Shown here: in pieces, positions 1 to 64,000 of the stretch
How the letters are laid out: every line of letters starts with the position of its first letter
Position numbering within the stretch: the first letter of the stretch is position 1
DNA from: Planctopirus ephydatiae
GTDB lineage: Bacteria; Planctomycetota; Planctomycetia; Planctomycetales; Planctomycetaceae
DNA: 64,000 nt
Assembly: GCF_007752345.1 (NCBI RefSeq)
Contig: NZ_CP036299.1
Coordinates: 124,001 to 188,000 of the forward strand
Reading direction: 5' to 3'
Translations under genes and position numbers: made by a program
The notes under the pieces: model-generated
What the model was told of the DNA's origin: nothing
The model's database searches: none
Seen by the model: the letters and a program-made list of their open reading frames with translations, nothing else

Positions 1-773
1 AGTTTGACAATCCGCTGATCTTCGGGAATATCCTTCGGGTTGTCGGTGCTGAAGGGACTCCAGATTGAAAAGAGGACCCGCCGCTCGTTGGGCCCGTTGA
101 CTTGAATGCCAAAGTAACCTTCTCCAAACCCATTGGCCATGAAGTACGAACCCATCGTATCCTGGCCTGCAGGGACGGTGAGTTCGCTGTAGCCGTACTG
201 AACCTTGATCTCCTTGGGCATCTGATAAGTAAGATGAACAGAAGGCCCCCGGCGGCCCCAGTAGAACATGTTCCCTTCGTTGTTGCGGACATACTCGACC
301 TTGAGCCCCGGTGTTTCGCTGGTCACAACGACGTTGGCAATTTCGGCAAAGACTTTGCCTGTGCGTGCTTCGCCCTGGAGATCGACACGCACATAGCCTG
401 GCTCGGTGATTTTGAGCTTGCCGACGACATGATTTTTGAGTTCGTTGCCGGTGAGCGTCACGGGCCATTTCTGGTCGCCCGAAGAGACGAGCAGGCTTGA
501 AGTGCCCTCGGGAACCAGTGCATTGAGTGACAGTTCGACTTCGGCCGGCTGATCGACGCGGAAGTAGATGGAGTAACGGTCGCTGGCATTCGACCAGGAG
601 AAGTTGCCGCCACGGCGGGAAATACGGACTTCATTCTCTGGATCAATCGAATAGATGTTCCCCGCCACCGGGATCTTCCATTCAGCCGCCTGGGCCAAGG
701 CCCCCAGCGTGCTCAGTGCCCCTAGTATGCTCAGGGAGAGTACAGCAAAGCCCATGAAAACAGATCGCAGCAC
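1..773 (-). CDS. Secreted DUF5077/DUF3472-type protein, C-terminus cut by window edge
   Basis: Only the N-terminal 257 or so codons are present; the gene runs off the left edge. The translation opens with a signal peptide (VLRSVFMGFAVLSLSILG, ending near LAQA), followed by a beta-rich DUF5077-like part and then the start of a DUF3472-like domain (NNEGNMFYWGRRGPSVHL, later YFGIQVNGPNERRVLFSIW). Proteins of this architecture are secreted and probably bind or process carbohydrate; no enzymatic role is established here. I chose the GTG at 773 because GGGGAGA lies six bases upstream and it adds the arginine a signal peptide needs; ATG at 755 is the alternative. Family assignment is by remembered motif pattern. 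Confidence 0.7.
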   Translation of the reverse strand, partial: MLRSVFMGFAVLSLSILGALSTLGALAQAAEWKIPVAGNIYSIDPENEVRISRRGGNFSWSNASDRYSIYFRVDQPAEVELSLNALVPEGTSSLLVSSGDQKWPVTLTGNELKNHVVGKLKITEPGYVRVDLQGEARTGKVFAEIANVVVTSETPGLKVEYVRNNEGNMFYWGRRGPSVHLTYQMPKEIKVQYGYSELTVPAGQDTMGSYFMANGFGEGYFGIQVNGPNERRVLFSIWSPFSTDNPKDIPEDQRIVK

Positions 774-870
774 GGCATTTCTCCCCTGGAATTCGCTCAC
801 GGAAACCTGATGAGGAAATCATGGGCCGAAAGCGCGCCAGGTGTCAACCATTCGACAGGCAGGTAGGGAC

Positions 871-895
871 AAAAGATCAATTTTTTTGATCTTTT
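871..895 (-). terminator. AT-rich perfect hairpin, possible terminator of the methyltransferase
   Basis: AAAAGATCAA, a five-base T loop and TTGATCTTTT form a perfect 10-bp stem between the methyltransferase stop (935) and the upstream divergent-side gene start (773). It lies downstream of the methyltransferase on the minus strand. The stem is AT-rich, so it could also be a regulator-binding palindrome. Confidence 0.4.
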
Positions 896-934
896 ATAAC
901 ATTCGGATTAAGCGAAATGGCCCTCCGACCAATC

Positions 935-1708
935 TCATTGCCCCACAAAGAGTTCGGTCTGGTACTTCATGAGCACCTCGCCATCTTTGGCATGGCGGGC
1001 AAAAATGGAACGTAAGTCAAGAAGCATATTGGCATGTCCCGACTGGGCTTCGAGGGGCACATACGAGGCCGACATCAGCAGCCCTCTCAAGTCTTCATAG
1101 GTGAGCCACTTTTCGTGGGGGATTTCGAAGGTTTGGTAGCTCCCATTGCTGCCGGTTTGTCCATTGCCAAAGAAGTCATCGAGACGCTGCTGATCCCGAT
1201 GAGAATCCCGGATGGCGGCGTAATCCCGGCCGTAGGTACAGAGCAGTTGTTCGTATTCTTCGAGAAACTTTGAGCCCTGCGTTTGTCGATGATTCCAAAT
1301 TAGCGCCACCCAGCCTTGCGGTTTGAGAATTCTTCGAACCTCAAGGCGAGTAGCCGCAATGTTGAACCAGTGAAAAGCCTGCGCAGCGACGACCAGATCG
1401 ATGGCAGCATCTGGCAAAGTGGTCGCTTCGGCAGTTCCTTCGACGATGTGCAAGCGAGCCTGGTCGCCGAAAAGCTCCCTGGCGGCCTGACGCATCGATC
1501 GATTGGGTTCGACGGCGTAAACCTCGTTGCCATGCTCCAGAAAAAGCTGCGATGAAATTCCCGTTCCCGCACCGAGATCGGCGACCACCCACTGCGTATT
1601 GAACCCCGTCACCTGCTGCAGGACCGATAGCACCTCTGGCGGATACCCGGGCCGATATTTCCGGTAGTTTTCGACGCGATTGGTGAATCGATTCAAGGAA
1701 TCGGTCAT
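935..1708 (-). CDS. Class I SAM-dependent methyltransferase (type 11)
   Basis: A 257-residue Rossmann methyltransferase of the type-11/UbiE-like group. The SAM-binding motif I is visible as VADLGAGTGISSQLFL, followed by an acidic end of strand beta-2 (VYAVEPN), the motif around AAIDLVVAAQAFHWF, and RRILKPQGWVALIWN. The N-terminal NRVENYRKYRPGYP is typical of the group that includes uncharacterised ubiquinone/menaquinone-like methyltransferases. The reading frame continues 19 codons upstream to 1765, but the ATG at 1708 gives the conserved N-terminus and has AGAAGA upstream. The substrate cannot be told from sequence; the gene stands alone. Confidence 0.85.
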   Translation of the reverse strand: MTDSLNRFTNRVENYRKYRPGYPPEVLSVLQQVTGFNTQWVVADLGAGTGISSQLFLEHGNEVYAVEPNRSMRQAARELFGDQARLHIVEGTAEATTLPDAAIDLVVAAQAFHWFNIAATRLEVRRILKPQGWVALIWNHRQTQGSKFLEEYEQLLCTYGRDYAAIRDSHRDQQRLDDFFGNGQTGSNGSYQTFEIPHEKWLTYEDLRGLLMSASYVPLEAQSGHANMLLDLRSIFARHAKDGEVLMKYQTELFVGQ

Positions 1709-1953
1709 GTCAAGTTTTCTTCTGAGTTTACTGGCGGAAATGTCGGGCGAGTGGAACTGATGCATCGATTGTACGCTGAGTTCCCTCGTGGTTTGTATTC
1801 GCTGGCCCGCAGTTTCTCGTGCAGAATCAGCACGAGGGGCTGTTCACAGGTCGGGCGGGGACTTTATGATCTTGTCTTGCTGGTTGTTTGCCACGTGATG
1901 GTCGACAGGTCGCTTGCTCCCATCTTCGACTGCTTTCTGAAAGCCATGTTGCC

Positions 1954-2508
1954 ATGCCATCGTCTGCTTGCCGAACTTTGCCTGGGGATTTTCGCGCCAG
2001 GTGCTGCATCCGGAATGTTGCCATGGTCGTGGCGTGCCTGGTCTCTGGTTCGATGATTGAGGGCTGGATGATCCATGGTTGGATGAGCGTGGGGTCGCGG
2101 AGCCTGCAGGCCTCCGATTTGAATCTCACCCGGATCTCGGGGACATGGCAGGTCGATTCGGCCACGACCGATGTGCTGCGTTCAACCGTCCTCCCTTACA
2201 AAGATTACCTGATTGAGATTGATGGAAACAAAGTTCGGATTGAAAAGCCCGATTCGATTCTGCCCGTTGCGACTTTAGGGCTGCGGGTGAAGCCGGGCCG
2301 CCTGCTCGATGAGCCGATGCAGTTCGACTTGTACGATGCCCAGAATAACCATGTCTATCAGGGCATTTACCGGTTGAACGGTTCGCAACTGGAGTTGTGC
2401 CTGGCCCCGTATGGAAAAACAGCGGTGGATGACAACCGACCCGAAAACTTTATCCCCAAAACGGGCGATGGCGCGACACTCGTCCGGCTGCACTGGGTGA
2501 GAAGATAA
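1954..2508 (+). CDS. Secreted TIGR03067-like planctomycete protein
   Basis: A short protein with a hydrophobic N-terminal stretch (MVVACLVSGSMIEGW) followed by ISGTWQVDSATTD, then a beta-rich body ending in GDGATLVRLHWVRR. The GTW motif near the start and the I-x-G-x-x-L-x-L-C-L-A pattern near the end match the TIGR03067 domain, common in planctomycetes and of unknown function. The start is uncertain: ATG at 1954 places two arginines before the hydrophobic segment, ATG at 2023 begins at it, and the frame is open back to 1888. No ribosome binding site decides the matter. Confidence 0.6.
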   Translation: MPSSACRTLPGDFRARCCIRNVAMVVACLVSGSMIEGWMIHGWMSVGSRSLQASDLNLTRISGTWQVDSATTDVLRSTVLPYKDYLIEIDGNKVRIEKPDSILPVATLGLRVKPGRLLDEPMQFDLYDAQNNHVYQGIYRLNGSQLELCLAPYGKTAVDDNRPENFIPKTGDGATLVRLHWVRR

Positions 2509-3028
2509 GTAGGCGTGAGACGGTAAGCCGGGAATTCGACGACTGACTTGTCGATACAACGCAGCTTCAATGTCTGTGATGAGTTGGCAGGGCGAGAGCG
2601 AGAGGCTGGTGCATTCCGTCGGAACGGCAGGTACCCGACGTGAGGAAATGCAGTTTCACCACGAAGGCTCGAAAGCACGATGGGGTTGGGAGGGTGGTTA
2701 TGTGACCCCGGGCATATCGTCGTGTCGCATGGCGCGGCTGCTTCTTGTCGTACGGTGAACGACAACCCGGCCACGAGTTGGCCGGGCCACTCGACGAGAG
2801 ATGATACCCAATCGTATCACTAGCGACCGGCCTCTATCTTTACCCCCCAGCCCCGCTTCGCGCCTCACCTGTTATTTGCGTTCTGGCAGCGGAAGCCCCG
2901 AACGTAGATGAACGACTGACCTCCGTCCGCTGCCCCCAGCCCCGTCAGGGGCGCAACAGGGGGTGATAGGGTGAGGGGGCAGGAAAGTCGCTGCCCGAAA
3001 AATTGTGGTTGTTCGGGAGGCCTGCCAA
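2509..3028. other. Intergenic stretch with dispersed-repeat fragments, no gene seen
   Basis: No reading frame here looks like a protein. The segment at 2762-2792 (ACAACCCGGCCACGAGTTGG and onward) matches one at 42536-42566, and a GC-rich inverted run lies around 2935-2985. These look like the host's small intergenic repeats. Confidence 0.5.
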
Positions 3029-3331
3029 ATGCGCCCTGTTGTTCATGAATCGATGAAAGCAAATGTTCCCCAGCAGGGAAGTTCTGGAGAAAAGGAACTG
3101 TTTTGCGGGAGTGCACGGTTCGCGCTGGGGGCGAGTGATGCGGGGGAAATTGCCCGCACCGTCGCGATTGCCGGTGGGTCGGCAGCACTGGTGGCGCTCC
3201 TGGAGATTCTCAGTTCGTTCCACTTTGGCACCTGGAACGCCTTCTTTACCGCTCTGTTCACCGTCGTCATTCGACTGGTGCAGCAGTGGAGCACAGATAC
3301 ACGCCGCGTAACACACCCCTGGCACGATTGA
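3029..3331 (+). CDS. Small membrane protein, holin-like candidate
   Basis: A 100-residue protein with a polar N-terminal third and two hydrophobic helices (about IARTVAIAGGSAALVALLEIL and TWNAFFTALFTVVIRLVQQW), ending in a basic tail. GGGAGG ten bases before the ATG at 3029 supports this start. It opens the plus-strand block that ends with the terminase genes, and its size and two-helix layout suit a phage holin, but there is no sequence signature that proves lysis function. It could equally be a general small membrane protein of the particle locus. Confidence 0.6.
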   Translation: MRPVVHESMKANVPQQGSSGEKELFCGSARFALGASDAGEIARTVAIAGGSAALVALLEILSSFHFGTWNAFFTALFTVVIRLVQQWSTDTRRVTHPWHD

Positions 3332-3425
3332 TCCAGCGTGATCGTCGGCGCGATGTCGTCAACCGGGCAATCAACCTGTGCCCGTCTCTTTCGTTAAGCC
3401 GCTGTTCTCGTAGGGTGCTCTTAGC

Positions 3426-3830
3426 ATGTTCACTCGTCTGGTGTTTGTTCGTGGTCTGTCGGTTCTGGCAGTCATCTCGCTTCTGGCTGGTGGCTGGCAT
3501 GTGGCGCAAATGGTCACAGGGATGGCAGAGCGCTCGCTCGGCAACTATCTGCTGACTGTTTTTCCGTGGGTGGCGGCAATCGTGCTCTGGCCCCTCATTC
3601 GCTGGCTGAATTCTGAGCAGCCAGGACCTGATACCGAAGAAGGCGATGTCAAAACGCCCTCCTTCGAGCCCGTGGTGCAGTCGCTGGATGTTCTGCATCA
3701 CTACTTCCCCGCTTCCTCACCGGCTCAAGAACAGCTGCTGGAACTGGCGAAAGCTGCCATGGCTCAGCGTTACGACAACCGCCAGAGATCCGCGACAGCC
3801 AGGAAATCAGTACGCGGTTCCGTGCGCTAG
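3426..3830 (+). CDS. Small protein with two membrane segments
   Basis: A 134-residue protein with an N-terminal helix (LSVLAVISLLAGGWHVAQM) and a second helix (LLTVFPWVAAIVLWPLIRWL), followed by a soluble acidic-then-basic tail. I do not recognise the family. It lies 94 bases after the previous small membrane gene on the same strand, in the block leading to the terminase genes, so a role in lysis or anchoring is a contextual guess only. Confidence 0.55.
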   Translation: MFTRLVFVRGLSVLAVISLLAGGWHVAQMVTGMAERSLGNYLLTVFPWVAAIVLWPLIRWLNSEQPGPDTEEGDVKTPSFEPVVQSLDVLHHYFPASSPAQEQLLELAKAAMAQRYDNRQRSATARKSVRGSVR

Positions 3831-4033
3831 CCCAAGCCCTCGCCCACGGCTTCCTGAATCTCTGGTTTCATCTCCGTTTCCTTTCTCAGAGAACCTGTCT
3901 CATGGCTTTTCGACGTTGTTTTCGTGCAGGGCGGGTGCAAAGTGCTGCCGCCGCTGGATGGTTCGAAGCCGCTCCTTCGAAGTGCGAGAGTCCACGCGCC
4001 CCACTCTCGCTTCTGTTGCCGCGTGTTCCCACC

Positions 4034-4471
4034 ATGGGGTTTCCCTTCTCCCCCGGGCCTGCCTGTGCTCCGACACGCGTGCTTCCAGCGACAGCCCGAC
4101 GGTTGATTTTCGGTCTGATGGGAAGTTTTCTCCTCGCTTCCCTCGCTGGCTGCCTGACACCCGCCCTGCACGATGATCACCCACGTCCCGAAGTTCCTCT
4201 TTCTACCGATGGAGAGTTGGCCCGAAAGGCGTTGCGAACTTATGCCGCCGGGCTGCAGCAAGCCTTTGGCGAAGCGAGCCAGCGGTCAGAACTTCTCCCG
4301 GCTGAGCTGCACGAAAGTCTCAGCGCACGCATTTCGACCATTCGGCGTGCCGCCTTCGCACCGATTGATGCCCGGCTCGAAGAAGTGATGAATCGCCAGC
4401 CACTCGATGAGCTTGAGGCTCGAAATCTGTTGAAAGAACTCTCTCAAGGTTTTGCTGCAGCGATCCCCTGA
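4034..4471 (+). CDS. Small lipoprotein
   Basis: The protein has a basic N-terminus, a hydrophobic run (LIFGLMGSFLLASLAGC) and a clear lipobox LAGC, so the mature protein would begin at that cysteine. The rest is about 100 mostly helical residues, with no recognised domain. ATG at 4034 is preferred; the frame is open back to 3902, where the extra sequence is low in complexity and unlike a signal. Position after two small membrane proteins and before a protease recalls phage lysis cassettes, where a lipoprotein can be an outer-membrane spanin, but homology is not shown. Confidence 0.6.
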   Translation: MGFPFSPGPACAPTRVLPATARRLIFGLMGSFLLASLAGCLTPALHDDHPRPEVPLSTDGELARKALRTYAAGLQQAFGEASQRSELLPAELHESLSARISTIRRAAFAPIDARLEEVMNRQPLDELEARNLLKELSQGFAAAIP

Positions 4472-4543
4472 GGAAGCTGAGTTTCTGCATCGCGAAACTC
4501 GACTTCGAGCCATGGTTTTCGCCTTTTTTGTGGGGAACATTTC

Positions 4544-5356
4544 ATGAATCAATTTGGTTGGCGCGACGATCTGGAAGAGCGTCTGCTGCTGTCGGCAGCT
4601 TCTCAAGCTCCGCTGACGAGGTCATTCTCGGTCAGCGATGCTCCTCTGGAAATCGATCCTCGCCCATGGCATCGCATTGAAATGCAGGGGTCTCTGGGAA
4701 GCTGCCAGGGGCATGCCCTGTCGAGCGTGGGAGAAATGGCCTATCACCTCGCCAGTGGGCGCGTGACGCAGTTCTCACCTCTGTTTGCCTATTACGCCAC
4801 ACAGCAGATCGATGGGCTTCTGGGGCGCGATCAGGGGAGCACCATTCATGGAGGTGTCCAATGTGCCCGGCAATATGGCTTCTGCCCGCTAGAGGTGTTC
4901 CCGAACCCCGTCCCCTTGCGCTACACCGGTGTGATTCCTCAAGCCGCATGGCCCGCAGCGGCACCGTTTCGCATCCGGTCGCACACTGTCTGCACTTCCT
5001 ATGACGATGTCTGGTCATTTCTCGCAGCCGGGCAAGGAGGAGTGGTGGCTGGCCTGGGCTGGAACAACAGCCTCACGCCGCGTCAGGGGCGCATTGAAAG
5101 TTATCGCCCGGGCGGTGGCGGGCATGCCGTCGCATTTCTGGGATACAGCCGGCGGCGCGATGCCCAGCAACGACCTTATCTCTGGCTGGCCAACAGCTGG
5201 TCAGAGGAGTGGGGAGATGACGGCTGGGCCGAGGTTGCTCCACAGGCTGTGGAATCGATGCTCGCTGATCGCCGGACTGTCATGGTGGGGCTGTCTGATC
5301 TCAGTCTGCCAACACCAAGACCCATTCCCTGGCGAGAAAAATCGATCTTCGAGTGA
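4544..5356 (+). CDS. Papain-like (C1) cysteine protease
   Basis: A 270-residue C1-family peptidase fold. The catalytic set can be read directly: oxyanion Gln48 and nucleophile Cys54 in QGSLGSCQGHA, His194 in GGGGHAVAFLGY, and Asn217 in LWLANSWSEEWGDDGW. The Gln-Cys spacing of six equals that of papain; the usual W-A-F after the cysteine is replaced by Q-G-H. No signal peptide or propeptide of usual length is visible, so secretion would need another route such as a holin. It sits 72 bases after the lipoprotein gene and ahead of the terminase genes. Protease assignment is firm; substrate is unknown (particle maturation, host envelope, or tail entry are possible). Confidence 0.8.
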   Translation: MNQFGWRDDLEERLLLSAASQAPLTRSFSVSDAPLEIDPRPWHRIEMQGSLGSCQGHALSSVGEMAYHLASGRVTQFSPLFAYYATQQIDGLLGRDQGSTIHGGVQCARQYGFCPLEVFPNPVPLRYTGVIPQAAWPAAAPFRIRSHTVCTSYDDVWSFLAAGQGGVVAGLGWNNSLTPRQGRIESYRPGGGGHAVAFLGYSRRRDAQQRPYLWLANSWSEEWGDDGWAEVAPQAVESMLADRRTVMVGLSDLSLPTPRPIPWREKSIFE

Positions 5357-5433
5357 GCCCCGCACCCGCTGAGTCGCTCGCGCGATTTTATTTACATCCA
5401 GTTTCCAAACACTCTTTGTTTCAGGGGAGAATC

Positions 5434-6336
5434 ATGTTCCGGAGCATCACCTTCTCGCTGATCTATCCCATGTGGCTATCCATATGGTTGGCCACTGGCC
5501 CACAGGCAGGGGCGCATCCGCAGGTCGAGACGGAAGAAGCTCTTTCGCAGTCATCTTCTGGGGCATGGCCATCACTCTTTGCTGAGGCAGCAAGCCCCGC
5601 GAGTCCTGTGAATGCAGCTCAGCATTCTCGTGCATTGCAGTGGCTGGTGTTCTACGGCCCGGGCTGTGTCCCCTGCACGCGCGCTATGCACGATTTTCAG
5701 CCCTGGTTGAAGGCCAGTGGCTGGGAGGTGAGCGATGTTCCCCAGGCTCATATCCGCTTGATCGACGCCACTCGCGAACCGTTGCTGGCACAGCGATTTC
5801 AGATCGAAGCGTGGCCCACCTTTGTGCTCGTTCATGAGGGAAAAATCCTCGAGCGGCACACGTCGTATCCGGGGCGGCAATTCCTGGCAGATCGCTATCT
5901 GGCAGCATCTGCTCGAGTTCGTGACCAGCGAAGCTTTACCAGTGATGAGCCCATGGGTGCGATCTCGATGGGCACGCTGCCCAATACGTCTCGGGAAGTG
6001 GCCAGGTTGCTGGAATCGACCCGGCCTCTGCTCGAAGCGGGATTGATCTTCGAAGGCCGTCTCCTGCCAGCCAGCCAGAAGGGAGCCGGTAATCTGCCAG
6101 CCAGTACCACGATTTCACTCACCGAATCAGCAGCTATCCGGCTGTACTGGCCACTCGTGTTTCGCTTATCGAGGCAGCAAAACTCACTCCATGTCGATTT
6201 CGAGAAGCCGTATCCCCAGTTCCGCATGTCGAACATCTTTCCTGTCGAACAATCGATTGAAGGGCTCACAGCCACCACGCAATCTCTCACTATCGAGTTG
6301 CCCCGCATGATTGACCTCAAGTGGCAGCTCGATTGA
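5434..6336 (+). CDS. Secreted thioredoxin-fold protein
   Basis: About 300 residues. The start at 5434 is preceded by AGGGGAG and gives a signal peptide (MFRSITFSLIYPMWLSIWLA, then TGPQAGA). A thioredoxin-like domain follows with the redox motif GPGCVPCTRAMHDF and the cis-proline segment AWPTFVLVHEGK. The C-terminal 120 residues are beta-rich and unrecognised. It would act outside the cytoplasmic membrane, perhaps reducing or forming disulfides in other envelope proteins. It lies between the cysteine protease and the ABC ATPase on the same strand, which is an unusual neighbour for a phage-type block. Confidence 0.7.
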   Translation: MFRSITFSLIYPMWLSIWLATGPQAGAHPQVETEEALSQSSSGAWPSLFAEAASPASPVNAAQHSRALQWLVFYGPGCVPCTRAMHDFQPWLKASGWEVSDVPQAHIRLIDATREPLLAQRFQIEAWPTFVLVHEGKILERHTSYPGRQFLADRYLAASARVRDQRSFTSDEPMGAISMGTLPNTSREVARLLESTRPLLEAGLIFEGRLLPASQKGAGNLPASTTISLTESAAIRLYWPLVFRLSRQQNSLHVDFEKPYPQFRMSNIFPVEQSIEGLTATTQSLTIELPRMIDLKWQLD

Positions 6337-6423
6337 TCGCACCTCAATTAATCGCCCATGGTGGAATGGCTCCACCATTTCTCTGTGGTCATCGTTCACG
6401 CCGGTCTTACTGGATCTCCTGAC

Positions 6424-7314
6424 ATGCTGCTCAATATCTGCTACCACATCGCCCCTAAGACACCGACCGTTCAGGCCTCGATGGTTTGCGATCACTTCGG
6501 GCTGACACTTGATGGCCAGCAGCAGGTGATTGCCCGCGATCTGGAACTTCCGGTCACTTCCGGAAATCTCATTGCCTTCATCGGCCCCTCGGGTTCTGGT
6601 AAGTCGTCACTCATGCGGGCCGTCGCTGCAGAGCTGAATTCATCGGGTTATGGAGAAGTGCTGTGGCTTGATCATCTGCCGCAGGTTTCGTCACTTGTGG
6701 CCGACGCATTGGCTCTGCCGCCACTGGACGCCTTTCGACTGCTGGCCCAGTGCGGTCTGGCCGAGCCACAACTTCTTTTGCGAACACCCGATGAACTCAG
6801 CGATGGCCAGAGATTTCGCTTTCGCCTCGCACAAAGTGTCGCCGAGTCGCTTCGTCGACAAAGTCAGCGTGCATCACAGGGCACCTGGATTGTGGCCGAT
6901 GAATTCACTTCGCCACTTGATCGCACGTTAGCCAAAGTGATTGCCCGCAACTGGCATTCCCTGTTGCGCCAACATCGCCTCGGTGGCCTCGTGGCCACCA
7001 CACACACCGATATTCTCGACGACCTCGAGCCCGACCTCATCGTCACCTGCAGTCACGACGCGCCGCCTCAGCTTTCCGGCCCGGCCGCCTCGCCGACATT
7101 CTCGTCCGCAACATGGTCCGCACAGCAGACCCTACCGGAGGCCGATGCCCCCACGCCCGCCGTAAAAAAAAAGAAATCAGCTTCTTCCACGAGCTGGCCC
7201 TCACCACCGGAACGAAACGCGACTGGGCGTATTTTGCTCGGTGGCATTACCGCTCGCACTCCGTCGGCATCGTCCGCTTCGTCACGATTCTCTGGCATCT
7301 CCACGAACCGATAG
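6424..7314 (+). CDS. ABC-type ATPase, N-terminal half of a COG2401-like ATPase-acetyltransferase
   Basis: A soluble ABC ATPase domain with Walker A GPSGSGKS (residues 54-61 from the ATG at 6424), a signature LSDGQ, Walker B WIVADE and an H-loop VATTHTD. There are no membrane segments, so this is not a usual transporter. In COG2401 proteins such an ATPase is fused to a GNAT acetyltransferase; here that second half lies in the -1 frame directly after an A9 run at 7164. In the zero frame the protein continues past the run into about 45 low-complexity residues and stops at 7314. The frame is also open upstream to an ATG at 6358. The pair precedes the terminase genes. Confidence 0.75.
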   Translation: MLLNICYHIAPKTPTVQASMVCDHFGLTLDGQQQVIARDLELPVTSGNLIAFIGPSGSGKSSLMRAVAAELNSSGYGEVLWLDHLPQVSSLVADALALPPLDAFRLLAQCGLAEPQLLLRTPDELSDGQRFRFRLAQSVAESLRRQSQRASQGTWIVADEFTSPLDRTLAKVIARNWHSLLRQHRLGGLVATTHTDILDDLEPDLIVTCSHDAPPQLSGPAASPTFSSATWSAQQTLPEADAPTPAVKKKKSASSTSWPSPPERNATGRILLGGITARTPSASSASSRFSGISTNR

Positions 7315-7835
7315 GCATCTGTGTCTTCACCAGTGCCCCACTCTCTTTGCGTTTGCGGAACCAGCACTTTGGTCTTTCCGGCCGCTGGACAAGAACCGGC
7401 CTCCAGGCCATCGATCGGCAGTTCTGCCGATTGGCCCGTGTGGTGATTCATCCCACTTATCGAGGAGCCGGGCTGGCGGCTCCTTTTGTTCGCGCCAGTT
7501 GCCAGCATGTTCCCTGGCCCTGGATCGAATCGCTCGCCGAGATGGGGCAGTTCCACCCCTTCTTTGAGAAAGCCGGGTTCCTCAATCTCGGGGAATGTCA
7601 GTCCGCTTCTGCTTCACAAAATGCGCCTTCAAACCATGTTCGGGAGCAGCATTCCCAAATCTACGGCACACGTTCACTTTCGGGTCGCAAGCGATTGATC
7701 ACTCATGAAACGTTCCGCAAAAGCCAACATGCTCACCCCGTCTACTTCCTCTTCGATAATCGAAACTCACCCGCCTACCTTGCCATTTGCCGAAGAGGAA
7801 TCGCCGACAGTCCCCCATCCCATGCTCTGGAATGA
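7113..7835 (+). CDS. GNAT acetyltransferase domain, -1 frame continuation of the ABC ATPase
   Basis: This frame encodes a GNAT-type domain: DWAYFARWHYRSHSVG, RVVIHPTYRGAGLAAPFVRA (the acetyl-CoA binding segment) and FHPFFEKAGFLN. The convincing protein begins around KKKEISFFHEL, just after the A9 run, so the domain is most simply made by ribosomes shifting -1 from the ATPase frame; the ATG at 7113 has no visible ribosome binding site. The C-terminal part after about 7600 is poorly conserved in appearance and overlaps the start of the next gene. Substrate is unknown. If the A run is a sequencing or mutational error, this would be an ordinary fusion or a pseudogene. Confidence 0.65.
   Translation: MVRTADPTGGRCPHARRKKKEISFFHELALTTGTKRDWAYFARWHYRSHSVGIVRFVTILWHLHEPIGICVFTSAPLSLRLRNQHFGLSGRWTRTGLQAIDRQFCRLARVVIHPTYRGAGLAAPFVRASCQHVPWPWIESLAEMGQFHPFFEKAGFLNLGECQSASASQNAPSNHVREQHSQIYGTRSLSGRKRLITHETFRKSQHAHPVYFLFDNRNSPAYLAICRRGIADSPPSHALE
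7164..7173 (+). other. Candidate -1 ribosomal frameshift site (A9-G run)
   Basis: Zero-frame codons read GTA AAA AAA AAG AAA, so the heptamer A AAA AAG sits in the frame needed for tandem tRNA slippage, as at E. coli dnaX. A -1 slip joins the ABC ATPase to the GNAT domain. No stimulatory hairpin or upstream Shine-Dalgarno was established. Confidence 0.55.
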
Positions 7836-8265
7836 ATCACTCGAAGCCACACCACAGCTTCTGAAACCCGCACTGCTCACCAGCGATCAACAGGCTGAGT
7901 TTCTCGAACTTCTCACAAAAGGAGCCAGCCCGTTTGGTGCCTGTGAGAAGCTGGAATGTTCGCAACTGCAACTGGCACTCACACTCGCGCAAGATGCCGA
8001 ATTTTCCGAGAAGCTCAGGGCGATCAAAGAAATTCAGGGGCAGAACGTGGTGGCCATGCTCTATCAGGCGGCCCTCAAGGGAAATGTCACAGCTCAGCAA
8101 TTCTGGCTGCGCCATCAGCCACCAGCCGACTGGCGACTGGCTGCCAGCCCACTGGAAGGACAAGACCTCAGCGATGCCGATCTCTTTGACCGCTGCCGAG
8201 AGGCAGGACTTGACTTCCCGCCTGAACTCACTGCGCGCCTGGCAACTCCTGATCTCGAGGCATAA
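7705..8265 (+). CDS. Phage terminase small subunit-like protein
   Basis: A 186-residue protein whose core reads as a helical DNA-recognition region (FLELLTKGASPFGACEKLEC) followed by a segment typical of small terminase or terminase-adjacent proteins (YQAALKGNVTAQQFWLRHQP, then PADW). Its position directly before the large subunit supports the call; the family is diverse, so homology needs a profile search. The first 39 residues are low in complexity and overlap the GNAT frame; ATG at 7822 would reduce that overlap to 14 bases. The small subunit would select the DNA to be packaged. Confidence 0.6.
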   Translation: MKRSAKANMLTPSTSSSIIETHPPTLPFAEEESPTVPHPMLWNESLEATPQLLKPALLTSDQQAEFLELLTKGASPFGACEKLECSQLQLALTLAQDAEFSEKLRAIKEIQGQNVVAMLYQAALKGNVTAQQFWLRHQPPADWRLAASPLEGQDLSDADLFDRCREAGLDFPPELTARLATPDLEA

Positions 8266-9772
8266 TCCTCACAGCTTCCGGCAGGTGGTCCGTCTCTCTG
8301 CCGCCGATCGAACGAGGCAGGCCACACTCGAATCGTGGCAACGGGCCGATTTCGCAGCTCTCGACCCCGCCTGGCGTCAACTGGCATTCGGTTCTCGTCC
8401 ATCGTTATCACAGGCCGAATCGACCACTTCTGCCACTTCCCACATTCTCCGCAGGGCCTATCTCGAGCGACCTCGTGGCCACTCGAAAACCACCGATATC
8501 GCCCTCTCCTGTGCCTGGATTCTCGCCTTCGCTCAGGAACCTGTCACTGGCATTGCTGCGGCTGCCGATCGTGAACAGGCCCAGTTACTCCTGCAGGCGA
8601 TTGCGCGACTCGTGCGGCTCAATCCCCACCTGCTCGGCCATTTGCAGGTGCAGCAGGAACGGGTGATCCATACGCACACGCGCAGCCGGCTCGATGTCAT
8701 TTCTTCCGATGTCGCCAGTTCCTGGGGCCTGCTCCCCGATTTCGTCATTTGCGATGAACTCTGCCACTGGACAAAGCCCGACCTGTGGCATTCGCTCGTC
8801 TCGTCCGCCGCCAAGAAGCCGCACACCTTGCTCGCTGTGATGAGTAATGCCGGTGTGGGCCGTACCTGGCAATGGCAGGTTCGCGAGGCTGCCCGCACTT
8901 CTTCGGAGTGGTACTTCTCGTCACTCCATGGCCCTCAGGCAAGCTGGATTACTTCCGAAACACTGGCCGAGCAGGAGCGTTTGCTCCCCGCGACCGTCTT
9001 TGCCCGCTTGTGGCTCAATCAGTGGCAGCAAGCGGAAGGCGACTTCGTCACTCTGGACGAAGCCCGGGCCTGTATCGATCCCACACTCGCGCGGAAAGAG
9101 CATGGTTCACCCGGCATTCATTATGTGGCGGCCATCGATTATGCCGAGAAGCACGACTGGACAGTCGCCATCATTCTGCATGCCGAGGGAGATCGCCTGA
9201 TCGTCGATCGCATGGATGTCGCCATTCCACAGCCCGGGCGGCCCACTCCCGTCGCGTGGGTCGATAACTGGCTGACCTGGGCAGCGAGTGCCTTTGACGA
9301 TATTGAGTTCGTGCTCGATGAGTATCAGTTATTGTCCGTCATCCAGCATCGCTCGGCAGAACTCTCACTCGAACGCTTTTCGTTTGCTGGCGGAGCCGGG
9401 AATCACGCCCTGGCAATGTTATTAAGGCAACTGATTATCGAACGCCGCGTGCTGTGGTACCCCGGTTGCGGCTCGCCGCAATTTGATCAACTCGATTTTT
9501 CCCATGGCCCCACTCCTGCAGAAGCGCTGATCAATCCCGAGACGACGACGCAGCCGGGAGAAGAGAACGATCTGGCTCAGGAACTGGCGACTCTGATTCT
9601 GCGTCAATCGCCTTCGGGCCGGTTGCGTTTTGACCATCGGAATGAAGCCGGCTTCCACGACGACCGCGCCTTCGCCCTCGCCGCCGCCTGTTTGAAACTG
9701 ACAAAAACACCCATTTCCCCCTCCTACTTCGACCTCACCCCACCGACAACCGACGGTGCATTCGCCTGGTGA
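8210..9772 (+). CDS. terL: Phage terminase large subunit (packaging ATPase-nuclease)
   Basis: The packaging motor. From the TTG at 8210 the protein is 520 residues. Walker A is RPRGHSKT (87-94), Walker B is FVICDE (178-183), and the C-terminal RNase H-like nuclease begins at AAIDYAEKHDWTVAIIL with Asp310 and Asp316; a later acidic position is likely in FVLDEY and another in HDDRAF. The frame is open far upstream through the small-subunit gene, so the start is a judgement: GAGAGG lies eight bases before TTG 8210, while GTG 8285 is an alternative. It overlaps the small subunit by 56 bases, as is common in phages. It ends the plus-strand block; the expected next gene, the portal, is 42 kb away on the other strand. 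Confidence 0.85.
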   Translation: MTSRLNSLRAWQLLISRHNPHSFRQVVRLSAADRTRQATLESWQRADFAALDPAWRQLAFGSRPSLSQAESTTSATSHILRRAYLERPRGHSKTTDIALSCAWILAFAQEPVTGIAAAADREQAQLLLQAIARLVRLNPHLLGHLQVQQERVIHTHTRSRLDVISSDVASSWGLLPDFVICDELCHWTKPDLWHSLVSSAAKKPHTLLAVMSNAGVGRTWQWQVREAARTSSEWYFSSLHGPQASWITSETLAEQERLLPATVFARLWLNQWQQAEGDFVTLDEARACIDPTLARKEHGSPGIHYVAAIDYAEKHDWTVAIILHAEGDRLIVDRMDVAIPQPGRPTPVAWVDNWLTWAASAFDDIEFVLDEYQLLSVIQHRSAELSLERFSFAGGAGNHALAMLLRQLIIERRVLWYPGCGSPQFDQLDFSHGPTPAEALINPETTTQPGEENDLAQELATLILRQSPSGRLRFDHRNEAGFHDDRAFALAAACLKLTKTPISPSYFDLTPPTTDGAFAW

Positions 9773-10163
9773 TCGCCGCTTTGTCGCGTGCCTGCCAAAC
9801 GCGTAGGGCCCGCTATGCGGACCACATTCCGCGTTCCACCGGCAACAAAATTGTCAAAAGTTTTGTAGAGTGCATGCCCATGCACCCATCCTGTCAGCTG
9901 CCACGTCACTCAATAGGTTTGCGTTGTGTGGCACGGCCTGAAGGCTTCCGAAGGGCGTGGGTCTCCCTGACCCGATCCAGCACCTGCCCATTGACGAGTG
10001 GCCCAGCAGTGCTCGTCTGAAGTTGAGTACGAGGGTGAACATGGCCATCAATCGAGACTGATCTTCGATTGGAAATGGTTGATGGCAGCTTTGCGGAAAG
10101 CTACGGTGGACTAAGGCTTTGCGCAACCCACCAGTTCAGCTCACAGCAACATCAGGCCACCCC
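9773..10163. other. Gene-free stretch after the terminase, proposed inversion junction
   Basis: No convincing protein. Contains an imperfect palindrome near 9873-9895 (GTGCATGCCCATGCAC). This is where an ancestral portal gene would be expected if the phage block were continuous. No inverted repeat shared with 51919-52177 was found by eye. Confidence 0.45.
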
Positions 10164-10850
10164 ATGAGCCATCTCCGAGGTTGGTTTGGCGAAATCTGCA
10201 CGCGGCTGGGCCTGTGGCTCAGGCTCCCTTCCCGAACCTACCGCCAGTTCCACAACGTCGTCGTCCCCACTTCCAACGGCACCACCCAGATCGACCACCT
10301 GATCGTCTCGACTTACGGCCTCTTCGTCATCGAAACCAAGAACATGAATGGCTGGATCTATGGCAACGAGCAAGACAGCCAGTGGACGCAGAAGTTTCCC
10401 AGAGCGTCCCATCGCTTCCAGAACCCGCTCAAGCAGAACTATCGGCATCTCTGCTGCCTCGAAGAACACCTGCGCCTGCCTAGAACCCGCATGCACTCGA
10501 TCATCTTCTTCATCGGCGACGCGGAACTGAAGACCCCCATGCCCGGCAACGTCCTAACTCACGGCTTGTCGAGCTATATCCGCCGGCATCGCGAACCTTT
10601 GCCCTCCGATCAGGACGTGGAGCGGATCATCGCTGCCATCCAGGAGCTGAAACGCGACCGCACTCTCAACCACGCTACCCACATGGCCTCGCTCGCCGAC
10701 CGCCACTCCTCAACCACCCGCTGCCCCAAATGCGGCAGCGACCTCATCGAGCGGCAATCCAAAAAAGGCGACCATCCCGGCAGCACCTTCCTTGGCTGCA
10801 AATCCTACCCCCGCTGCCGCTTCACCAGACAACTCTCTCAAGGGCTGTAA
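10164..10850 (+). CDS. NERD-domain nuclease-like protein with C-terminal zinc ribbon
   Basis: A 228-residue protein. The NERD domain has the nuclease-type pattern with Asp44 in TTQIDHLIVS and Glu57-x-Lys59 in LFVIETKN, then the conserved WTQ. The C-terminus carries a topoisomerase-type zinc ribbon (CPKCGSDL, followed by FLGCKSYPRCRF). Such proteins are thought to process DNA; no pathway is known. ATG 10164 is preferred to an upstream TTG at 10119. It directly follows the terminase block but looks like a host-type gene. Confidence 0.8.
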   Translation: MSHLRGWFGEICTRLGLWLRLPSRTYRQFHNVVVPTSNGTTQIDHLIVSTYGLFVIETKNMNGWIYGNEQDSQWTQKFPRASHRFQNPLKQNYRHLCCLEEHLRLPRTRMHSIIFFIGDAELKTPMPGNVLTHGLSSYIRRHREPLPSDQDVERIIAAIQELKRDRTLNHATHMASLADRHSSTTRCPKCGSDLIERQSKKGDHPGSTFLGCKSYPRCRFTRQLSQGL

Positions 10851-11151
10851 CGCAGCACGAATGTACCTGCCCAAAGACCCACATTGATACGTAGCACACC
10901 ACTTGGCAGGGTGACCCAGACTGGTACATCGATAAACGACCTATGTACCGCAGACAAAAGAGATTCTATTTTCCCCCAACTTGTTGGGCATCTTTAAGAA
11001 GGCATCTGAAGTTGAACATCGTAACGGGCAGCAGTCTCTTCCAAATCCAATGAAATTCATCAAGTTTGTCTCACCGCTGCCATCAACAAAAAACCACGAG
11101 TCAGGCCGAGACCTGACTCGTGGTTAATAACATATAGTTGGCAATCTTCCC
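10851..11151. other. Intergenic, contains only the ahcY terminator
   Basis: Apart from the hairpin at 11088-11125 I see no gene or regulatory element in this convergent spacer. Confidence 0.5.
11088..11125 (-). terminator. Rho-independent terminator of ahcY
   Basis: A perfect 14-bp stem (AACCACGAGTCAGG / CCTGACTCGTGGTT, six-base loop) is followed on the minus strand by six T residues, 27 bases after the ahcY stop. This is a textbook intrinsic terminator. Confidence 0.9.
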
Positions 11152-12504
11152 TTAATACCGGTAATGCTCCGGCTTATACGGCCCTTCGACGGGGATGCCG
11201 AGGTATTCGGCTTGGGTTTTGGTCAGCTTGGTCAGCTTGACGCCGAGCTTTTCCAAGTGGAGGCGAGCAACTTCTTCGTCCAGTTCCTTCGGCAGGCGGT
11301 GCACGCCCAGTTCGAACCGGTCGGTGTCCTGCCAGAGGGCCAACTGAGCCATCACCTGGTTGGTGAAGCTGTTCGACATCACGAAGCTGGGGTGACCATT
11401 GGCACAGCCCAGGTTCACCAGACGACCTTCGGCCAAGACGATAATGCCTCGGCCATCCGGATACGCATAGCGATCCACAGGGCCGCCTTCATCCTGATCG
11501 CTCTTGATCCGCGTCTTCTTGATATCCTTGCGGTTGTTCAGATAGGCAATTTCGATTTCGAGATCGAAGTGGCCAATGTTGCAGACAATCGCGTTGTTCT
11601 TCATCACATCGAGATGCTCAGCCCGGATAATGTCCCGGCAACCTGTCGTCGTCACGAAGATGTCAGCACAAGGAGCGACTTCTTCGAGCGTCGTGACCTG
11701 ATAGCCTTCCATTGTGGCCTGCAGAGCACAGATGGGGTCGATTTCTGTGACGATGACGCGAGCTCCCAGGCCCTTCATCGAAGCCGCAGAACCCTTACCC
11801 ACATCGCCATAACCACAGATGACGACGACTTTGCCAGCAACCATCACATCGGTCGCACGCTTGATGCCGTCGGCCAGCGATTCCCGGCAGCCGTAGAGGT
11901 TATCGAACTTGCTCTTGGTGCAGCTGTCGTTCACGTTGATCGCGGGAACACCCAGCTTACCCTGCTCCATCCGCTGATAAAGCCGATGCACGCCAGTGGT
12001 TGTTTCTTCGGAAAGACCCTTAATGCCGCTCAGCAGCTCGGGGTACTTGTCATGAACCATGTTGGTGAGGTCGCCACCGTCATCGAGAATGAGGTTCAGC
12101 GGCTGACCATCCGGGAAGAAAAGGGTCTGTTCGATACACCAGTCGAACTCTTCGTTGGTCATCCCCTTCTTGGCGTACACAGGAATACCAGCGGCAGCAA
12201 TCGCCGCAGCGGCAGTATCTTGCGTACTGAAAATGTTGCAGCTCGACCAGGTGACTTCGGCACCCAGGGCTGTCAACGTTTCGATCAGTACGGCTGTTTG
12301 AACAGTCATGTGCAGGCAGCCGGCAATGCGGGCCCCGGCCAGTGGTTTGGTGTTGCCGTACTTTTCGCGAAGTGCCATCAGGCCTGGCATTTCGACTTCG
12401 GCCAGTTCGATTTCCCTGCGGCCCAGTTCGGCCAAAGAAATATCCTTGACCCAGTAGGGCAGCTTGTCTGTTTTGGCCTGCTCGTGAAGTGTGGCTGTCG
12501 CCAT
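11152..12504 (-). CDS. ahcY: S-adenosylhomocysteinase
   Basis: Hydrolyses S-adenosylhomocysteine to adenosine and homocysteine, removing the product inhibitor of methyltransferases. The 450-residue protein shows the family blocks [46 protein letters not shown], the NAD-binding [14 protein letters not shown], and the C-terminal tail PYKPEHYRY with its conserved lysine and tyrosine. ATG 12504 has GAGGAA eight bases upstream; six extra codons lie before it in frame. It stands alone with its own terminator. No SAH riboswitch pattern was seen in the leader. Confidence 0.97.
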
Positions 12505-12799
12505 AAGTCGAATTCCTCGCAAATAGAATCAAAATGTGGCCAATCCCATGACCACTCAAAAAGGCAAATCGACCGCCGAAGAAAATTCCCCGTTGATCGC
12601 GATTACAGAAGTATAGCGTGATCGACTCGTGAGTGGAATTTCGCTTTCATTTCGAAGTTGCCGGAACGCCCCACTGTTGCCAAGATGCATCATTTGTCAC
12701 TGGAAAAATGATTCCGCCGGATGACTCATCAGCGTTTAATGATTCGAGTGGTGATGTCCAAATCGATCGAATTCTGCATCATTTTTTGAAGAAGACTCC

Positions 12800-14050
12800 A
12801 TGTACGCAGAAATTTTGGCGGTCGGGTCTGAGCTGACAACGGGTGCCAAGCTCGACACCAACAGCCAGTGGCTGAGCCTGGCGCTGGCCGATCTGGGCAT
12901 CTCGGTTTTGTTTCATACGACCGTCGCCGACGAACTCGACTGGATGGTCGCAGCACTCAAAATCGCCTCCGAGCGGGTCGATGTGATCATCATCACAGGT
13001 GGCCTGGGGCCCACTCTCGATGATCTGACTCGTGAAGCCGCCGCACGATGTGTCGATGTGCCGCTGGTGGTCGATGAGCATTCACTCGCACAAATCAAAG
13101 CCATGTTCGCCAGGCGCAAGCGAGACATGCCCGAGCGGAATGTGATTCAGGCCCAGTTTCCTCAAGGAGCCGAACCCATTCCTAACGCCCGCGGCACAGC
13201 CCCCGGCTTCTGGATGGAAATCCCCCGCAACGGCCGCCCACCTTGCCGGGTCGCCGCCTTACCAGGCGTTCCCAGTGAAATGAAACCGATGTTCAAAGAG
13301 CAGGTGGTCCCCCGGCTGGAGACCGGCTCGAACATGATTCGCCGGGCGCGAATCAACTGCTTCGGCGTGGGGGAATCTGCCGCCGAACAGCTTCTGGGAG
13401 ATCTGACAGCGCGCGGCCGCGATCCTGAAGTCGGCATCACCGTGCATGAAGCGACCATTACCCTGCGCATCGTCGCCAAAGGCACCAGCACTCACGAATG
13501 CGAACAGAAAATCAGTTCGACCCGTGAAATCATCCTCAACCGAATGGGGACACTCGTCTTCGGCGAAGAGGATGAAGAGCTGGAACATGCAGTCATTCGA
13601 TTGCTGGGCCAGCAGCGTAAGACACTCTCGACGGCAGAATCCGGGACTGGCGGTCTACTGGCACATCGATTAACGAGCGTCCCCGGGTTCGATTCCAGCT
13701 ATGGCGGCGGTTATGTCGTTCCCACCACAGCCGCCCGACTGTCAATGCTCGAAATCGACCCCCGCGTCATGCAGCACTACGGGGCGATCAGCCCGCAAAC
13801 CGCCATGGCGCTGGCCAGTGCCTGCCGCCGCCGGTTCACTTCGGACTTCGCACTGGCAGTAACGGAATGGCCCAGCTTCAAAGCCGAAGACTCTTCGCAG
13901 GTCGTCCCCGCGTCTTACATTGCTCTCGCGACGAAGAAAGACCTGATCTTCGAAGAAGTCACGCACTTCGGAGACCCGGCCATTGCCAAAAGCCGCACAG
14001 CCAAAGCCGCCCTCAACATGCTCCGACTCCGCCTACTCGGCGTGCGATAA
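12800..14050 (+). CDS. cinA: CinA-like protein with a degenerate C-terminal amidohydrolase domain
   Basis: The N-terminal MoCF/COG1058 domain is intact: EILAVGSELTTGAKLDTNSQ, IIITGGLGPTLDDLTREA and ALPGVPSEMKPMF, linked in CinA proteins to ADP-ribose pyrophosphatase activity. The C-terminal PncC-like domain, which in the family deamidates nicotinamide mononucleotide, keeps the serine (AESGTGGLL; usually ESCTGG) but lacks the Y-S-N-x-x-K segment (here VVPTTAARLS) and the GIAGPGG loop (here VTEWPSFK). It may be inactive. GAAGAAG lies upstream of the ATG. Total 416 residues, normal for CinA. Confidence 0.88.
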   Translation: MYAEILAVGSELTTGAKLDTNSQWLSLALADLGISVLFHTTVADELDWMVAALKIASERVDVIIITGGLGPTLDDLTREAAARCVDVPLVVDEHSLAQIKAMFARRKRDMPERNVIQAQFPQGAEPIPNARGTAPGFWMEIPRNGRPPCRVAALPGVPSEMKPMFKEQVVPRLETGSNMIRRARINCFGVGESAAEQLLGDLTARGRDPEVGITVHEATITLRIVAKGTSTHECEQKISSTREIILNRMGTLVFGEEDEELEHAVIRLLGQQRKTLSTAESGTGGLLAHRLTSVPGFDSSYGGGYVVPTTAARLSMLEIDPRVMQHYGAISPQTAMALASACRRRFTSDFALAVTEWPSFKAEDSSQVVPASYIALATKKDLIFEEVTHFGDPAIAKSRTAKAALNMLRLRLLGVR

Positions 14051-14323
14051 GTCTTTCACTCCAATACAAAACCCCGCGTCTAACTCGCCAGGCTGACACG
14101 CTTTCTAAGAAATAATCTTGCTCTGTGTGCCATGCTTGCAGCTCTGGGCAAGCATGTCTTCACAATCAACACAGTGCTGTTATCTTCCGAGAAACACATT
14201 GTTTACCTAAATCTGGGATTCCGGGAGAAGACGTCAGGGCTCTGCGCAACCCATTATGTCTTCTTTCGTAACCCAGACGTTCAAAGCCACGTCTGGGCCA
14301 CTCGGTCTTAATTGCAAGGCAGC
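14051..14323. other. Convergent spacer carrying a palindromic dispersed repeat
   Basis: Holds copy 1 of the ATGCTTGC repeat family at 14125-14160 and no gene. Confidence 0.5.
14125..14195 (+). repeat. Dispersed palindromic repeat, copy 1
   Basis: The core CATGCTTGC-AGCTCTGG-GCAAGCATG (14131-14156) is an inverted repeat with 9-bp arms. The flanks TGTGC before and TCTTC then a variable 30-base tail ending near CCGAGAAA resemble copies 2 and 3, so the unit is about 70 bases. Intergenic. Confidence 0.8.
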
Positions 14324-14824
14324 TCACTTTTTTCCGCGGGATCTTTGCAGGCGAAAGAACTCCTGCAGAATCTCTTTGCATTCCTGGGCCAGCACACCAC
14401 CCAGGACTGCACAGCGATGATTGAGCCGGGCGTCGTCGGTGATCTGATAGAGGGTATGGCAAGCTCCCGCCTTCGGGTCAGTGATCCCATACACCACGCG
14501 CGGAATGCGGGCCTGCACAATCGCACCGGCACACATCGGGCAAGGTTCTAATGTGACATAGAGCGTGCAATCTTCCAGCCGCCAGTCGCCAATCGCTTCA
14601 GCAGCCTGCGTAATGGCGACAATCTCGGCATGGGCCGTCGGATCTTTGAGCTGCTCACGCTGATTCCATGCCGCTCCAATGATCTGCTCGTCTTTGACAA
14701 TCACTGCACCAATCGGCACTTCTTCTTCGGCAAAGGCCTGTTGAGCGAGATCGAGCGCCTGCCGCATCCATCGATCATGAGGCTGCAGAACGTGATCGAA
14801 CATGTCGGAAAGCTGTTGGGTCAT
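14324..14824 (-). CDS. tadA: tRNA adenosine(34) deaminase
   Basis: Converts A34 to inosine in tRNA-Arg(ACG). The cytidine-deaminase fold has its zinc site intact: His65-Ala-Glu67 in PTAHAEIVA with Glu67 as proton shuttle, and Cys95/Cys98 in [19 protein letters not shown] and the C-terminal [15 protein letters not shown] are typical of TadA. At 166 residues it is of family length; ATG 14803 (residue 8) is an equally good start as neither has a clear ribosome binding site. Confidence 0.93.
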
Positions 14825-14825
14825 G

Positions 14826-14934
14826 GGGAGGTTTGGGGTTCGGTGTTGGGTGTTTGGTATTTGATATTTGTTAAATCAATGTGTCCTGATCCTCTTCACC
14901 AATACCAAATACCAAACACCAAACGCCAACCCTC
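14826..14934. repeat. Imperfect inverted repeat of a G/T-rich unit
   Basis: GGTGTTGGGTGTTTGGTATTT on the left is mirrored by AATACCAAACACCAAACGCC on the right with a loop of about 45 bases. Similar C/A-rich runs occur at 27213, 39405 and 42567 and G/T-rich ones at 42378 and 44147, suggesting a mobile or copied short element. Confidence 0.5.
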
Positions 14935-14947
14935 AGTCCAAAAAGAG

Positions 14948-14981
14948 AGAGGCAGGTCACTGGTTAGGTGAGCCTGCCTCT
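14948..14981 (-). terminator. Likely terminator of htrA
   Basis: AGAGGCAGG...CCTGCCTCT with an inner TCAC/GTGA extension forms a hairpin; on the minus strand it is followed by TCTCTTTTTG. It lies about 160 bases after the htrA stop. Confidence 0.65.
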
Positions 14982-15019
14982 TCCTTGCCGCCAGGGGGTG
15001 GCGGACTGGGTGGGAAGTG

Positions 15020-15049
15020 ACAGACCCGGCGAAAAACCGCCGGGTCTGT
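15020..15049 (-). terminator. Perfect 12-bp hairpin downstream of htrA
   Basis: ACAGACCCGGCG, six-base loop, CGCCGGGTCTGT. GC-rich and perfect, but no T run follows on either strand, so it may be an mRNA 3' stabiliser or part of a double terminator with 14948-14981. Confidence 0.5.
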
Positions 15050-15139
15050 CGAAATTGTGCGTCCTTGCCGGACACCTTCCGTGGCGTCAATCCTGTGATC
15101 AGATTGGCTCACCCAAGCCATCTTCTGGTGTGATGAAGA

Positions 15140-16627
15140 CTATTCATCGACACTCTTGAGAATCACAAATCGCTTGCCTTCAGCATTTCGCAGGTGCAGG
15201 ATGACCCCTTCTTTCAGATCGACATTGGCCAGAGCCGCTTTCACATCTTCGGGCTGAGCCACCACTTTGTCGCCAATCTTTTCAATCACGTCACCCACCT
15301 TCACACCGGCAGCTTCAGCGGCAGAATCACCCGCCACTTCTGTGACGACCACACCTTCACCCGTCACACCCAGTTGACGAGCAATCGATGGGGTCAACCG
15401 GTCAATCGACATCCCGAGGTTGTCCAGCGACTGGCTCTTGGGCTTGCCCGACTGAGCCAGTTGCGAGCGTGAAAAATCGCTGGGCATTTCTTCGGCTACA
15501 ACACTCAGGTTGAGGTCCTTACCTTGCCGCTTAGCGACAATCGGGTAGGACTTGCCGATATCGAGCCGTTCGACAGCCGACTGCAAGGAACGTGGATCGT
15601 TCACCTTCACACCATTAACCGAGATCACCACGTCGCCTGGCTCCAGACCCGCTTTGGCAGCAGGTGAATCGGGGCGAACCATCTGGATCACAACACCTTC
15701 ACCCGCATTGGCACCCAGCTTGAGTGCAATCGATTCGGCCACAGGGGCAATCGATGTTCCCAGATAAGCCCGCTTGACCTGCCCGCTGGCCACCAGTTGC
15801 TTGCTGACCCACTGCGCCATATTGATCGGAATCGAGAAGCTCACGCCATCGTAACCGCCACTGCGGGACGAGATCGCGGTATTGATGCCGATCACTTCAC
15901 CACGCAGATTGATCAGCGGCCCGCCACTATTGCCAGGGTTCACAGCGGCATCGGTCTGAATGAAGTCTTCGCGTTCGGTAATCCCCATCCCACGGCCTTT
16001 ACCACTGACAATCCCGGCTGTCACGCTGGTATCGAGCCCAAAGGGAGAACCAATCGCCATCACCCAGTCGCCCGGCTGTGCCGAGTCGCTGTCACCTAAA
16101 GGAAGTGCCACCAGGTCTTTGGCTCCTTCGATCCGCAGAATGGCCACGTCAGTCCGAGGATCGGTTTTGATATCCTTGGCGACGTATTCCTTGCCGTTTT
16201 GCAAAGTCACGATCACTTCGTCGGCCCCATCGACCACATGGTTATTGGTCATGATGATCCCGCTGGCATCGATCACAAAGCCACTCCCCATCCCACGTTG
16301 CATGGGTGCACGCTGCTGGCGCGGTGCTTTAAGCATGTCGCGGAAGCGAGGATCGTTTTTGAAAAACTCTGGCAGTGGCATGTCGTCACCGCCTGGAAGG
16401 CTGCCGACGTTGGCTGCGTTCCCTTTGCTGAGTGTCCGAATCGAGACAATCGCTGGCAGGCTTTGCGAAGCGACTTCACGAAACGCCAGCGAGAATTCGC
16501 CCGGCGTGAGGACGCGGGGAACCGCTACAGCCTGGGTATGTTCTGCGTATTGCATCGAGGCCACCGCGACAATTGCTCCAGCGGAAAGTGTGGCCAGACT
16601 GCCGCCAAATCGAGAGAGAAAACTCAT
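15140..16627 (-). CDS. htrA: HtrA/DegP-type periplasmic serine protease with two PDZ domains
   Basis: Degrades or refolds damaged envelope proteins. A signal-anchor-like N-terminus (LATLSAGAIVAVASMQYA) is followed by a trypsin-like domain with the triad His130 (MTNNHVVDG), Asp160 (DPRTDVAIL) and Ser234 (NPGNSGGPLI). Two PDZ domains follow, around residues 275-375 (AYLGTSIAPV) and 400-490 (LGMSIDRLTP). At 495 residues it matches DegP/MucD-type proteins. AAGGAG six bases before the ATG confirms the start. It is monocistronic with hairpins downstream. Confidence 0.95.
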   Translation of the reverse strand: MSFLSRFGGSLATLSAGAIVAVASMQYAEHTQAVAVPRVLTPGEFSLAFREVASQSLPAIVSIRTLSKGNAANVGSLPGGDDMPLPEFFKNDPRFRDMLKAPRQQRAPMQRGMGSGFVIDASGIIMTNNHVVDGADEVIVTLQNGKEYVAKDIKTDPRTDVAILRIEGAKDLVALPLGDSDSAQPGDWVMAIGSPFGLDTSVTAGIVSGKGRGMGITEREDFIQTDAAVNPGNSGGPLINLRGEVIGINTAISSRSGGYDGVSFSIPINMAQWVSKQLVASGQVKRAYLGTSIAPVAESIALKLGANAGEGVVIQMVRPDSPAAKAGLEPGDVVISVNGVKVNDPRSLQSAVERLDIGKSYPIVAKRQGKDLNLSVVAEEMPSDFSRSQLAQSGKPKSQSLDNLGMSIDRLTPSIARQLGVTGEGVVVTEVAGDSAAEAAGVKVGDVIEKIGDKVVAQPEDVKAALANVDLKEGVILHLRNAEGKRFVILKSVDE

Positions 16628-17146
16628 CCGTCACTCCTTCACAACTCAGAAACCGCCCGAGCGGCCTGGTGTTGGTAATTGAAACTTCCGTTCATCATAA
16701 AAACTCAGCCAGAACCGACTTCAACCGCAAAACTTTCGAGGTTGTCATCTCCCGGCCATCAACCCGTCATCGAAAGCCCGTTGGGGAACGAAACTCGTTG
16801 TGACAACTCCATTTCTGGCCAGAGGTGAACTGGAGTTGTGATGACTGCTGCTCTTAGATTTACGGCTTCTGCCGGGTGACTGTTGGAGAGGAAAATTTTC
16901 TCGACCCATTAAGTTTCCGAATTCTCGATATTCCAGCTTCAACCTTTTCTGCAAAGACTCAATTCTCTCAATTTGGTGACTCATCTCGCTATTCTTGCAA
17001 ACAGATCTTTTCTAAACATTTGTATAAACCCCACCAAGACATGGGCCAGAATGCTGGAAATCAACGAATCAAACTCTATGGATGCAGCGGGGCCGGGTGT
17101 GGTCTACAATGTTAGTGCAAATGGTACGTACCACAGGAATTCGCGC
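16628..17146. other. Divergent regulatory region between htrA and lutA
   Basis: No gene is convincing here, although the lutA frame is open back to 16973. Promoters for both htrA and lutA must lie in this stretch. A GAAACTCGTTGTGACAACTCC / GGAGTTGTGATGACTGC pair near 16793-16846 forms a weak inverted repeat. Confidence 0.4.
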
Positions 17147-17920
17147 ATGCCCCGTGTTGGTTTGTTCATCCCCTGTTATATCGATCAGATCTACCCTGAT
17201 GTCGGCCTCGCCACCTGCGATGTGCTGGAGCGGTTTGGCTGCGAAGTCGAATTCCCCAAAGACCAGACCTGCTGCGGCCAGCCCATGGCCAACACCGGCT
17301 GTACTGTCGACGCCATCCCGGTCGCCAAAAAATTCATCGAGCTCTTCGCCAGCTACGACCACATTGTTTGTCCTTCGGGAAGCTGTGTGGCCATGATTCG
17401 CAGTCACTACGAACATCTCCTGCACGATGAAATTGAAGCGGGCCGGGTTGATCGAGCCAAATTCAAGCACGTGGAAAAAAACACACTCGAACTCGTCGAA
17501 TTTCTGGTCGATGTCCTCAAAGTCGAGTCGCTGGATGTTCCGTTCCCTCACAAGGTCGGCCTGCATCAAAGCTGTCATGGACTCCGCGAATTAAGGCTCG
17601 GCCAGTGCAGTGAACTGGTCTCACCTGCTTACAGCAAAGCCGAACAACTCCTCAAAACCATGCCCGGGCTGCAACTGGTGGGACTGAAGCGGGTCGATGA
17701 ATGCTGCGGCTTTGGCGGAACGTTTGCCATTAACGAAGAGGCCGTCTCGTGCATGATGGGAAATGACCGGATTCACGACCACGAAGAGGCTGGAACCGAA
17801 GTGATGACCGCTGGCGATATGTCGTGCCTGATGCATTTACAGGGACTGCTGGTGCGCCAGAAAAAGCCGATCAAGATCATGCATCTCGCTCAGATTTTTG
17901 CTGGTCGTGCCGTGACATGA
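17147..17920 (+). CDS. lutA: Lactate utilisation iron-sulfur protein LutA (LldE)
   Basis: Part of the LutABC complex that oxidises L-lactate to pyruvate. The 257-residue protein has two CCG domains (cysteine-rich): QTCCGQPMANTG with CPSGSC in the first half, and HQSCHGLREL with DECCGFGGTFA in the second, which bind Fe-S clusters. ATG 17147 has AGGAA seven bases upstream; the 58 upstream codons in frame are not conserved in look. lutB follows after 87 bases on the same strand, so they are probably cotranscribed. Confidence 0.93.
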   Translation: MPRVGLFIPCYIDQIYPDVGLATCDVLERFGCEVEFPKDQTCCGQPMANTGCTVDAIPVAKKFIELFASYDHIVCPSGSCVAMIRSHYEHLLHDEIEAGRVDRAKFKHVEKNTLELVEFLVDVLKVESLDVPFPHKVGLHQSCHGLRELRLGQCSELVSPAYSKAEQLLKTMPGLQLVGLKRVDECCGFGGTFAINEEAVSCMMGNDRIHDHEEAGTEVMTAGDMSCLMHLQGLLVRQKKPIKIMHLAQIFAGRAVT

Positions 17921-18007
17921 TGCACGATTTTTGATTCATCGAGACTGCTTCAAGCCCTTTTTAAACGACAAATATTCAGAGATAACGAACATTCCTCGGA
18001 GCCCGAG

Positions 18008-19396
18008 ATGATTGCTGCCAAGCACGATCACCCGACCAACGCCCAGAAGTTCACCGATAATGAGCCGCGTGCCCACTGGCACGATCAGGCGATCTGGTTT
18101 GTGCGCTCCAAGCGGGATAAAGCCGCCTGGACATTGCCGGAATGGGAGCTGCTGCGCGAACGGGCTTCACAAATCAAAACACACATGCTCTCGAACCTCG
18201 CGGGATATCTCGAACAGTTCGAAGCTGAAGCCACCCAGCGCGGGGCCGTCGTGCATTGGGCGAAAGATGCCGCCGAGCATAACGAGATTGTCTTAAGCCT
18301 CTTGCAGAAGCACGGCGTCAAAAAAGTCGTGAAGAGCAAATCGATGCTCACGGAAGAGTGCCATCTCAATCCGTTTCTCGAGCGACATGGCCTCGAAGTG
18401 GTCGATACCGATCTGGGTGAATGGATTGTCCAGCTTCTGCATGAACCTCCCAGCCATATCGTCATGCCCGCCATTCACATCAAGCGCGAAGAAGTGGGCG
18501 AGCTGTTCCATGAACATCTGGGAACGGAAAAGGGAGCCACCGATCCTCCTTACCTCGTGAATGCAGCCCGTGTCGAATTACGGCAGAAGTTCCTCGGGGC
18601 GGAAGCGGGGATCACGGGGGTGAACTTCGCGATTGCCGAGACAGGCGGCTTTGTCGTCTGCACCAATGAAGGGAACTGCGATTTAGGAGTTTCGCTGCCA
18701 AAGCTGCACATTGCCTGCATGGGGATGGAAAAGATCATTCCGAGGGCAGCCGATCTGTCTGTCTTCCTCCGTTTGCTGGCACGCTCAGCCACCGGGCAGC
18801 CGATTACGACCTACTCGTCCCATTTCCATGGCCCGATGGAAGGTGGAGAACTGCATATTGTGATCGTCGATAATGGCCGCAGCAAAATTCTCGGGACGCC
18901 CGAGTTTCGCAGGTCGCTGCACTGCATTCGCTGTGGTGCCTGCATGAATACCTGCCCGGTCTATCGTCGCAGTGGCGGGCACAGCTACGAAACCACAGTT
19001 CCCGGCCCGATTGGCTCGATTCTGGCCCCTTCGCGCGACCCGGCTCAACACAGCACGTTACCATTTGCCTGCAGCTTGTGCGGCTCGTGCAGCGATGTCT
19101 GCCCCGTCAAGATTGATCTGCATCTGCAGCTGCTCACCTGGCGGAAGCAGATTGCCGCACTGGGACTTCTCCCCTTTGACAAACGCTGGGGCATGTGGTT
19201 TGCCGGCAAGCTCTTCAGTCACCCGCGGTTGTACGAGTTCATGGGCAAAGTCGGCCGAAAGCTCTGGCCCTGGCTCCCCAGATTCATGGTCTACAACGGC
19301 CTCAACAAATGGGGCAAACAACGCGAACTCCCCCCCATGCCGAAGAAGTCATTCCGGGAGTTGTATGCTGAGAGACAGCGACAAAAGAAGTCGTAA
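18008..19396 (+). CDS. lutB: Lactate utilisation protein LutB (LldF)
   Basis: Iron-sulfur and LUD-domain subunit of the LutABC lactate oxidation system. The N-terminal LUD domain runs to about residue 290 (GITGVNFAIAETGGFVVCTN), followed by two 4Fe-4S motifs, CIRCGACMNTCPVYR from Cys306 and CSLCGSCSDVCPVKI from Cys355, and a C-terminal helical region of the LutB type. Length 462 is normal. The usual third gene, lutC, does not follow: the next gene is an isomerase-like protein. Confidence 0.93.
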   Translation: MIAAKHDHPTNAQKFTDNEPRAHWHDQAIWFVRSKRDKAAWTLPEWELLRERASQIKTHMLSNLAGYLEQFEAEATQRGAVVHWAKDAAEHNEIVLSLLQKHGVKKVVKSKSMLTEECHLNPFLERHGLEVVDTDLGEWIVQLLHEPPSHIVMPAIHIKREEVGELFHEHLGTEKGATDPPYLVNAARVELRQKFLGAEAGITGVNFAIAETGGFVVCTNEGNCDLGVSLPKLHIACMGMEKIIPRAADLSVFLRLLARSATGQPITTYSSHFHGPMEGGELHIVIVDNGRSKILGTPEFRRSLHCIRCGACMNTCPVYRRSGGHSYETTVPGPIGSILAPSRDPAQHSTLPFACSLCGSCSDVCPVKIDLHLQLLTWRKQIAALGLLPFDKRWGMWFAGKLFSHPRLYEFMGKVGRKLWPWLPRFMVYNGLNKWGKQRELPPMPKKSFRELYAERQRQKKS

Positions 19397-19602
19397 ACTT
19401 CGTCCTGAATGAGTTCATCACGGCTCAGGCCATGTCCGTCGATTAAGTTCAGCAGGCTGCATGTTGGGAATTTGAAGCGATCCGGCTCCCGTTGGTTTGA
19501 GCAGAATCAACGAAACCCGCCGGATTGGCTTGATTTATGGCCTGCAGGGGTGTTATCGAAGCAGCATCAAGTTTAGGTCATTTACTTCAAAGAAACCCCA
19601 CC

Positions 19603-20619
19603 ATGCCTGAACCTACTGTGATTCTCTCTGCCTTTGCAGATGAAGCGGCGAACACCAAGTCGGCCGTCGAGCAGTTTTCATCCCTTTCCGCGTTAGGGCT
19701 GTCTTACTACAGCCCCCGGTTTGTCGATGTCGCGGGCACGGGGCAGGTGCAGCATGTCACCGAACTCGATAAGGCGCAACTTAAGCAACTGGCGACCTTG
19801 CAGACGCAGTACGGCATGAAGGTCTGCAGCATTGGTTCGAGGCTCGGGAAGGTTAAACTTTTCGATCAGGAAGATGGCTCTCATAACCGGTATGTCGCTC
19901 CCAAGAAGTACTTGGAAACGGAAGTCGCCGCCACGATCCGCGCTGCCGAAGCTCTGGGTGCGAAGATCATTCGCGGATTCTCGTTCTATCACCCGCGTGG
20001 TGAAGACGCTCTGAAGTACATTCAACCCGCAGCCGACGCCCTGGGCCCCATTGTCGATGCCTGTGCCAAAGCCGGCCTCGTTTACGGCCTCGAAGTCGAA
20101 GCTAATCTCGTGGGTCAGAATGGACGAACTCTCGCTGCGATTGCCAAAGCGGTCAAGAAGCCCAATCTCATCTGCATCTTTGATGGCGGGAATCTCTCCA
20201 GCCAGAATCTGCCACCCGAAGCCTGCTTTGCCGAATACCTCGCCATGCGCGACGTCTATGGCTACATGCACATCAAGGATTACAAGATTGATCCGAAGCT
20301 GCAGTGGAATGGCGTTGTCGATGAAGAGCGGCTCAAAAACTTCGTCCCTGCCGATGTCGGCGATTCGGGCCACGAACGCATTCTTCGCGATCTTAAGGAA
20401 GTTCTTCCGAGGATCGAAAAGAAGATGCAGAAACTTGGCCTGCCGGGAACATTTCTTGAGCTCGAACCGCACTTAAAAGGTGGCGGTCAGTTCGGTGGCT
20501 TCAGTGGCCCGGATGGCATGGGTGTCGCAGTGCGGGCTCTCTGCCGGCAACTTGATTATGTGGGCATCAACTACCGCCTGCGGGATTTCCTCGACATCCG
20601 CGCTGCCCGCGGCTTCTAA
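19603..20619 (+). CDS. Sugar phosphate isomerase/epimerase-like TIM barrel
   Basis: A 338-residue member of the AP endonuclease 2/xylose isomerase-like family. Typical blocks are [10 protein letters not shown] at the N-terminus, [10 protein letters not shown] (metal-binding Glu), [19 protein letters not shown] (metal-binding His) and [15 protein letters not shown] 19603 begins the conserved part; an earlier in-frame start at 19537 adds unlikely sequence. Substrate unknown; planctomycetes have many such genes. The neighbours (lutB, phnX) do not define a pathway. Confidence 0.85.
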
Positions 20620-20647
20620 TCCGCTTTGCATGAAGAAAGAGCGCACC

Positions 20648-20722
20648 GTGTGCCATGCTTGCAGCTCTGGGCAAGCATGTTTTCGCGACCACCCGCGTGC
20701 AGTTGTTTCCTGGGAACCGTAT
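20648..20722 (+). repeat. Dispersed palindromic repeat, copy 2
   Basis: Core CATGCTTGC-AGCTCTGG-GCAAGCATG at 20654-20679 is identical to copies 1 and 3, with a related tail (TTTTCGCGACC ... TTTCCTGGGAA). It lies after the isomerase-like gene and before phnX. Confidence 0.8.
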
Positions 20723-20841
20723 CAGGCCCCGGAATGTGAATTTTTTGTGACTCTCAGGCAACTGGATTGACTGTATGTCGCTGAATTGTCACTATCAATT
20801 GCACATCAATTTAATTGATCTTTTGCGATGCAAGTGGGGCG

Positions 20842-21651
20842 ATGATGGCGAGCGGCATTCAACTGGTGATCTTTGACTGGGCAGGCACAACCATTGATTT
20901 CGGATCGCTCGCACCTGTCCGGGCCTTTGTGGAACTCTTCCGCCGGGAAGATGTGGCTGTCACGACGGCCCAGGCCCGCGTGCCGATGGGCATGCACAAA
21001 AAAGATCACATTCGCGAGATGCTGCGGATCAGTGATGTCGCTGCCCGCTGGCAGGCGGCCAAAGGAAGTCCCTGGACAGAAGCCGATGTCGATCGCCTCT
21101 ATCATGCCGTCGCACCGATCCAGCTTGATACGATCCGGCAATCGGCAGAACTCGTCCCCGGTTTACTGCCAGTCATCGAGAATCTGCGCCAATCAGGTCT
21201 GAAGATTGGTGGCACCACCGGCTACTTCGAAGCAGCGGCTCAACTCGTTCTCGAACAAGCCAAAACCCAGGGCTTTGTTCCTGATTGTTCAGTCAACGGC
21301 GACGAAGTCCCCAAGGGACGACCAGCACCCTGGATGGTCTACCGCGTGATGCAGCAACTGAACGTCTACCCTCCCTCGGCTGTCCTCAAAGTCGGCGATA
21401 CCCTGCTTGATATCGAAGAAGGGCTCAATGCCGGCGTCTGGAGTGTGGGCGTCTGCGACTCCAGCAGCGAGTGCGGCTACTCTCTCGACGAGTGGCAGCA
21501 ACTCTCGAATTCTCAGCGTGATACAGCAATGGCACACGCTCGCGAAAAATTCCTCGCAGCCAAAGCGCATGCCGTCATCGATTCGATCCACGAACTTCCC
21601 GCACTGGTGAAATCGATCAACGAACGGATTGCTCGCGGCGAAAAGCCTTAA
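20842..21651 (+). CDS. phnX: Phosphonoacetaldehyde hydrolase
   Basis: Cleaves phosphonoacetaldehyde to acetaldehyde and phosphate, the second step of 2-aminoethylphosphonate use. HAD-fold enzyme with nucleophile Asp12 in VIFDWAGTTIDFGS, the Schiff-base Lys53 in PMGMHKKDHIREML, and the later GTTGYF and KVGDTLLDIEEGLNAG loops. Length 269 fits the family. Start at 20842 is preceded by GTGGGGCG; the frame is open a little upstream. The partner transaminase phnW is not adjacent. Confidence 0.93.
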   Translation: MMASGIQLVIFDWAGTTIDFGSLAPVRAFVELFRREDVAVTTAQARVPMGMHKKDHIREMLRISDVAARWQAAKGSPWTEADVDRLYHAVAPIQLDTIRQSAELVPGLLPVIENLRQSGLKIGGTTGYFEAAAQLVLEQAKTQGFVPDCSVNGDEVPKGRPAPWMVYRVMQQLNVYPPSAVLKVGDTLLDIEEGLNAGVWSVGVCDSSSECGYSLDEWQQLSNSQRDTAMAHAREKFLAAKAHAVIDSIHELPALVKSINERIARGEKP

Positions 21652-21667
21652 CGATCAAAAGATAAGT

Positions 21668-24082
21668 TTACCTGGCTTTGGCAGGTTGAGCCTCGGCCCC
21701 TGTTGATGATGGAACCGCAGGAGTCGTCTTTGTTGTCCGGGCCGGCTCAGGCGATTCCACCGTATCCTGCGGATAAATCAGCACGCGATCTTTCGCCAGC
21801 AGAATCAGATCCGTACGGCCATCGCCCGTCACATCGGCGGCAATCCCTTCTCGAGGCTCGCCACTGCCACCTTCGTCATCATCGAACGATTTCTGCTCGA
21901 ACACCCGAAAACTGAGAGCCGCCTCGAGCCCGGTGCTGGGGCGGTACTGCACAAGTTGCAGGTATTGGCTGCGTGTATCGATGATCGCCAGATCTGTCCA
22001 GCCATCATCGTTAAAGTCCCCAGCGACAAGATCAGCCGGATAGGTCTTTTCCTGTGTCATTTCGAACTGGCCCAGCTCGGCAATCTTGGGAGAGACACCG
22101 CCGCTGTAGAGGACTGCCATCCGATCAGTCCCCAGGACGAGGAGATCCTGCTGATGATCGCCATTAAAATCGCCGGTCTTGAACTGCAGGAAGGGGAAGT
22201 CTCCCATGTCGATTTCCTTCCACGCCACCAGACCCTCCGGTGCCTGGCGATAAACACGCAGTTTGCTTAACCCACCGTCATACAGCACAACTTCGGGTCC
22301 CGGCTGTCCATCGAGTTCAATCGTTGTGCCTCCCATCAGTCGAGCGTTGGATTCCGGAGCCGTGTACTGCATCACAATCTGCCAGCCCTTGGCCTGGTCA
22401 TACGTCACAAACCGCACCAGGTTATCCTGCGAAATCAGCAATCCTTTGGCATTACCGAACTCGGCAATCGAAGTTCCCATCGCTCCCGCCATACCGGGGC
22501 CTAAGGGGCCAGTCGAGTTGATTTCCGAAACCACGCCCTGATCGCCGAAACTCAGCACCACGGGCGACTTTCCTGCACCCTGAAAGACGAGGAGTTCCGA
22601 TCGGTTATTCCCCGTGAGATCACCTGCAAGCATCCCTTCGGCACGCCCTTTGAGCGGTACGGTGTAACTCTCCTGATCTCCGAATTTGAAGGGCACGAAC
22701 TTCGTGCCGTTATGTGTCAGTGCTCGCAGCTTGCTCGAGTTATCACGCCCACTCTTACTCGCTTCGAGAAACAGCAACTCGACCTGTCCATCGCCATCAA
22801 GATCCGCCATTTCCAACGCGACAGGCTCTGTATCGATCGAGATTAACTCCGGGAAAGGAATCCGATCACCACGGAAGGAAGTCACTCCCAGCGATTTTTC
22901 GGCCACACTCTGCACGATCAGTTCGAGGCCTGGTACGCCATCAACATTGGCCAATCGAATCTGATCGGCACCTTTAAGCGATGGCCAGCCAGTTCCCAGA
23001 TCGAGCCCGAAGCGAGGATCCTGTCGAAAGAGCAATACGCGCGAAGCAGCTCCATCAGAGACGAGAATGTCTGTCAGTCCATCCTGATCGACATCACCAA
23101 TGGCAACCGAGCGATCTTTGGCCGTTCCCCCCGGGCCAAAACCAAACTGCACCAGTCGATCAGGAAGTTCGCCCGCTTTGCGTGCTTCCATTTCGATCTT
23201 CGATAAGCGAATCCGGCCATTACGAGAATCAATCGTGACAATTTCATTCCCCGGCTGGGCATCAATGTTCGCAAGCGTCACAGAACGGGGACGATCCAGA
23301 TCAAAGAGAAATTCGGCTCCAAGAGTTTTGTTCCCGCGACCAAAGCGAACGCCCAGTTTGCGGTTGTTTCCTTCACCCGCTAAGTAGACCAGATCAGCGA
23401 GACCGTCGCCGTTAAGATCAGAAATCTGCACCAGACCCATCTTCTCAGAAGTATTGAGCAGCTTCTGCACGGGTGCCATCTGCCCCGAGGCCATTTGCAG
23501 AAACAAGCTCGTTTCCCGCTCTCCCAGAACGACCAGATCGGTCCGGTCATCCTGATTCAAATCACCGGCAGCGAGCGACCACGACGCCGTACTCATATCC
23601 GCCACTCGCTGCTCGAACTTCCGGTTCCAGGTTCCTTTCTCAGGCTGGTAAAGAATGACCAGCTGGTCTGGTGCGCCCAGGTAGGCAATATCCGTCCGGC
23701 CATCTTTGTCAAAATCGCCTGTTGTTAATGAAAGAATCTCATGATCCACAGGCAACTTGACATGCTCAAACAACGAGCTTTGCTGCACTTTATTCACTTC
23801 GCGCGAAGCGACAGCATGGGGTGTGGTTTCCTTGCGCTGGAGCAGCAGATCGATCCGGTTGTGGCTGTTATCGACAGACAAAAGATCGATCAAGCCGTCA
23901 TGATTCACATCGGCCGAGTGGAGAAACTTCGAGCGATCCTCGAGTTTCATGACTTCCAGCGGACCAAAGCCGTAGTAACCAGCCAGGCGGGAAGATTCTT
24001 CCGTCATTTGTGCCATTGCCAGCGAGCAGAACTGAAGAGCCGCCAGCACAATTGCGGCCCCTCTCAGCAGGTGCTGCTGCAT
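21668..24082 (-). CDS. Large secreted FG-GAP/VCBS repeat protein
   Basis: About 804 residues from the chosen ATG, with a signal peptide (MQQHLLRGAAIVLAALQFC then SLAMA). The body has at least eight FG-GAP-type repeats, each with a calcium-binding-like D-x-D/N-x-D-G-x-x-D core, for example ADVNHDGLIDLL, GDFDKDGRTDIAYLG, SDLNGDGLADLVYL and GDVDQDGLTDILV. Such repeats build integrin-like beta-propellers at the cell surface. The frame is open to 24262; ATGs at 24151 (GAGGG upstream) and 24262 are alternatives. The C-terminal tail is Pro/Thr-rich. Ligand unknown. Confidence 0.8.
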   Translation of the reverse strand: MQQHLLRGAAIVLAALQFCSLAMAQMTEESSRLAGYYGFGPLEVMKLEDRSKFLHSADVNHDGLIDLLSVDNSHNRIDLLLQRKETTPHAVASREVNKVQQSSLFEHVKLPVDHEILSLTTGDFDKDGRTDIAYLGAPDQLVILYQPEKGTWNRKFEQRVADMSTASWSLAAGDLNQDDRTDLVVLGERETSLFLQMASGQMAPVQKLLNTSEKMGLVQISDLNGDGLADLVYLAGEGNNRKLGVRFGRGNKTLGAEFLFDLDRPRSVTLANIDAQPGNEIVTIDSRNGRIRLSKIEMEARKAGELPDRLVQFGFGPGGTAKDRSVAIGDVDQDGLTDILVSDGAASRVLLFRQDPRFGLDLGTGWPSLKGADQIRLANVDGVPGLELIVQSVAEKSLGVTSFRGDRIPFPELISIDTEPVALEMADLDGDGQVELLFLEASKSGRDNSSKLRALTHNGTKFVPFKFGDQESYTVPLKGRAEGMLAGDLTGNNRSELLVFQGAGKSPVVLSFGDQGVVSEINSTGPLGPGMAGAMGTSIAEFGNAKGLLISQDNLVRFVTYDQAKGWQIVMQYTAPESNARLMGGTTIELDGQPGPEVVLYDGGLSKLRVYRQAPEGLVAWKEIDMGDFPFLQFKTGDFNGDHQQDLLVLGTDRMAVLYSGGVSPKIAELGQFEMTQEKTYPADLVAGDFNDDGWTDLAIIDTRSQYLQLVQYRPSTGLEAALSFRVFEQKSFDDDEGGSGEPREGIAADVTGDGRTDLILLAKDRVLIYPQDTVESPEPARTTKTTPAVPSSTGAEAQPAKAR

Positions 24083-24578
24083 GAAGCGACCTGAGAGATG
24101 AGCCCCAGGGGTGATCCACATCTGGCTGCCACGAATGATTGCCTGGAGCATTGCTTCCATTTCCCTCTGTATCATCATGCAACCCGAAAGGCCTCTTTTG
24201 AAACTCTGACGACCTGTTCCAAAGTGATGACTCTCAGGCAATTGTTTATGCCAAAACTTCATTTGTCTGGTTAAGCAACCTGTTTCTCAGCCAGACAAGG
24301 TCCATCGATCAATGAATCGACGATGAAGTCGCTGGAGATTCTCCCATGTGAATTCCTTCACATTGGTTGTACTCCCCGCGCGAAGTGTCGGCAACAATCA
24401 CCTGAGCAATCTCTCCCGCCGAAATCAGGAATCGGTGATATTCACAAACACGAATCCTGCTGATTGATATCAGTCAGTTGTCTAGGAAAAACTTTCTGAA
24501 CTCGCCTCCCCCGCTTGACGCATGGGATTGTGGCTCATAGCTTCCAGAGAAGTATTCGCTGAGCTGCCGGGAAACGAT
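24083..24578. other. Divergent spacer upstream of the FG-GAP and FHA genes
   Basis: The first part may encode an N-terminal extension of the FG-GAP gene. No RNA gene or clear operator is visible in the rest, which must hold both promoters. Confidence 0.35.
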
Positions 24579-25247
24579 ATGCGGGTTGTGATACGGATTC
24601 TCGAAGGAATGGAACGTGGTGAGGTCTTTCATGACCTGGCCCTGCCCTGCACTGTTGGTCGAGAAGAAGAAAATGCGGTTCAACTGAATGATGATCGCAT
24701 CAGTCGCTTTCACTGCAAGCTGCAGGAAGATTCTGGCCGCGTCATTTTGACCGATCTCGACAGTACCAATGGGACGCGAGTGAATGGCCGGGCTGTGCAG
24801 ATGCATGTGCTGCAGCCGGGCGATCTGATTTTGGTGGGCCGGTGTGTCCTGCTTTACGGCGATGTTCCACCACCGGCAGTCACTTTAGCGACCAGCACTC
24901 ATGGAGCCCCCGAGACGCGCATTGGCCTGACGGATCCGGGAGATTCCGGCGATCTGGAGTTTTCGATTGCGACCGATTTTGAAATGGGCCGCAAACCGAT
25001 GTTCCCTCAAGGGCGCCCCGAGTTACCACTCGATCTGAAAGGGCTGCAGCGCGTTCAGTTAAACGATCTGATTGCCTGGATTCACGATGAACTCGGGAGT
25101 GTCCTTCAGAACGCGAGTGAACAATCATCTGCCATGACAGGGCTCAGGCAATTGCTCATTCCGTGGGCTCAGCGCGAGCGACTGATTGAACTGGAAGCAT
25201 CGCTGGCCGACATTCTGCGCCGACTCTCCAGCAACGACACGGTTTGA
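24579..25247 (+). CDS. FHA-domain protein
   Basis: A 222-residue cytoplasmic protein. Residues from about 15 to 95 form an FHA domain: CTVGREEENAVQL, DRISRFHCKLQE (the phosphothreonine-binding R-x-S/H core) and LTDLDSTNGTRVNG. The C-terminal half is helical (LNDLIAWIHDELGSVLQN) with no recognised domain. FHA domains read Thr phosphorylation, and the organism has Ser/Thr kinases (one is at 58-63 kb), but no link is shown. ATG 24579 starts just before the domain; the frame is open 19 codons further up. Confidence 0.85.
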   Translation: MRVVIRILEGMERGEVFHDLALPCTVGREEENAVQLNDDRISRFHCKLQEDSGRVILTDLDSTNGTRVNGRAVQMHVLQPGDLILVGRCVLLYGDVPPPAVTLATSTHGAPETRIGLTDPGDSGDLEFSIATDFEMGRKPMFPQGRPELPLDLKGLQRVQLNDLIAWIHDELGSVLQNASEQSSAMTGLRQLLIPWAQRERLIELEASLADILRRLSSNDTV

Positions 25248-25780
25248 TTCTCGGAGGCTTATGCGCCTTCTGTGAGATCATTCTTACTCTGCGTGCCATG
25301 CTCATTTCATGTGCCATGCTTGCAGCTCTGGGCAAGCATGTCTTCGCAACCAATACAGCGCCAGGCTTTCCTGGGAAATTTGCGTTGGTTGAGTCTCCAG
25401 AAAACAGCAAAGGGCAGCCATTCCAGGATGGCCGCCCTCTGCTCGCTGTAACGTTGCTGCCCGGCTGATCGACTTTCATCAACCAACCGCCCCCAGTTCA
25501 TAAGAACTGAGGCAAGAGTGCTTCCTGTAGAGAACTACACGAAACTTGGCAGCCTTGTGTGCATAAAAGTGAAGTCAATTGCCTTGAAAGTGAAACAGGT
25601 CACGCAGAGAGATGGGGCTGGGCGTCGATTCGATGAAGCATTGGGAACGCCCATGCCACATATCGAATCTGGGCTCACCGAATTCTGCTGCCCGTAACAC
25701 TCGCTTCAGGCCTGATGGTGGATTTTGCAACACCACCTGCCTGAACGCCTGAAACCTCACCCGCAGGTGAGGATCAAGAT
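25248..25780. other. Intergenic, holds palindromic repeat copy 3
   Basis: No gene recognised. The repeat lies at 25309-25372; the remaining sequence up to the H1-like gene shows nothing I can name. Confidence 0.45.
25309..25374 (+). repeat. Dispersed palindromic repeat, copy 3
   Basis: Core at 25315-25340 is identical to copies 1 and 2. A partial second start, GCGTGCCATGCTCATTTCAT, precedes it at 25291-25310. The tail TCTTCGCAACCAATACAGCG and CTTTCCTGGGAA align with the other copies. Confidence 0.8.
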
Positions 25781-25984
25781 TTACGAAGCTGGTGTTGGAG
25801 CGGGAGCTGCCTTCTTGACTGTCTTCTTGGCAACAGCCTTCTTGACAGCCTTCTTGGCAACAGCCTTCTTCGCCACAGCCTTCTTGGCGACGGCCTTCTT
25901 GGCAACAGCCTTCTTGGCGACGGCCTTCTTGGCAACAGCCTTCTTCACGACGGCCTTCTTAACGGCGGCTTTCTTCTTGGCCAC
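25781..25984 (-). CDS. Ala/Lys-rich histone H1-like DNA-binding protein
   Basis: A 67-residue protein made of about ten imperfect repeats of the pentapeptide KKAVA, ending in APAPTPAS. The composition (Lys, Ala, Val almost only) resembles the C-terminal domain of histone H1 and bacterial H1-like or AlgP-type proteins, which bind and condense DNA without a fixed fold. The start is GTG at 25984, with GGAGGA seven bases upstream; an in-frame TTG at 25999 would be inside that site. The underlying DNA is a 15-base tandem repeat, so copy number may vary between strains. Confidence 0.75.
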   Translation of the reverse strand: MAKKKAAVKKAVVKKAVAKKAVAKKAVAKKAVAKKAVAKKAVAKKAVKKAVAKKTVKKAAPAPTPAS

Positions 25985-25999
25985 TTGCTCTTCCTCCAA

Positions 26000-27238
26000 A
26001 AAAGAGAACTGTCGTGACCATCCTTCCCGCTGGCTTACCGGGCATCATGCGGAGAAAGGCGGGTCACACAAAAACTGTTCGTAACCGACTGCCAACCTTG
26101 GCGAGTCGAGTAACGTCATCATCAACCTGCTTCGCTCATCACGATTGCTGTCGTGTTGTTCGCGACCTTGGCAGAGGTCATCTCACTCACTTGACAACAG
26201 GCATGTTGATAACAACATCACTGAACTGGCGACATCGTATGAATTCCTTGAAATTCTTCAAGCCAATTATCTGCTTACAGCACTCAAAATCTGTTGAATT
26301 CTGAAAGGTTTTTACAACCTGCTCTTCATGGCCAGCCACAAGCCTGCCTTTGGACGACCTTCATGCATCACATCAAGACCATGCAGATCACGTCTTGAAC
26401 ACAACGATCACATGGGGCATGGGGACTCGACAAAACCCATGCACATCAACTGCTGAAGAACCTTTGGCTCTGACTTGATGAGCGGGATCGTGTCATGAGC
26501 ATCCGTGGAATTTGTCTTAAAAAGGCCTGAAAAACAGGCGTTTTGTAGATGTCTGTCAGATGCACCCGCATGATCATCAGCCATCTTGCAAGGCCCATCA
26601 CAATATTCCCTCCTCGAACGAAGAGATGTTCCATGATGATGCACTCACCCCTCTCCAGATCATGCTCCATCATCTGCGAGACAGGTTCGACGCGATCATC
26701 GACCATCACTCACGAGCAGCGCTCAGCATCCCTCATCTCGAAGCGAAAAATTTTATGACAAGATCAGACTTTTTGATCGTTCGGTTCGAGTCCTACCCTC
26801 TGATGATGTGCCTGAGCGACCTGATCTCGACGGAAGAGATCTTGAATCACACCCAAAGTTCTATCACCGCGATAGACCATGAGAGATGAACATGGAAAGG
26901 TTGTCGCTATTTGTTCAACGTGTCGCTGGAGACTCGAAGACCCTCTCATCATGACATGGGCGATGGTTCTTGACCCCTTCTCCCATTCCGAAGGGAGAGG
27001 GCCGGGATGAGGGGAACCCGCACGTATCAGGCGAGCAATCAACCAGCGACCTCATCGGGGCTGTGTGGCTGGCGTCAAACGTCCTCGTTTGCCCTCAGGT
27101 TATTGGACGCTGGTCGCTTATCCTCATATTCATGGCGAGGAACTCGTCAGATGCATCTGTGCTCTCCCACGCAGACGCGAGCGAGCGTTCCAGAGTTCGC
27201 CGGGCCACCCAACCCCCAACCCCCAACAATCAGACACT
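26000..27238. other. 1.2-kb stretch without a recognisable gene
   Basis: Rich in ATCATGA and CATGATG words, lower in GC than its surroundings in places, and without any frame that looks like protein. Its right end holds a repeat of the CCTTCTCCCGTTCCGACGG family (26975-27028) and a degenerate copy of the CTCTCCCACGCAGACG family (27160-27210). A small RNA is possible but no known RNA fold was recognised. Confidence 0.4.
26975..27028 (+). repeat. Dispersed repeat family C, copy 1
   Basis: CCCTTCTCCCATTCCGAAGG, then GAGAGGGCCGGGATGAGGGG and CGCACGTAT. The arms TTCTCCCATTCCGAAGGGAGAGG form a hairpin. Copies at 35155 and 53056. Confidence 0.7.
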
Positions 27239-28066
27239 TCAGCAGGAGCGGGCGTCTTCACAAAAGCGCTGCATGTGAGCAATACTCTCCCGGGCAATCA
27301 CTTCCGCTCCCGGGCTGTAATCGAAGACTTCCACACTGACCCACTTCGCATAGCCCGACTTGAACAGTGCATCAAAAATCGGTGCAAAGTCGGTCGTCCC
27401 CATCCCAGGGCCCAGCAGATTGGCATCATTCACATGGAAATGAGACGTATAACTGGCGTACTTCATGATCAACTGATCAATCGGCGTCGGCTCACTGAGC
27501 ATCGCCTTCACATCCTGATGCAGTCGGATCCATGGCGAGCCGATCTGATCAATCAGCGCGACAGCCTCCCCGCAGGTGTTGAGAAAATTGGTCTCCTTAG
27601 GAGACAGCGGCTCCAGGCACAATGTCACACGGGTTTCAGCCAGAACAGGTTCAATCGCTTCGAGTACTTCGCGAGCATGCTCCACGCCCGTCTCTTTCGT
27701 CATCCCCACTTCCAGTTGCCGCTGCTGTGGTGAACCCAGCACGAGAATCTGGCCACCCAGTTCGGCACACCCTCGGGCCAGTTCCGCCAGATAAGCCGCC
27801 GTCTTCTGACGAACTGCAGCTTCTTTGGTCGTGAGATGAAACCCCTCCGTCTTCGCCAGCAGCCAGTGCAGGCCAATGATCGACAGACCATGAGCCTGAG
27901 CCACCCGGCGGTACTCGGCCCGCTGCCCGCTGCTCACATCCGTGATCCGTGGAGCCAGCGTAAACGGTGCGACTTCCAAACCTTGGTAACCCAGCTCCGC
28001 CGAAAATGCGCACTGACGCTCCCAGCTCCAGCCTTCGTACAGTTCCTGGCAGATTGCAAATCGCAT
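27239..28066 (-). CDS. Sugar phosphate isomerase/epimerase-like TIM barrel
   Basis: A 275-residue xylose isomerase-like barrel, unrelated in detail to the one at 19.6 kb. Visible blocks are RFAICQELYEGWSWERQC at the start, YQGLEVAPF, LCLEPLSPKETNF (metal-binding Glu), IRLHQDVKAML (Asp), SHFHVNDAN (His) and WVSVEVFDYSPG (Glu). GGAAGG six bases before ATG 28066 fixes the start. Substrate unknown. It is followed upstream by tatD on the same strand, 140 bases away. Confidence 0.85.
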   Translation of the reverse strand: MRFAICQELYEGWSWERQCAFSAELGYQGLEVAPFTLAPRITDVSSGQRAEYRRVAQAHGLSIIGLHWLLAKTEGFHLTTKEAAVRQKTAAYLAELARGCAELGGQILVLGSPQQRQLEVGMTKETGVEHAREVLEAIEPVLAETRVTLCLEPLSPKETNFLNTCGEAVALIDQIGSPWIRLHQDVKAMLSEPTPIDQLIMKYASYTSHFHVNDANLLGPGMGTTDFAPIFDALFKSGYAKWVSVEVFDYSPGAEVIARESIAHMQRFCEDARSC

Positions 28067-28205
28067 GAATGCCTTCCGGAATGACAACACGCCCTCAAAA
28101 CGATCACTCAAGGGCCAATGAAAAACATCTTCTCTCGAACTCGTAATCTAGTCGAGAGCATCCCTCCAATGAAAGAGAGGTTCACCCGGCAATCGACAGA
28201 CCTCC

Positions 28206-28994
28206 TTAAGCCAACGGCGCTGGCCAACCCAAAAGCCGGAGTGCATTCGCAGTCGTTGTCGTCGCCAGTTCGTGTCGATCGATTTGCCTCGCATCGGCAA
28301 GCTTACCCAACGTGTAACGGACATGGGCCGGTTCGTTCCGTTTTCCACGCAAAGGAACCGGAGCCAGATACGGCGCGTCAGTCTCAATCAGAATCCGGTC
28401 GAGAGGTGCTTCTGTCGCCACAGCCAGGAGTGCCTCGTTGCGTTTGTAAGTAATCATCCCGGAAAACGACAGATACAAACCCAGCTCCAGACATTTCCGG
28501 GCTGTCTCGGCACTTCCTGCAAACGAGTGCATCAAGCCGCACAGCGGAGCAATCCGCGACATCTCTTCGAGTAACAGCAGCGTTTCAGGCTCTGCATCCC
28601 GGCAATGGACAATAAAAGGCTTCTTCACTTCCCACGATAGCTCGATATGTCGTCGGAAATAATCCTGCTGCAACTCGATGGGTGTCTGCTTCCAATACTG
28701 ATCCAGACCGGTTTCACCCACAGCCAGCACCAGCGGATGACGTGCCATCTGGCAGATCTCGCTCCAGTCGGTGGGCTGAGTCCCAGAGCAGTAATTCGGA
28801 TGAATCCCCACAGCAGCCCGCACGTGAAGCTCCCGCTCGGCAAGTTCAATCGCTCGCTGACTGCTGGCCAAAGTCGTGCCAATCGAGAGCATGCGGGTGA
28901 CACCCAGGGCAATCGCCCGCTCGATCACATCGTCCCGCTCATTCAAAAAGGCATCTTCATCGAGATGACAATGTGTATCGAACAATTCATCCAT
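28206..28994 (-). CDS. tatD: TatD-family metal-dependent hydrolase (DNase)
   Basis: TatD proteins are 3'-5' exonucleases with a TIM-barrel metal site. The 262-residue sequence has the N-terminal FDTHCHLDEDAF (two His ligands), GIHPNY, LAVGETGLDQYW (Glu), FIVHCRDAEPETL (His), LMHSFAGSAE (His) and ILIETDAPYLAPVPLRGKRN (Asp). It reads in the same direction as the isomerase-like gene that follows it. Confidence 0.92.
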   Translation of the reverse strand: MDELFDTHCHLDEDAFLNERDDVIERAIALGVTRMLSIGTTLASSQRAIELAERELHVRAAVGIHPNYCSGTQPTDWSEICQMARHPLVLAVGETGLDQYWKQTPIELQQDYFRRHIELSWEVKKPFIVHCRDAEPETLLLLEEMSRIAPLCGLMHSFAGSAETARKCLELGLYLSFSGMITYKRNEALLAVATEAPLDRILIETDAPYLAPVPLRGKRNEPAHVRYTLGKLADARQIDRHELATTTTANALRLLGWPAPLA

Positions 28995-29427
28995 GGAATT
29001 TCAGAACACCCGATTGAAGGTCGCGGCACTGCCCGCACACTTGCCCGTTAAAACGATCAGCATGGCTTGTCAAAACTTTGCAAAACAACAACTTAGAATG
29101 ATCACTATCTCCAACTGCCATCCGGATTGCAAAAGAACCTCCTGCGAGCCGTTTTACAAGCACCTTGCCGGGCGCCCAAATCTCCGTTCAGCACTTGCAT
29201 CTGCAGGGAATGATTCTGTTGCAGTCTGATGAATGGACTCTCAGAATTCATACTGAACTTTTCCAGACCAGCTCTCTGTATTGTAGATGTTCAGACTCAG
29301 TGAGCGAGCTTTTGAACGAGTCCCCGGCTGGTCGAAGATCCCGGTCGGCTTGCGTTCCTTCCCGCTGGCTGACAGGCTGTGAGTCATATCACTGTCAACG
29401 CTCTTCCTTAGATAATGGTCCTTGTCG
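28995..29427. other. Divergent spacer between tatD and thiG
   Basis: No gene. I looked for a TPP riboswitch ahead of thiG (CTGAGA and GAACCTGA-type words in order) and did not find one. Confidence 0.45.
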
Positions 29428-30273
29428 ATGTCTGCAGATCAACCCGGAACTTCGCTTCCCCGTTTCAAAGTCGGAAGCCATGAGCTTTCTTCCCGACTGA
29501 TTGTCGGCACAGGCAAGTACACCACCTTTGAAGAAATGCGCGATTGCCTGGCTCTCAGTGGTGCCGATGTGGTCACTGTGGCAGTCCGGCGTGAGCGGTT
29601 GGTCGATAAAGAAGGCCGCAACATTCTCGACTTCATCGACCTCGAAAAAACCACCATTCTGCCCAATACGGCTGGTTGCTTCACCGCCGAAGATGCGGTC
29701 CGCACGGCCCGGCTGGGGCGGGAGATTCTCGAAGGGCTTGAAAACCCCGGTGCAAGCTGGGTCAAACTCGAAGTTCTTGGAGATAAGAAGACGCTGCTCC
29801 CTGATCCGATCGCCACCGTGGAAGCCACACGCCAGCTGGTGAAAGATGGCTTTGAAGTGCTGGTCTATACGACCGATGACCCGATCACAGCCAAACGGTT
29901 GAAAGACGAAGGGGCTGTTTCGGTCATGCCGGCGGGTTCGCCAATTGGCAGCGGGCAAGGTGTGCTCAATCCCAACAATATCCGCATTTGCCTCGAGTAC
30001 CTTAAAGAGAACGACCCGGATTACCCGGTGATTGTCGATGCAGGAGTGGGCACAGCGAGCGATGTGGCCTTTGCCATGGAGTTGGGTTGCGATGCCGTCC
30101 TGCTCAATACTGCCATTGCAAGCGCTGCCCAGACGCGGGACATGGCCGTGGCCATGAAGCTGGCCTGCCAGGCGGGTTATCTCGCAGCGCGGGCCGGGCG
30201 CATTCCCCGTAAGTTGTATGCGACCGCCTCGAGCCCGGAAACCGGATTGATTTCTCCCGCAGTGCGGGGTTAG
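29428..30273 (+). CDS. thiG: Thiazole synthase
   Basis: Makes the thiazole phosphate moiety of thiamin from 1-deoxy-xylulose 5-phosphate, dehydroglycine and ThiS thiocarboxylate. The 281-residue TIM barrel shows [35 protein letters not shown], the Schiff-base Lys113 in [22 protein letters not shown] and [18 protein letters not shown]. Start ATG 29428; a TTG six bases earlier is in frame. No thiS or other thi gene is adjacent. Confidence 0.96.
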
Positions 30274-30342
30274 CCGTTCACATTCTGACAGATGGTCGAC
30301 TGATAACTCACACGCTGTTGCTCAATCGATGGAAAACGCGAC

Positions 30343-31359
30343 ATGTCCGACGTAATAGATATTGACGGTGTCTCGCTGCATCTCTCTTCGCCCGATCACA
30401 CGCAGGAGCAGTGGATTGGTCAACGCGAAGTGCTGATGCAGCTTCTGGCCTGCTGGCTGGTGGTCGACGATCGCGATCTGCCGCTCTCTCCCCGCCTGAT
30501 TGGTGCCCCAGGGATTGGCAAAACCACTCTGGCCATTGCTGCAGGCCGACAGCGCGGGCAGGAGGTTTACATCTATCAATGTACGGCCGACACCCGCCCC
30601 GAAGACCTGCTGGTGACACCTGTCCTCGCGGAAGACGGGAAGATTCGCTACCACGCTTCGGCCCTCGTCACAGCCATGATTCGTGGTGGAGTCTGCATTC
30701 TCGATGAAGGGAACCGCATGAATGAGAAGTCGTGGGCCAGTCTGGCTCCGCTCCTCGATCATCGCCGGTATGCGGAATCGATTGTGGCAGGGATTACCAT
30801 TCAGGCCCATCGCGATTTTCGCTGTGCAGTCACCATGAATGAAGACGAATCGACGTTTGAGATTCCCGATTACATTCTCAGTCGCTTACAGCCCACGTTG
30901 ACGCTTGGTCATCCGGCTCGTGAAGATGAACTGGCGATCCTGCGCTATCATCTGCCGTTTGCTGCCGAAGATATTCTGAACCTCACCGTTGAGTTTCTGC
31001 AGCAATCGCACGGATTGAAGCTCGACTTTTCAACGCGAGATGGCATCAACGTCCTGCGGTATGCCATGAAACGGGCTGCTCAAGACCCGGAACACCCCTT
31101 GGCGCGCGATGAAGCCTGGCGGCAGTCTCTCGAAGCCTGTTTAGGTTCGGAAGCTCTTGATCTCGATCGTCTGGCAGCCAAAAACCGGCAGACTCTGGGT
31201 GGAGATGTGATGCCCATGGGCCTGGGAGACTTCTTCTTCTCGCCCAACGACCCGCTTCATCCTGACCGTCATGACGACGACGATGAAGACGATGATCTGG
31301 ATGACGATGATGACGACATGTACGACGATGACGAAGACGATCGTCCTTCACGCCGGTGA
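30343..31359 (+). CDS. MoxR-type AAA+ ATPase with a poly-Asp tail
   Basis: AAA+ ATPase with Walker [13 protein letters not shown], Walker [16 protein letters not shown], sensor-1 [10 protein letters not shown] and an arginine-finger region [12 protein letters not shown]. MoxR-family ATPases act as chaperones that insert metals or mature protein complexes, often beside a VWA protein, but none is adjacent here. The last 35 residues are almost pure Asp/Glu ([19 protein letters not shown]), an extension outside the ATPase fold whose role is unknown. Confidence 0.8.
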
Positions 31360-31428
31360 TGGACGCTTACAAATGAGTCAGTTGGATGCCGCGGCTTCTT
31401 ATCTTCGTACGGAGTACGATGACTGGGT

Positions 31429-31463
31429 GTCTGGGGTCAGATATCTTCGTTTGACCCCAGGTC
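31429..31463. terminator. Hairpin in the moxR-propeller convergent spacer
   Basis: CTGGGGTCA and TGACCCCAG form a 9-bp stem with a loop of about 12 bases. It could end either the MoxR-type gene or, on the other strand, the propeller gene; no T run is present. Confidence 0.4.
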
Positions 31464-31573
31464 ATGAGGTACAGTTCGTTCATGGCGAACTTCCTCGAAA
31501 GTCATGAAGCATGTTTTCGGGTACATTTGTGTCGGCAGCGCTATGTAACTGGGGGCGGGTGCAGATCTGCGCC

Positions 31574-31621
31574 GTCTCTCCCACGCAGACGTGGGTGAGG
31601 GTTCCACAGTTGGCTGGCCCA
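31574..31621 (+). repeat. Dispersed repeat family B, copy 1
   Basis: CTCTCCCACGCAGACGTGGG, then TGAGGGTTCCACAGTTGGCT. CCCACG/CGTGGG is a short palindrome. Related copies at 27160, 35321, 37399, 39246 and 42681. Confidence 0.7.
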
Positions 31622-31698
31622 TCCCAAATTGGTGATAAGCAGGTTTACTTGGGATGTGAGCGGGGTATGCAAAGTACAGTTAAATCGTAGAATCTGTA

Positions 31699-33054
31699 TC
31701 AGTTGCCGTCGGCGGGGGGATTGTCGGCGGCTGGTTCAGTGCCGGGTTCGGGTTCGAACTCGGGCATCAGTGGCAGGCGGTCGGGATAGCGATGGAATGT
31801 GGGATAGGGCCGCCCGGTCGGACGCAGACAGACCACAGTTCCATTGGCGGTGGACAGATACAGCCTGTCGGTGCGGTCGTTCGCCACGCGATAACTGTAG
31901 TGACGAACTGGCAAAGAACCTGTCACTTTCCCTTCAGATCGCGAGAGCATCAGGAGGTTCATATTGGCATCGCTGGCATAAACACTGTTGCCACCGACTG
32001 CGACAAACTGAGTGATGGCTTTGTTCCACCAGCGCTGGGTTCCTGCGGAGGTCGACATGCAGTACATGCCGCCCCGATCTGGAGTGACAAAGAGGTCGTT
32101 TCCGACGACATGAGGTGCTTTGCGGATGGGCAAACCGGTCGAGAAGTCCCAGTTCACACTGCCGTTTTCGGCATCGATGGAATAGAAGGTGAAATCTTCG
32201 GAAGCGAGATAGAGAGAGCGGCCGGAAAGTGCCATAGGAGCGACAATGGGTGCGTCGGTCTCAAACTGGAAGGCTAATCGACGATCACGGGCTGAGACGG
32301 CATAGACCGAACCATCTCGACTGGCGAACTTCACCAGGCGGCCACCGGCAATGGGTGTCGAGGTAATTTCACCAGCGGCTTTGTACTTCCAGACAAACGC
32401 ATCATATGACCATTGAGGCAACCGCTGTTCGAGATAGAGTTCGCGAATCCGCTTCAGACTGAAGGCGTAGACGCTGCCGTTGAGTGTTCCGTAGTAGACA
32501 TGGTCATCATCGAGGGCGGCACCTGTCGAAGGGGCACCGGGCAGGCGGAGCGTCCAGAGGATTTTGCCCGTTCGCTTTTGCATGCAGACCATTTTGGTAC
32601 CGACGATGACTATGCATTCTGTCTCGTTCGCAGCGATGGGAAACATGGGGTCGTCGTTTGAGCCTAGAAGAACGGCCCAGAGCTTGCGGCCATCTTCGGC
32701 ATCGAAGGCTGTGACGTGGCCGGACGTGGCCTGAACGTAAAGATTGTCTTCATCAATGACGATGTGGGCAATTTTGTCGCGCGAAGGATTGAAGACGGCC
32801 TGTCCCCACCAGGCACGCTCCAGACCAATGGCCTGGGCCTGATCCTGTGTGATGAGACCTGAAGTCTGCTGGGCCTGCACTGGAGTCAGATCACCGAAGC
32901 TGCCTGCCAGCAACAGTGCGGGAAGGATGGCCCAGACGGCGCGGCGAAACCATACAACGCTGCGAAGTCCGGGCAGAGAGGCCAGAACACCCCAGTTCGC
33001 AAAGCGGCGACTCTCGACGGGAATGACTGCTGTACCGAGAACGTCTGCATTCAT
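31699..33054 (-). CDS. PQQ-like beta-propeller protein, exported
   Basis: A 451-residue protein with an N-terminal membrane segment (VWAILPALLLAGSFG, ending near VQAQQ), probably a signal sequence, and a propeller of at least six blades. Blade motifs include HVTAFDAEDGRKLWAV, MVCMQKRTGKILWTL, SIDAENGSVNWDF and CMSTSAGTQRWWNK. Such outer-membrane-assembly-like (BamB type) or enzyme-associated propellers are abundant in planctomycetes; no PQQ site is evident. The C-terminus is a Pro/Glu tail. ATG 33054 is chosen; the frame is open 21 codons more. Confidence 0.8.
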   Translation of the reverse strand: MNADVLGTAVIPVESRRFANWGVLASLPGLRSVVWFRRAVWAILPALLLAGSFGDLTPVQAQQTSGLITQDQAQAIGLERAWWGQAVFNPSRDKIAHIVIDEDNLYVQATSGHVTAFDAEDGRKLWAVLLGSNDDPMFPIAANETECIVIVGTKMVCMQKRTGKILWTLRLPGAPSTGAALDDDHVYYGTLNGSVYAFSLKRIRELYLEQRLPQWSYDAFVWKYKAAGEITSTPIAGGRLVKFASRDGSVYAVSARDRRLAFQFETDAPIVAPMALSGRSLYLASEDFTFYSIDAENGSVNWDFSTGLPIRKAPHVVGNDLFVTPDRGGMYCMSTSAGTQRWWNKAITQFVAVGGNSVYASDANMNLLMLSRSEGKVTGSLPVRHYSYRVANDRTDRLYLSTANGTVVCLRPTGRPYPTFHRYPDRLPLMPEFEPEPGTEPAADNPPADGN

Positions 33055-33608
33055 AGAACAACCTGAACCGTTATATCTGGCAGGAATCACTTTGCAGGAG
33101 ATCAAACTTTCCGCCACACACAGGCAGCCGGAAAATCATGACAAACCACTGGATCCGTACGACTGAATTCACCCGGAAACTTCTGGACATCGACTCGATG
33201 GGAGAACCTCATAGATGCTGATGACCTTGTGGAAGATCCCTTTCGAAACCTACCACAGAATCGACTGTACAAGAGCAATCCCAACCAAAAGGGAGTCGGG
33301 CCTTGAAAAAACCGCGCCTCCAGGCAGCAGATTTCCACCAATCCCCCCAGCTCGACATGAGTGATTCTATCGCTCGCAGAACACCAAACGCCAGCCGCAT
33401 CCATCGGTGAATTTGAGCTTTCATCCAGTTGTTCCGGGCTCGATTCGCCCATGGTTTGGCAAAATTCTGGCGCTTTTGCCGATTGTCGGGTTCTTGCGGG
33501 TTGTCTGGTGTGAATTTGGAGATCTGTCTTCTCGAAGTTTCGGGAGATTCTGCCAGTGGAAGTTCAGGGTGAATTCGCCCTTCTGGTAGAGAGTCGAACC
33601 GTTTTTCC
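33055..33608. other. Divergent spacer, no feature recognised
   Basis: Some 550 bases between the propeller and HEAT-type genes. No convincing protein; must hold two promoters. Confidence 0.4.
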
Positions 33609-35132
33609 ATGACTCAGATTCCGAAAAGTATTTACAATGCGGTTGGCTTTTTCAGGCATGTGGATTTCGTCATGGTTCGAATTCTTCGCGACTCGTGGGA
33701 TCAAAGAGCAGGGTCATTGCCCTCCGGCATGGGCCGCTGGGTGCGTGGCCATGTCGTGGTCGCGCTGTGCATGCTGGTGGGAATGGGATTCCTGGTTTCT
33801 TCGGCACAGGCGGATGTGATTAAGCTGGTGACCGGAGGGGAGATTCGCGGCAAGCTCAGCAAGCCGCTGTCTGTTGCCAAAGCGGTGACTCCCAGCAAGC
33901 CGGCTCCCAACAAACCAGATCCAGGGACTCCAGAGTCTTCCTCGTCGGCACAAACTCCACCGGTTCAACCTGCGATGGGCGATGAGCCGGTCACGATTCT
34001 GCTGGCGACGGGTGGTGAGGTGACGATTCTTCGCTCACAGATTGCGTTTGTTACGCCGCGTTCACCAGTGGCTGAGGAATATGAAACCCGGGCCGAGGAG
34101 GTCACTGATACTGTTGAAGCGCGGTGGGAGCTGGCCAACTGGGCACGTCAGCGTGGTCTGACTAAACAGCGTGAAGAACAACTGCGCGAGATTCTTCGTC
34201 TCGATCCTGAGGATGAAAAAGCTCATCAAGGGCTGAACCATACGTTTCAGGAGGGGAAGTGGGTTGATCGCGATGAATGGATGATGGCCAAAGGGTATGT
34301 GAAGTATAAAGGCCGGTACATCACTTTGCAGGAGCTTGAACTTCTGGAGCGGAGCAAAGCCGAACTTGAAGCCGAACAGGCCTGGTTCCCGAAAATTCGT
34401 TTGTGGATGAACTGGCTGGCAAGTGAAAATCCGCAGCGGAATGCGGAGGGTCTATTCCAGTTCGAGCAACTGACTGATCCGGATGCCACAGCGGCGATTG
34501 AACGCTTTGTGATGAAAGATGCCCGCAGGAACTTTCGTCTCGTGGGGATCAGTTCTCTCTCGAAGCTCAAGGGAGAACGTCCTGCGACGGCACTCGCCCG
34601 CGCTGCCCTGTTCGATGACGATCTGGAGATTCGCTACAGCGCTGTCAGTGGTGTGGCTGAAGAATTTCTCCCCCAGGCGCGCGGCTTCTGGTCTCGTCAT
34701 CTCAAGCATGATCTGAATGCGGTTGTGTGCCGGGCCGGGCGGGCATTGCTGGTGAAAGGGGATGATTCATCCATCGACCCGTTGATTGAGGCTCTGGTGA
34801 CGAGGCATCGATATCAGGTGCAGGTGCCGGTGACAGATGGTGCGAGTGCCACGGGTTTGCGCTCGGGCGGCTCGACATCTTCACCACTGATACCGGGGGC
34901 CAACAATCGGATTTTTCTGCCTGATGGTCAGGTCATCAATGGAGGGGGGACGATTGTTCCCGATACGATGACGCCACGTCCGATGAAGACGATCACTGTC
35001 GAGCAGGTGCATCAGAACGAAGAAGTCCGCGAGGCGTTGATGAAGCTGACGGGCCAGAATTTCGGGTTCGATCAGCGGACCTGGCGCCTGTGGCGATCGG
35101 CTCAGAAGGCAGGGGCTTTACCACCGGCGTGA
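33609..35132 (+). CDS. Exported HEAT-repeat-like protein
   Basis: A 507-residue protein with an export signal (VVVALCMLVGMGFLVSSAQA), then a short beta segment with VIKLVTGGEIRGKL, a Pro-rich linker (residues 85-120), a second VTILLATGGEVTILR segment, a helical part with TPR-like spacing (REILRLDPEDEKAHQGLNH) and helices of HEAT character (YSAVSGVAEEFLPQARGF). Function unknown. ATG at 33609 gives a long N-region before the signal; ATG 33672 gives a more ordinary signal peptide. Confidence 0.7.
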   Translation: MTQIPKSIYNAVGFFRHVDFVMVRILRDSWDQRAGSLPSGMGRWVRGHVVVALCMLVGMGFLVSSAQADVIKLVTGGEIRGKLSKPLSVAKAVTPSKPAPNKPDPGTPESSSSAQTPPVQPAMGDEPVTILLATGGEVTILRSQIAFVTPRSPVAEEYETRAEEVTDTVEARWELANWARQRGLTKQREEQLREILRLDPEDEKAHQGLNHTFQEGKWVDRDEWMMAKGYVKYKGRYITLQELELLERSKAELEAEQAWFPKIRLWMNWLASENPQRNAEGLFQFEQLTDPDATAAIERFVMKDARRNFRLVGISSLSKLKGERPATALARAALFDDDLEIRYSAVSGVAEEFLPQARGFWSRHLKHDLNAVVCRAGRALLVKGDDSSIDPLIEALVTRHRYQVQVPVTDGASATGLRSGGSTSSPLIPGANNRIFLPDGQVINGGGTIVPDTMTPRPMKTITVEQVHQNEEVREALMKLTGQNFGFDQRTWRLWRSAQKAGALPPA

Positions 35133-35154
35133 TGCCTGAACGAAGTTTTTTTGT

Positions 35155-35211
35155 TCCTTCTCCCGTTCCGACGGGAAAAGGCCGGGATGAGGGGACTCGA
35201 ACGTATTGGGC
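35155..35211 (+). repeat. Dispersed repeat family C, copy 2
   Basis: CCTTCTCCCGTTCCGACGGG, AAAAGGCCGGGATGAGGGGA and CGAACGTATTGGGCG. Nearly identical to the copy at 53056. Confidence 0.75.
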
Positions 35212-35320
35212 GTTCTCTCAACGAGCGGCGTTAACGCAGCATGCTCTACATCTCTGGCTAAGAGCAGTCAATCGACGCCCCTGCGGCACCCCTTGTGACT
35301 CAGGCATATCGCTTGGGAAG

Positions 35321-35380
35321 ACCCTCACCCGGCACTCCGTGCCATCCTCTCCCATGAGGACGTGGGCGAGGGTTCCAGAG
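35321..35380 (+). repeat. Dispersed repeat family B, copy 2
   Basis: ACCCTCACCCGGCACTCCGT, then CCTCTCCCATGAGGACGTGG and GCGAGGGTTCCAGAG. It carries an insertion relative to the copy at 42681. Confidence 0.65.
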
Positions 35381-35660
35381 AGGTCTCTTCCGGGAGAGTA
35401 GGCGAAGGTTTCGGAGTTAGCTGGTCCACCCTGGAAATGCCATGACACCTGGTGAGATGATGGGTGGATGAGCAGTGGCGAAAACTTCCCCGGGGAGACG
35501 CACTAGCCGATCTTGTGCGGGACTGATATTTTGACGGGGCGCTCAGGGAGGTTTTGTGGCTGATTCGTGTGAACCATTTGTTTTCATGATCAGTGTCGAT
35601 ACGTGCGGTGTTTTGTGATGGCATGCGAATCACAACTTGCAAGAGCGAGTTGAGGATTGC

Positions 35661-35716
35661 GCGAACATGCTTGCCCAGAGCTGCAAGCATGGCACATAGA
35701 TCGCAAGCATGGCACG
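35661..35716 (-). repeat. Dispersed palindromic repeat, copy 4 (inverted)
   Basis: Core CATGCTTGC-CCAGAGCT-GCAAGCATG at 35666-35691 is the exact reverse complement of copy 1's core; a half unit GCAAGCATGGCACG follows at 35703-35716. Confidence 0.8.
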
Positions 35717-35793
35717 CAGGTCGCTGCTTCACGCACAAAACACTGTTTCAAATGGTGATGCGTATAAGTTTTCGTTCTGAGGGATGACGAAAG

Positions 35794-37224
35794 ATGACTG
35801 GTTTGCCTGCGATGACTGCACCAGCAAAGCCTGAGACATTCGATTTTGATGTCCTGGTGATTGGCTCCGGGCCGGGTGGCGAAGGGGCGGCGATGCAGGC
35901 CGCCAAGCATGGTAAACGTGTGGGGATGGTCGAGAAGTACCATCAGATTGGTGGGAACTGCACTCATCGCGGCACCATCCCTTCGAAGGCTTTGCGCTAT
36001 GCGATCTTCCAGATGATGGAAGTGAATTCGAACAAGCTGTTTGCGGAACATGGTCTGTCGGCTCATTTGAGTTTTCAGAAACTCCGCCGGACAGCCCGGG
36101 CGGTGATTGAACGCCAGGTACAGATGCGCAGCACCTTTTATGAGCGGAACGACGTGCCTGTCCTCAAGGGGACTGCCAAGTTCATCGATCAGCATACGAT
36201 TCTGGTTACAGAACATGATGAAGGTCATAAGCTGGTGACCGCGGAACACATTGTGGTGGCGACGGGTTCGCGGCCTTATCGACCAGCCGAAGTTGATTTC
36301 AATCACCCGCGAGTCTTTGACAGCGATACGATTCTTGATCTGGCTTACGACGTGCGCTCGGCAACGGTCTATGGCGCGGGGGTGATTGGCTGTGAATATG
36401 CCAGCATGTTCCGGAACCTGGATTGCAAGGTGAACCTCGTCAATACTCGCGATAAGCTCTTGGAGTTTCTCGACGAGGAGATTGTCGATGCGCTCAGCTA
36501 TCACTTCCGCGATCGCGGCATGCTGATTCGACATCACGAGACACTCGACTTTGTGGAACCTCGCGAAGATTGCGTGATTGTCCACTTAAAATCGGGCAAA
36601 CAGCTCAGGACTGATATTCTGTTGTATGCCGCTGGGCGAACGGGCAACACGGATGATATGAACCTGGAAGCTGTCGGAATCACGCCCGATCAACGCGGGA
36701 ATCTCAAGGTCAATGACCATTACCAGACGGCTATCCCGACGATTTACGCAGTGGGAGATGTGATTGGCTTCCCGGCTCTGGCGAGTGCGGCGTATTCGCA
36801 GGGCCGGCATGCCGCCTCGCACCTGTTGGGAGAAGACCAACTGGTGGGGATTGGCGAGATTCCCACCGGGATTTATACGAGCCCGGAGATCAGCTCGATT
36901 GGAAAGACCGAACGCGAGTTGACGGAAGCGAAAGTCCCCTATGAAGTGGGACATTCGCAGTTCAAGAGTCTCGCTCGTGCACAGATTACGGGGCAGACGA
37001 CCGGGATGCTCAAGATTCTGTTCCACCGCGAGACGTTGGAGATTCTGGGGATCCACTGTTTTGGTGCCAATGCGAGTGAGATTATTCACATTGGTCAGGC
37101 CATTATGGCCCAGCCGGCCCCGAACAACACGCTGCTCTATTTCATCAACACAACGTTCAACTATCCGACGATGGCCGAGGCGTATCGTGTGGCGGCATTG
37201 AATGGGTTTAACCGGGTGGCGTGA
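35794..37224 (+). CDS. sthA: Soluble pyridine nucleotide transhydrogenase
   Basis: Balances NADPH and NADH in the cytoplasm. The 476-residue flavoprotein has an FAD site [19 protein letters not shown], and the sequence [13 protein letters not shown] with Cys56 but Thr61 in place of the second redox cysteine, the mark that separates SthA from dihydrolipoamide dehydrogenases. A second nucleotide site reads [15 protein letters not shown], followed by [20 protein letters not shown] and a dimerisation domain ending in the expected [22 protein letters not shown] lies ten bases before the ATG. Confidence 0.95.
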
Positions 37225-37285
37225 AGGTGGGTGGGGAGTTGATGGTTGTTGGTTGGGAGTGGGAAAACGGCTCTGAAGATCGTGG

Positions 37286-37311
37286 CATGCTTGCGGCCCG
37301 GAGCAAGCATG
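37286..37311 (+). repeat. Dispersed palindromic repeat, copy 5
   Basis: CATGCTTGC-GGCCCGGA-GCAAGCATG: arms conserved, loop changed to another sequence. It lies between sthA and the first gene (read rightmost to leftmost) of the phage block's distal end. Confidence 0.75.
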
Positions 37312-37398
37312 TTGTCCTGCTTGTTCAAGAAGAATTTTCGGGGCAAACCGGCATGCTCACTCCGAGCCGTGAGCAGGGCACGACGATGCAGAAAGTCG

Positions 37399-37440
37399 CC
37401 CTCACCCGGCCTATTCCCGACAGACCGGGCGAGGGTTCAA
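37399..37440 (+). repeat. Dispersed repeat family B, copy 3
   Basis: CCCTCACCCGGCCTATTCCC, then GACAGACCGGGCGAGGGTTC. It reaches the stop codon of the neighbouring glycosyltransferase gene. Confidence 0.6.
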
Positions 37441-38462
37441 GGCGGGGGCAGGAGTTGCTTGAGGCGGGTGGCGAAGGCGGGGAGTGAGAAGTGCTTTCCT
37501 GCGTGGCTTTGCAGAGTCTGGCGAAGGGATTGGCAGGGGGCGGGCTCTGTGATCATCCAGTGGAGATCGTCTGAAAAATCGGCGGGGGAATGGCATTGGC
37601 CGCGCTGGCGCTTTGTACATGCTTCCACCCGGAATTCGCTGGTCATCGGGAACTGTTCGCAGAAGCCGCCCTGGGCATCGCAGATCGGAAATGTTCCGGC
37701 GAGCATGGCTTCGGCAAGGACGCGGCCAAAGCTTTCAGTCAGCCGGGGCTGTGTATAGAGCCAGGCATCCCATTGGCAAAGCCAGTGTCGGGCGGACCAG
37801 CCGGCGGGATGGAAGGTGATGCGGCTCTGGCAGGCTTCCTTCAAGGCGGGCTGGCGAAGAGCAGGGCAGCCAACGAATTCCCACCAGATCTGCGGGAATT
37901 GTTTCGCCCAGTTCGCGTAGAGCGGGATCAGCTCTTCGGGAAACTTTCTGGCAGTGGGAGTGCAGAGGCGGCCCACGCGGAATGAACCGGGTGGCGGGGT
38001 GATGGATGAGCCGATTGGTGGTGGAACATCGTGGGGATCGGGAACACCTTGCCAGAGGACTGTTCCTGCAAGCTGGGCCTGTTGTTTGAGCCAATGGGAA
38101 CAGAAGACGAGTTGATGGGCCTTGACCAGTGACGTGGCTGAATGGGCGTAAACAACCGTGGGACAAGGCCAGCGTGCGAGTTGCCAGCGGGCCGGTGTGT
38201 TATGGAGCAACAGCACGGGTTGTGCGTGTGAGTGTTGAATCTGTGCGACGGTCTCGCACAAAGCCGCCTGAAACTGGGAGAGATTGCAGCCGGCGAGCGA
38301 GTGGATGGGGACGGGAGCAAAGGCGGCCTGAGTTTCGCGCGTGATGGGACTGAGCGAAAAGAGGCTGTGCTGCCAATCGGGAAGTGCCCGCGTGACAGAC
38401 CAGGCACAGGCCGCTGTGCCACCCACAATCTGGCCCACGTTGATGACTTGAATCAGGTGCAT
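37437..38462 (-). CDS. Glycosyltransferase, GT4-like (GT-B fold)
   Basis: A 341-residue protein with a GT1/GT4-type layout: the N-terminal VINVGQIVGGTAACAWSV loop, a middle part LVKAHQLVFCSHWLKQ, and the C-terminal donor-site segment WLYTQPRLTESFGRVLAEAMLAG, where the E-x(7)-E-like element is E-S-F-G-R-V-L-A-E. It would transfer a sugar from a nucleotide donor. It overlaps the GT2-like gene upstream by ten bases, so the two are one transcript, at the distal end of the virion gene block. The acceptor could be the Ser-rich tail protein nearby; this is inference. Confidence 0.8.
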   Translation of the reverse strand: MHLIQVINVGQIVGGTAACAWSVTRALPDWQHSLFSLSPITRETQAAFAPVPIHSLAGCNLSQFQAALCETVAQIQHSHAQPVLLLHNTPARWQLARWPCPTVVYAHSATSLVKAHQLVFCSHWLKQQAQLAGTVLWQGVPDPHDVPPPIGSSITPPPGSFRVGRLCTPTARKFPEELIPLYANWAKQFPQIWWEFVGCPALRQPALKEACQSRITFHPAGWSARHWLCQWDAWLYTQPRLTESFGRVLAEAMLAGTFPICDAQGGFCEQFPMTSEFRVEACTKRQRGQCHSPADFSDDLHWMITEPAPCQSLRQTLQSHAGKHFSLPAFATRLKQLLPPP

Positions 38463-39160
38463 GGTCGATGGCCTTCAGGATGCCACTTCTGGAAGAAAGC
38501 TGTTTGATCGAACGTGTGGAGTTGAGATCGAGTGGGGAGATGTCGGGTCGAGGCGTGGAGTGCGTGACTCAATGGGAGTGTGTCGATGCAACGGATAGGA
38601 CTTGTGGAAGTGTGATGTGCGGAGGACGCGATCAGCAGGCGTTGTTGGAAATCGGTATCGGAATACCAGTGACGGAAGCGTTCGTCGAAGTGTCCTAAGT
38701 GGTGCCAGAGCGACTTGCGGAAGGCGAGGCACCAGCCGGCGAGCAGGCTTTGGGCCGGCATGCCGACACTGGCTGAGGCAGTGGGCGATTGCCAGGCAGC
38801 ACCGGTGAGTTGAATCAGGGTGGAGAGTGATGATTCTGTTGCCCGCAGAGGTTCGATGAGTTGTTCGATCCAGGGGCCGCTGGTGATGACATCGCTGTTA
38901 AGCAGGATGACGCAGGGGGTGCGGACGGCGGCGATGCCGGTGTTCCAGGCGTGGGTGACGCCTCGATGGGGCTGGCGGATGATTTTGAGGCCAGGCTTTG
39001 AGGCGAAGTGCTGGAGGTTGCTGGGCGGGTTTCCGTCATCGACGAGGACGATGGGAACATGATGCCAGGCGAGGAGTGAAGCGAGGCATTTCTGGAGATG
39101 ATCGAGGCTGCCATAGACAGGGATGACGACAGTCACCTTGCGGGCGAGAGAGTTGTGCAT
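38453..39160 (-). CDS. Glycosyltransferase family 2 (GT-A fold)
   Basis: A 235-residue GT2. The start of the fold reads VTVVIPVYGSLDHLQKCLAS, then PIVLVDDGNP (nucleotide-binding Asp), GVTHAWNTGIAAVRTPCVIL, the D-x-D-like LLNSDVITSG, and a catalytic region GHFDERFRHWYSDTDFQQRL. ATG 39160 is chosen because conserved sequence starts at once; the frame is open 89 codons upstream through repeat DNA. It is translationally linked to the GT4-like gene. Confidence 0.85.
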   Translation of the reverse strand: MHNSLARKVTVVIPVYGSLDHLQKCLASLLAWHHVPIVLVDDGNPPSNLQHFASKPGLKIIRQPHRGVTHAWNTGIAAVRTPCVILLNSDVITSGPWIEQLIEPLRATESSLSTLIQLTGAAWQSPTASASVGMPAQSLLAGWCLAFRKSLWHHLGHFDERFRHWYSDTDFQQRLLIASSAHHTSTSPIRCIDTLPLSHALHASTRHLPTRSQLHTFDQTAFFQKWHPEGHRPCT

Positions 39161-39196
39161 GAAGCGGGGGCCGGAGAAGGGAAGAAGGCAGGAAGG

Positions 39197-39225
39197 TGGT
39201 GCATTCCGCTGACGCTGCATGGCAC
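39197..39225 (+). repeat. Dispersed repeat family D, copy 1
   Basis: GGTGCATTCCGCTGACGCTG then CATGGCAC. Related units occur at 44239, 46878, 56143 (inverted) and 56222. Confidence 0.65.
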
Positions 39226-39245
39226 TCGACAACAAAGGCAGAAGA

Positions 39246-39312
39246 CCCTCACCCTGCCCTCTCCCGGCAGACCGGGCGAGGGTTCCAGATGGGCAGTTGG
39301 CCGGGCCACGCG
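39246..39312 (+). repeat. Dispersed repeat family B, copy 4
   Basis: ACCCTCACCCTGCCCTCTCC, CGGCAGACCGGGCGAGGGTT, then CAGTTGGCCGGGCCACG. The GTTGGCCGGGCCAC end also occurs at 2777 and 42552. Confidence 0.65.
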
Positions 39313-39445
39313 GCTGTAGATCAAATGTTACGTAGAAAAGCTTAAAGACCACGCCCTTACGCTGTGTTTTGATTTTGGGGCCTCCAGGGTCGTGCCACCC
39401 AACACCCAACACCCCATGTCTCGTCACCCATCAGCAACTGAAGAG

Positions 39446-39471
39446 CATGCTTGCTCGGGGCTGCAAGCATG
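39446..39471 (+). repeat. Dispersed palindromic repeat, copy 6
   Basis: CATGCTTGC-TCGGGGCT-GCAAGCATG, followed by GCACGAAGT as at copy 7. Confidence 0.75.
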
Positions 39472-39496
39472 GCACGAAGTGCATGCTGGTGACTCT

Positions 39497-40447
39497 TTAT
39501 GTGGTTGGGGCTTTGAGGTCGCGCATGGGGCAGGTGAGTTGAGGGGCGATAATGGGTTGGCCGGTGTAGAGGCCGCGGGTTTGCTGATGTGCTGGCGGGC
39601 CCTGGATGTGCGAGAGATCTTCGAGGGCGTGTGCGATGGTCTGATAGGGGAAGAAATCGTTGAGGCGACTGTGAGGTGTGACGGAGATGAGCTTCAGGCC
39701 CGTTTGGGTCAGTGCCTGGCGTGAGAGTCTGAGGAGTTGAACGGTGCGCTGGTAGTGGTCGTCGGTGCGAAGGGTCGCTGCCAGGGGCTTGGCTTCATCA
39801 AAGTGATATTGAGGGCCCGTGATGGCGGTTTCTGTGAGTCCCGGGGCGATGTTCTGGCTGCGGCAGGCTTCGAGGAAGAGCCGGAGTGATTGGCCGGGCT
39901 GGTAATTGAGGCCGTGCTGCTGAGCCTGTTGCTGGAGTTCCGTCGAGGGAGCGATGTAGAGTTCGCAGCCTGCGAGGTAGATGGTGCGAAAGCCGAGATG
40001 CAGGAGCAGATCGAGGGCCTGAATGAAAGAATCGTTCCAGTCGAGAATGCGGGTGGCGGCTGGTGAGAACGACTGGGAGAAGTTGCGTTTTTCGTGTTCG
40101 AAGAAGACCACGCCGGGGCATTCACAGAGTTTGAATGTGTCGCCGGGGAGGAGATCCATGGCCCGTCTCTTGTGAATGAATTTAAGAGTGCGGGGTGTGC
40201 GGTAGTTGGCTGGGAGGAAGCGTGTGGTGGGGTCGTAGGCTGTCCAGAAGTCGGGGATGATGTGGCCGTGACCAGCGAGGTTGATGGCCATGATGGGAGC
40301 GAGCGACGAGCGAATTTTTTCGAGTGGAAGAGTCGTGAGCGAAGGGCCGCCACCTAAGAGCCAGCAGGCGGAACCTTGCGGCCCTGCGTAGAGGTTTTCG
40401 AGATCGAGCGGCGACCATTGCTGATCGGTGGTCGAACGATAGAACAT
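39497..40447 (-). CDS. Unrecognised protein, possible sugar-transfer enzyme of the virion block
   Basis: A 316-residue protein starting with a Rossmann-like loop CWLLGGGPSLTTLPLEK and MAINLAGHGHIIPDFWTAYD, then LGFRTIYLAGCELYI in the middle. The G-G-G-P-S-L motif with P-D-F-W resembles the DUF115/MptE-like group and some bacterial sialyltransferase-like folds, but I cannot assign it. It sits between the Ser-rich tail protein and two glycosyltransferase genes, all on one strand, which favours a sugar-related role. The function remains a guess. Confidence 0.6.
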   Translation of the reverse strand: MFYRSTTDQQWSPLDLENLYAGPQGSACWLLGGGPSLTTLPLEKIRSSLAPIMAINLAGHGHIIPDFWTAYDPTTRFLPANYRTPRTLKFIHKRRAMDLLPGDTFKLCECPGVVFFEHEKRNFSQSFSPAATRILDWNDSFIQALDLLLHLGFRTIYLAGCELYIAPSTELQQQAQQHGLNYQPGQSLRLFLEACRSQNIAPGLTETAITGPQYHFDEAKPLAATLRTDDHYQRTVQLLRLSRQALTQTGLKLISVTPHSRLNDFFPYQTIAHALEDLSHIQGPPAHQQTRGLYTGQPIIAPQLTCPMRDLKAPTT

Positions 40448-40477
40448 GCCCGTGGTGCTTTCGAGGAGGGAAAAGAG

Positions 40478-42355
40478 TTAAGGGAGATCTTCGGCAGGGA
40501 CACTCGCGGGGAGTTCTAACGATTCGCTGGCGGTGGATGCGGAGGATTCAGTGACGGGAAACTCGGCGTCGTCACTGCTGAACGAGATAGGGGCGGTCTC
40601 TGTCGAATCGAATGAATGAGGCGGCTCGAAGGATGTGGAGGTGGCTGCTGAATCTGTGTTCGATGTGGTTTCATGCGAATTGAGATCGCTGGAGAGCGAA
40701 GTGCTGGCGAGCGAATCGCTGTTCGATGATGAATCTTCGAGAGATTCTGAGGATGACCACAATGAAGATGACATTGATGAAGACGACATCAGTGAAGACG
40801 ACATCAGTGAAGACGACATCAGTGAAGACGACATCAGTGAAGACGACATCAGTGAAGACGATATCAGTGAAGATGACCAGAGAGAGGATGACCAGAGAGA
40901 GGATGACCAGAGCGAAGAGGAGTGCCAGCTGGCTGAGCTTTCCATGCTGCTGGATGTGGCCGATGAGGAGTGACTGGCATCGCTGCTGGTGAAGGTTGGA
41001 TGGTCGGATGAGTCGCTGGTGAGCCACGAACTGGAGTCTGAGGAACTGGCGAGCAGAGTAGAGGACTCACTCGAAGAGAGTGCGAGCGAGGAAGAGAGTT
41101 CGTCAGAAGTGAGAGAGTCGGTGCTGGAGGAAGAAGTGCCGCCACCACCGCCGCCGGGAGACCAGGGGAGGGGGATCTCTTCGCCGCCAAAGCCAGAGGG
41201 GAGTTCGCTGGTGGGTGCGAGGGGCCAGCGTTCATCGTGATCGGGTTCTGGCCAGAGAGTTCGCGGATCAACAGGGCCGAGTTCGAGCCTGTAAACAGGA
41301 GTTTCATTGAATTCGATACGCAGTTTGTCGGCCTGCCAGGTGGCTCCGGTGGATGCCGGGAAACCTTCGAGTTGATAGCGGGCTTTCCAGGGGGGCAGCC
41401 ATTGGGTCGAAGCGACCGACTCCACCAGCAGGCGGCCTGTCGGAAAGGCATATTGCGAAAAGAATTCCTTAAGGAAGCCACGGGCATCCTGAGCCGTACG
41501 AATCCACGGAACCCACAAGCGAATGCGGCGTTCGCCATACAAGGCTCGACTGGTGGGTTCGGTGTAGTTGCCGCGCCAGCGATAGGGCTGGCCATTGGAA
41601 AGATAGAGGTAGGCCCCGGTCAGCAGGACGCGATTGAAGATCTGGTCGAGACTGCGGGAGTGTTCGAGCTGGACAACCGAAGTTCGAGGAATGGACTGTG
41701 TCGCGAATTCCTGCCCGGCACGGAAAAAGAAGCAGCCCGTTTCATCGACACCCCAGGGAGCATTGCCAGCCCTCAGAGCGAGATCTTTAAAGATCGAACG
41801 GAGTGATTCTTCGCCATGAAACTTGAAGCTTTCCAGAGGGACGGGAGTGGCGGTGTGGGTGATTTCTTCGGGTGGGAAAGCGATCTGTGTGCTGGCGATC
41901 TCTTCGAGTTCGAGCAGTTTGCGGACGACGTCTTCCGGCCGTGACGCGAAAGCGAAGGATTCGTTGCCATAATCAGGATCGAAGGAGAACCCACCTTCAG
42001 TGAGCCCGAGTCGATAAGGATCAGGGGCATCGGTTTCGTTATTCGCGAAGCCGCCTGGGAAGACTTCGCCCAGTTCAACTGCGAGGCCTTCCAGACGAAT
42101 GATGGCGCGGTTGGGCCAGCGGGTGAGATGTTCTTCAATGCGTCCGAGGTACCAGCGGGTGCCCAGGTGATCTTCAATCGAGACAAAATCGCCGGGTGGG
42201 AAGAGTGGGCTGTTGAGCGGGAGCTGGCATTCGAGTTCGCCCGGGCCGCAGCCCCCTTGCCGGAGCCATTCGAACCAGCAATTGGAGACGAGCCGCTGGT
42301 CGATGAGGAGAGGTGCTGCTGTGGGGCTGCCGGCATGGAGAAAGATGTTGCGCAT
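40478..42355 (-). CDS. Tail-associated protein with a Ser-rich pentapeptide repeat tail
   Basis: The 625-residue protein has a globular part of about 400 residues (starting MRNIFLHAGSPTAAPLLIDQ; with CFFFRAGQEFATQSIPRTSV, resembling baseplate-hub or tail-tip proteins by position) and a C-terminal region of about 225 residues rich in Ser. The latter holds about eleven tandem SSSLx units (SSSLW, SSSLI, SSSLM), coded by a 15-base repeat at 40750-40918. ATG 42355 is preferred; the frame is open to 43171 through repeat DNA. It lies last in the tail gene series. Tail function is inferred from position. Confidence 0.65.
   Translation of the reverse strand: MRNIFLHAGSPTAAPLLIDQRLVSNCWFEWLRQGGCGPGELECQLPLNSPLFPPGDFVSIEDHLGTRWYLGRIEEHLTRWPNRAIIRLEGLAVELGEVFPGGFANNETDAPDPYRLGLTEGGFSFDPDYGNESFAFASRPEDVVRKLLELEEIASTQIAFPPEEITHTATPVPLESFKFHGEESLRSIFKDLALRAGNAPWGVDETGCFFFRAGQEFATQSIPRTSVVQLEHSRSLDQIFNRVLLTGAYLYLSNGQPYRWRGNYTEPTSRALYGERRIRLWVPWIRTAQDARGFLKEFFSQYAFPTGRLLVESVASTQWLPPWKARYQLEGFPASTGATWQADKLRIEFNETPVYRLELGPVDPRTLWPEPDHDERWPLAPTSELPSGFGGEEIPLPWSPGGGGGGTSSSSTDSLTSDELSSSLALSSSESSTLLASSSDSSSWLTSDSSDHPTFTSSDASHSSSATSSSMESSASWHSSSLWSSSLWSSSLWSSSLISSSLMSSSLMSSSLMSSSLMSSSLMSSSSMSSSLWSSSESLEDSSSNSDSLASTSLSSDLNSHETTSNTDSAATSTSFEPPHSFDSTETAPISFSSDDAEFPVTESSASTASESLELPASVPAEDLP
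40750..40918 (-). repeat. 15-base tandem repeat encoding SSSLx units
   Basis: Units of AGTGAAGACGACATC on the plus strand, with related GATGACCAGAGAGAG units at one end, about eleven in total. Copy number can change by slippage without breaking the frame. Confidence 0.85.
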
Positions 42356-42610
42356 GAAGTGAGCCGGGGTAGGGGGAGTTGTGGGTTGTTGGTGGATGGT
42401 TGGGAGTCGGGTGTTTCGCGCGAAGACAGCGAAGGGGAGAAGGCAGGAAGGGAAAGAGTTTGTGGTGAATGTGGGAGCATTGTACGACACAAGAAACACG
42501 CATGGCGCGCCATCTTGTTGTCGTGGCTTGGCACGACAACCCGGCCACCAGTTGGCCGGGCCACCCAACTCCCAACACCCAGCACCCAACTCCTGCGAGA
42601 AGGTGAAGGG

Positions 42611-42636
42611 CATGCTTGCCCAGAGCTGCAAGCATG
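42611..42636 (-). repeat. Dispersed palindromic repeat, copy 7 (inverted)
   Basis: CATGCTTGC-CCAGAGCT-GCAAGCATG, identical to copy 4 in orientation and loop, followed by GCACGAAG. Confidence 0.8.
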
Positions 42637-42680
42637 GCACGAAGCAGGCCAAATCAAGAGGTTTAGGAAATGGGGAAAAG

Positions 42681-42730
42681 ACCCTCACCCGGCCCTCTCC
42701 CACGCAGACGTGGGCGAGGGTTCCAGAGGG
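42681..42730 (+). repeat. Dispersed repeat family B, copy 5
   Basis: ACCCTCACCCGGCCCTCTCC, CACGCAGACGTGGGCGAGGG, TTCCAGAG: the fullest copy of this family. Confidence 0.7.
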
Positions 42731-42851
42731 GATGTTGGCGAGATGGAGTGAGTGAGTAGCATGCGGGAGCATGTCCCACAAATGAGCCGATTTGATCTTC
42801 TTGGAGAACTTCGCGGGTTCGCGTGAGAACGGCTTTTCGTTGAGAGGTCTC

Positions 42852-43292
42852 TCAGGCGGTGTGGATCTGGGGATCGTCGGCCTGGATCGTGAGGGAATAG
42901 GTGTAGAGGCTGGCTTCGGAGAGATCCCATTCCAAACGGGTGGTCGAGCACTCCTGGAAGTATTGGCGCTCATTGGTGACGGGATCAAAAAAGAGCACAA
43001 AGTCGAACTTGGGCTGTGACTCGCCCACATGCAGGGCCTCGCGCAGCGAGAGAAGTGTGGCGAGCATCTCGGCTTCGGTGAAGCGGACTTCTTCCGCCTG
43101 AGCAGCGACCTGTCCTTGAATGACAATCGTTGAGCCACCTTGAGAATGACCGACCGTGCGCTGGCCATCAATCAGTGGAGACTTGAAGCGCTCGGCATCC
43201 CAAACGTCCTGCACACGAAGAGAAACGATGGGCCGAGGGAGTGGAAATGAGGCGGTCGACCGGGCGATCGCCGGGTGGAACTGGAGTGGCAT
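42852..43292 (-). CDS. Probable tail-tip protein
   Basis: A 146-residue protein between the tape-measure gene and the Ser-rich tail gene. It has a beta-rich look (RPIVSLRVQDVWDAERFKS, STIVIQGQVAAQAEEVRF, FDFVLFFDPVTNERQYFQEC) with no family I can name. Position fits a distal-tail or tail-tip component. ATG 43292 begins a clean frame. Confidence 0.6.
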   Translation of the reverse strand: MPLQFHPAIARSTASFPLPRPIVSLRVQDVWDAERFKSPLIDGQRTVGHSQGGSTIVIQGQVAAQAEEVRFTEAEMLATLLSLREALHVGESQPKFDFVLFFDPVTNERQYFQECSTTRLEWDLSEASLYTYSLTIQADDPQIHTA

Positions 43293-43392
43293 GATATCGC
43301 GAACCGATGGGTAAAGGGGAGAAGTTTGAAGTTGGAAGCTGGCGCTGCATGGCGGGCTAGATCAAGACGTTTAAGAAATGGGGAAAAGGATC

Positions 43393-44124
43393 TTAGCCGC
43401 GGCGATGGCGGAGTCTTTGGGCATCGGCGGCCAGGTTCTGTGTGAATGATGCGAGATCCAGAGTTTGGGCCATGTGAACGTGCAGTTCGCCAATCGATTG
43501 ATGGTGGGAATTCTGAACGGTGGCTTGTGGAGCTATGGCTCTTGAAGAGCCGGAAGCAGCGGCTGAAAGTTGTGACAGATTTCCGACCCCGAGTCGCTGC
43601 ACGACTTCGGAACTCAGGACGTATTCACCAGCCGTGAGGAGAGCCGGGATGCGGTCGATGCCTGGTGGGCCAGTGACGAGTCCACCCGTGGCAAAGCGGC
43701 GGGTCGTGGCAGAGCCGCCACCAGACACAGCGGAGCCGGTGCCAGTCGGTACAAAAGAACCTGTGCCCAGGGGCAGATAACCTGAGCCGGTGATCGAAGG
43801 GAATGTCGAGACTTGCCGGGCCAGTTGACTGAGTGCTCGGCTGACGGAGGCAATGGCTGCCAGAGCCGGGCTGACATTGAGATTGAGGGGTGTGCCTGAG
43901 ATCTGCTGAATCTGGCGCTGGAGGCCTTGCAGGCTCCGGCTGAGACGTTCGACGGAGTTCATGGCACTGGTCATTTGAAAGGCACTCGTCAGCCGGGATG
44001 CGGATGAAGAGAGCCGATCGGTGGAGGATTGCAGAGAGCTGAGTTGCCGCCCGAGATCTCCCAGCCGCGATTCCAGCTCGGAGCTATCGGCGAGAATGCG
44101 GAGGGTTAAGGATTCGGAGTACAT
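43393..44124 (-). CDS. Short tail tape-measure protein
   Basis: Only 243 residues, against several hundred to over a thousand in most siphophages. The N-terminal half is a coiled coil (LESRLGDLGRQLSSLQSSTD and following), with hydrophobic Ser-rich helices; the C-terminal half holds the motif FATGGLVTGPPGIDRIPALL then TAGEYVLSSEVVQRLG, typical of tape-measure C-termini. The tape measure sets tail length, so a tail near 35-40 nm would be expected if the usual 0.15 nm per residue applies. It follows the tail tube gene. Confidence 0.75.
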   Translation of the reverse strand: MYSESLTLRILADSSELESRLGDLGRQLSSLQSSTDRLSSSASRLTSAFQMTSAMNSVERLSRSLQGLQRQIQQISGTPLNLNVSPALAAIASVSRALSQLARQVSTFPSITGSGYLPLGTGSFVPTGTGSAVSGGGSATTRRFATGGLVTGPPGIDRIPALLTAGEYVLSSEVVQRLGVGNLSQLSAAASGSSRAIAPQATVQNSHHQSIGELHVHMAQTLDLASFTQNLAADAQRLRHRRG

Positions 44125-44238
44125 GGGGAGGCTCGATGGGGGAGTGGAGGGTTGTTGGTGGATGGTTGGGATTACTTCGCGCGAAGACTGCTAAGGCAGC
44201 GAAGGGAAGAAGGCGGGAAGGGAAAACGGAGAAGGATT

Positions 44239-44275
44239 AGTGCATTCCGCTGGCGCTGCATGGCGCCCTACGGGA
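44239..44275 (+). repeat. Dispersed repeat family D, copy 2
   Basis: TAGTGCATTCCGCTGGCGCT, GCATGGCGCCCTACGGG, in the spacer between tube and tape-measure genes, next to a polypurine unit (44205-44238). Confidence 0.65.
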
Positions 44276-44292
44276 AGAGGAATGCGAAGTCG

Positions 44293-44811
44293 TTACTCCG
44301 CGGTGGAGCGGGTGATTTGTGGTGCTGTCTGGAAGGCTCGGCCGTCGAAGGCGATGGTGTTGGCTTCGGCGCCTTCAGATAGAGTGAGGGTTTCGCGGTA
44401 GACATTGAGAAACGTGACGACTTCGCTGGAGCCGCCGGCGGGATCGTGAATGGTGAAGATGAGTTCGAGTGTCTGTTGCTGGCCGGCGGGTGACGTGCTG
44501 GTGATGTTGGCTGCTGGCTGAAAGGTGAGGAACTCGTAGAGTGCCAGGGGATCGGTTGGTTCAATCGCTTGACTGAGCAGTTGTGTCCACTTGGCAGTAA
44601 ACGAGAGCGAGACCGATTCGTCGTCGCCTTTACGGAGATGACCTTGTGCAATTGAGCCGCGATCTTTGATTTCGATGGTGCGCGAGCGTTCTGTCCAGGA
44701 GAGATCGCCTTCATCAAGCAGGACGATGAGCGATTTGGGTGTGGGAGTCGTGCCATCGCGAATGAGAAGTTCCCCATCGCGAAGATTTCGAACGAGAGCC
44801 GAGGTGGGCAT
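44293..44811 (-). CDS. Major tail tube protein candidate
   Basis: A 172-residue protein with alternating strands: ELLIRDGTTPTPKSLIVLLD, LSWTERSRTIEIKDRG, DESVSLSFTAKWTQLL, LELIFTIHDPAGGSSEVVTF and TIAFDGRAFQTAPQ. The length, beta content and position just before the tape measure fit a siphophage tail tube protein. ATG 44811 is used; the frame is open further up through the spacer. No single motif proves the call. Confidence 0.65.
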   Translation of the reverse strand: MPTSALVRNLRDGELLIRDGTTPTPKSLIVLLDEGDLSWTERSRTIEIKDRGSIAQGHLRKGDDESVSLSFTAKWTQLLSQAIEPTDPLALYEFLTFQPAANITSTSPAGQQQTLELIFTIHDPAGGSSEVVTFLNVYRETLTLSEGAEANTIAFDGRAFQTAPQITRSTAE

Positions 44812-44884
44812 AGAGTGCCTCAAAAGGAAGAGATGATGGGGATGGGAATGACGAGGATCGGGGATGACCGTCAGGATGTGGACT

Positions 44885-45337
44885 TCAGGAGGTGCGGGCC
44901 GTGATGAGGAACTCGCGCCCCAGGAGTGTGGGAGCTGATGTTTCGATCGATCGAGACGTGAGGTCGGCCACGCGGAGATAACCAATGATGCTGGCGGGAT
45001 TTTCGGGAAGATCATTCAGGATGGGAATGGTCTGTTCGTGCCAGGCCTGAGTGACGACTGTCTGAAGTTGTTCCAGTCGGCTGTGCAGAGAAGGGAGAGT
45101 TGTCTCGGTGGAGGAGGTGATCTGTCTGACAAAGAGCCGGAGAGTGATGACGCAGGCGATGTGAGAGCGACCGAGCCTCTGGATGGGCTGCGTCCAGCTA
45201 TCGACGCGGAGTTCGCACCATTGCTGCCATGCTTGAGGATCGGCTTTGCGGCCTGGCCAAAGCGTGGGGAGTTCATCTGGGCAGACCGTTTGCCAATAGT
45301 CGATGAGACTGTGCTGGAGTTGGGCAGGTGAGGGCAT
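44885..45337 (-). CDS. Tail terminator-like protein
   Basis: A 150-residue protein with WCELRVDSWTQPIQRLGRSH and ACVITLRLFVRQI, followed by a helical segment SRLEQLQTVVTQAWHEQ and a short beta end. Small alpha/beta proteins at this site, between the gp10-like gene and the tube gene, are usually tail-terminator or minor tail components. ATG 45337 is 26 bases after the gp10-like stop. Confidence 0.55.
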   Translation of the reverse strand: MPSPAQLQHSLIDYWQTVCPDELPTLWPGRKADPQAWQQWCELRVDSWTQPIQRLGRSHIACVITLRLFVRQITSSTETTLPSLHSRLEQLQTVVTQAWHEQTIPILNDLPENPASIIGYLRVADLTSRSIETSAPTLLGREFLITARTS

Positions 45338-45363
45338 GTGGGGAGTTCGCCTCCAGTAAAAGA

Positions 45364-45753
45364 TCAGCGGATCTGTTCGAGAATTGCCCGCCGGATCATG
45401 GCGAAGGGAGACATCTGGCTGGTTCCCAGTTCGAGAAACGGCATGTAGGGAACCTGATTGACAATCGTGATGGTGGAAAGCGAACCGATGTTTCCTTCCG
45501 TGATCTGCAGATCGGGAGTTGCGGTATTGGCGGCTGTTTCGGGCTGGAGTTGTTGGGCAGCGAGCAGCCAGCTCGATTGAGCCCGGCCTGTATCGACAGG
45601 AGTCAACTGGGCAATGCGCTGCAGCAGTTTTTTGGCTGTCTGACGAACGAGTCGCTGGCGGAAGGGAGTGAGCTGATCGCGCTGAAAGTCGGGAAAGATT
45701 CCCTGAGCGGGTGGAGGTTGGAGCAAAATGCGGAGTGCCAGGGGTTGGTTCAT
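45364..45753 (-). CDS. HK97 gp10-like head-tail connector protein
   Basis: A 129-residue protein with the gp10 family pattern: helical start RQRLVRQTAKKLLQRIAQL, the TPVDTGRAQSSW turn, and the C-terminal VPYMPFLELGTSQMSPFAMI. This family forms part of the neck between capsid and tail. ATG 45753 is used; a TTG at 45798 is in frame. Confidence 0.8.
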   Translation of the reverse strand: MNQPLALRILLQPPPAQGIFPDFQRDQLTPFRQRLVRQTAKKLLQRIAQLTPVDTGRAQSSWLLAAQQLQPETAANTATPDLQITEGNIGSLSTITIVNQVPYMPFLELGTSQMSPFAMIRRAILEQIR

Positions 45754-45794
45754 GGGTGAATGAGATCGATGGGGAAAAGAGAGAGAAGAGATCT

Positions 45795-46187
45795 TCAATC
45801 GGCAGGGGCCAGAGCACGGGCTGAAATCACCAGGAGTTCGGAATCCGGGAGTGGATGGATCTGGGTGACGGCCCAGTGACTGTGGGGAGTCGATAATTCA
45901 AGCAGTGCACCCTTGGGAAGGACAGGCCATGCGCTGGCTCGGACGAAGAAGCGGGTTTCTGGCGTGACTGCTGATAAAGTGCCTTGAGGAGAGGACGTGG
46001 GCTGTCTGGCCAGTGTGTGATCGGGCAGGACAATGAGTGGTGCGTCGGGAATTATCAGCCACGTGCGGCTGGGTGGCTCGTGAGGCGACGTTTCGAGCAC
46101 AGCCAGCAATTGGGCGGGTTGGCCCCAGTCGTGAAACATGAGGAGCAGATCGGTGGACACCAGATCTGTGAAGGCAAGTGCGGGCAT
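45795..46187 (-). CDS. Probable head-tail joining protein
   Basis: A 130-residue beta-rich protein (LLLMFHDWGQPAQLLAVLE, TRTWLIIPDAPLI-like, HSHWAVTQIHPLPDSELLVI). Located just before the gp10-like gene, where a head-closure protein usually lies; the pattern with a final beta hairpin fits tail-attachment proteins. No firm family. Confidence 0.5.
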   Translation of the reverse strand: MPALAFTDLVSTDLLLMFHDWGQPAQLLAVLETSPHEPPSRTWLIIPDAPLIVLPDHTLARQPTSSPQGTLSAVTPETRFFVRASAWPVLPKGALLELSTPHSHWAVTQIHPLPDSELLVISARALAPAD

Positions 46188-46220
46188 GATGACCTTTGAA
46201 TCGAAAGCGTCGAAGAATGC

Positions 46221-46466
46221 TCAGATGCGGGTGAACCACTGGGTGATGGCGACACTCGCCATGGAAGTGACCAGAAAGACGAGGCCACCCACGAGTGGTG
46301 TCAGCCGGTGCTGATGAGTTTCCACGAGTCGCAGGCGTGTTTCGTGGTCTTTGGAAAGCTCGACCAGCACTTCGAGTGAGACCCTGAGCTGTTCGAGTTG
46401 AATGGCCAATGACTGCAAGGTATCGAGCAGGCGATCGAGTCGTTCGTGAGCCGGTGGGGGTGGCAT
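46221..46466 (-). CDS. Small coiled-coil protein with a C-terminal membrane helix (XhlA-like)
   Basis: An 81-residue protein: a helical first part rich in Leu, Glu and Arg (LDTLQSLAIQLEQLRVSLEV, LVELSKDHETRLRLVETH), then one membrane helix (LVGGLVFLVTSMASVAITQW) and a charged end. This layout is that of haemolysin XhlA-like lysis proteins and some phage-encoded membrane anchors. It is an odd find in the middle of the connector genes. Confidence 0.55.
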   Translation of the reverse strand: MPPPPAHERLDRLLDTLQSLAIQLEQLRVSLEVLVELSKDHETRLRLVETHQHRLTPLVGGLVFLVTSMASVAITQWFTRI

Positions 46467-46510
46467 CGGGTGAGATCCTGAAGAGAAGGGATGTGCCGGG
46501 GAGTTGGCGT

Positions 46511-46783
46511 TCAGGTGTGGCTGAGATCGGCGGCGGAGGTTCGCCAGAGCGGCAGGTTGTGAAGAAGTTTCTGATAACTTTCGCGGGCATTGAGGAGAGC
46601 CTGAAGGTTGGCGGCACGATCGGTCTGCGGGCCGGCTCCTGGGGCTGAGTATTTGAGAGCGGCGAGTTTTCCATCACGGAGGAGATTGAGGATATCGAGA
46701 TCGATCTGGGCGAGGATGCCGCAGATTTGAGACTCGGTGAGTGGCTCGCCTGTGGTTTGTGAGAGATCGGGGAGATCGGTCAT
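46511..46783 (-). CDS. Small phage-block protein of unknown function
   Basis: A 90-residue helical protein (ESQICGILAQIDLDILNLLR then NLQALLNARESYQKLLHNL). It lies between the frame-shifted chaperone-like gene and the XhlA-like gene. Unrecognised. ATG 46783 is used; the frame is open upstream through repeat DNA. Confidence 0.5.
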   Translation of the reverse strand: MTDLPDLSQTTGEPLTESQICGILAQIDLDILNLLRDGKLAALKYSAPGAGPQTDRAANLQALLNARESYQKLLHNLPLWRTSAADLSHT

Positions 46784-46933
46784 GCTGAGGCCATGGGAAG
46801 GTGTGTGATGGGATGGTTTCGCGCGAAGACGCGAAGGGTGAAAGGGAAGAAGACGCGAAGGGAAAAGAGTGGAGAGTTGGTGCATTTCGCTGACGCGGCA
46901 TGGCACCCTACGGGAGAAGGGGGATGTTGATTC
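46784..46933. repeat. Repeat-filled spacer in the connector genes
   Basis: A polypurine unit (46845-46866) and a family D copy (46878-46915, GGTGCATTTCGCTGACGCGG then CATGGCACCCTACGGG) fill this gap. Confidence 0.65.
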
Positions 46934-47589
46934 TTAGATTGCATCTTCGGCCTGGCGGAGGAGTTCGTAGCCGAGGAGGCGGATTTGTTCTTCGAAATTC
47001 AGTTCGTAAAAGCTGGTTTCTGAAAGATGGAGTCGTTCACAACAGCGGAGGATGTAGTAGTTGATCGAGTGGGTCGTGGATGCAGGGTTCAGCCGGTCGA
47101 ACTCCCGCTGTCCGAGAAAGAGGCTTGCGCTGCCACCAGACGGTCGCTGATCAGATTGCTCAGACGTGTGATCTCTGTGCAGGTTGCCAGCAGATCGCCC
47201 GCCAGCCAACCGGCGGAGACCAGCGTCTCAAAAAGTTGATCAGCCCAGGCCGTCCACTCGCCGGCGGGCGGTTGCTGCAGCACTGGCCAGCAACCTGCCA
47301 GGGGTGATGTGGGGTCGTGCCTTAAGGCAAAGGCCACCGCCAGGACCGCGATGCGCTGGTGATAGAGTTCACACTCGTTCTGATAAGTCTCGTTGGCTTC
47401 ATCGATCAGACGGATAGGCTGACCGTGGCCATCTTTGACAGGTTTGCCGTTGCTGTCGCGAGCCAGACGCATGGGTGGAGCCGGGGCGATGATGCCATGC
47501 CGCTTGAGCAATTGCTGGAAGCCGAGTGGCAAAGGTCTCAGATCGAGTAGGACGGGTTCACTGTGGGGTCGAGGAAGGCAGAACGGCAT
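46934..47589 (-). CDS. Tail-chaperone-like gene with a probable -1 frameshift
   Basis: The zero frame (47589 to stop at 47089) gives 166 residues: the segment ANETYQNECELYHQRIAVLA and GWLAGDLLATCTEITRLSNLI, then a short SSTG end. The -1 frame opens within it and runs to 46934 (REFDRLNPASTTHSINYYIL, SFYELNFEEQIRLLGYELL, RQAEDAI), with no ATG or GTG start after the overlap and only a TTG at 47209. A long form and a short form would thus arise by frameshift, as in lambda gpG/gpGT. Against this: it lies next to the capsid gene, not beside the tape measure, and I see no canonical X-XXY-YYZ heptamer (C TCT TTC is closest). Confidence 0.55.
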
Positions 47590-47657
47590 GGCCTGAAAAC
47601 CTGCACGAGGATGGTTGAAGAGTCGGCAACAGAGGGAATGGGAGGTTCAGTGAACGA

Positions 47658-48851
47658 TTATTCTTCGCTGCCATCGACTTTGGTGACGAAGACCGTATCG
47701 ACGGCTGAAACTCCGCCGAAGTAACGGGCTTTCACCCGCAGGACGACATCGCGATCGAAAGCCGCTTCGCTCGTTTCCCGCTGGAGGAAGGTTTGCACGG
47801 GCCAGATTTCTGTCCAGACGAACTGGCGCTTGAAATCGCCCAGATACCACGAAGAGAGGGCACTGCCTCCCTGCTCATCAATGAACGGGGACGAGAGGAC
47901 TTCGAACTGATCGCGAATGGGGTTGGCGAGGCGGGTTTCGCGGTCTTCGGTGGTGACGATGATCTCGCTGGCATGCACGAGGCTGCGCGCGGTACCACGC
48001 AGTTTTTCCGGGACAAGTATCTGCCGGGCGGGAACGAGAATGGGCCGCGGGGCACCATCGATGCGGTCATCCTTGATCTGTGTCGCGCGATAGTTGAGCA
48101 CTTTGTCGATGTCGTCCCAGTTGGTGAGTGGGAGACTTCCGGCAAAGTCCGTGGAGGTGATGTTGTCGGGCCCGATGACGTTCTGATGCGAACCATCAGC
48201 CTTGTAAAGAACCTGGCCCTGGCCGGAAGGTCGATAGACAAACCGCTGATGGCCAGCGTCGGCATCAGTCACTGCCCGCACAATCGTGCGTTCTCTTTCC
48301 TGACGCAGATAGAAGCCCAGGGCCAGTGCCCGGCGGTTGATTTCGCCCGTCTGGTCAAAAGCAATCAGCTCTTCATTGATCGAGAGAATGCGGCCGCGTT
48401 TGGCTTCTTCGGTGGTGATGAATTTTTCACTGAAGGTTGACTCTTCATAGGGATGACCTTCCGAGACTTCCGTCGGGCCGCTCAAGGCGCGAAAGCCCGC
48501 CAGCTTCTGCGATCTTCCCCGGCTGGGAAGAACGGTCACAAGGCGATCGCCAATGAAGCCGGAATCGTCTTCGTAGCCTTCGAGAACTTTGCGGCCAATG
48601 AGTTCGGCCGTAACGACTTGAAAGAGCGACGAGTTCACGCCGGGATTGGATTCTCGCAAAAGTGCGGGAATGGGAAGATCGGTGGCGAGTGGCCGCGTCG
48701 AGCGCAGCTCCGGGAGGACACCACAGGCTTCGGCAAGTTCGTAATAACTGAAGTCATCGACGGAGAGCTGCTTTTCATTGAGCAGCGTACAGACCTTGTG
48801 ATAGAAGCCTTCGGGGCCGAGTGAAGCGATGAGTGGTTGCAGGTGTGGCAT
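47658..48851 (-). CDS. Major capsid protein
   Basis: A 397-residue protein with the look of an HK97-fold or Mu gpT-like capsid protein: an N-terminal helical region (SLGPEGFYHKVCTLLNEKQ), a central part (EESTFSEKFITTEEAKRG, ILSINEELIAFDQTGEINRR), and C-terminal blocks RDQFEVLSSPFIDEQGGSA and SWYLGDFKRQFVWTEIW, where refolding strands would sit. The gene follows the protease and decoration genes, which is the standard order. No cleavage site of an N-terminal delta domain is assigned. Confidence 0.8.
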   Translation of the reverse strand: MPHLQPLIASLGPEGFYHKVCTLLNEKQLSVDDFSYYELAEACGVLPELRSTRPLATDLPIPALLRESNPGVNSSLFQVVTAELIGRKVLEGYEDDSGFIGDRLVTVLPSRGRSQKLAGFRALSGPTEVSEGHPYEESTFSEKFITTEEAKRGRILSINEELIAFDQTGEINRRALALGFYLRQERERTIVRAVTDADAGHQRFVYRPSGQGQVLYKADGSHQNVIGPDNITSTDFAGSLPLTNWDDIDKVLNYRATQIKDDRIDGAPRPILVPARQILVPEKLRGTARSLVHASEIIVTTEDRETRLANPIRDQFEVLSSPFIDEQGGSALSSWYLGDFKRQFVWTEIWPVQTFLQRETSEAAFDRDVVLRVKARYFGGVSAVDTVFVTKVDGSEE

Positions 48852-48948
48852 GTGTGGGGTTCTTGATAGGCGAGAAAGAGGAGAAGGTGAAAGAGGGGAG
48901 AAGCCAGAGGGATGAATCAGGTGGATGAGAGGAAGCTGCGAGCTTGGT

Positions 48949-49446
48949 TTACGCTTCGGATTCCGGAAGTGGGCCTAACTGCGCATGAATGTTGCTGCTG
49001 GCGACGCTGTACGCACTGGCAAAATTGACACGCAGTGTCGTCGTGCTGCTTACCGATTCAGCCGCCCGGGCAATGGCTGCCGTACTGGCCGAAGCGGCTA
49101 ACTGCTGCTTCGACAAGGCACTGGGAGCCCCATGAATCGCGATCGTCTGGCCCACGGTGTAGTTGCCGGATGAGACCGCATATTCGTAAGTGGCGAGCGG
49201 GCTGATATCGACTGAGACGGGAGCATTCTGCCCCGCTGCTGAAGCCTGATGAGCCACACCCACGAAGGCGGCTGCAAAGTTTGTCTGGGTGGTGGCGAGA
49301 TTGGTTGTCCAGGGAAATGACGAAGCGGGCTTGATGGAGGTGCCATCGAAATAGACAAGGTCACCCGGCTCGATGACGGTTTCACTGGCGACGGGCCAGC
49401 GCTGGAGTTGAACCTGACCAGAACGGAAACGGAGTGCTGGAAGCAT
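48949..49446 (-). CDS. Capsid decoration protein, DUF2190-like
   Basis: A 165-residue protein of beta character: EPGDLVYFDGTSIKPASSFP, FAAAFVGVAHQASAAGQNAP, ATYEYAVSSGNYTVGQTIAI and an Ala/Ser-rich C-terminus. Proteins of this shape between the protease and the capsid gene decorate or stabilise the shell. Confidence 0.65.
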   Translation of the reverse strand: MLPALRFRSGQVQLQRWPVASETVIEPGDLVYFDGTSIKPASSFPWTTNLATTQTNFAAAFVGVAHQASAAGQNAPVSVDISPLATYEYAVSSGNYTVGQTIAIHGAPSALSKQQLAASASTAAIARAAESVSSTTTLRVNFASAYSVASSNIHAQLGPLPESEA

Positions 49447-49507
49447 GAGAAGCCTTCAAGAGTGAGGGAAAGGAATCAGGAGATGAGCATTGACTGAGAG
49501 GGCAGGA

Positions 49508-50413
49508 CTAGCGGGAGAAGCGTTTGCGGATGGTCTCGATGATCGAGGCGTCTGATGGATTGGCAGAGGTGTGAGAGGTGCGTGAAAGGCTGTGCGGGGT
49601 GGGTCTCCATTGCTTGGCGAGAGTGATGCGTTCCTGAATCAATGCGGGCCGCAGGCCCAGAGGTATTTTCTCCAGCAGTTGACGAAACTTGGAAGTAAGC
49701 AGGTCGGGTGGCAGTTGGGCCGCTTCGAGCAGTGTCTGGACTTGTTGAGTTTGCAGCAGCTCGCGTTGCGATTCCTGCAGTCCCTGGATCTGCTGTCGCA
49801 ACTCGGCATTCTCGTGCTGCAATTGCGTCAGTTCACTGATGTATGGCTGGCAGGCGGCACACGAATTCGTACAAAACGGGTTTGCGTGACATGTGGCTTT
49901 GGACGTGGTTGACTCAGGCTGGATCGAACTTTCCGATTGCTCGGCAAAGGTGGCGGCTGTAGCGGGAAAAGCGACGGCATCGACACTGATGACATCGACA
50001 ATCGCTGTAATGGATTTGGCAGCCGGATCCTGCTGGGCAAGGACGACATGGCTCATCCCCAGGGCCGGGCTTTGCGTTTCCACGAGTCCCAGAAAAATGC
50101 GGCCCGCTTCGGTATCGACCACTTCAATGTCGCCACGAATGCGGCCGTCGACGTAGCGTGCCGCACGAATGGTTCCCACCAGATCGCGCATACTGCGATC
50201 GCGGGGACGATGGGCTGCGGGAGCATGGTCGAGAAAGACTGGTTTTCGCTCGTAGAGCGGGACTGCACTTTCCAGAGCTTCGGGGAGATAGCGATAGCCA
50301 TTGGCTGATTCAGCAGCCGTCAGTGCGACGTCGTAAACCATGCGGGCATCGCGATCGACACGGAGGCTGGCCGAATGCCAGTCGTGGAGATGTTCAACAA
50401 GTGGTGTGGGCAT
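49508..50413 (-). CDS. Prohead protease fused to a scaffold-like coiled coil
   Basis: A 301-residue protein. Residues 1-160 look like a Mu-I or S78-type maturation protease (PVFLDH with His63, DLVGTIRAARYVDGRIRGDI, ETQSPALGMSHVVL with Ser115 and Ser121, and a DAVAFPATAATFAEQ end). Residues 190-232 are a coiled coil (ISELTQLQHENAELRQQIQG then LQESQRELLQTQQ), as in self-cleaved scaffolds. A four-Cys cluster (175, 181, 185, 188) lies between. ATG 50413 is used; the frame is open 49 codons more. It overlaps nothing; the portal gene ends at 50557. Confidence 0.7.
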   Translation of the reverse strand: MPTPLVEHLHDWHSASLRVDRDARMVYDVALTAAESANGYRYLPEALESAVPLYERKPVFLDHAPAAHRPRDRSMRDLVGTIRAARYVDGRIRGDIEVVDTEAGRIFLGLVETQSPALGMSHVVLAQQDPAAKSITAIVDVISVDAVAFPATAATFAEQSESSIQPESTTSKATCHANPFCTNSCAACQPYISELTQLQHENAELRQQIQGLQESQRELLQTQQVQTLLEAAQLPPDLLTSKFRQLLEKIPLGLRPALIQERITLAKQWRPTPHSLSRTSHTSANPSDASIIETIRKRFSR

Positions 50414-50556
50414 GTGGAGACTTTTGACAGGAAGTGGGGGAGAGAAAGGTGAGAGCCAGAGAAGGGAAAGAAGGCGGGAAGGAAAAGAAGGGGAGAACGG
50501 ATTGGAGGGGAGTGGGAGAGATTTCCCAGTTCGTCTGGCGGGCATCATGAAGCTGT

Positions 50557-51918
50557 TCATACACCTGGTGCGGCTTCTTCATTGAGTTCTCGCCGCATGG
50601 TGTGTGGATCGGCGTGATCGCGGCGGGCAACTTCGGCCCGGCTGAGAATTCCTTTCTCAACCAGTTGGACATCAGCCAGCCGTTCGCGGGGACGATCTCG
50701 ATTGACGAGCTGCGGAAATGACCAGTGAGGCACAATGCGATCGAGCAGATCTTCGGGCCAGCCTCGTGTGATTGCAGCGGCTCGTAACACGGCCCGGCTC
50801 AACTGCTCGAACTCACGGGCGAAGAACTGCTGCTCACTCTCAAAGAGCTTGACGGCCGGACCTTCTGCCACCATCGTCGAAGAGTAAGAGGCATTCGAGG
50901 CATCGCTGGAGAGCATGAACTCCGGCAAACCCGCACCAGCCGCCACACAAAGCAGCAGCAATCGACCCAGCGGGACGGCATCACCAAAGTTCGTATTGGG
51001 CGAAAGGAACTGCAGATCGGTCGTATGGGAGGTCGTCAGGATACTTCCCGGCAGATAACGTTCGCGGGGAGTATGGCCACTCTCGGACATTTGAGAGAGT
51101 TGAGCGGGCGTGCCTTGAATCTTACGCCATAAAACCAGCGAAGCCTGCAGCTTCCGGGCTGTCAGTTCGGTCTCCAGCCAGTGGTCAAATCGGGAAAGTG
51201 AATCGATGATAGGAGCAAAGAGACTGATGCCGCGTCGTTCGTTGGAATCGATTCCTATTCGCGTGTGAATCACGTCTTCGGCGGGAAGGTCACCTTGCCA
51301 CTGGCCCGTGAGTGGATCGACATGATGATAGGCCACCACCGATTCGACATCGCCAGGCAGAGTCACAATCCCTTCGTCTTCCGGAGCATGAGGCAAAGGA
51401 GCGATCGCTTCGGGGTCGATAAATCGAACTTCGAGTGAACCATCGGGCATGGGGAAGAGTCGCAGGAAGACTTCGCCATCACGCCAGGCTCGGCGGGCAT
51501 ACTCTCGCGGCGAGAAGTGGCGGGAGTTCCGACTGAGAAACTCCTTCCACAGCCGGGTGGCTGCGTTGGCAAGTTCCTGATCTTCCGGTCGATGGGCCTG
51601 AAAAGTAAGTTCAAGACCGGCACCCGCCACATAAATCTCCATGAGCCTCAGCAGGTTGCGAGCATGGGGATTTTCACTCACCAGTTGCCGGGCTTGATCG
51701 CGCAGATGCAGCTTGCGGGTGGCCCGCCAGGCACTCGCACTCCCGACGGGAAGCGAACTCTGCGGTGTGGAGCCCGAGATCTGCTGCCATCCAGCCACAT
51801 CGTCGTCTTTCAGCGAGGTTTTTCGCTCGACCAGTTGAAGCAGCTGTTCACTCACTCGACGCCGGTAGCGAGCCTGTGTCTGCCAGCGAGCCAGGGTATC
51901 TGCCAGAAATGTGAGCAT
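50557..51918 (-). CDS. Phage portal protein (lambda B-like)
   Basis: The portal is the ring through which DNA enters the capsid. The 453-residue protein has the expected domains: DQARQLVSENPHARNLLRLM and EIYVAGAGLELTF near the N-terminus, RAWRDGEVFLRLF, FIDPEAIAP, AEDVIHTRIGIDSNERRGIS, HWLETELTARKLQASLVLW, and the crown-side ISLFAPIIDSLSRF. The motif PDSNERRG with surrounding residues is typical of lambda-family portals. The gene leads the minus-strand virion block. ATG 51918 has GGAAAG upstream; a GTG four codons earlier is in frame. The terminase that should precede it is at 8.2-9.8 kb on the other strand. Confidence 0.88.
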   Translation of the reverse strand: MLTFLADTLARWQTQARYRRRVSEQLLQLVERKTSLKDDDVAGWQQISGSTPQSSLPVGSASAWRATRKLHLRDQARQLVSENPHARNLLRLMEIYVAGAGLELTFQAHRPEDQELANAATRLWKEFLSRNSRHFSPREYARRAWRDGEVFLRLFPMPDGSLEVRFIDPEAIAPLPHAPEDEGIVTLPGDVESVVAYHHVDPLTGQWQGDLPAEDVIHTRIGIDSNERRGISLFAPIIDSLSRFDHWLETELTARKLQASLVLWRKIQGTPAQLSQMSESGHTPRERYLPGSILTTSHTTDLQFLSPNTNFGDAVPLGRLLLLCVAAGAGLPEFMLSSDASNASYSSTMVAEGPAVKLFESEQQFFAREFEQLSRAVLRAAAITRGWPEDLLDRIVPHWSFPQLVNRDRPRERLADVQLVEKGILSRAEVARRDHADPHTMRRELNEEAAPGV

Positions 51919-52177
51919 GGAGCTTTCCACCGTTAGAAGTGTGAGTGAACTGGCCTCTCACCCTAGCAGCGGTTGTTGCGCGCAAAAGTGTGTTCAGTGG
52001 GTCGTTTCGGGCGAACCTTTCAAGAGCTGCGTCTGTCAGTGGCAAAAGCTGTCGGGGAAACTTTTTGAAGAGGATTTCATCACTGGTGAATATCCCCCGG
52101 AGTTTCCCTCCAGCGTTATTGCGGATACAACAAGAGGACAAGTTCACCATCCCGAGTGCCCTCCAGGATTGTTCGTC
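51919..52177. other. Divergent spacer at the proposed second inversion junction
   Basis: Between the portal and ilvE. No gene. It would be the other junction of a flipped segment. No obvious inverted copy of the 9773-10163 stretch is seen by eye. Confidence 0.4.
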
Positions 52178-53044
52178 ATGCCTTTGAAAATCTTCCTTTC
52201 GGATCGCCTGGTTGACGAGGCCGATGCCAAAGTCAGTGTCTTCGATCACGGTTTGCTCTATGGCGACGGCGTCTTCGAGGGGATTCGGGTTTATGGCGGC
52301 AAAGTCTTCCTGCACGACGAACACATCGAACGCCTCTACGAAAGTGCTCGCGCCATTCGTCTCGTCATCCCCATGGAAGCGGCTGCCCTGAAAAAGGCGG
52401 TCGAAGAGACTGTCGCCGCCAACAGCCTTTCGGATGGATACATTCGTCTGGTCGTCACCCGTGGTGCGGGGAGCCTGGGCCTCGATATTCGCAAGACGTC
52501 GAATCCCCAAGTGATCATCATTGCCGATACGATCACGATGTACCCTCCCGAGACCTACACGAACGGCATGAAGCTGGTGACCGCCAGCACCATTCGTAAT
52601 CATCCGGGTGCTCTCAGCCCGCGGATCAAGTCGCTCAATTATCTCAACAACATCATGGCCCGCATCGAAGGGACAGATGCCGGCATGGTCGAAGCGCTGA
52701 TGCTCAACCATAAAGGCGAAGTCGCCGAATGCACGGGCGATAACATCTTCATCATCAAAAATGGAGTCCTGCTGACTCCTCCCAAGGATGCCGGCATTCT
52801 CGAAGGGATTACCCGCAATGCCGTCATGCGCCTGGCTCGCGAAGCAGGCTATCCCGTCAAGGAAGAACCTCTCACCCGGCACGATCTCTACGTGGCCGAT
52901 GAATGCTTCCTTACAGGGACAGCGGCCGAAGTGGTGGCTGTAGTCAGCCTCGACGGTCGGCCGATTGGCACTGGTAAACCCGGCCCCATCACCAACGACC
53001 TGCTCAAGCGCTTCCAGGAACTGACCAAAAAGGGTGGCTTCTAA
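52178..53044 (+). CDS. ilvE: Branched-chain amino acid aminotransferase (class IV)
   Basis: Transfers amino groups between branched-chain amino acids and 2-oxoglutarate. The 288-residue PLP enzyme shows VFDHGLLYGDGVFEGIRVYG, the PLP Lys151 in RIKSLNYLNNIMARIEG, AECTGDNIFI, TPPKDAGILEGITRNAVM and the ECFLTGTAAEV signature. The start at ATG 52178 has AGGA ten bases upstream. D-amino acid or 4-amino-4-deoxychorismate family members look similar, but the set of blocks best fits IlvE. Confidence 0.92.
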   Translation: MPLKIFLSDRLVDEADAKVSVFDHGLLYGDGVFEGIRVYGGKVFLHDEHIERLYESARAIRLVIPMEAAALKKAVEETVAANSLSDGYIRLVVTRGAGSLGLDIRKTSNPQVIIIADTITMYPPETYTNGMKLVTASTIRNHPGALSPRIKSLNYLNNIMARIEGTDAGMVEALMLNHKGEVAECTGDNIFIIKNGVLLTPPKDAGILEGITRNAVMRLAREAGYPVKEEPLTRHDLYVADECFLTGTAAEVVAVVSLDGRPIGTGKPGPITNDLLKRFQELTKKGGF

Positions 53045-53055
53045 AACTCCACTCG

Positions 53056-53118
53056 CCCCTTCTCCCGTTCCGACGGGAGAAGGCCGGGATGAGGGCGAGT
53101 TCGCACGTATGGGGCGTG
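53056..53118 (+). repeat. Dispersed repeat family C, copy 3
   Basis: CCCCTTCTCCCGTTCCGACG, then GGAGAAGGCCGGGATGAGGG and CGCACGTATGGGGCG. The arms TTCTCCCGTTC/GACGGGAGAA form a hairpin. It lies between convergent ilvE and exporter genes and may end both transcripts. Confidence 0.75.
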
Positions 53119-53121
53119 AAA

Positions 53122-54615
53122 TCAGATCCGATGGCCGGTCACTTCTGCCGCTGCATCGTGAGCGAGTCGCCAGCTGTCGAAGGTGGAAATTACCACCATC
53201 CCACCAATCAACCCAAGCGTGATCTGGAAGTCGATCAGTGATGGAACGGCGGTGGCCAGATCGATCGACGATCCCGTCCATAGTGACGAAAGCCGGAGTG
53301 ACAGAGCTGCGGCAGCGATCCCCACGCCGATATGCAGTTGCCGCCCCAGGCTGAAAATGACATTGGCCTGTCCGGTTAAAGTCGGTGGGATATCTGAAAA
53401 CGCTAGCGTATTCAGGCAGGTAAACTGCATCGAACGCGACAGCCCCCCTGCAAACAGAATCGCCATGATGACCAGCACTGGGGTCTGGGCCTGGATTGCC
53501 GTGCAGGCCCAGAGTGTCGCTGCACAAATCAGTCCGTTCACGATCAAGACGCGCCGGATCCCATAACGCCTGAGCATGAATGTCGTTGCAGGTTTCATCC
53601 CCAGATTTCCCGCGAAAATAGCGAGCATCAAAAACCCTGACTTCGCTGCGCTGTAACCAAACCCCACTTGAAACAGTTGTGGAAACAGAAAACTGGTCGA
53701 TCCCACCACCATGCGGAACAAACCTCCCCCCAGCATCGTCACCTGAAACGTGGGATACCAGAAGACCCGCAGATCAAACAGTGGATGAGGTGTTCTCAGC
53801 AGATGGACAATCATCAAACTCCCCGCGAACAGACTGCCAATCATCAAAGAAACAGCCAGACTCCAGTTTTCGCCCGGCTGGCCAATCAACTCCATGCCAT
53901 ACAACAGACAGGACGACGCTAGACCGCACAGGCAGAAGCCAATCACATCAAAGGGGTGCTGATGCTCACTGGGAATGGGCGGGATCATTCGTAAGGTCAG
54001 CGCGAAGGCCACCACTCCCAAGGGGACATTCAAGTAAAAAATCCATGGCCACGAAGCATATGTCGTGATCAGCCCGCCCAGGGGAGGCCCGATTAATGGG
54101 CCAAACAGCGCAGGCCAGGTGAGATAGGCAATGGAACGCAACAGATCCTGCTTCGATGTCGCCTGCAGCACCACCGCGCGGCCGACGGGCACCATCATCG
54201 CTCCACCCAGCCCCTGCAGGACACGCGCACAGGTAAATTGCCACAAACTCTGACTGAACCCGCACAGCACCGATGCCAGAGTGAAAACGACGATTGCCGT
54301 CGCAAAGACCCGTCTCGCTCCCAGTCGTTCTGCCAGCCAGCCACTGAGCGGAATAAAAATCGCCAGGGCAAACAGGTAAGCCGACAACCCCATGTTCAGA
54401 TCGACAGGGTTTTCGCCAAACGAAATCGCCATTTGAGGCAACGCCGTAGCGATCACCGTACTGTCCAGATGCTCCATAAAAAAGCACGCCGCCACCAGCA
54501 AAGCAATGGCCCTCGACGAACGAGAACTCTTTCCCTCCACTGGCAGATCGTCAGGTTGCTGTGATGAATTCTCAGCCCGGCTCGCTTCCACTTTGCTCCT
54601 TATCGAAATGCACAT
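53122..54615 (-). CDS. DHA2-family (EmrB/QacA-like) multidrug exporter
   Basis: A 497-residue MFS transporter with about fourteen hydrophobic helices. Motif A-like GWLAERLGARRVF, motif C-like GPLIGPPLGGLITTYASWPW and the motif D1-like segment FMEHLDSTVIATALPQMAIS are those of the DHA2 (14-helix, proton-linked) group. It would export drugs or small molecules. ATG 54615 is the given start; GTG 54591 has AAGGAG upstream and is a possible alternative. Confidence 0.88.
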   Translation of the reverse strand: MCISIRSKVEASRAENSSQQPDDLPVEGKSSRSSRAIALLVAACFFMEHLDSTVIATALPQMAISFGENPVDLNMGLSAYLFALAIFIPLSGWLAERLGARRVFATAIVVFTLASVLCGFSQSLWQFTCARVLQGLGGAMMVPVGRAVVLQATSKQDLLRSIAYLTWPALFGPLIGPPLGGLITTYASWPWIFYLNVPLGVVAFALTLRMIPPIPSEHQHPFDVIGFCLCGLASSCLLYGMELIGQPGENWSLAVSLMIGSLFAGSLMIVHLLRTPHPLFDLRVFWYPTFQVTMLGGGLFRMVVGSTSFLFPQLFQVGFGYSAAKSGFLMLAIFAGNLGMKPATTFMLRRYGIRRVLIVNGLICAATLWACTAIQAQTPVLVIMAILFAGGLSRSMQFTCLNTLAFSDIPPTLTGQANVIFSLGRQLHIGVGIAAAALSLRLSSLWTGSSIDLATAVPSLIDFQITLGLIGGMVVISTFDSWRLAHDAAAEVTGHRI

Positions 54616-54831
54616 ATTCTGCCATCGGCAATCCTTGCCGGAAATGATGTTGACGAAATTGCCGATTTCCCCAACATTCTCACCGCGGCCACTGACCAGC
54701 TCTCAAGGGCCTTCGTGCGAACTGTTCCCGCTCGATGGTTCGTGAGTGACGGATTAATTGCCAGTCCACCCGCCATGAGGATCATGCGAGTGAATATGAC
54801 TGGCAGGAATTGTGGCTGCTGGAGCTTTGCC

Positions 54832-56073
54832 ATGGATGGATCTCCTGACTATTACATGCTTTCGGGCACACGCCAACTCTCTTCACTCGCCTGGAGATTG
54901 GTGGGTGTGGTTCTGGCATGCACCTGTTGCCTCGCCCATGATGTTCCGGCTCACGCCCAGAGCTTTCTGCCACAAGGGCCACGCTTTACCTATCCGAATC
55001 AGCAGACATCTTCTCTGATTGGCTACAATCGCTCGGTAGAATTCGAGCAGGCCATTCGAGCGCAATCCCCTTCTCCCACGTTTGAGCAACCTTACAACCC
55101 TTCCTTAGGGGCTCCACCGGCTGGGGCGTCTCCTCAATATCAGGTTCCTGCCGATCAGGCTCCTTATCTGGCCCCGCAAGGAGGTTATCAGGATCCTTTT
55201 CTGCAATATCCAGGAAATGCCGTTCCCGATTCGATGAATGCTTTCGGGGGTTCCCAGGTCTTTGGTGTCAATGGCCCGCAACCTTTCCGCACCGGATGGA
55301 TTCCCAGCCTGGAACTGGGGTGGCTCGCTCCCGCCAATGCAACTGGGGGGAATGCCAGCGGCGATATGCAGATCTTCGAAATCGACAGTGAATTGCGCTA
55401 CAACACGATCATCGGACGGGGCGGCTTATTCTCCATCGCCCCGCAATTCGGCATGCGATTCTGGGATGGCCCACTTTCCCCCAACCTGCCTGGTGAGGTC
55501 TATCGTTTTGGTCTCGATATGCAACTCGATACCGTCCCGGTCAATGGCTGGGGTGTGCGGGTGGGCTTCAATCCTTCGATCAACTCTGACTTGACTGCCA
55601 GCCTCGGTTCCGATGCGTTTAACTGGGATGGTACTGCCGCTCTCGTCTATCAGGCATCCCCCACATTCACCATAGTCGGTGGTGTCACCTACTGGGATCG
55701 TGTGGATAACTTTCTGTTGCCTTACGGCGGTGTGATCTGGTTGCCCAATGACCGCTGGGAGTTCCAGGTGCTCTTCCCCCGAGGCAAAATCAGTTATTTC
55801 ATGGGGAATTTCCTCAATGGGAGCCACTGGCTCTATGTCTCCGGTGGCTTCTACGCAGAAAGCTATCAAATCCAGATGCAGGGGCCAGATATCGCCGAGC
55901 AGATCCAGTTTACTGATTGGCGAGTGATGCTGGGTATTCGCAGCGATCACTGCTACTACGAAAAGTTTATCGAAGTCGGTGCGGTCCTCGGACGTGAGGT
56001 CGATTTCAAGTACGGCACACCCAACTTCGATCTCTCTGACACCTTCATGGCCCGTTTTGGCATTCGCTTCTAA
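54832..56073 (+). CDS. Outer-membrane beta-barrel protein
   Basis: A 413-residue protein with a signal peptide (LAWRLVGVVLACTCCLAHDV and PAHAQS), a Pro/Gln-rich linker, and a C-terminal barrel part with alternating aromatic strands (WIPSLELGWLAP, FDIDSEL-like IFEIDSELRYNT, LFSIAPQFGMRFWD, YRFGLDMQLDTVPVNGWGVR) ending in FMARFGIRF. The final aromatic residue fits an outer-membrane protein insertion signal. It resembles the DUF6268-type proteins common in planctomycetes. ATG 54832 has GGAG seven bases upstream. Confidence 0.75.
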   Translation: MDGSPDYYMLSGTRQLSSLAWRLVGVVLACTCCLAHDVPAHAQSFLPQGPRFTYPNQQTSSLIGYNRSVEFEQAIRAQSPSPTFEQPYNPSLGAPPAGASPQYQVPADQAPYLAPQGGYQDPFLQYPGNAVPDSMNAFGGSQVFGVNGPQPFRTGWIPSLELGWLAPANATGGNASGDMQIFEIDSELRYNTIIGRGGLFSIAPQFGMRFWDGPLSPNLPGEVYRFGLDMQLDTVPVNGWGVRVGFNPSINSDLTASLGSDAFNWDGTAALVYQASPTFTIVGGVTYWDRVDNFLLPYGGVIWLPNDRWEFQVLFPRGKISYFMGNFLNGSHWLYVSGGFYAESYQIQMQGPDIAEQIQFTDWRVMLGIRSDHCYYEKFIEVGAVLGREVDFKYGTPNFDLSDTFMARFGIRF

Positions 56074-56280
56074 AAATAATCGCCCCATGTAGGATGCATG
56101 CCGTAGGGCAGGCTCCCGCCTGCCGCAAGGTGCTAAAAATCACGTAGGGTGCATGCAGCGCCAGCGGAATGCACCACATTCGGCGTTGCTATCCACAACA
56201 GGTATATGAAGTCACAGAAGATTGGTGCATTGGCATGCACCCTACAAGTGGCATCTATCAACACAAGGTCTCACGCTCAT
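56074..56280. repeat. Spacer with family D repeats
   Basis: GTAGGGTGCATGCAGCGCCA (56143-56176, inverted) and TTGGTGCATTGGCATGCACC (56222-56246), plus GTAGGGCAGGCTCCCGCCTG at 56111. The palindromic arms are common to the family. Confidence 0.65.
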
Positions 56281-57246
56281 ATGGCGGCTCCACTGGCAAT
56301 CGTTCTTGCAGCTGGCAAAAGCACTCGCATGAAGTCGGCACTCCCGAAAGTCGTGCATCCACTCTTCGGTCGCCCCATGGTCGAATACGTCTTCGATGCC
56401 GCCCGAGCCGCTGGTGTCGAACGACTCGTCGTCGTGGTGGGCCATCGAGCCGATGAAGTCCAGGCGATTCTGGCACATCACAAAGATGTCGAATTCGCTT
56501 TACAGACTGAGCAGAAGGGAACTGGCCACGCCGTCAAAATGTGTCTGCCAGCCCTGCAAACGCATCAGGGGCCAGTGCTGATTCTTTCTGGTGATACTCC
56601 ACTGCTCAAAGTCGATTCACTCAAAAAACTCCTGGCTGCCCAGGGGGCTGGTGCTGCGGCTGTGATTGGGACAGCCAAGACTCAGGCCAATGAAGGGTTG
56701 GGCCGCATTGTCCGTTCTCCCGAAGGTGAGTTTCTGCGCATTGTTGAAGAACGCGATGCGACACCTGCCGAAAAGCGGATTCAGGAGATCAATACCGGAT
56801 GCTACGCCTTTGATGGTCAGAAGCTCGCCAGTGCTCTCGAGCGACTCCAGCCCACCAATGCCCAGGGCGAGTATTATCTCACAGATGCACCGGCTCTCCT
56901 CAAAGCCGATCGAGAATTAGTGATTGCAGCCGACTGCTTCGATATCGAAGAAGCCATGGGCGTCAATACGCGTGTTCAACTGGCCGAGGTGGCACAGGTC
57001 ATCAAAGATCGAACGGATCGGCAATTGATGGCTGAAGGTGTGACAATTGTGGATCCCCGGCTGGTGTCGATTGATCCTCAGGCGAAGATCGCGGCCGATG
57101 TCGTCATCGAACCTTTTGTTGTCATCCGCGGTGCGGTCGAAATCGGGCCTGACAGCCACATTGGCCCGCATGCCGTTCTGGAAGGCCCGTTGATACTCCC
57201 TGGAGGTTCAATCGTCAAACCTTTCCAGCATCTTCCCTCACGATAA
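56281..57246 (+). CDS. GlmU-like UDP-GlcNAc pyrophosphorylase lacking the acetyltransferase domain
   Basis: A nucleotidyltransferase of 321 residues. The start AIVLAAGKSTRMKSALPKVV is the sugar-nucleotide pyrophosphorylase signature, followed by PMVEYVFDAARAAGVERLVV, QTEQKGTGHAV, LILSGDTPLL and EINTGCYAFDG. The C-terminus only begins the left-handed beta-helix (IGPDSHIGPHAVLEGP), so the acetyltransferase domain of bifunctional GlmU is absent. It may make UDP-GlcNAc or another UDP-sugar, with the acetyltransferase elsewhere. It ends 9 bases inside the convergent LOG gene. Confidence 0.85.
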   Translation: MAAPLAIVLAAGKSTRMKSALPKVVHPLFGRPMVEYVFDAARAAGVERLVVVVGHRADEVQAILAHHKDVEFALQTEQKGTGHAVKMCLPALQTHQGPVLILSGDTPLLKVDSLKKLLAAQGAGAAAVIGTAKTQANEGLGRIVRSPEGEFLRIVEERDATPAEKRIQEINTGCYAFDGQKLASALERLQPTNAQGEYYLTDAPALLKADRELVIAADCFDIEEAMGVNTRVQLAEVAQVIKDRTDRQLMAEGVTIVDPRLVSIDPQAKIAADVVIEPFVVIRGAVEIGPDSHIGPHAVLEGPLILPGGSIVKPFQHLPSR

Positions 57247-58317
57247 AGATGGCTGCTGAGGGGAAAGTTCTGGCGACGGAAGTTCTGGCGAAAGGTTGAG
57301 GGCGTCGATCAATTGCCGCAGGCGCCCGGTTTCCCGCCGCTGGAAATGAAAGCGCAAGCGGGGAAGATCTTTCAAATGTGGCTCGTCCGCTTCGAAGGGA
57401 TGGGCGGCTGTCCGCTCGATCGTGCCTGAGATGAGCAGATCGGCAAACTCGACATTCAACTGATCCAGCAGTTCATCGCTGATGGGGTGGTTCAGCCTGA
57501 GCACCAGATTCTGTTTGACAAATCGCATGCTGTTATAGACACGGTAAAAACTCAGCACTTCAGAAACGGCTGCCGCCGGCGAATGGACGATCCGGTAGAG
57601 CGAGAGATCAGCCGGTGAAATCAGGCCTCGGTCCAGAAGTTGATGGCGAATGAAATCCTGCAGGGCACACCAGTAATTGCAATCGGGCTGATCGACCAGC
57701 ACGATAGGCAGCATGTCCCGCTTCCCGGTCTGGATCAGCGTGAGTGTTTCAAAGAGTTCATCGAGTGTTCCGAAGCCACCCGGATAGACCACAACGGCAT
57801 GCACTTCTTTGACGAACATCAGTTTGCGGGTAAAGAAAAATCGAAACGTGACCAGCTTCGGATCACCATCAATGACCGAGTTGGCCTGCTGTTCGAAGGG
57901 AAGCAGAATGTTCACGCCCATCGACATGGGCAAACCGGCACCGACATGGGCACCTTCCATGATGCCGCTCCCCGCGCCTGTTAAGACCATCCAGTTGTTT
58001 TGAGCCATCAGGCGGCCAAACTCGACCGATGAGAGATAATCGGGATGATTCGCCGGAGTGCGGGCCGAACCAAAAACCGTCACCTTGCGATGGAGTCGAT
58101 AAGGAGTAAAGACTTTGAAGGCGTAACGCAGTTCTTTAGCGGCCCGGGCAATAATTTTGATATCACCGCGCGTGGCCTGATCACGTTCGAGTTTCTCGGC
58201 CACTTCTCGAATCTGGGCCAGGAATGCAGATTTTCCACCGATCTCTGGTTCCTGCTCAGAAATCAGCGTGTGTTCTTCCGCTTCACCCGCAATCGGGAGT
58301 GGGAGTTCGTCTTCCAT
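57238..58317 (-). CDS. LOG-family protein (TIGR00730-like Rossmann fold)
   Basis: A 359-residue protein with the LOG core: VTVFGSARTPANHPDY, MVLTGAGSGIMEGAHVGAG and PGGFGTLDELFETLTLIQ, the last including the PGG-x-GT-x-x-E motif. In the family these bind nucleotide monophosphates and hydrolyse cytokinin ribosides or AMP-like compounds. It has N- and C-terminal extensions not found in the 180-residue plant-type enzymes, so the substrate may differ. Confidence 0.85.
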   Translation of the reverse strand: MEDELPLPIAGEAEEHTLISEQEPEIGGKSAFLAQIREVAEKLERDQATRGDIKIIARAAKELRYAFKVFTPYRLHRKVTVFGSARTPANHPDYLSSVEFGRLMAQNNWMVLTGAGSGIMEGAHVGAGLPMSMGVNILLPFEQQANSVIDGDPKLVTFRFFFTRKLMFVKEVHAVVVYPGGFGTLDELFETLTLIQTGKRDMLPIVLVDQPDCNYWCALQDFIRHQLLDRGLISPADLSLYRIVHSPAAAVSEVLSFYRVYNSMRFVKQNLVLRLNHPISDELLDQLNVEFADLLISGTIERTAAHPFEADEPHLKDLPRLRFHFQRRETGRLRQLIDALNLSPELPSPELSPQQPSLS

Positions 58318-58480
58318 GGTCGATCCTGTGGCTCGGTAGGCCTGTCAATGATGCGAAGTGATTTCGTTCCTGTGAGAACGCATTTCGAGAATCATTGGAT
58401 CATGCCGGAAGCCGGCGGCCAACAGGCTGGGCGACTTTTCCACATCCGCCGGGGCAGCCAAGGTTGGTTGGCACCCCGTA

Positions 58481-61400
58481 TCAATTGAAGTCCTTGAACT
58501 CACCACCGTTCCAGAGAATCCGGCATTTCGGATGCATGGATTGGAATTTGTCGACGGAGTCGGCCGTGACCTTCGTTTCGAGGAGATTCAGTCGTTTCAG
58601 GTTGGGCAGGGCATTCACCAGCAGCAATAAACCCTGATCACTGAACTGCGTGTTGCTGAGGGTCAGCTCTTCAAGCTGATGCAGCTTGAGGAAAACTTTT
58701 GCAGAGGCGTCGGTCAATCGGGTGTGATTGAGTCCGAGGTAAGTGAGGTTTTCAGCAGTGGCTAGATCTGCAACACCCTCGTCGGTCAGCCCTGTAAAGT
58801 TCAAAGTCGCCATTTCCAGATTCTGTAAACTTCCAAAGGCCGCGATCGAGGCATCGGTGATCCGAGTGCCACCGAGATTGAGATAAGTGTAATCAGGTGA
58901 CGCGATCGACTGGATGAATTTGTCATCCGCCTGTGTGGCCCAGACGGATAAAAAGGTCAGCCTTTTGCAGCCTGAAAAGGACGAGAGCCCCTTGCTCGTT
59001 ACAGCCTGGCCATCGAGCTTTAACTTTGTGATGGAGGTTATTCCTTCAAACGCCTTGAGATGTTCGTCGGTGATTCCCATGTTCAAAAGCTGCAGATCGG
59101 ACAAATGGCGGCACCCTTTGAAGATCTCGAAATCACGAGGTGTGAGAGTTTTCAACCCTTCAAGACTGATGCCCGTCAATTTGAACAGGTGCGGCGGCAG
59201 TATCGCCGGGTCCCCGTGCAGCGGATCTTTGGCATTATCGAGCCAGACGTATTTTCCCTGTTTGAGGACAAACGCAGCCGCTGCACGGTCGGCCTTGGCG
59301 TTCTTCACCAGTTCATCGCCATTCGGCTCCCATCTCGGCAGCACGCCCGCATCGCACTTTACTTCGCAAAGCGGTTTCTGCTTGCGGAATGACTCGATCG
59401 CCTCTGGCGTGACCTGAGTGTACCGCAGATCGACCGAGAGCAGATGGGGTAGCTTCATCAAATAGGAAAAGACCTCGTTGGTGACTTTGGAACCCTGCAG
59501 CTCAAGAGATCGCAAAGCCTTCAGTTCGCAGATCTCGCGAACACCTTCATCACCGATCCCCGTGTTGTAAAGCGCAAGGAAGGTGAGTCGATGGCAATCC
59601 TTGAGGGCGGCAAGATCTTTGTTTTTGATCGATGTGAAGGCCAGCCGGGAGCTGCGCAAGTTGGAAAGATTGTTGAGCGCCGCGAGACCCTTTCCCGTAA
59701 CCTGCGTCCCGCCCAGATCGAGATTCGTCAACGCATTTTCCTTCAAGGCGGCGAGATCCTCGTCACCCACGGGCACCGCCCACGCTTCCAGATGTGTCAG
59801 GTGCTTGAACTTTCGGATCGCGGCACCTGTGACCTTCTCGCACTGGGTCAGTTCAAGATGTGTGAGTTTCGGCAGATCCTCCAAAGGCTTCAAGTGGGCA
59901 TCGGTGATGGAGGAGAATCCCAGCCGTACTTTCTCAAGATCCCGACATCCGGAAAAGACTTCGAAGTCCTTCGCGGCGAGGTTACGCTTGTCTTTCAATT
60001 CAATTCCGGTGAGTTGCACAGAATTGGCGAATTCCGCGACGGACAGCGATTGCCGTGCGGTCGATTCCCCGTTGATCCAAACGGAACCCTGCTGGTTCAG
60101 CACATAGCGGGCGGCAGCGTGATCCGAGCCAGTGCTCGGGATGACCTTCTCCGTCATCAGTCGATCGGATGGTGGATATTCGGAAAGGGGCCAGATGCGA
60201 ACGGTACGATCGTCGCTCCCCGAGACGAGACGTTTGCCGTCGTTCGAGAAACCAACATCATTGACTCTTGCAGCGTGGCCAGTGAATCGTTCGAGAATCG
60301 ATCCAGAACGGGTGTCGTAAAGCGAAACCTGGCCGGAGTCATCACCGACCACAAAGGATGAGCCGTCCGGCGAGAAGGCCACGCAGCGGGGTTGGCTGTC
60401 GAGAATCTCATCGTCGCCGATGCACAGCAACTGCCGTCCGGCAGACCAATCCCACAGCCGGATCGTGAAGTCTGGTGCACAGGAGAGGAGCAACTGGCCA
60501 TTGGCCGACATCACCACCTGTGTGGGTGGCTTGGTATGGCCCTGAAAGGTCCTGGCAATCTCGCCAGTGTCTGTCTTCCACGCACGGATTTCACCCGGCC
60601 CATTCCAGACAGCACTCAATAAATAGTTCGCATCCGGTGAAAACGACATGCGAGGTGCTTCGACGCCGGGTGGTGTCTCTTGAAAAATGACCCGGGGCAG
60701 TTCGTTCCCATCCGGTAAACTCCAGGAGTTGATCCCACCTTTCCCACTGCGGGCCAGCTTCACCACACCTCCCTGAGGCGAGAATGTCACACAGCGGACG
60801 CAGTGGTTATCGACCAGTGGGAAGTGATGCAAGCGTTTGCCGGTTTCCATGTTCCAGACATAGACTCGCGGCTCCGAAGGGCCATTAGCGGTTGCCCAGC
60901 CCGAAGAGGCTGCCAGAGATGTTCCATCGGGCGAGATGGCAATCCCCAGGGGCCCGTAATGACTCCCTTCCGTCATCCGCAAGCGGCGAATCTCTTTACC
61001 GGTTTGGGCATCCCAGATGCGAACCGTGTTGTCCTTCCCGGCAACGTGATAACGAACGCCGCCACGAATTTCGTGATCATCACCATTACTGGCCGAAACG
61101 ATTCGTGAACCATCTTTGCTGAAGGCGACCCAGCGCACCGGGTCGATATGCTGCATGGTGAGCACAGGTGCGGCGGGATCAACCGTTTTGGATGTTGCCG
61201 GAATCGGTGCCGCTGGTGATGCCCGCGGCAGATCGGGAACTCCTTCCCAGAGCAGATTTCCCTGCGGGTCGGTGACGCGAATGTTGCGAAAGCGGACCGC
61301 AGCGTTCCAACTGGCGAAGCCGACTTTCCCTTGAAGACGATGAGGATCGGCCATCGTGAGTACCTGTTCTCCATCGAGAAAACAGGTGGTTTTGTCGCCG

Positions 61401-63448
61401 CGAAGCTGCAGTTTGACCTGATACCACCGTTGACGTTCGAAGGCGAAGTTGAGATATCCCCCGTCGTTATCGCGGCTCCATTTTCCCTCGATCACACGAT
61501 TGAGTTCTATGGCCCGCCCACCATAAGCACCTAAGGGGAAACTCAGCGCATTATTGAAATCGAGCAGGCGAAAGAGGCCGATGCCTCCCTGACTGTCGGC
61601 GGCATTCGAGGTGGTCAACGTTTCGTAACTGAAGTTGATATCCGTCCACTCCGGGTTTCCAAAACTCATATGGGATGGAAACACGGATGACAGGACGACT
61701 TCGTTGCCGTCTGCCATCCAGTTCCCTTTGAGAATGGTTGCCGAGCGATCTTTGTAGAGCCCCGATCCAGCACTTGATTGGCCCATGGTGGCTGTGGCCT
61801 GAGCAGGCTTGCGAGTTCCTTCCTGGCTGATCTTCAATATTTCCCGGCCGTGGCTGGAAATGTTCACCAGTTGCTTGAGGATGAGGGCATCGCCTTCTTT
61901 GGCCTCCACTTCGTACTGGCCCGGCTGCAGCCGCAGTTCTTTTACACCAGCACCAGTCACGACGATTTCCTGCCCGTCAATGCGCAGCGAGATGTTCGGA
62001 TCATCCACTTCGACCACGAGTGTCCCGGTGGGTGTGAACAAGCGGATCACTGTTTTCGTGACGGCGGTAACACCGGAGGCTTCCGTCATGCCAAAGCCGA
62101 GAAGTATGGCGAAGAGGACAAGTGCCGCCAGACCCAAGGGCCTGCTGGCCCAGTTCGAAAAACTCGAACTGAAACTGTGCGAGCCTGCGAGAAAAACTGT
62201 CGTGGCAGGCTCCTGTTTCGAAGCTGGCTTTTCTGCCTGGGAACTGCGCGGTTTCGCATCACCATTGCGGAGTTCAGACTCCGAGAGGTGCGGAGCTTTG
62301 TCGCGCAGATTCAGCCGAGCAGCGACTTCGGTCGCGGATTCAAAACGTGCTTCGCGATCCTTGGCATGAAGTTTTTCGACAATAGCAATCAGCCAGACAG
62401 GGATCTCGGGAACAATGTCGTGCATGTCGCGCGGCGTGTCTTCCACCACGCGCTTAAGGACAGCCATCGTATTGGCAGCACGAAAGGGAGGCCTGCCTGT
62501 GCAAAGGACATAAAGCACACTTCCCAGGCTGAACAGATCCGAGCGATAATCGAGTGGCTCGCCGCGTGCCTGCTCAGGAGACATGTACAGCGGCGTACCG
62601 GCAATCACGCCGCTTTGTGTGATGCTCGCATCGTCGGCCGTGCGCGCCAGACCGAAATCGGTAATTTTGACGCGGTGAGAACCATCTTCAACCAGTATGT
62701 TCCCTGGTTTGATATCGCGATGGATGAGTCCGGTCGCATGGGCAGCTGCCAATCCACTGGCGATCTGCTGACCGACGTCAACGACTTCATCAATGGAGAA
62801 CGGGCCCTTCTCTTCGTGCATCTGCTGCAACGTTTTCCCAGCAATGTACTCCATGACAATGAAAGGCAGCGGCTGCTCTTCGACGGCATAAATCTGCACG
62901 ACGTGATCATGGCGAATGGCCGCAGCGGCTCGTGCTTCGCGCAGAAACCGCTTTCGGGCTGGCGATGTGACTGCCAGTTCCGGTGCCATCAGCTTGAGAG
63001 CAACGCGGCGGTGTAGCTTTTCATCGAAAGCGCGAAACACCGTCCCGCAACCGCCGCTTCCCAGGACTTCTTCGATCTCGTAATGCAGCAACCGCCCCAG
63101 TGAGCCGGGCTTGGTCGAGGGCGTGAGGATCGATAAATCGAGGCGATCTTCACTGCTGGTCGAATCGACGCTGGTGATTTCTCCTGCAGGAGCCGATGAA
63201 GCATTGGGTTCGGCATCGGTATCGTCGCGTGTGTTCCCTGCGAAATTGGTAAGGCCGGCAATCTTCAGAAACGCGCCCGATTCCTCATGCGCTTTGATCA
63301 ATTTCTCGACACGAAGGCGCAGCGCAGGATCGGAGTGACAAGCCTCGTCGAGATAAACTTTTCGCCGCTGAGGGTCGTCGATGTCAATGGCTGCCAGAAA
63401 GATCGATTCTTCATCGGGCGTGCCAGTTTTTTTGTCGTCCGGATGCAT
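58481..63448 (-). CDS. Giant membrane Ser/Thr kinase with DUF1080, WD40 and leucine-rich repeats
   Basis: A 1655-residue protein. The kinase has the glycine loop LGSGGCGTVFRA (129-140), Lys152 in VALKLM, HRDIKPGN (Asp245), and DFG (264-266). A membrane helix lies near 437-455 (RPLGLAALVLFAILLGFG). After it come a PEGA-like strand pair (LVVEVDDPNISLRIDGQEI), a DUF1080/LamG-like domain (about 570-735), a WD40 propeller (about 770-1100; e.g. VNDVGFSNDGKRLVSGSDDR) and leucine-rich repeats (about 1150-1650). The kinase is inside the cell and the repeats outside, so it likely reads an external or periplasmic ligand. Confidence 0.92.
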   Translation of the reverse strand: MHPDDKKTGTPDEESIFLAAIDIDDPQRRKVYLDEACHSDPALRLRVEKLIKAHEESGAFLKIAGLTNFAGNTRDDTDAEPNASSAPAGEITSVDSTSSEDRLDLSILTPSTKPGSLGRLLHYEIEEVLGSGGCGTVFRAFDEKLHRRVALKLMAPELAVTSPARKRFLREARAAAAIRHDHVVQIYAVEEQPLPFIVMEYIAGKTLQQMHEEKGPFSIDEVVDVGQQIASGLAAAHATGLIHRDIKPGNILVEDGSHRVKITDFGLARTADDASITQSGVIAGTPLYMSPEQARGEPLDYRSDLFSLGSVLYVLCTGRPPFRAANTMAVLKRVVEDTPRDMHDIVPEIPVWLIAIVEKLHAKDREARFESATEVAARLNLRDKAPHLSESELRNGDAKPRSSQAEKPASKQEPATTVFLAGSHSFSSSFSNWASRPLGLAALVLFAILLGFGMTEASGVTAVTKTVIRLFTPTGTLVVEVDDPNISLRIDGQEIVVTGAGVKELRLQPGQYEVEAKEGDALILKQLVNISSHGREILKISQEGTRKPAQATATMGQSSAGSGLYKDRSATILKGNWMADGNEVVLSSVFPSHMSFGNPEWTDINFSYETLTTSNAADSQGGIGLFRLLDFNNALSFPLGAYGGRAIELNRVIEGKWSRDNDGGYLNFAFERQRWYQVKLQLRGDKTTCFLDGEQVLTMADPHRLQGKVGFASWNAAVRFRNIRVTDPQGNLLWEGVPDLPRASPAAPIPATSKTVDPAAPVLTMQHIDPVRWVAFSKDGSRIVSASNGDDHEIRGGVRYHVAGKDNTVRIWDAQTGKEIRRLRMTEGSHYGPLGIAISPDGTSLAASSGWATANGPSEPRVYVWNMETGKRLHHFPLVDNHCVRCVTFSPQGGVVKLARSGKGGINSWSLPDGNELPRVIFQETPPGVEAPRMSFSPDANYLLSAVWNGPGEIRAWKTDTGEIARTFQGHTKPPTQVVMSANGQLLLSCAPDFTIRLWDWSAGRQLLCIGDDEILDSQPRCVAFSPDGSSFVVGDDSGQVSLYDTRSGSILERFTGHAARVNDVGFSNDGKRLVSGSDDRTVRIWPLSEYPPSDRLMTEKVIPSTGSDHAAARYVLNQQGSVWINGESTARQSLSVAEFANSVQLTGIELKDKRNLAAKDFEVFSGCRDLEKVRLGFSSITDAHLKPLEDLPKLTHLELTQCEKVTGAAIRKFKHLTHLEAWAVPVGDEDLAALKENALTNLDLGGTQVTGKGLAALNNLSNLRSSRLAFTSIKNKDLAALKDCHRLTFLALYNTGIGDEGVREICELKALRSLELQGSKVTNEVFSYLMKLPHLLSVDLRYTQVTPEAIESFRKQKPLCEVKCDAGVLPRWEPNGDELVKNAKADRAAAAFVLKQGKYVWLDNAKDPLHGDPAILPPHLFKLTGISLEGLKTLTPRDFEIFKGCRHLSDLQLLNMGITDEHLKAFEGITSITKLKLDGQAVTSKGLSSFSGCKRLTFLSVWATQADDKFIQSIASPDYTYLNLGGTRITDASIAAFGSLQNLEMATLNFTGLTDEGVADLATAENLTYLGLNHTRLTDASAKVFLKLHQLEELTLSNTQFSDQGLLLLVNALPNLKRLNLLETKVTADSVDKFQSMHPKCRILWNGGEFKDFN

Positions 63449-63619
63449 ACCATCAACCTCAAAACTTGCATTCTTCGCAGACCCTCAGAGATCAATGCGA
63501 GAATGGCAAAAGATGATGGCCAGGAAAAATGAATTTTATTCGTAGTTGGTGAATCGAGTCAAAAAACCAGTGCGTGAATGACCTGCCAGGAGTGACACAA
63601 CCTCCTGAAAAATTTGTCA

Positions 63620-64000
63620 TTACGACGAGAGCGACTGGAGCATGCCGACCAGTGCCAGGCGCAAATTGGCCTGAGTCCACAACAGGGGTGTGATGTCATT
63701 GGGTATGTACGATCCTGCTTCGCAGAAGTAGGACTCCGGGCATTTGTAGGGACCAAAGCGGCTTTCTGGCAGCGTGAGCTGTGTGAGAGCCCGCAGCAGG
63801 TGGAACTTCTGCAATGCCAGATCTTCCGGCTGGCCGTGCGTGCGATACCATTCGCCAGCAATGATCGAAATGATTGGATCAAACAGGCACCACTGTGCTT
63901 CGAAACCTTTCTTCAAGAGTTGATCGCGAGCCGACTGATCTTCGCTGTAATCGGTCGATCGTTTTTCGGCACTGACCAGCGTGCGATAATCGGCACACCA
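63620..64000 (-). CDS. Glycoside hydrolase family 15-like protein, N-terminus cut by window edge
   Basis: The C-terminal 126 residues of a longer protein that continues past the right edge. PESYFCEAGSYIPNDITPLL then WTQANLRLALVGMLQSL is the pattern of the GH15/phosphorylase-kinase (alpha,alpha-toroid) group, which act on alpha-glucans. The family is judged from this end alone. It ends with a TAA at 63620. Confidence 0.6.
   Translation of the reverse strand, partial: WCADYRTLVSAEKRSTDYSEDQSARDQLLKKGFEAQWCLFDPIISIIAGEWYRTHGQPEDLALQKFHLLRALTQLTLPESRFGPYKCPESYFCEAGSYIPNDITPLLWTQANLRLALVGMLQSLSS

Follow-up and report, generated by a model that had tools for sequence, protein, structure and literature searches.

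A probable two-product ATPase-GNAT gene in a phage-derived packaging cassette of planctomycetes, with RNA polymerase slippage at nine A's as the favored link between its frames

Overlapping ATPase and GNAT frames beside the terminase genes

The window (the whole 64-kb stretch of DNA analyzed here) carries on its forward strand an ABC ATPase frame that begins with ATG at 6424 and ends with a stop codon at 7312-7314 (6424..7314). Read without a shift, this frame encodes a protein of 296 amino acids that matches Pfam ABC_tran with 34.5 bits (cut-off 25), and its translation contains what we take to be the Walker A (GPSGSGKS), signature (LSDGQ) and Walker B (IVADEF) motifs. As the preliminary description stated, a run of nine A's (A9) lies within the frame at 7164..7172, and the zero frame across it reads GTA AAA AAA AAG AAA; homologous pairs also place the change of frame at this run. 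A second frame on the same strand, at -1 to the ATPase frame, is open from 6921 and its stop codon ends at 7835. Directly after the run (7173..7835) it encodes a GNAT acetyltransferase domain, again as described before. This domain matches PHROG 886 (E 6.8e-11) and scores 16.1 bits in Pfam, below the cut-off of 27, while its predicted model is GNAT-like (mean pLDDT 78.9) with fold matches filled by GNAT chains. The overlap of the two frames at -1 around an A9 run is therefore confirmed. The forward-strand stretch 7173..7314 holds both the start of the GNAT domain and the unshifted ATPase tail, which extends 49 residues past the run in the window genome, and stop avoidance and reduced synonymous change suggest that it is dual-coding (see below).

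The A9 run is the sole homopolymer of at least eight nucleotides in the window, for which a first-order model gives 0.16 expected A-runs of nine or more. The whole 5.2-Mb genome has eight distinct A/T runs of at least nine, the window A9 among them, by a hand count from 13 overlapping matches.

The terminase genes follow the ATPase/GNAT gene directly, in agreement with the earlier claim that they adjoin it. The first is a TerS-like gene (7705..8265, forward strand, start uncertain; PHROG 309 terminase small subunit, E 4.8e-7), and the second encodes the terminase large subunit, TerL (8240..9772, forward strand, start uncertain; Pfam TerL_ATPase, 42.1 bits, cut-off 23.7; PHROG 9, E 1.4e-28). 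A head-gene cluster lies on the opposite strand (39500-54615), with its portal, cement and capsid genes about 38-42 kb past TerL and so split from the packaging cassette. It comprises a portal gene (50557..51930; Pfam Phage_portal_2, 101.6 bits, cut-off 32.9), a possible cement gene (48949..49446; Pfam Phage_cement_2, 19.2 bits, below the cut-off of 24) and a capsid gene (47658..48851; Pfam Phage_capsid_4, 62 bits, cut-off 27, with relatives in the family). A possible tape-measure-like match (43393-44124) and an ORF without an assigned function that matches PHROG 2034 (53122-54615, E 1.2e-51) are on the same strand.

The run and the -1 offset inside and outside the family

We searched 170 genomes of the family and found a GNAT match in 48. 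The ATPase and GNAT frames could be paired in 46 of these, window included; the two left out were G153, a fragment at a contig end, and G068. In G068 (L109, L110) the junction A9 is present, the GNAT frame is broken soon after its start and the remainder is on another contig.

The GNAT frame is at -1 in 35 of the 46 pairs, and 31 of these 35, from 18 genus codes, have an A9 run; two of the others have A8 and two have no run (L083 and L087). One pair (L089) has a +1 offset with A8. The remaining ten pairs are in frame: seven without a run, two with A10 and one with A9 (L085). Among the junction runs of at least eight, 32 of 37 are exactly nine long. The 31 loci were grouped by having an A9, and conservation is therefore better judged from the share of -1 pairs with nine A's (31 of 35) and from the share of runs of at least eight that are nine long (32 of 37). 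In 50 related stretches (373,659 bases), all 34 A/T runs of nine or more are at an ATPase/GNAT junction, 33 of them in paired loci (31 A9, 2 A10) and one at the rearranged junction of G068. Two loci, L091 and L151, have eight A's only and retain the slippery heptamer. In L077 the zero frame carries a TAA at the run; this locus may represent a loss, and it fits neither polymerase slippage nor ribosomal shifting.

Of the 31 A9 loci, 24 have a run that starts at codon position 1, six at position 3 and one at position 2. The net -1 offset was kept in all three phases, so that changes on the two sides of the run have balanced each other. In 15 of the 31 the run starts within a stop codon of the GNAT frame, and ahead of the run the GNAT frame has no ATG, GTG or TTG in 21 and has one in ten. 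GNAT identity between genera is 48-62%. In a tree of the 46 rows, which is unrooted and has 20 of its 43 inner branches open, we counted at least five gains or losses of the run and at least six switches between shifted and fused. Alignment A1 contained 19 rows, with L029 excluded for a stop within the stretch.

To look beyond the family we assembled 70 loci: 14 from other families of the phylum, 52 from IMG/VR and four from named phages. A search of IMG/VR with a single protein gave no match, and a search with an alignment gave the 52 loci, of which three have no upstream ATPase match; L117, without a GNAT match, is not counted among the 70. Both domains are in one ORF in 58 of the 70 (11 of 14, 47 of 52 and none of four, respectively), and the named phages nickie, SSU5, RHEph10 and RHph_X66 have the ATPase and GNAT as separate ORFs. 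The only outside locus with a run at a -1 junction is L151, on an IMG/VR contig classed as viral, where the junction is A8 followed by G. Since its GNAT is 61% identical to that of the window, L151 probably belongs to the same family as the window.

The prevalence of the one-ORF state outside the family indicates that the fusion is probably old and that the shifted gene arose within the family. The preliminary description held that homologues with both domains in a single frame and no A run would speak against a programmed shift. Such homologues exist, seven of them among the 46 family pairs, and in the comparison they read as the ancestral state and not as a refutation. A gene that is mostly fused elsewhere seemingly became a two-product gene that has lasted through 18 genera. 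Proteins with an ABC ATPase and a GNAT domain presumably correspond to COG2401, and the record of Escherichia phage Cyrano has the name 'MK0520 ... ABC-type ATPase fused to a predicted acetyltransferase'. The window gene has the same domains in the same order, and in phages such genes likewise adjoin terminase genes. It differs in that its domains are not in a single frame: the known proteins are mostly one ORF, or two genes in the four phages, whereas the window gene appears to be joined by a shift. A literature search for COG2401 and MK0520 found no papers.

Two family loci have departures near the GNAT frame. In L087 (G089, one contig), close to the start of GNAT at position 3674 in the oriented locus, an in-frame ATG follows a Shine-Dalgarno-like stretch, and this locus may perhaps have switched to a separate GNAT start. 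In L098 (G053) the GNAT frame (3765-4853 of the oriented locus) reads without a stop into the TerS-like gene, and the two seem to be fused in one frame.

Selection in the overlap and the joining of the two frames

If both products are used, the stretch just past the run is read in two frames, and we looked for signs of this in the 75 nt past the run and in GNAT codons 1-32. None of the 31 A9 loci has a zero-frame stop within 75 nt past the run, against 7.62 expected from synonymous shuffling of the GNAT codons (P ~3e-5 under independence of the loci, an assumption that does not hold). Three of the seven run-less fused relatives do have a zero-frame stop within this distance. Identity at fourfold sites in the first 32 codons is 0.634 in the 31 A9 loci against 0.36 in the rest, and remains 0.616 against 0.36 with one locus per genus (18 loci). 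In the run-less fused relatives, a small control, the values are 0.388 against 0.375 (six loci); adding a near-duplicate (seven loci) gives 0.471 against 0.419. Column diversity is 0.295 in 14 overlap cases and 0.605 in 79 others (P 5e-5, a value that, like the other P value, takes no account of relatedness). Fourfold identity also climbs near the end of GNAT (0.46-0.53), partly in fused relatives as well, so the overlap is not the sole constrained part. The standout feature is the absence of earlier stops and not the zero-frame stop near +100; the idea that the latter is itself selected was dropped, since fused relatives often stop there too. Taken together, both frames look selected within the overlap of the shifted genes, which hints that both products count. 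The first suggestion, that a programmed -1 change lets one gene yield two products, is thus well supported by comparison: 31 of 46 pairs keep both the offset and the A9.

We consider it probable, with some reserve, that this is a two-product gene of a phage-derived packaging cassette whose frames are joined by RNA polymerase slippage at the A9. The unslipped mRNA would give the ABC ATPase alone. Occasionally the polymerase would insert one A, changing A9 to A10 in the transcript, which would bring the -1 frame into line and give an ATPase-GNAT fusion of about 470 amino acids, so that both proteins would be made. The two relatives with A10 in the DNA are both in frame. In the part of Baranov 2005 (PMC1088944) drawn on here, slippage is sought as an A/T run of at least nine in the overlap of two frames, which is what the window has, and as conservation, which here extends to 31 of the 46 pairs. 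The same part treats conservation of an A9 together with its ORF layout as a mark of slippage that is likely used, and finds that in a large fraction of genomes selection against slippage becomes apparent at a length of nine. The loci that do not follow the pattern count against slippage: L091 and L151 are at A8, and L077, L083, L087, L089 and L085 are off pattern. Each A9 also holds a slippery heptamer, which counts against slippage as the sole reading.

That heptamer is the basis of the main alternative, programmed -1 ribosomal frameshifting, in which tandem lysyl-tRNAs would slip on A-AAA-AAA or A-AAA-AAG and yield the same fusion; we regard this as rather unlikely, though more probable than the separate-start, phase-variation and sequencing-error readings considered further on. 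The zero frame of the window contains X-XXY-YYZ heptamers as both A-AAA-AAA and A-AAA-AAG, every A9 run includes one, and the A8 variants L091 and L151 have kept it. The preliminary description proposed a shift of the dnaX type at A-AAA-AAG. Its heptamer is present in the window; the ribosomal mechanism is less well supported. Most homologues have AAA AAA AAA followed by G (the 24 position-1 runs of 31), so that the heptamer is A-AAA-AAA. We looked for stimulators at the 31 A9 loci and found neither an enrichment of Shine-Dalgarno sequences (mean match 2.29 against 2.08) nor downstream structure by folding without pseudoknots (mean z +0.10; z below -1.5 in three of 31 loci, and in 2, 3, 3 and 7 of 31 controls). 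Stimulators are not strictly required for a ribosomal shift. In E. coli, according to the part of PMC4066793 used here, heptamers without a stimulator shifted at only 2.1- to 10-fold the 0.055% background, a low level that argues against this route. A ribosomal heptamer requires seven A's, and the run is nearly always nine whatever its phase, which means that 31 of the 35 loci at -1 kept two surplus A's, and that each of the three phases is represented among them. Because the run is usually nine long in any phase, most homologues have A-AAA-AAA and no stimulator was detected, slippage fits better than a ribosomal shift. The two routes yield an identical protein, and the locus could serve as a natural test bed for polymerase slippage versus ribosomal frameshifting.

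Known cases resemble the window gene in part. The dnaX gene of E. coli shares A-AAA-AAG with it. There, a ribosomal shift with Shine-Dalgarno and stem-loop stimulators truncates the product, whereas the shift proposed for the window would extend it and no stimulator was detected. As far as the sections of PMC1088944 drawn on describe it, Thermus thermophilus dnaX also has an A9 in its coding region and makes a long and a short product from one gene. In that gene, which also differs in identity and function, nine A's encode the long product and slippage gives the short one, while in the window nine A's encode the short one. In Shigella mxiE, as summarized in the same source, slippage is needed to join two overlapping frames into a long product, as proposed here, at a U run in a regulator gene and not in a fusion gene of a packaging module. 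The main text of the GeneTack paper (PMC3711429), which covers two planctomycete genomes, does not mention an acetyltransferase, an ATPase or a terminase. A shifted gene conserved across a family is of interest in this context. Conserved bacterial recoding beyond dnaX, prfB and mobile-element genes is, to our knowledge, uncommon.

A further reading, in which GNAT overlaps the ATPase as a gene in its own right with a separate start and two proteins are made as in the four named phages, is improbable. The window does have an ATG in the GNAT frame at 7113, but it is absent from the 93%-identical copy in G092. The ten A9 loci with an upstream ATG, GTG or TTG and the ATG of L087 behind its Shine-Dalgarno-like stretch would suit such a start; the 21 loci without a start codon before the run and the 15 with a stop at the run would not, and the run itself would be left unexplained. 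As a general rule a separate start was rejected on account of these 21 loci, and for G089 (L087) it is possible. Phase variation, in which the length of the DNA run would differ between cells so that A10 turns the fusion on and A9 turns it off, deserves very little credence: A8, A9 and A10 are all seen between species, yet nearly all junction runs are exactly nine and the -1 offset is retained while the phase moves. That homopolymers are error-prone and that L077 and G068 look damaged would favor a sequencing error or a decaying pseudogene, a reading to which we give almost no weight, given 31 genomes that agree in both the offset and the length of the run, some of them single-contig (G000, G005, G095, G150, G157), and a GNAT conserved between genera; sequencing error was rejected because of the conservation of run and offset.

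Putative function and descent of the packaging cassette

The best solved fold match of the GNAT model is phage Mu Mom (8bv8; Z 12.7, rmsd 3.8, 166 aligned), with which RimI (2cnm; Z 12.2) ties. In phages, GNATs coupled to ABC ATPases have been predicted to acylate a DNA base, as stated in the part of PMC7824862 drawn on here, and the window gene has the same pairing of domains. We suggest that the fusion is a putative acyltransferase whose substrate would be DNA around packaging, with the free ATPase as a partner present in larger amounts; the role in DNA modification rests on this published prediction and on the fold match tied with RimI. The locus hints at a set stoichiometry of a predicted DNA-modifying enzyme within a packaging module.

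The cassette resembles phage packaging modules in its gene content and order. Relatives of the TerS-like gene and of TerL are each present in 44 of 51 stretches, the window's included. Downstream of TerL, L093 and L094, the two relatives examined there, both have a portal gene; upstream of the ATPase, the two examined, L082 and L094, both have a ParB-like gene. In nickie and RHEph10 the order is ParB-like gene, ABC ATPase, GNAT, terminase and portal, the same as in the family cassette; the RHph_X66 stretch ends in the terminase, and the record of SSU5 stops short of one. TerL gave no match to the named phages. By coordinates, the capsid gene lies no more than about 10 kb from the cassette in G090, G149, G162, G044 and G069 and far from it in others, for example G089, G095, G150 and G157. 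Three genomes (G006, G052, G053) have the ATPase/GNAT pair and no capsid match in the family search. Another four (G055, G096, G115, G155) have a strong capsid match and no GNAT match, and three of these four are less than 75% complete.

We then compared the protein distances of the cassette with those of the housekeeping protein AhcY. The genes were not obtained or found in every genome, and the inputs were accordingly unequal (34 genomes for AhcY, 28 for capsid, 41 for TerL and 46 for ATPase+GNAT). Spearman correlations with AhcY were 0.346 for ATPase+GNAT (n 34), 0.386 for TerL (n 31) and 0.268 for capsid (n 26), and 1, 0 and 0 of 999 permutations, respectively, were as high. The distances of the three cassette proteins correlate mutually at 0.535-0.578. 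Because the cassette distances follow AhcY, with modest correlations, the cassette seems to be largely vertically inherited, with splitting, in the manner of a gene transfer agent (GTA). It shares with gene transfer agents the presence of terminase, portal and capsid genes on chromosomes of the family, partly split and, as it seems, largely vertical. A putative GTA-like element is thus brought to light in planctomycetes; among the matches listed, there was no report of one.

As a tentative synthesis, it is possible that a GTA-like machine is inherited vertically throughout the family, that slippage at its A9 sets the ratio of the bare ATPase to a Mom-like DNA acyltransferase fusion, that the dual-coded tail of the bare ATPase is functional, and that the switch is retuned by a run length of 8, 9 or 10 or by a return to one frame. 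We consider this combined picture less likely than not.

Elsewhere in the window, the reverse strand has a very long ORF of 1655 amino acids at 58481-63448. A second portal match of the lambda family (L119, G000:C1:2503953-2504924) is located elsewhere in the genome; it is stronger, with 170.7 bits, and perhaps belongs to a separate prophage.
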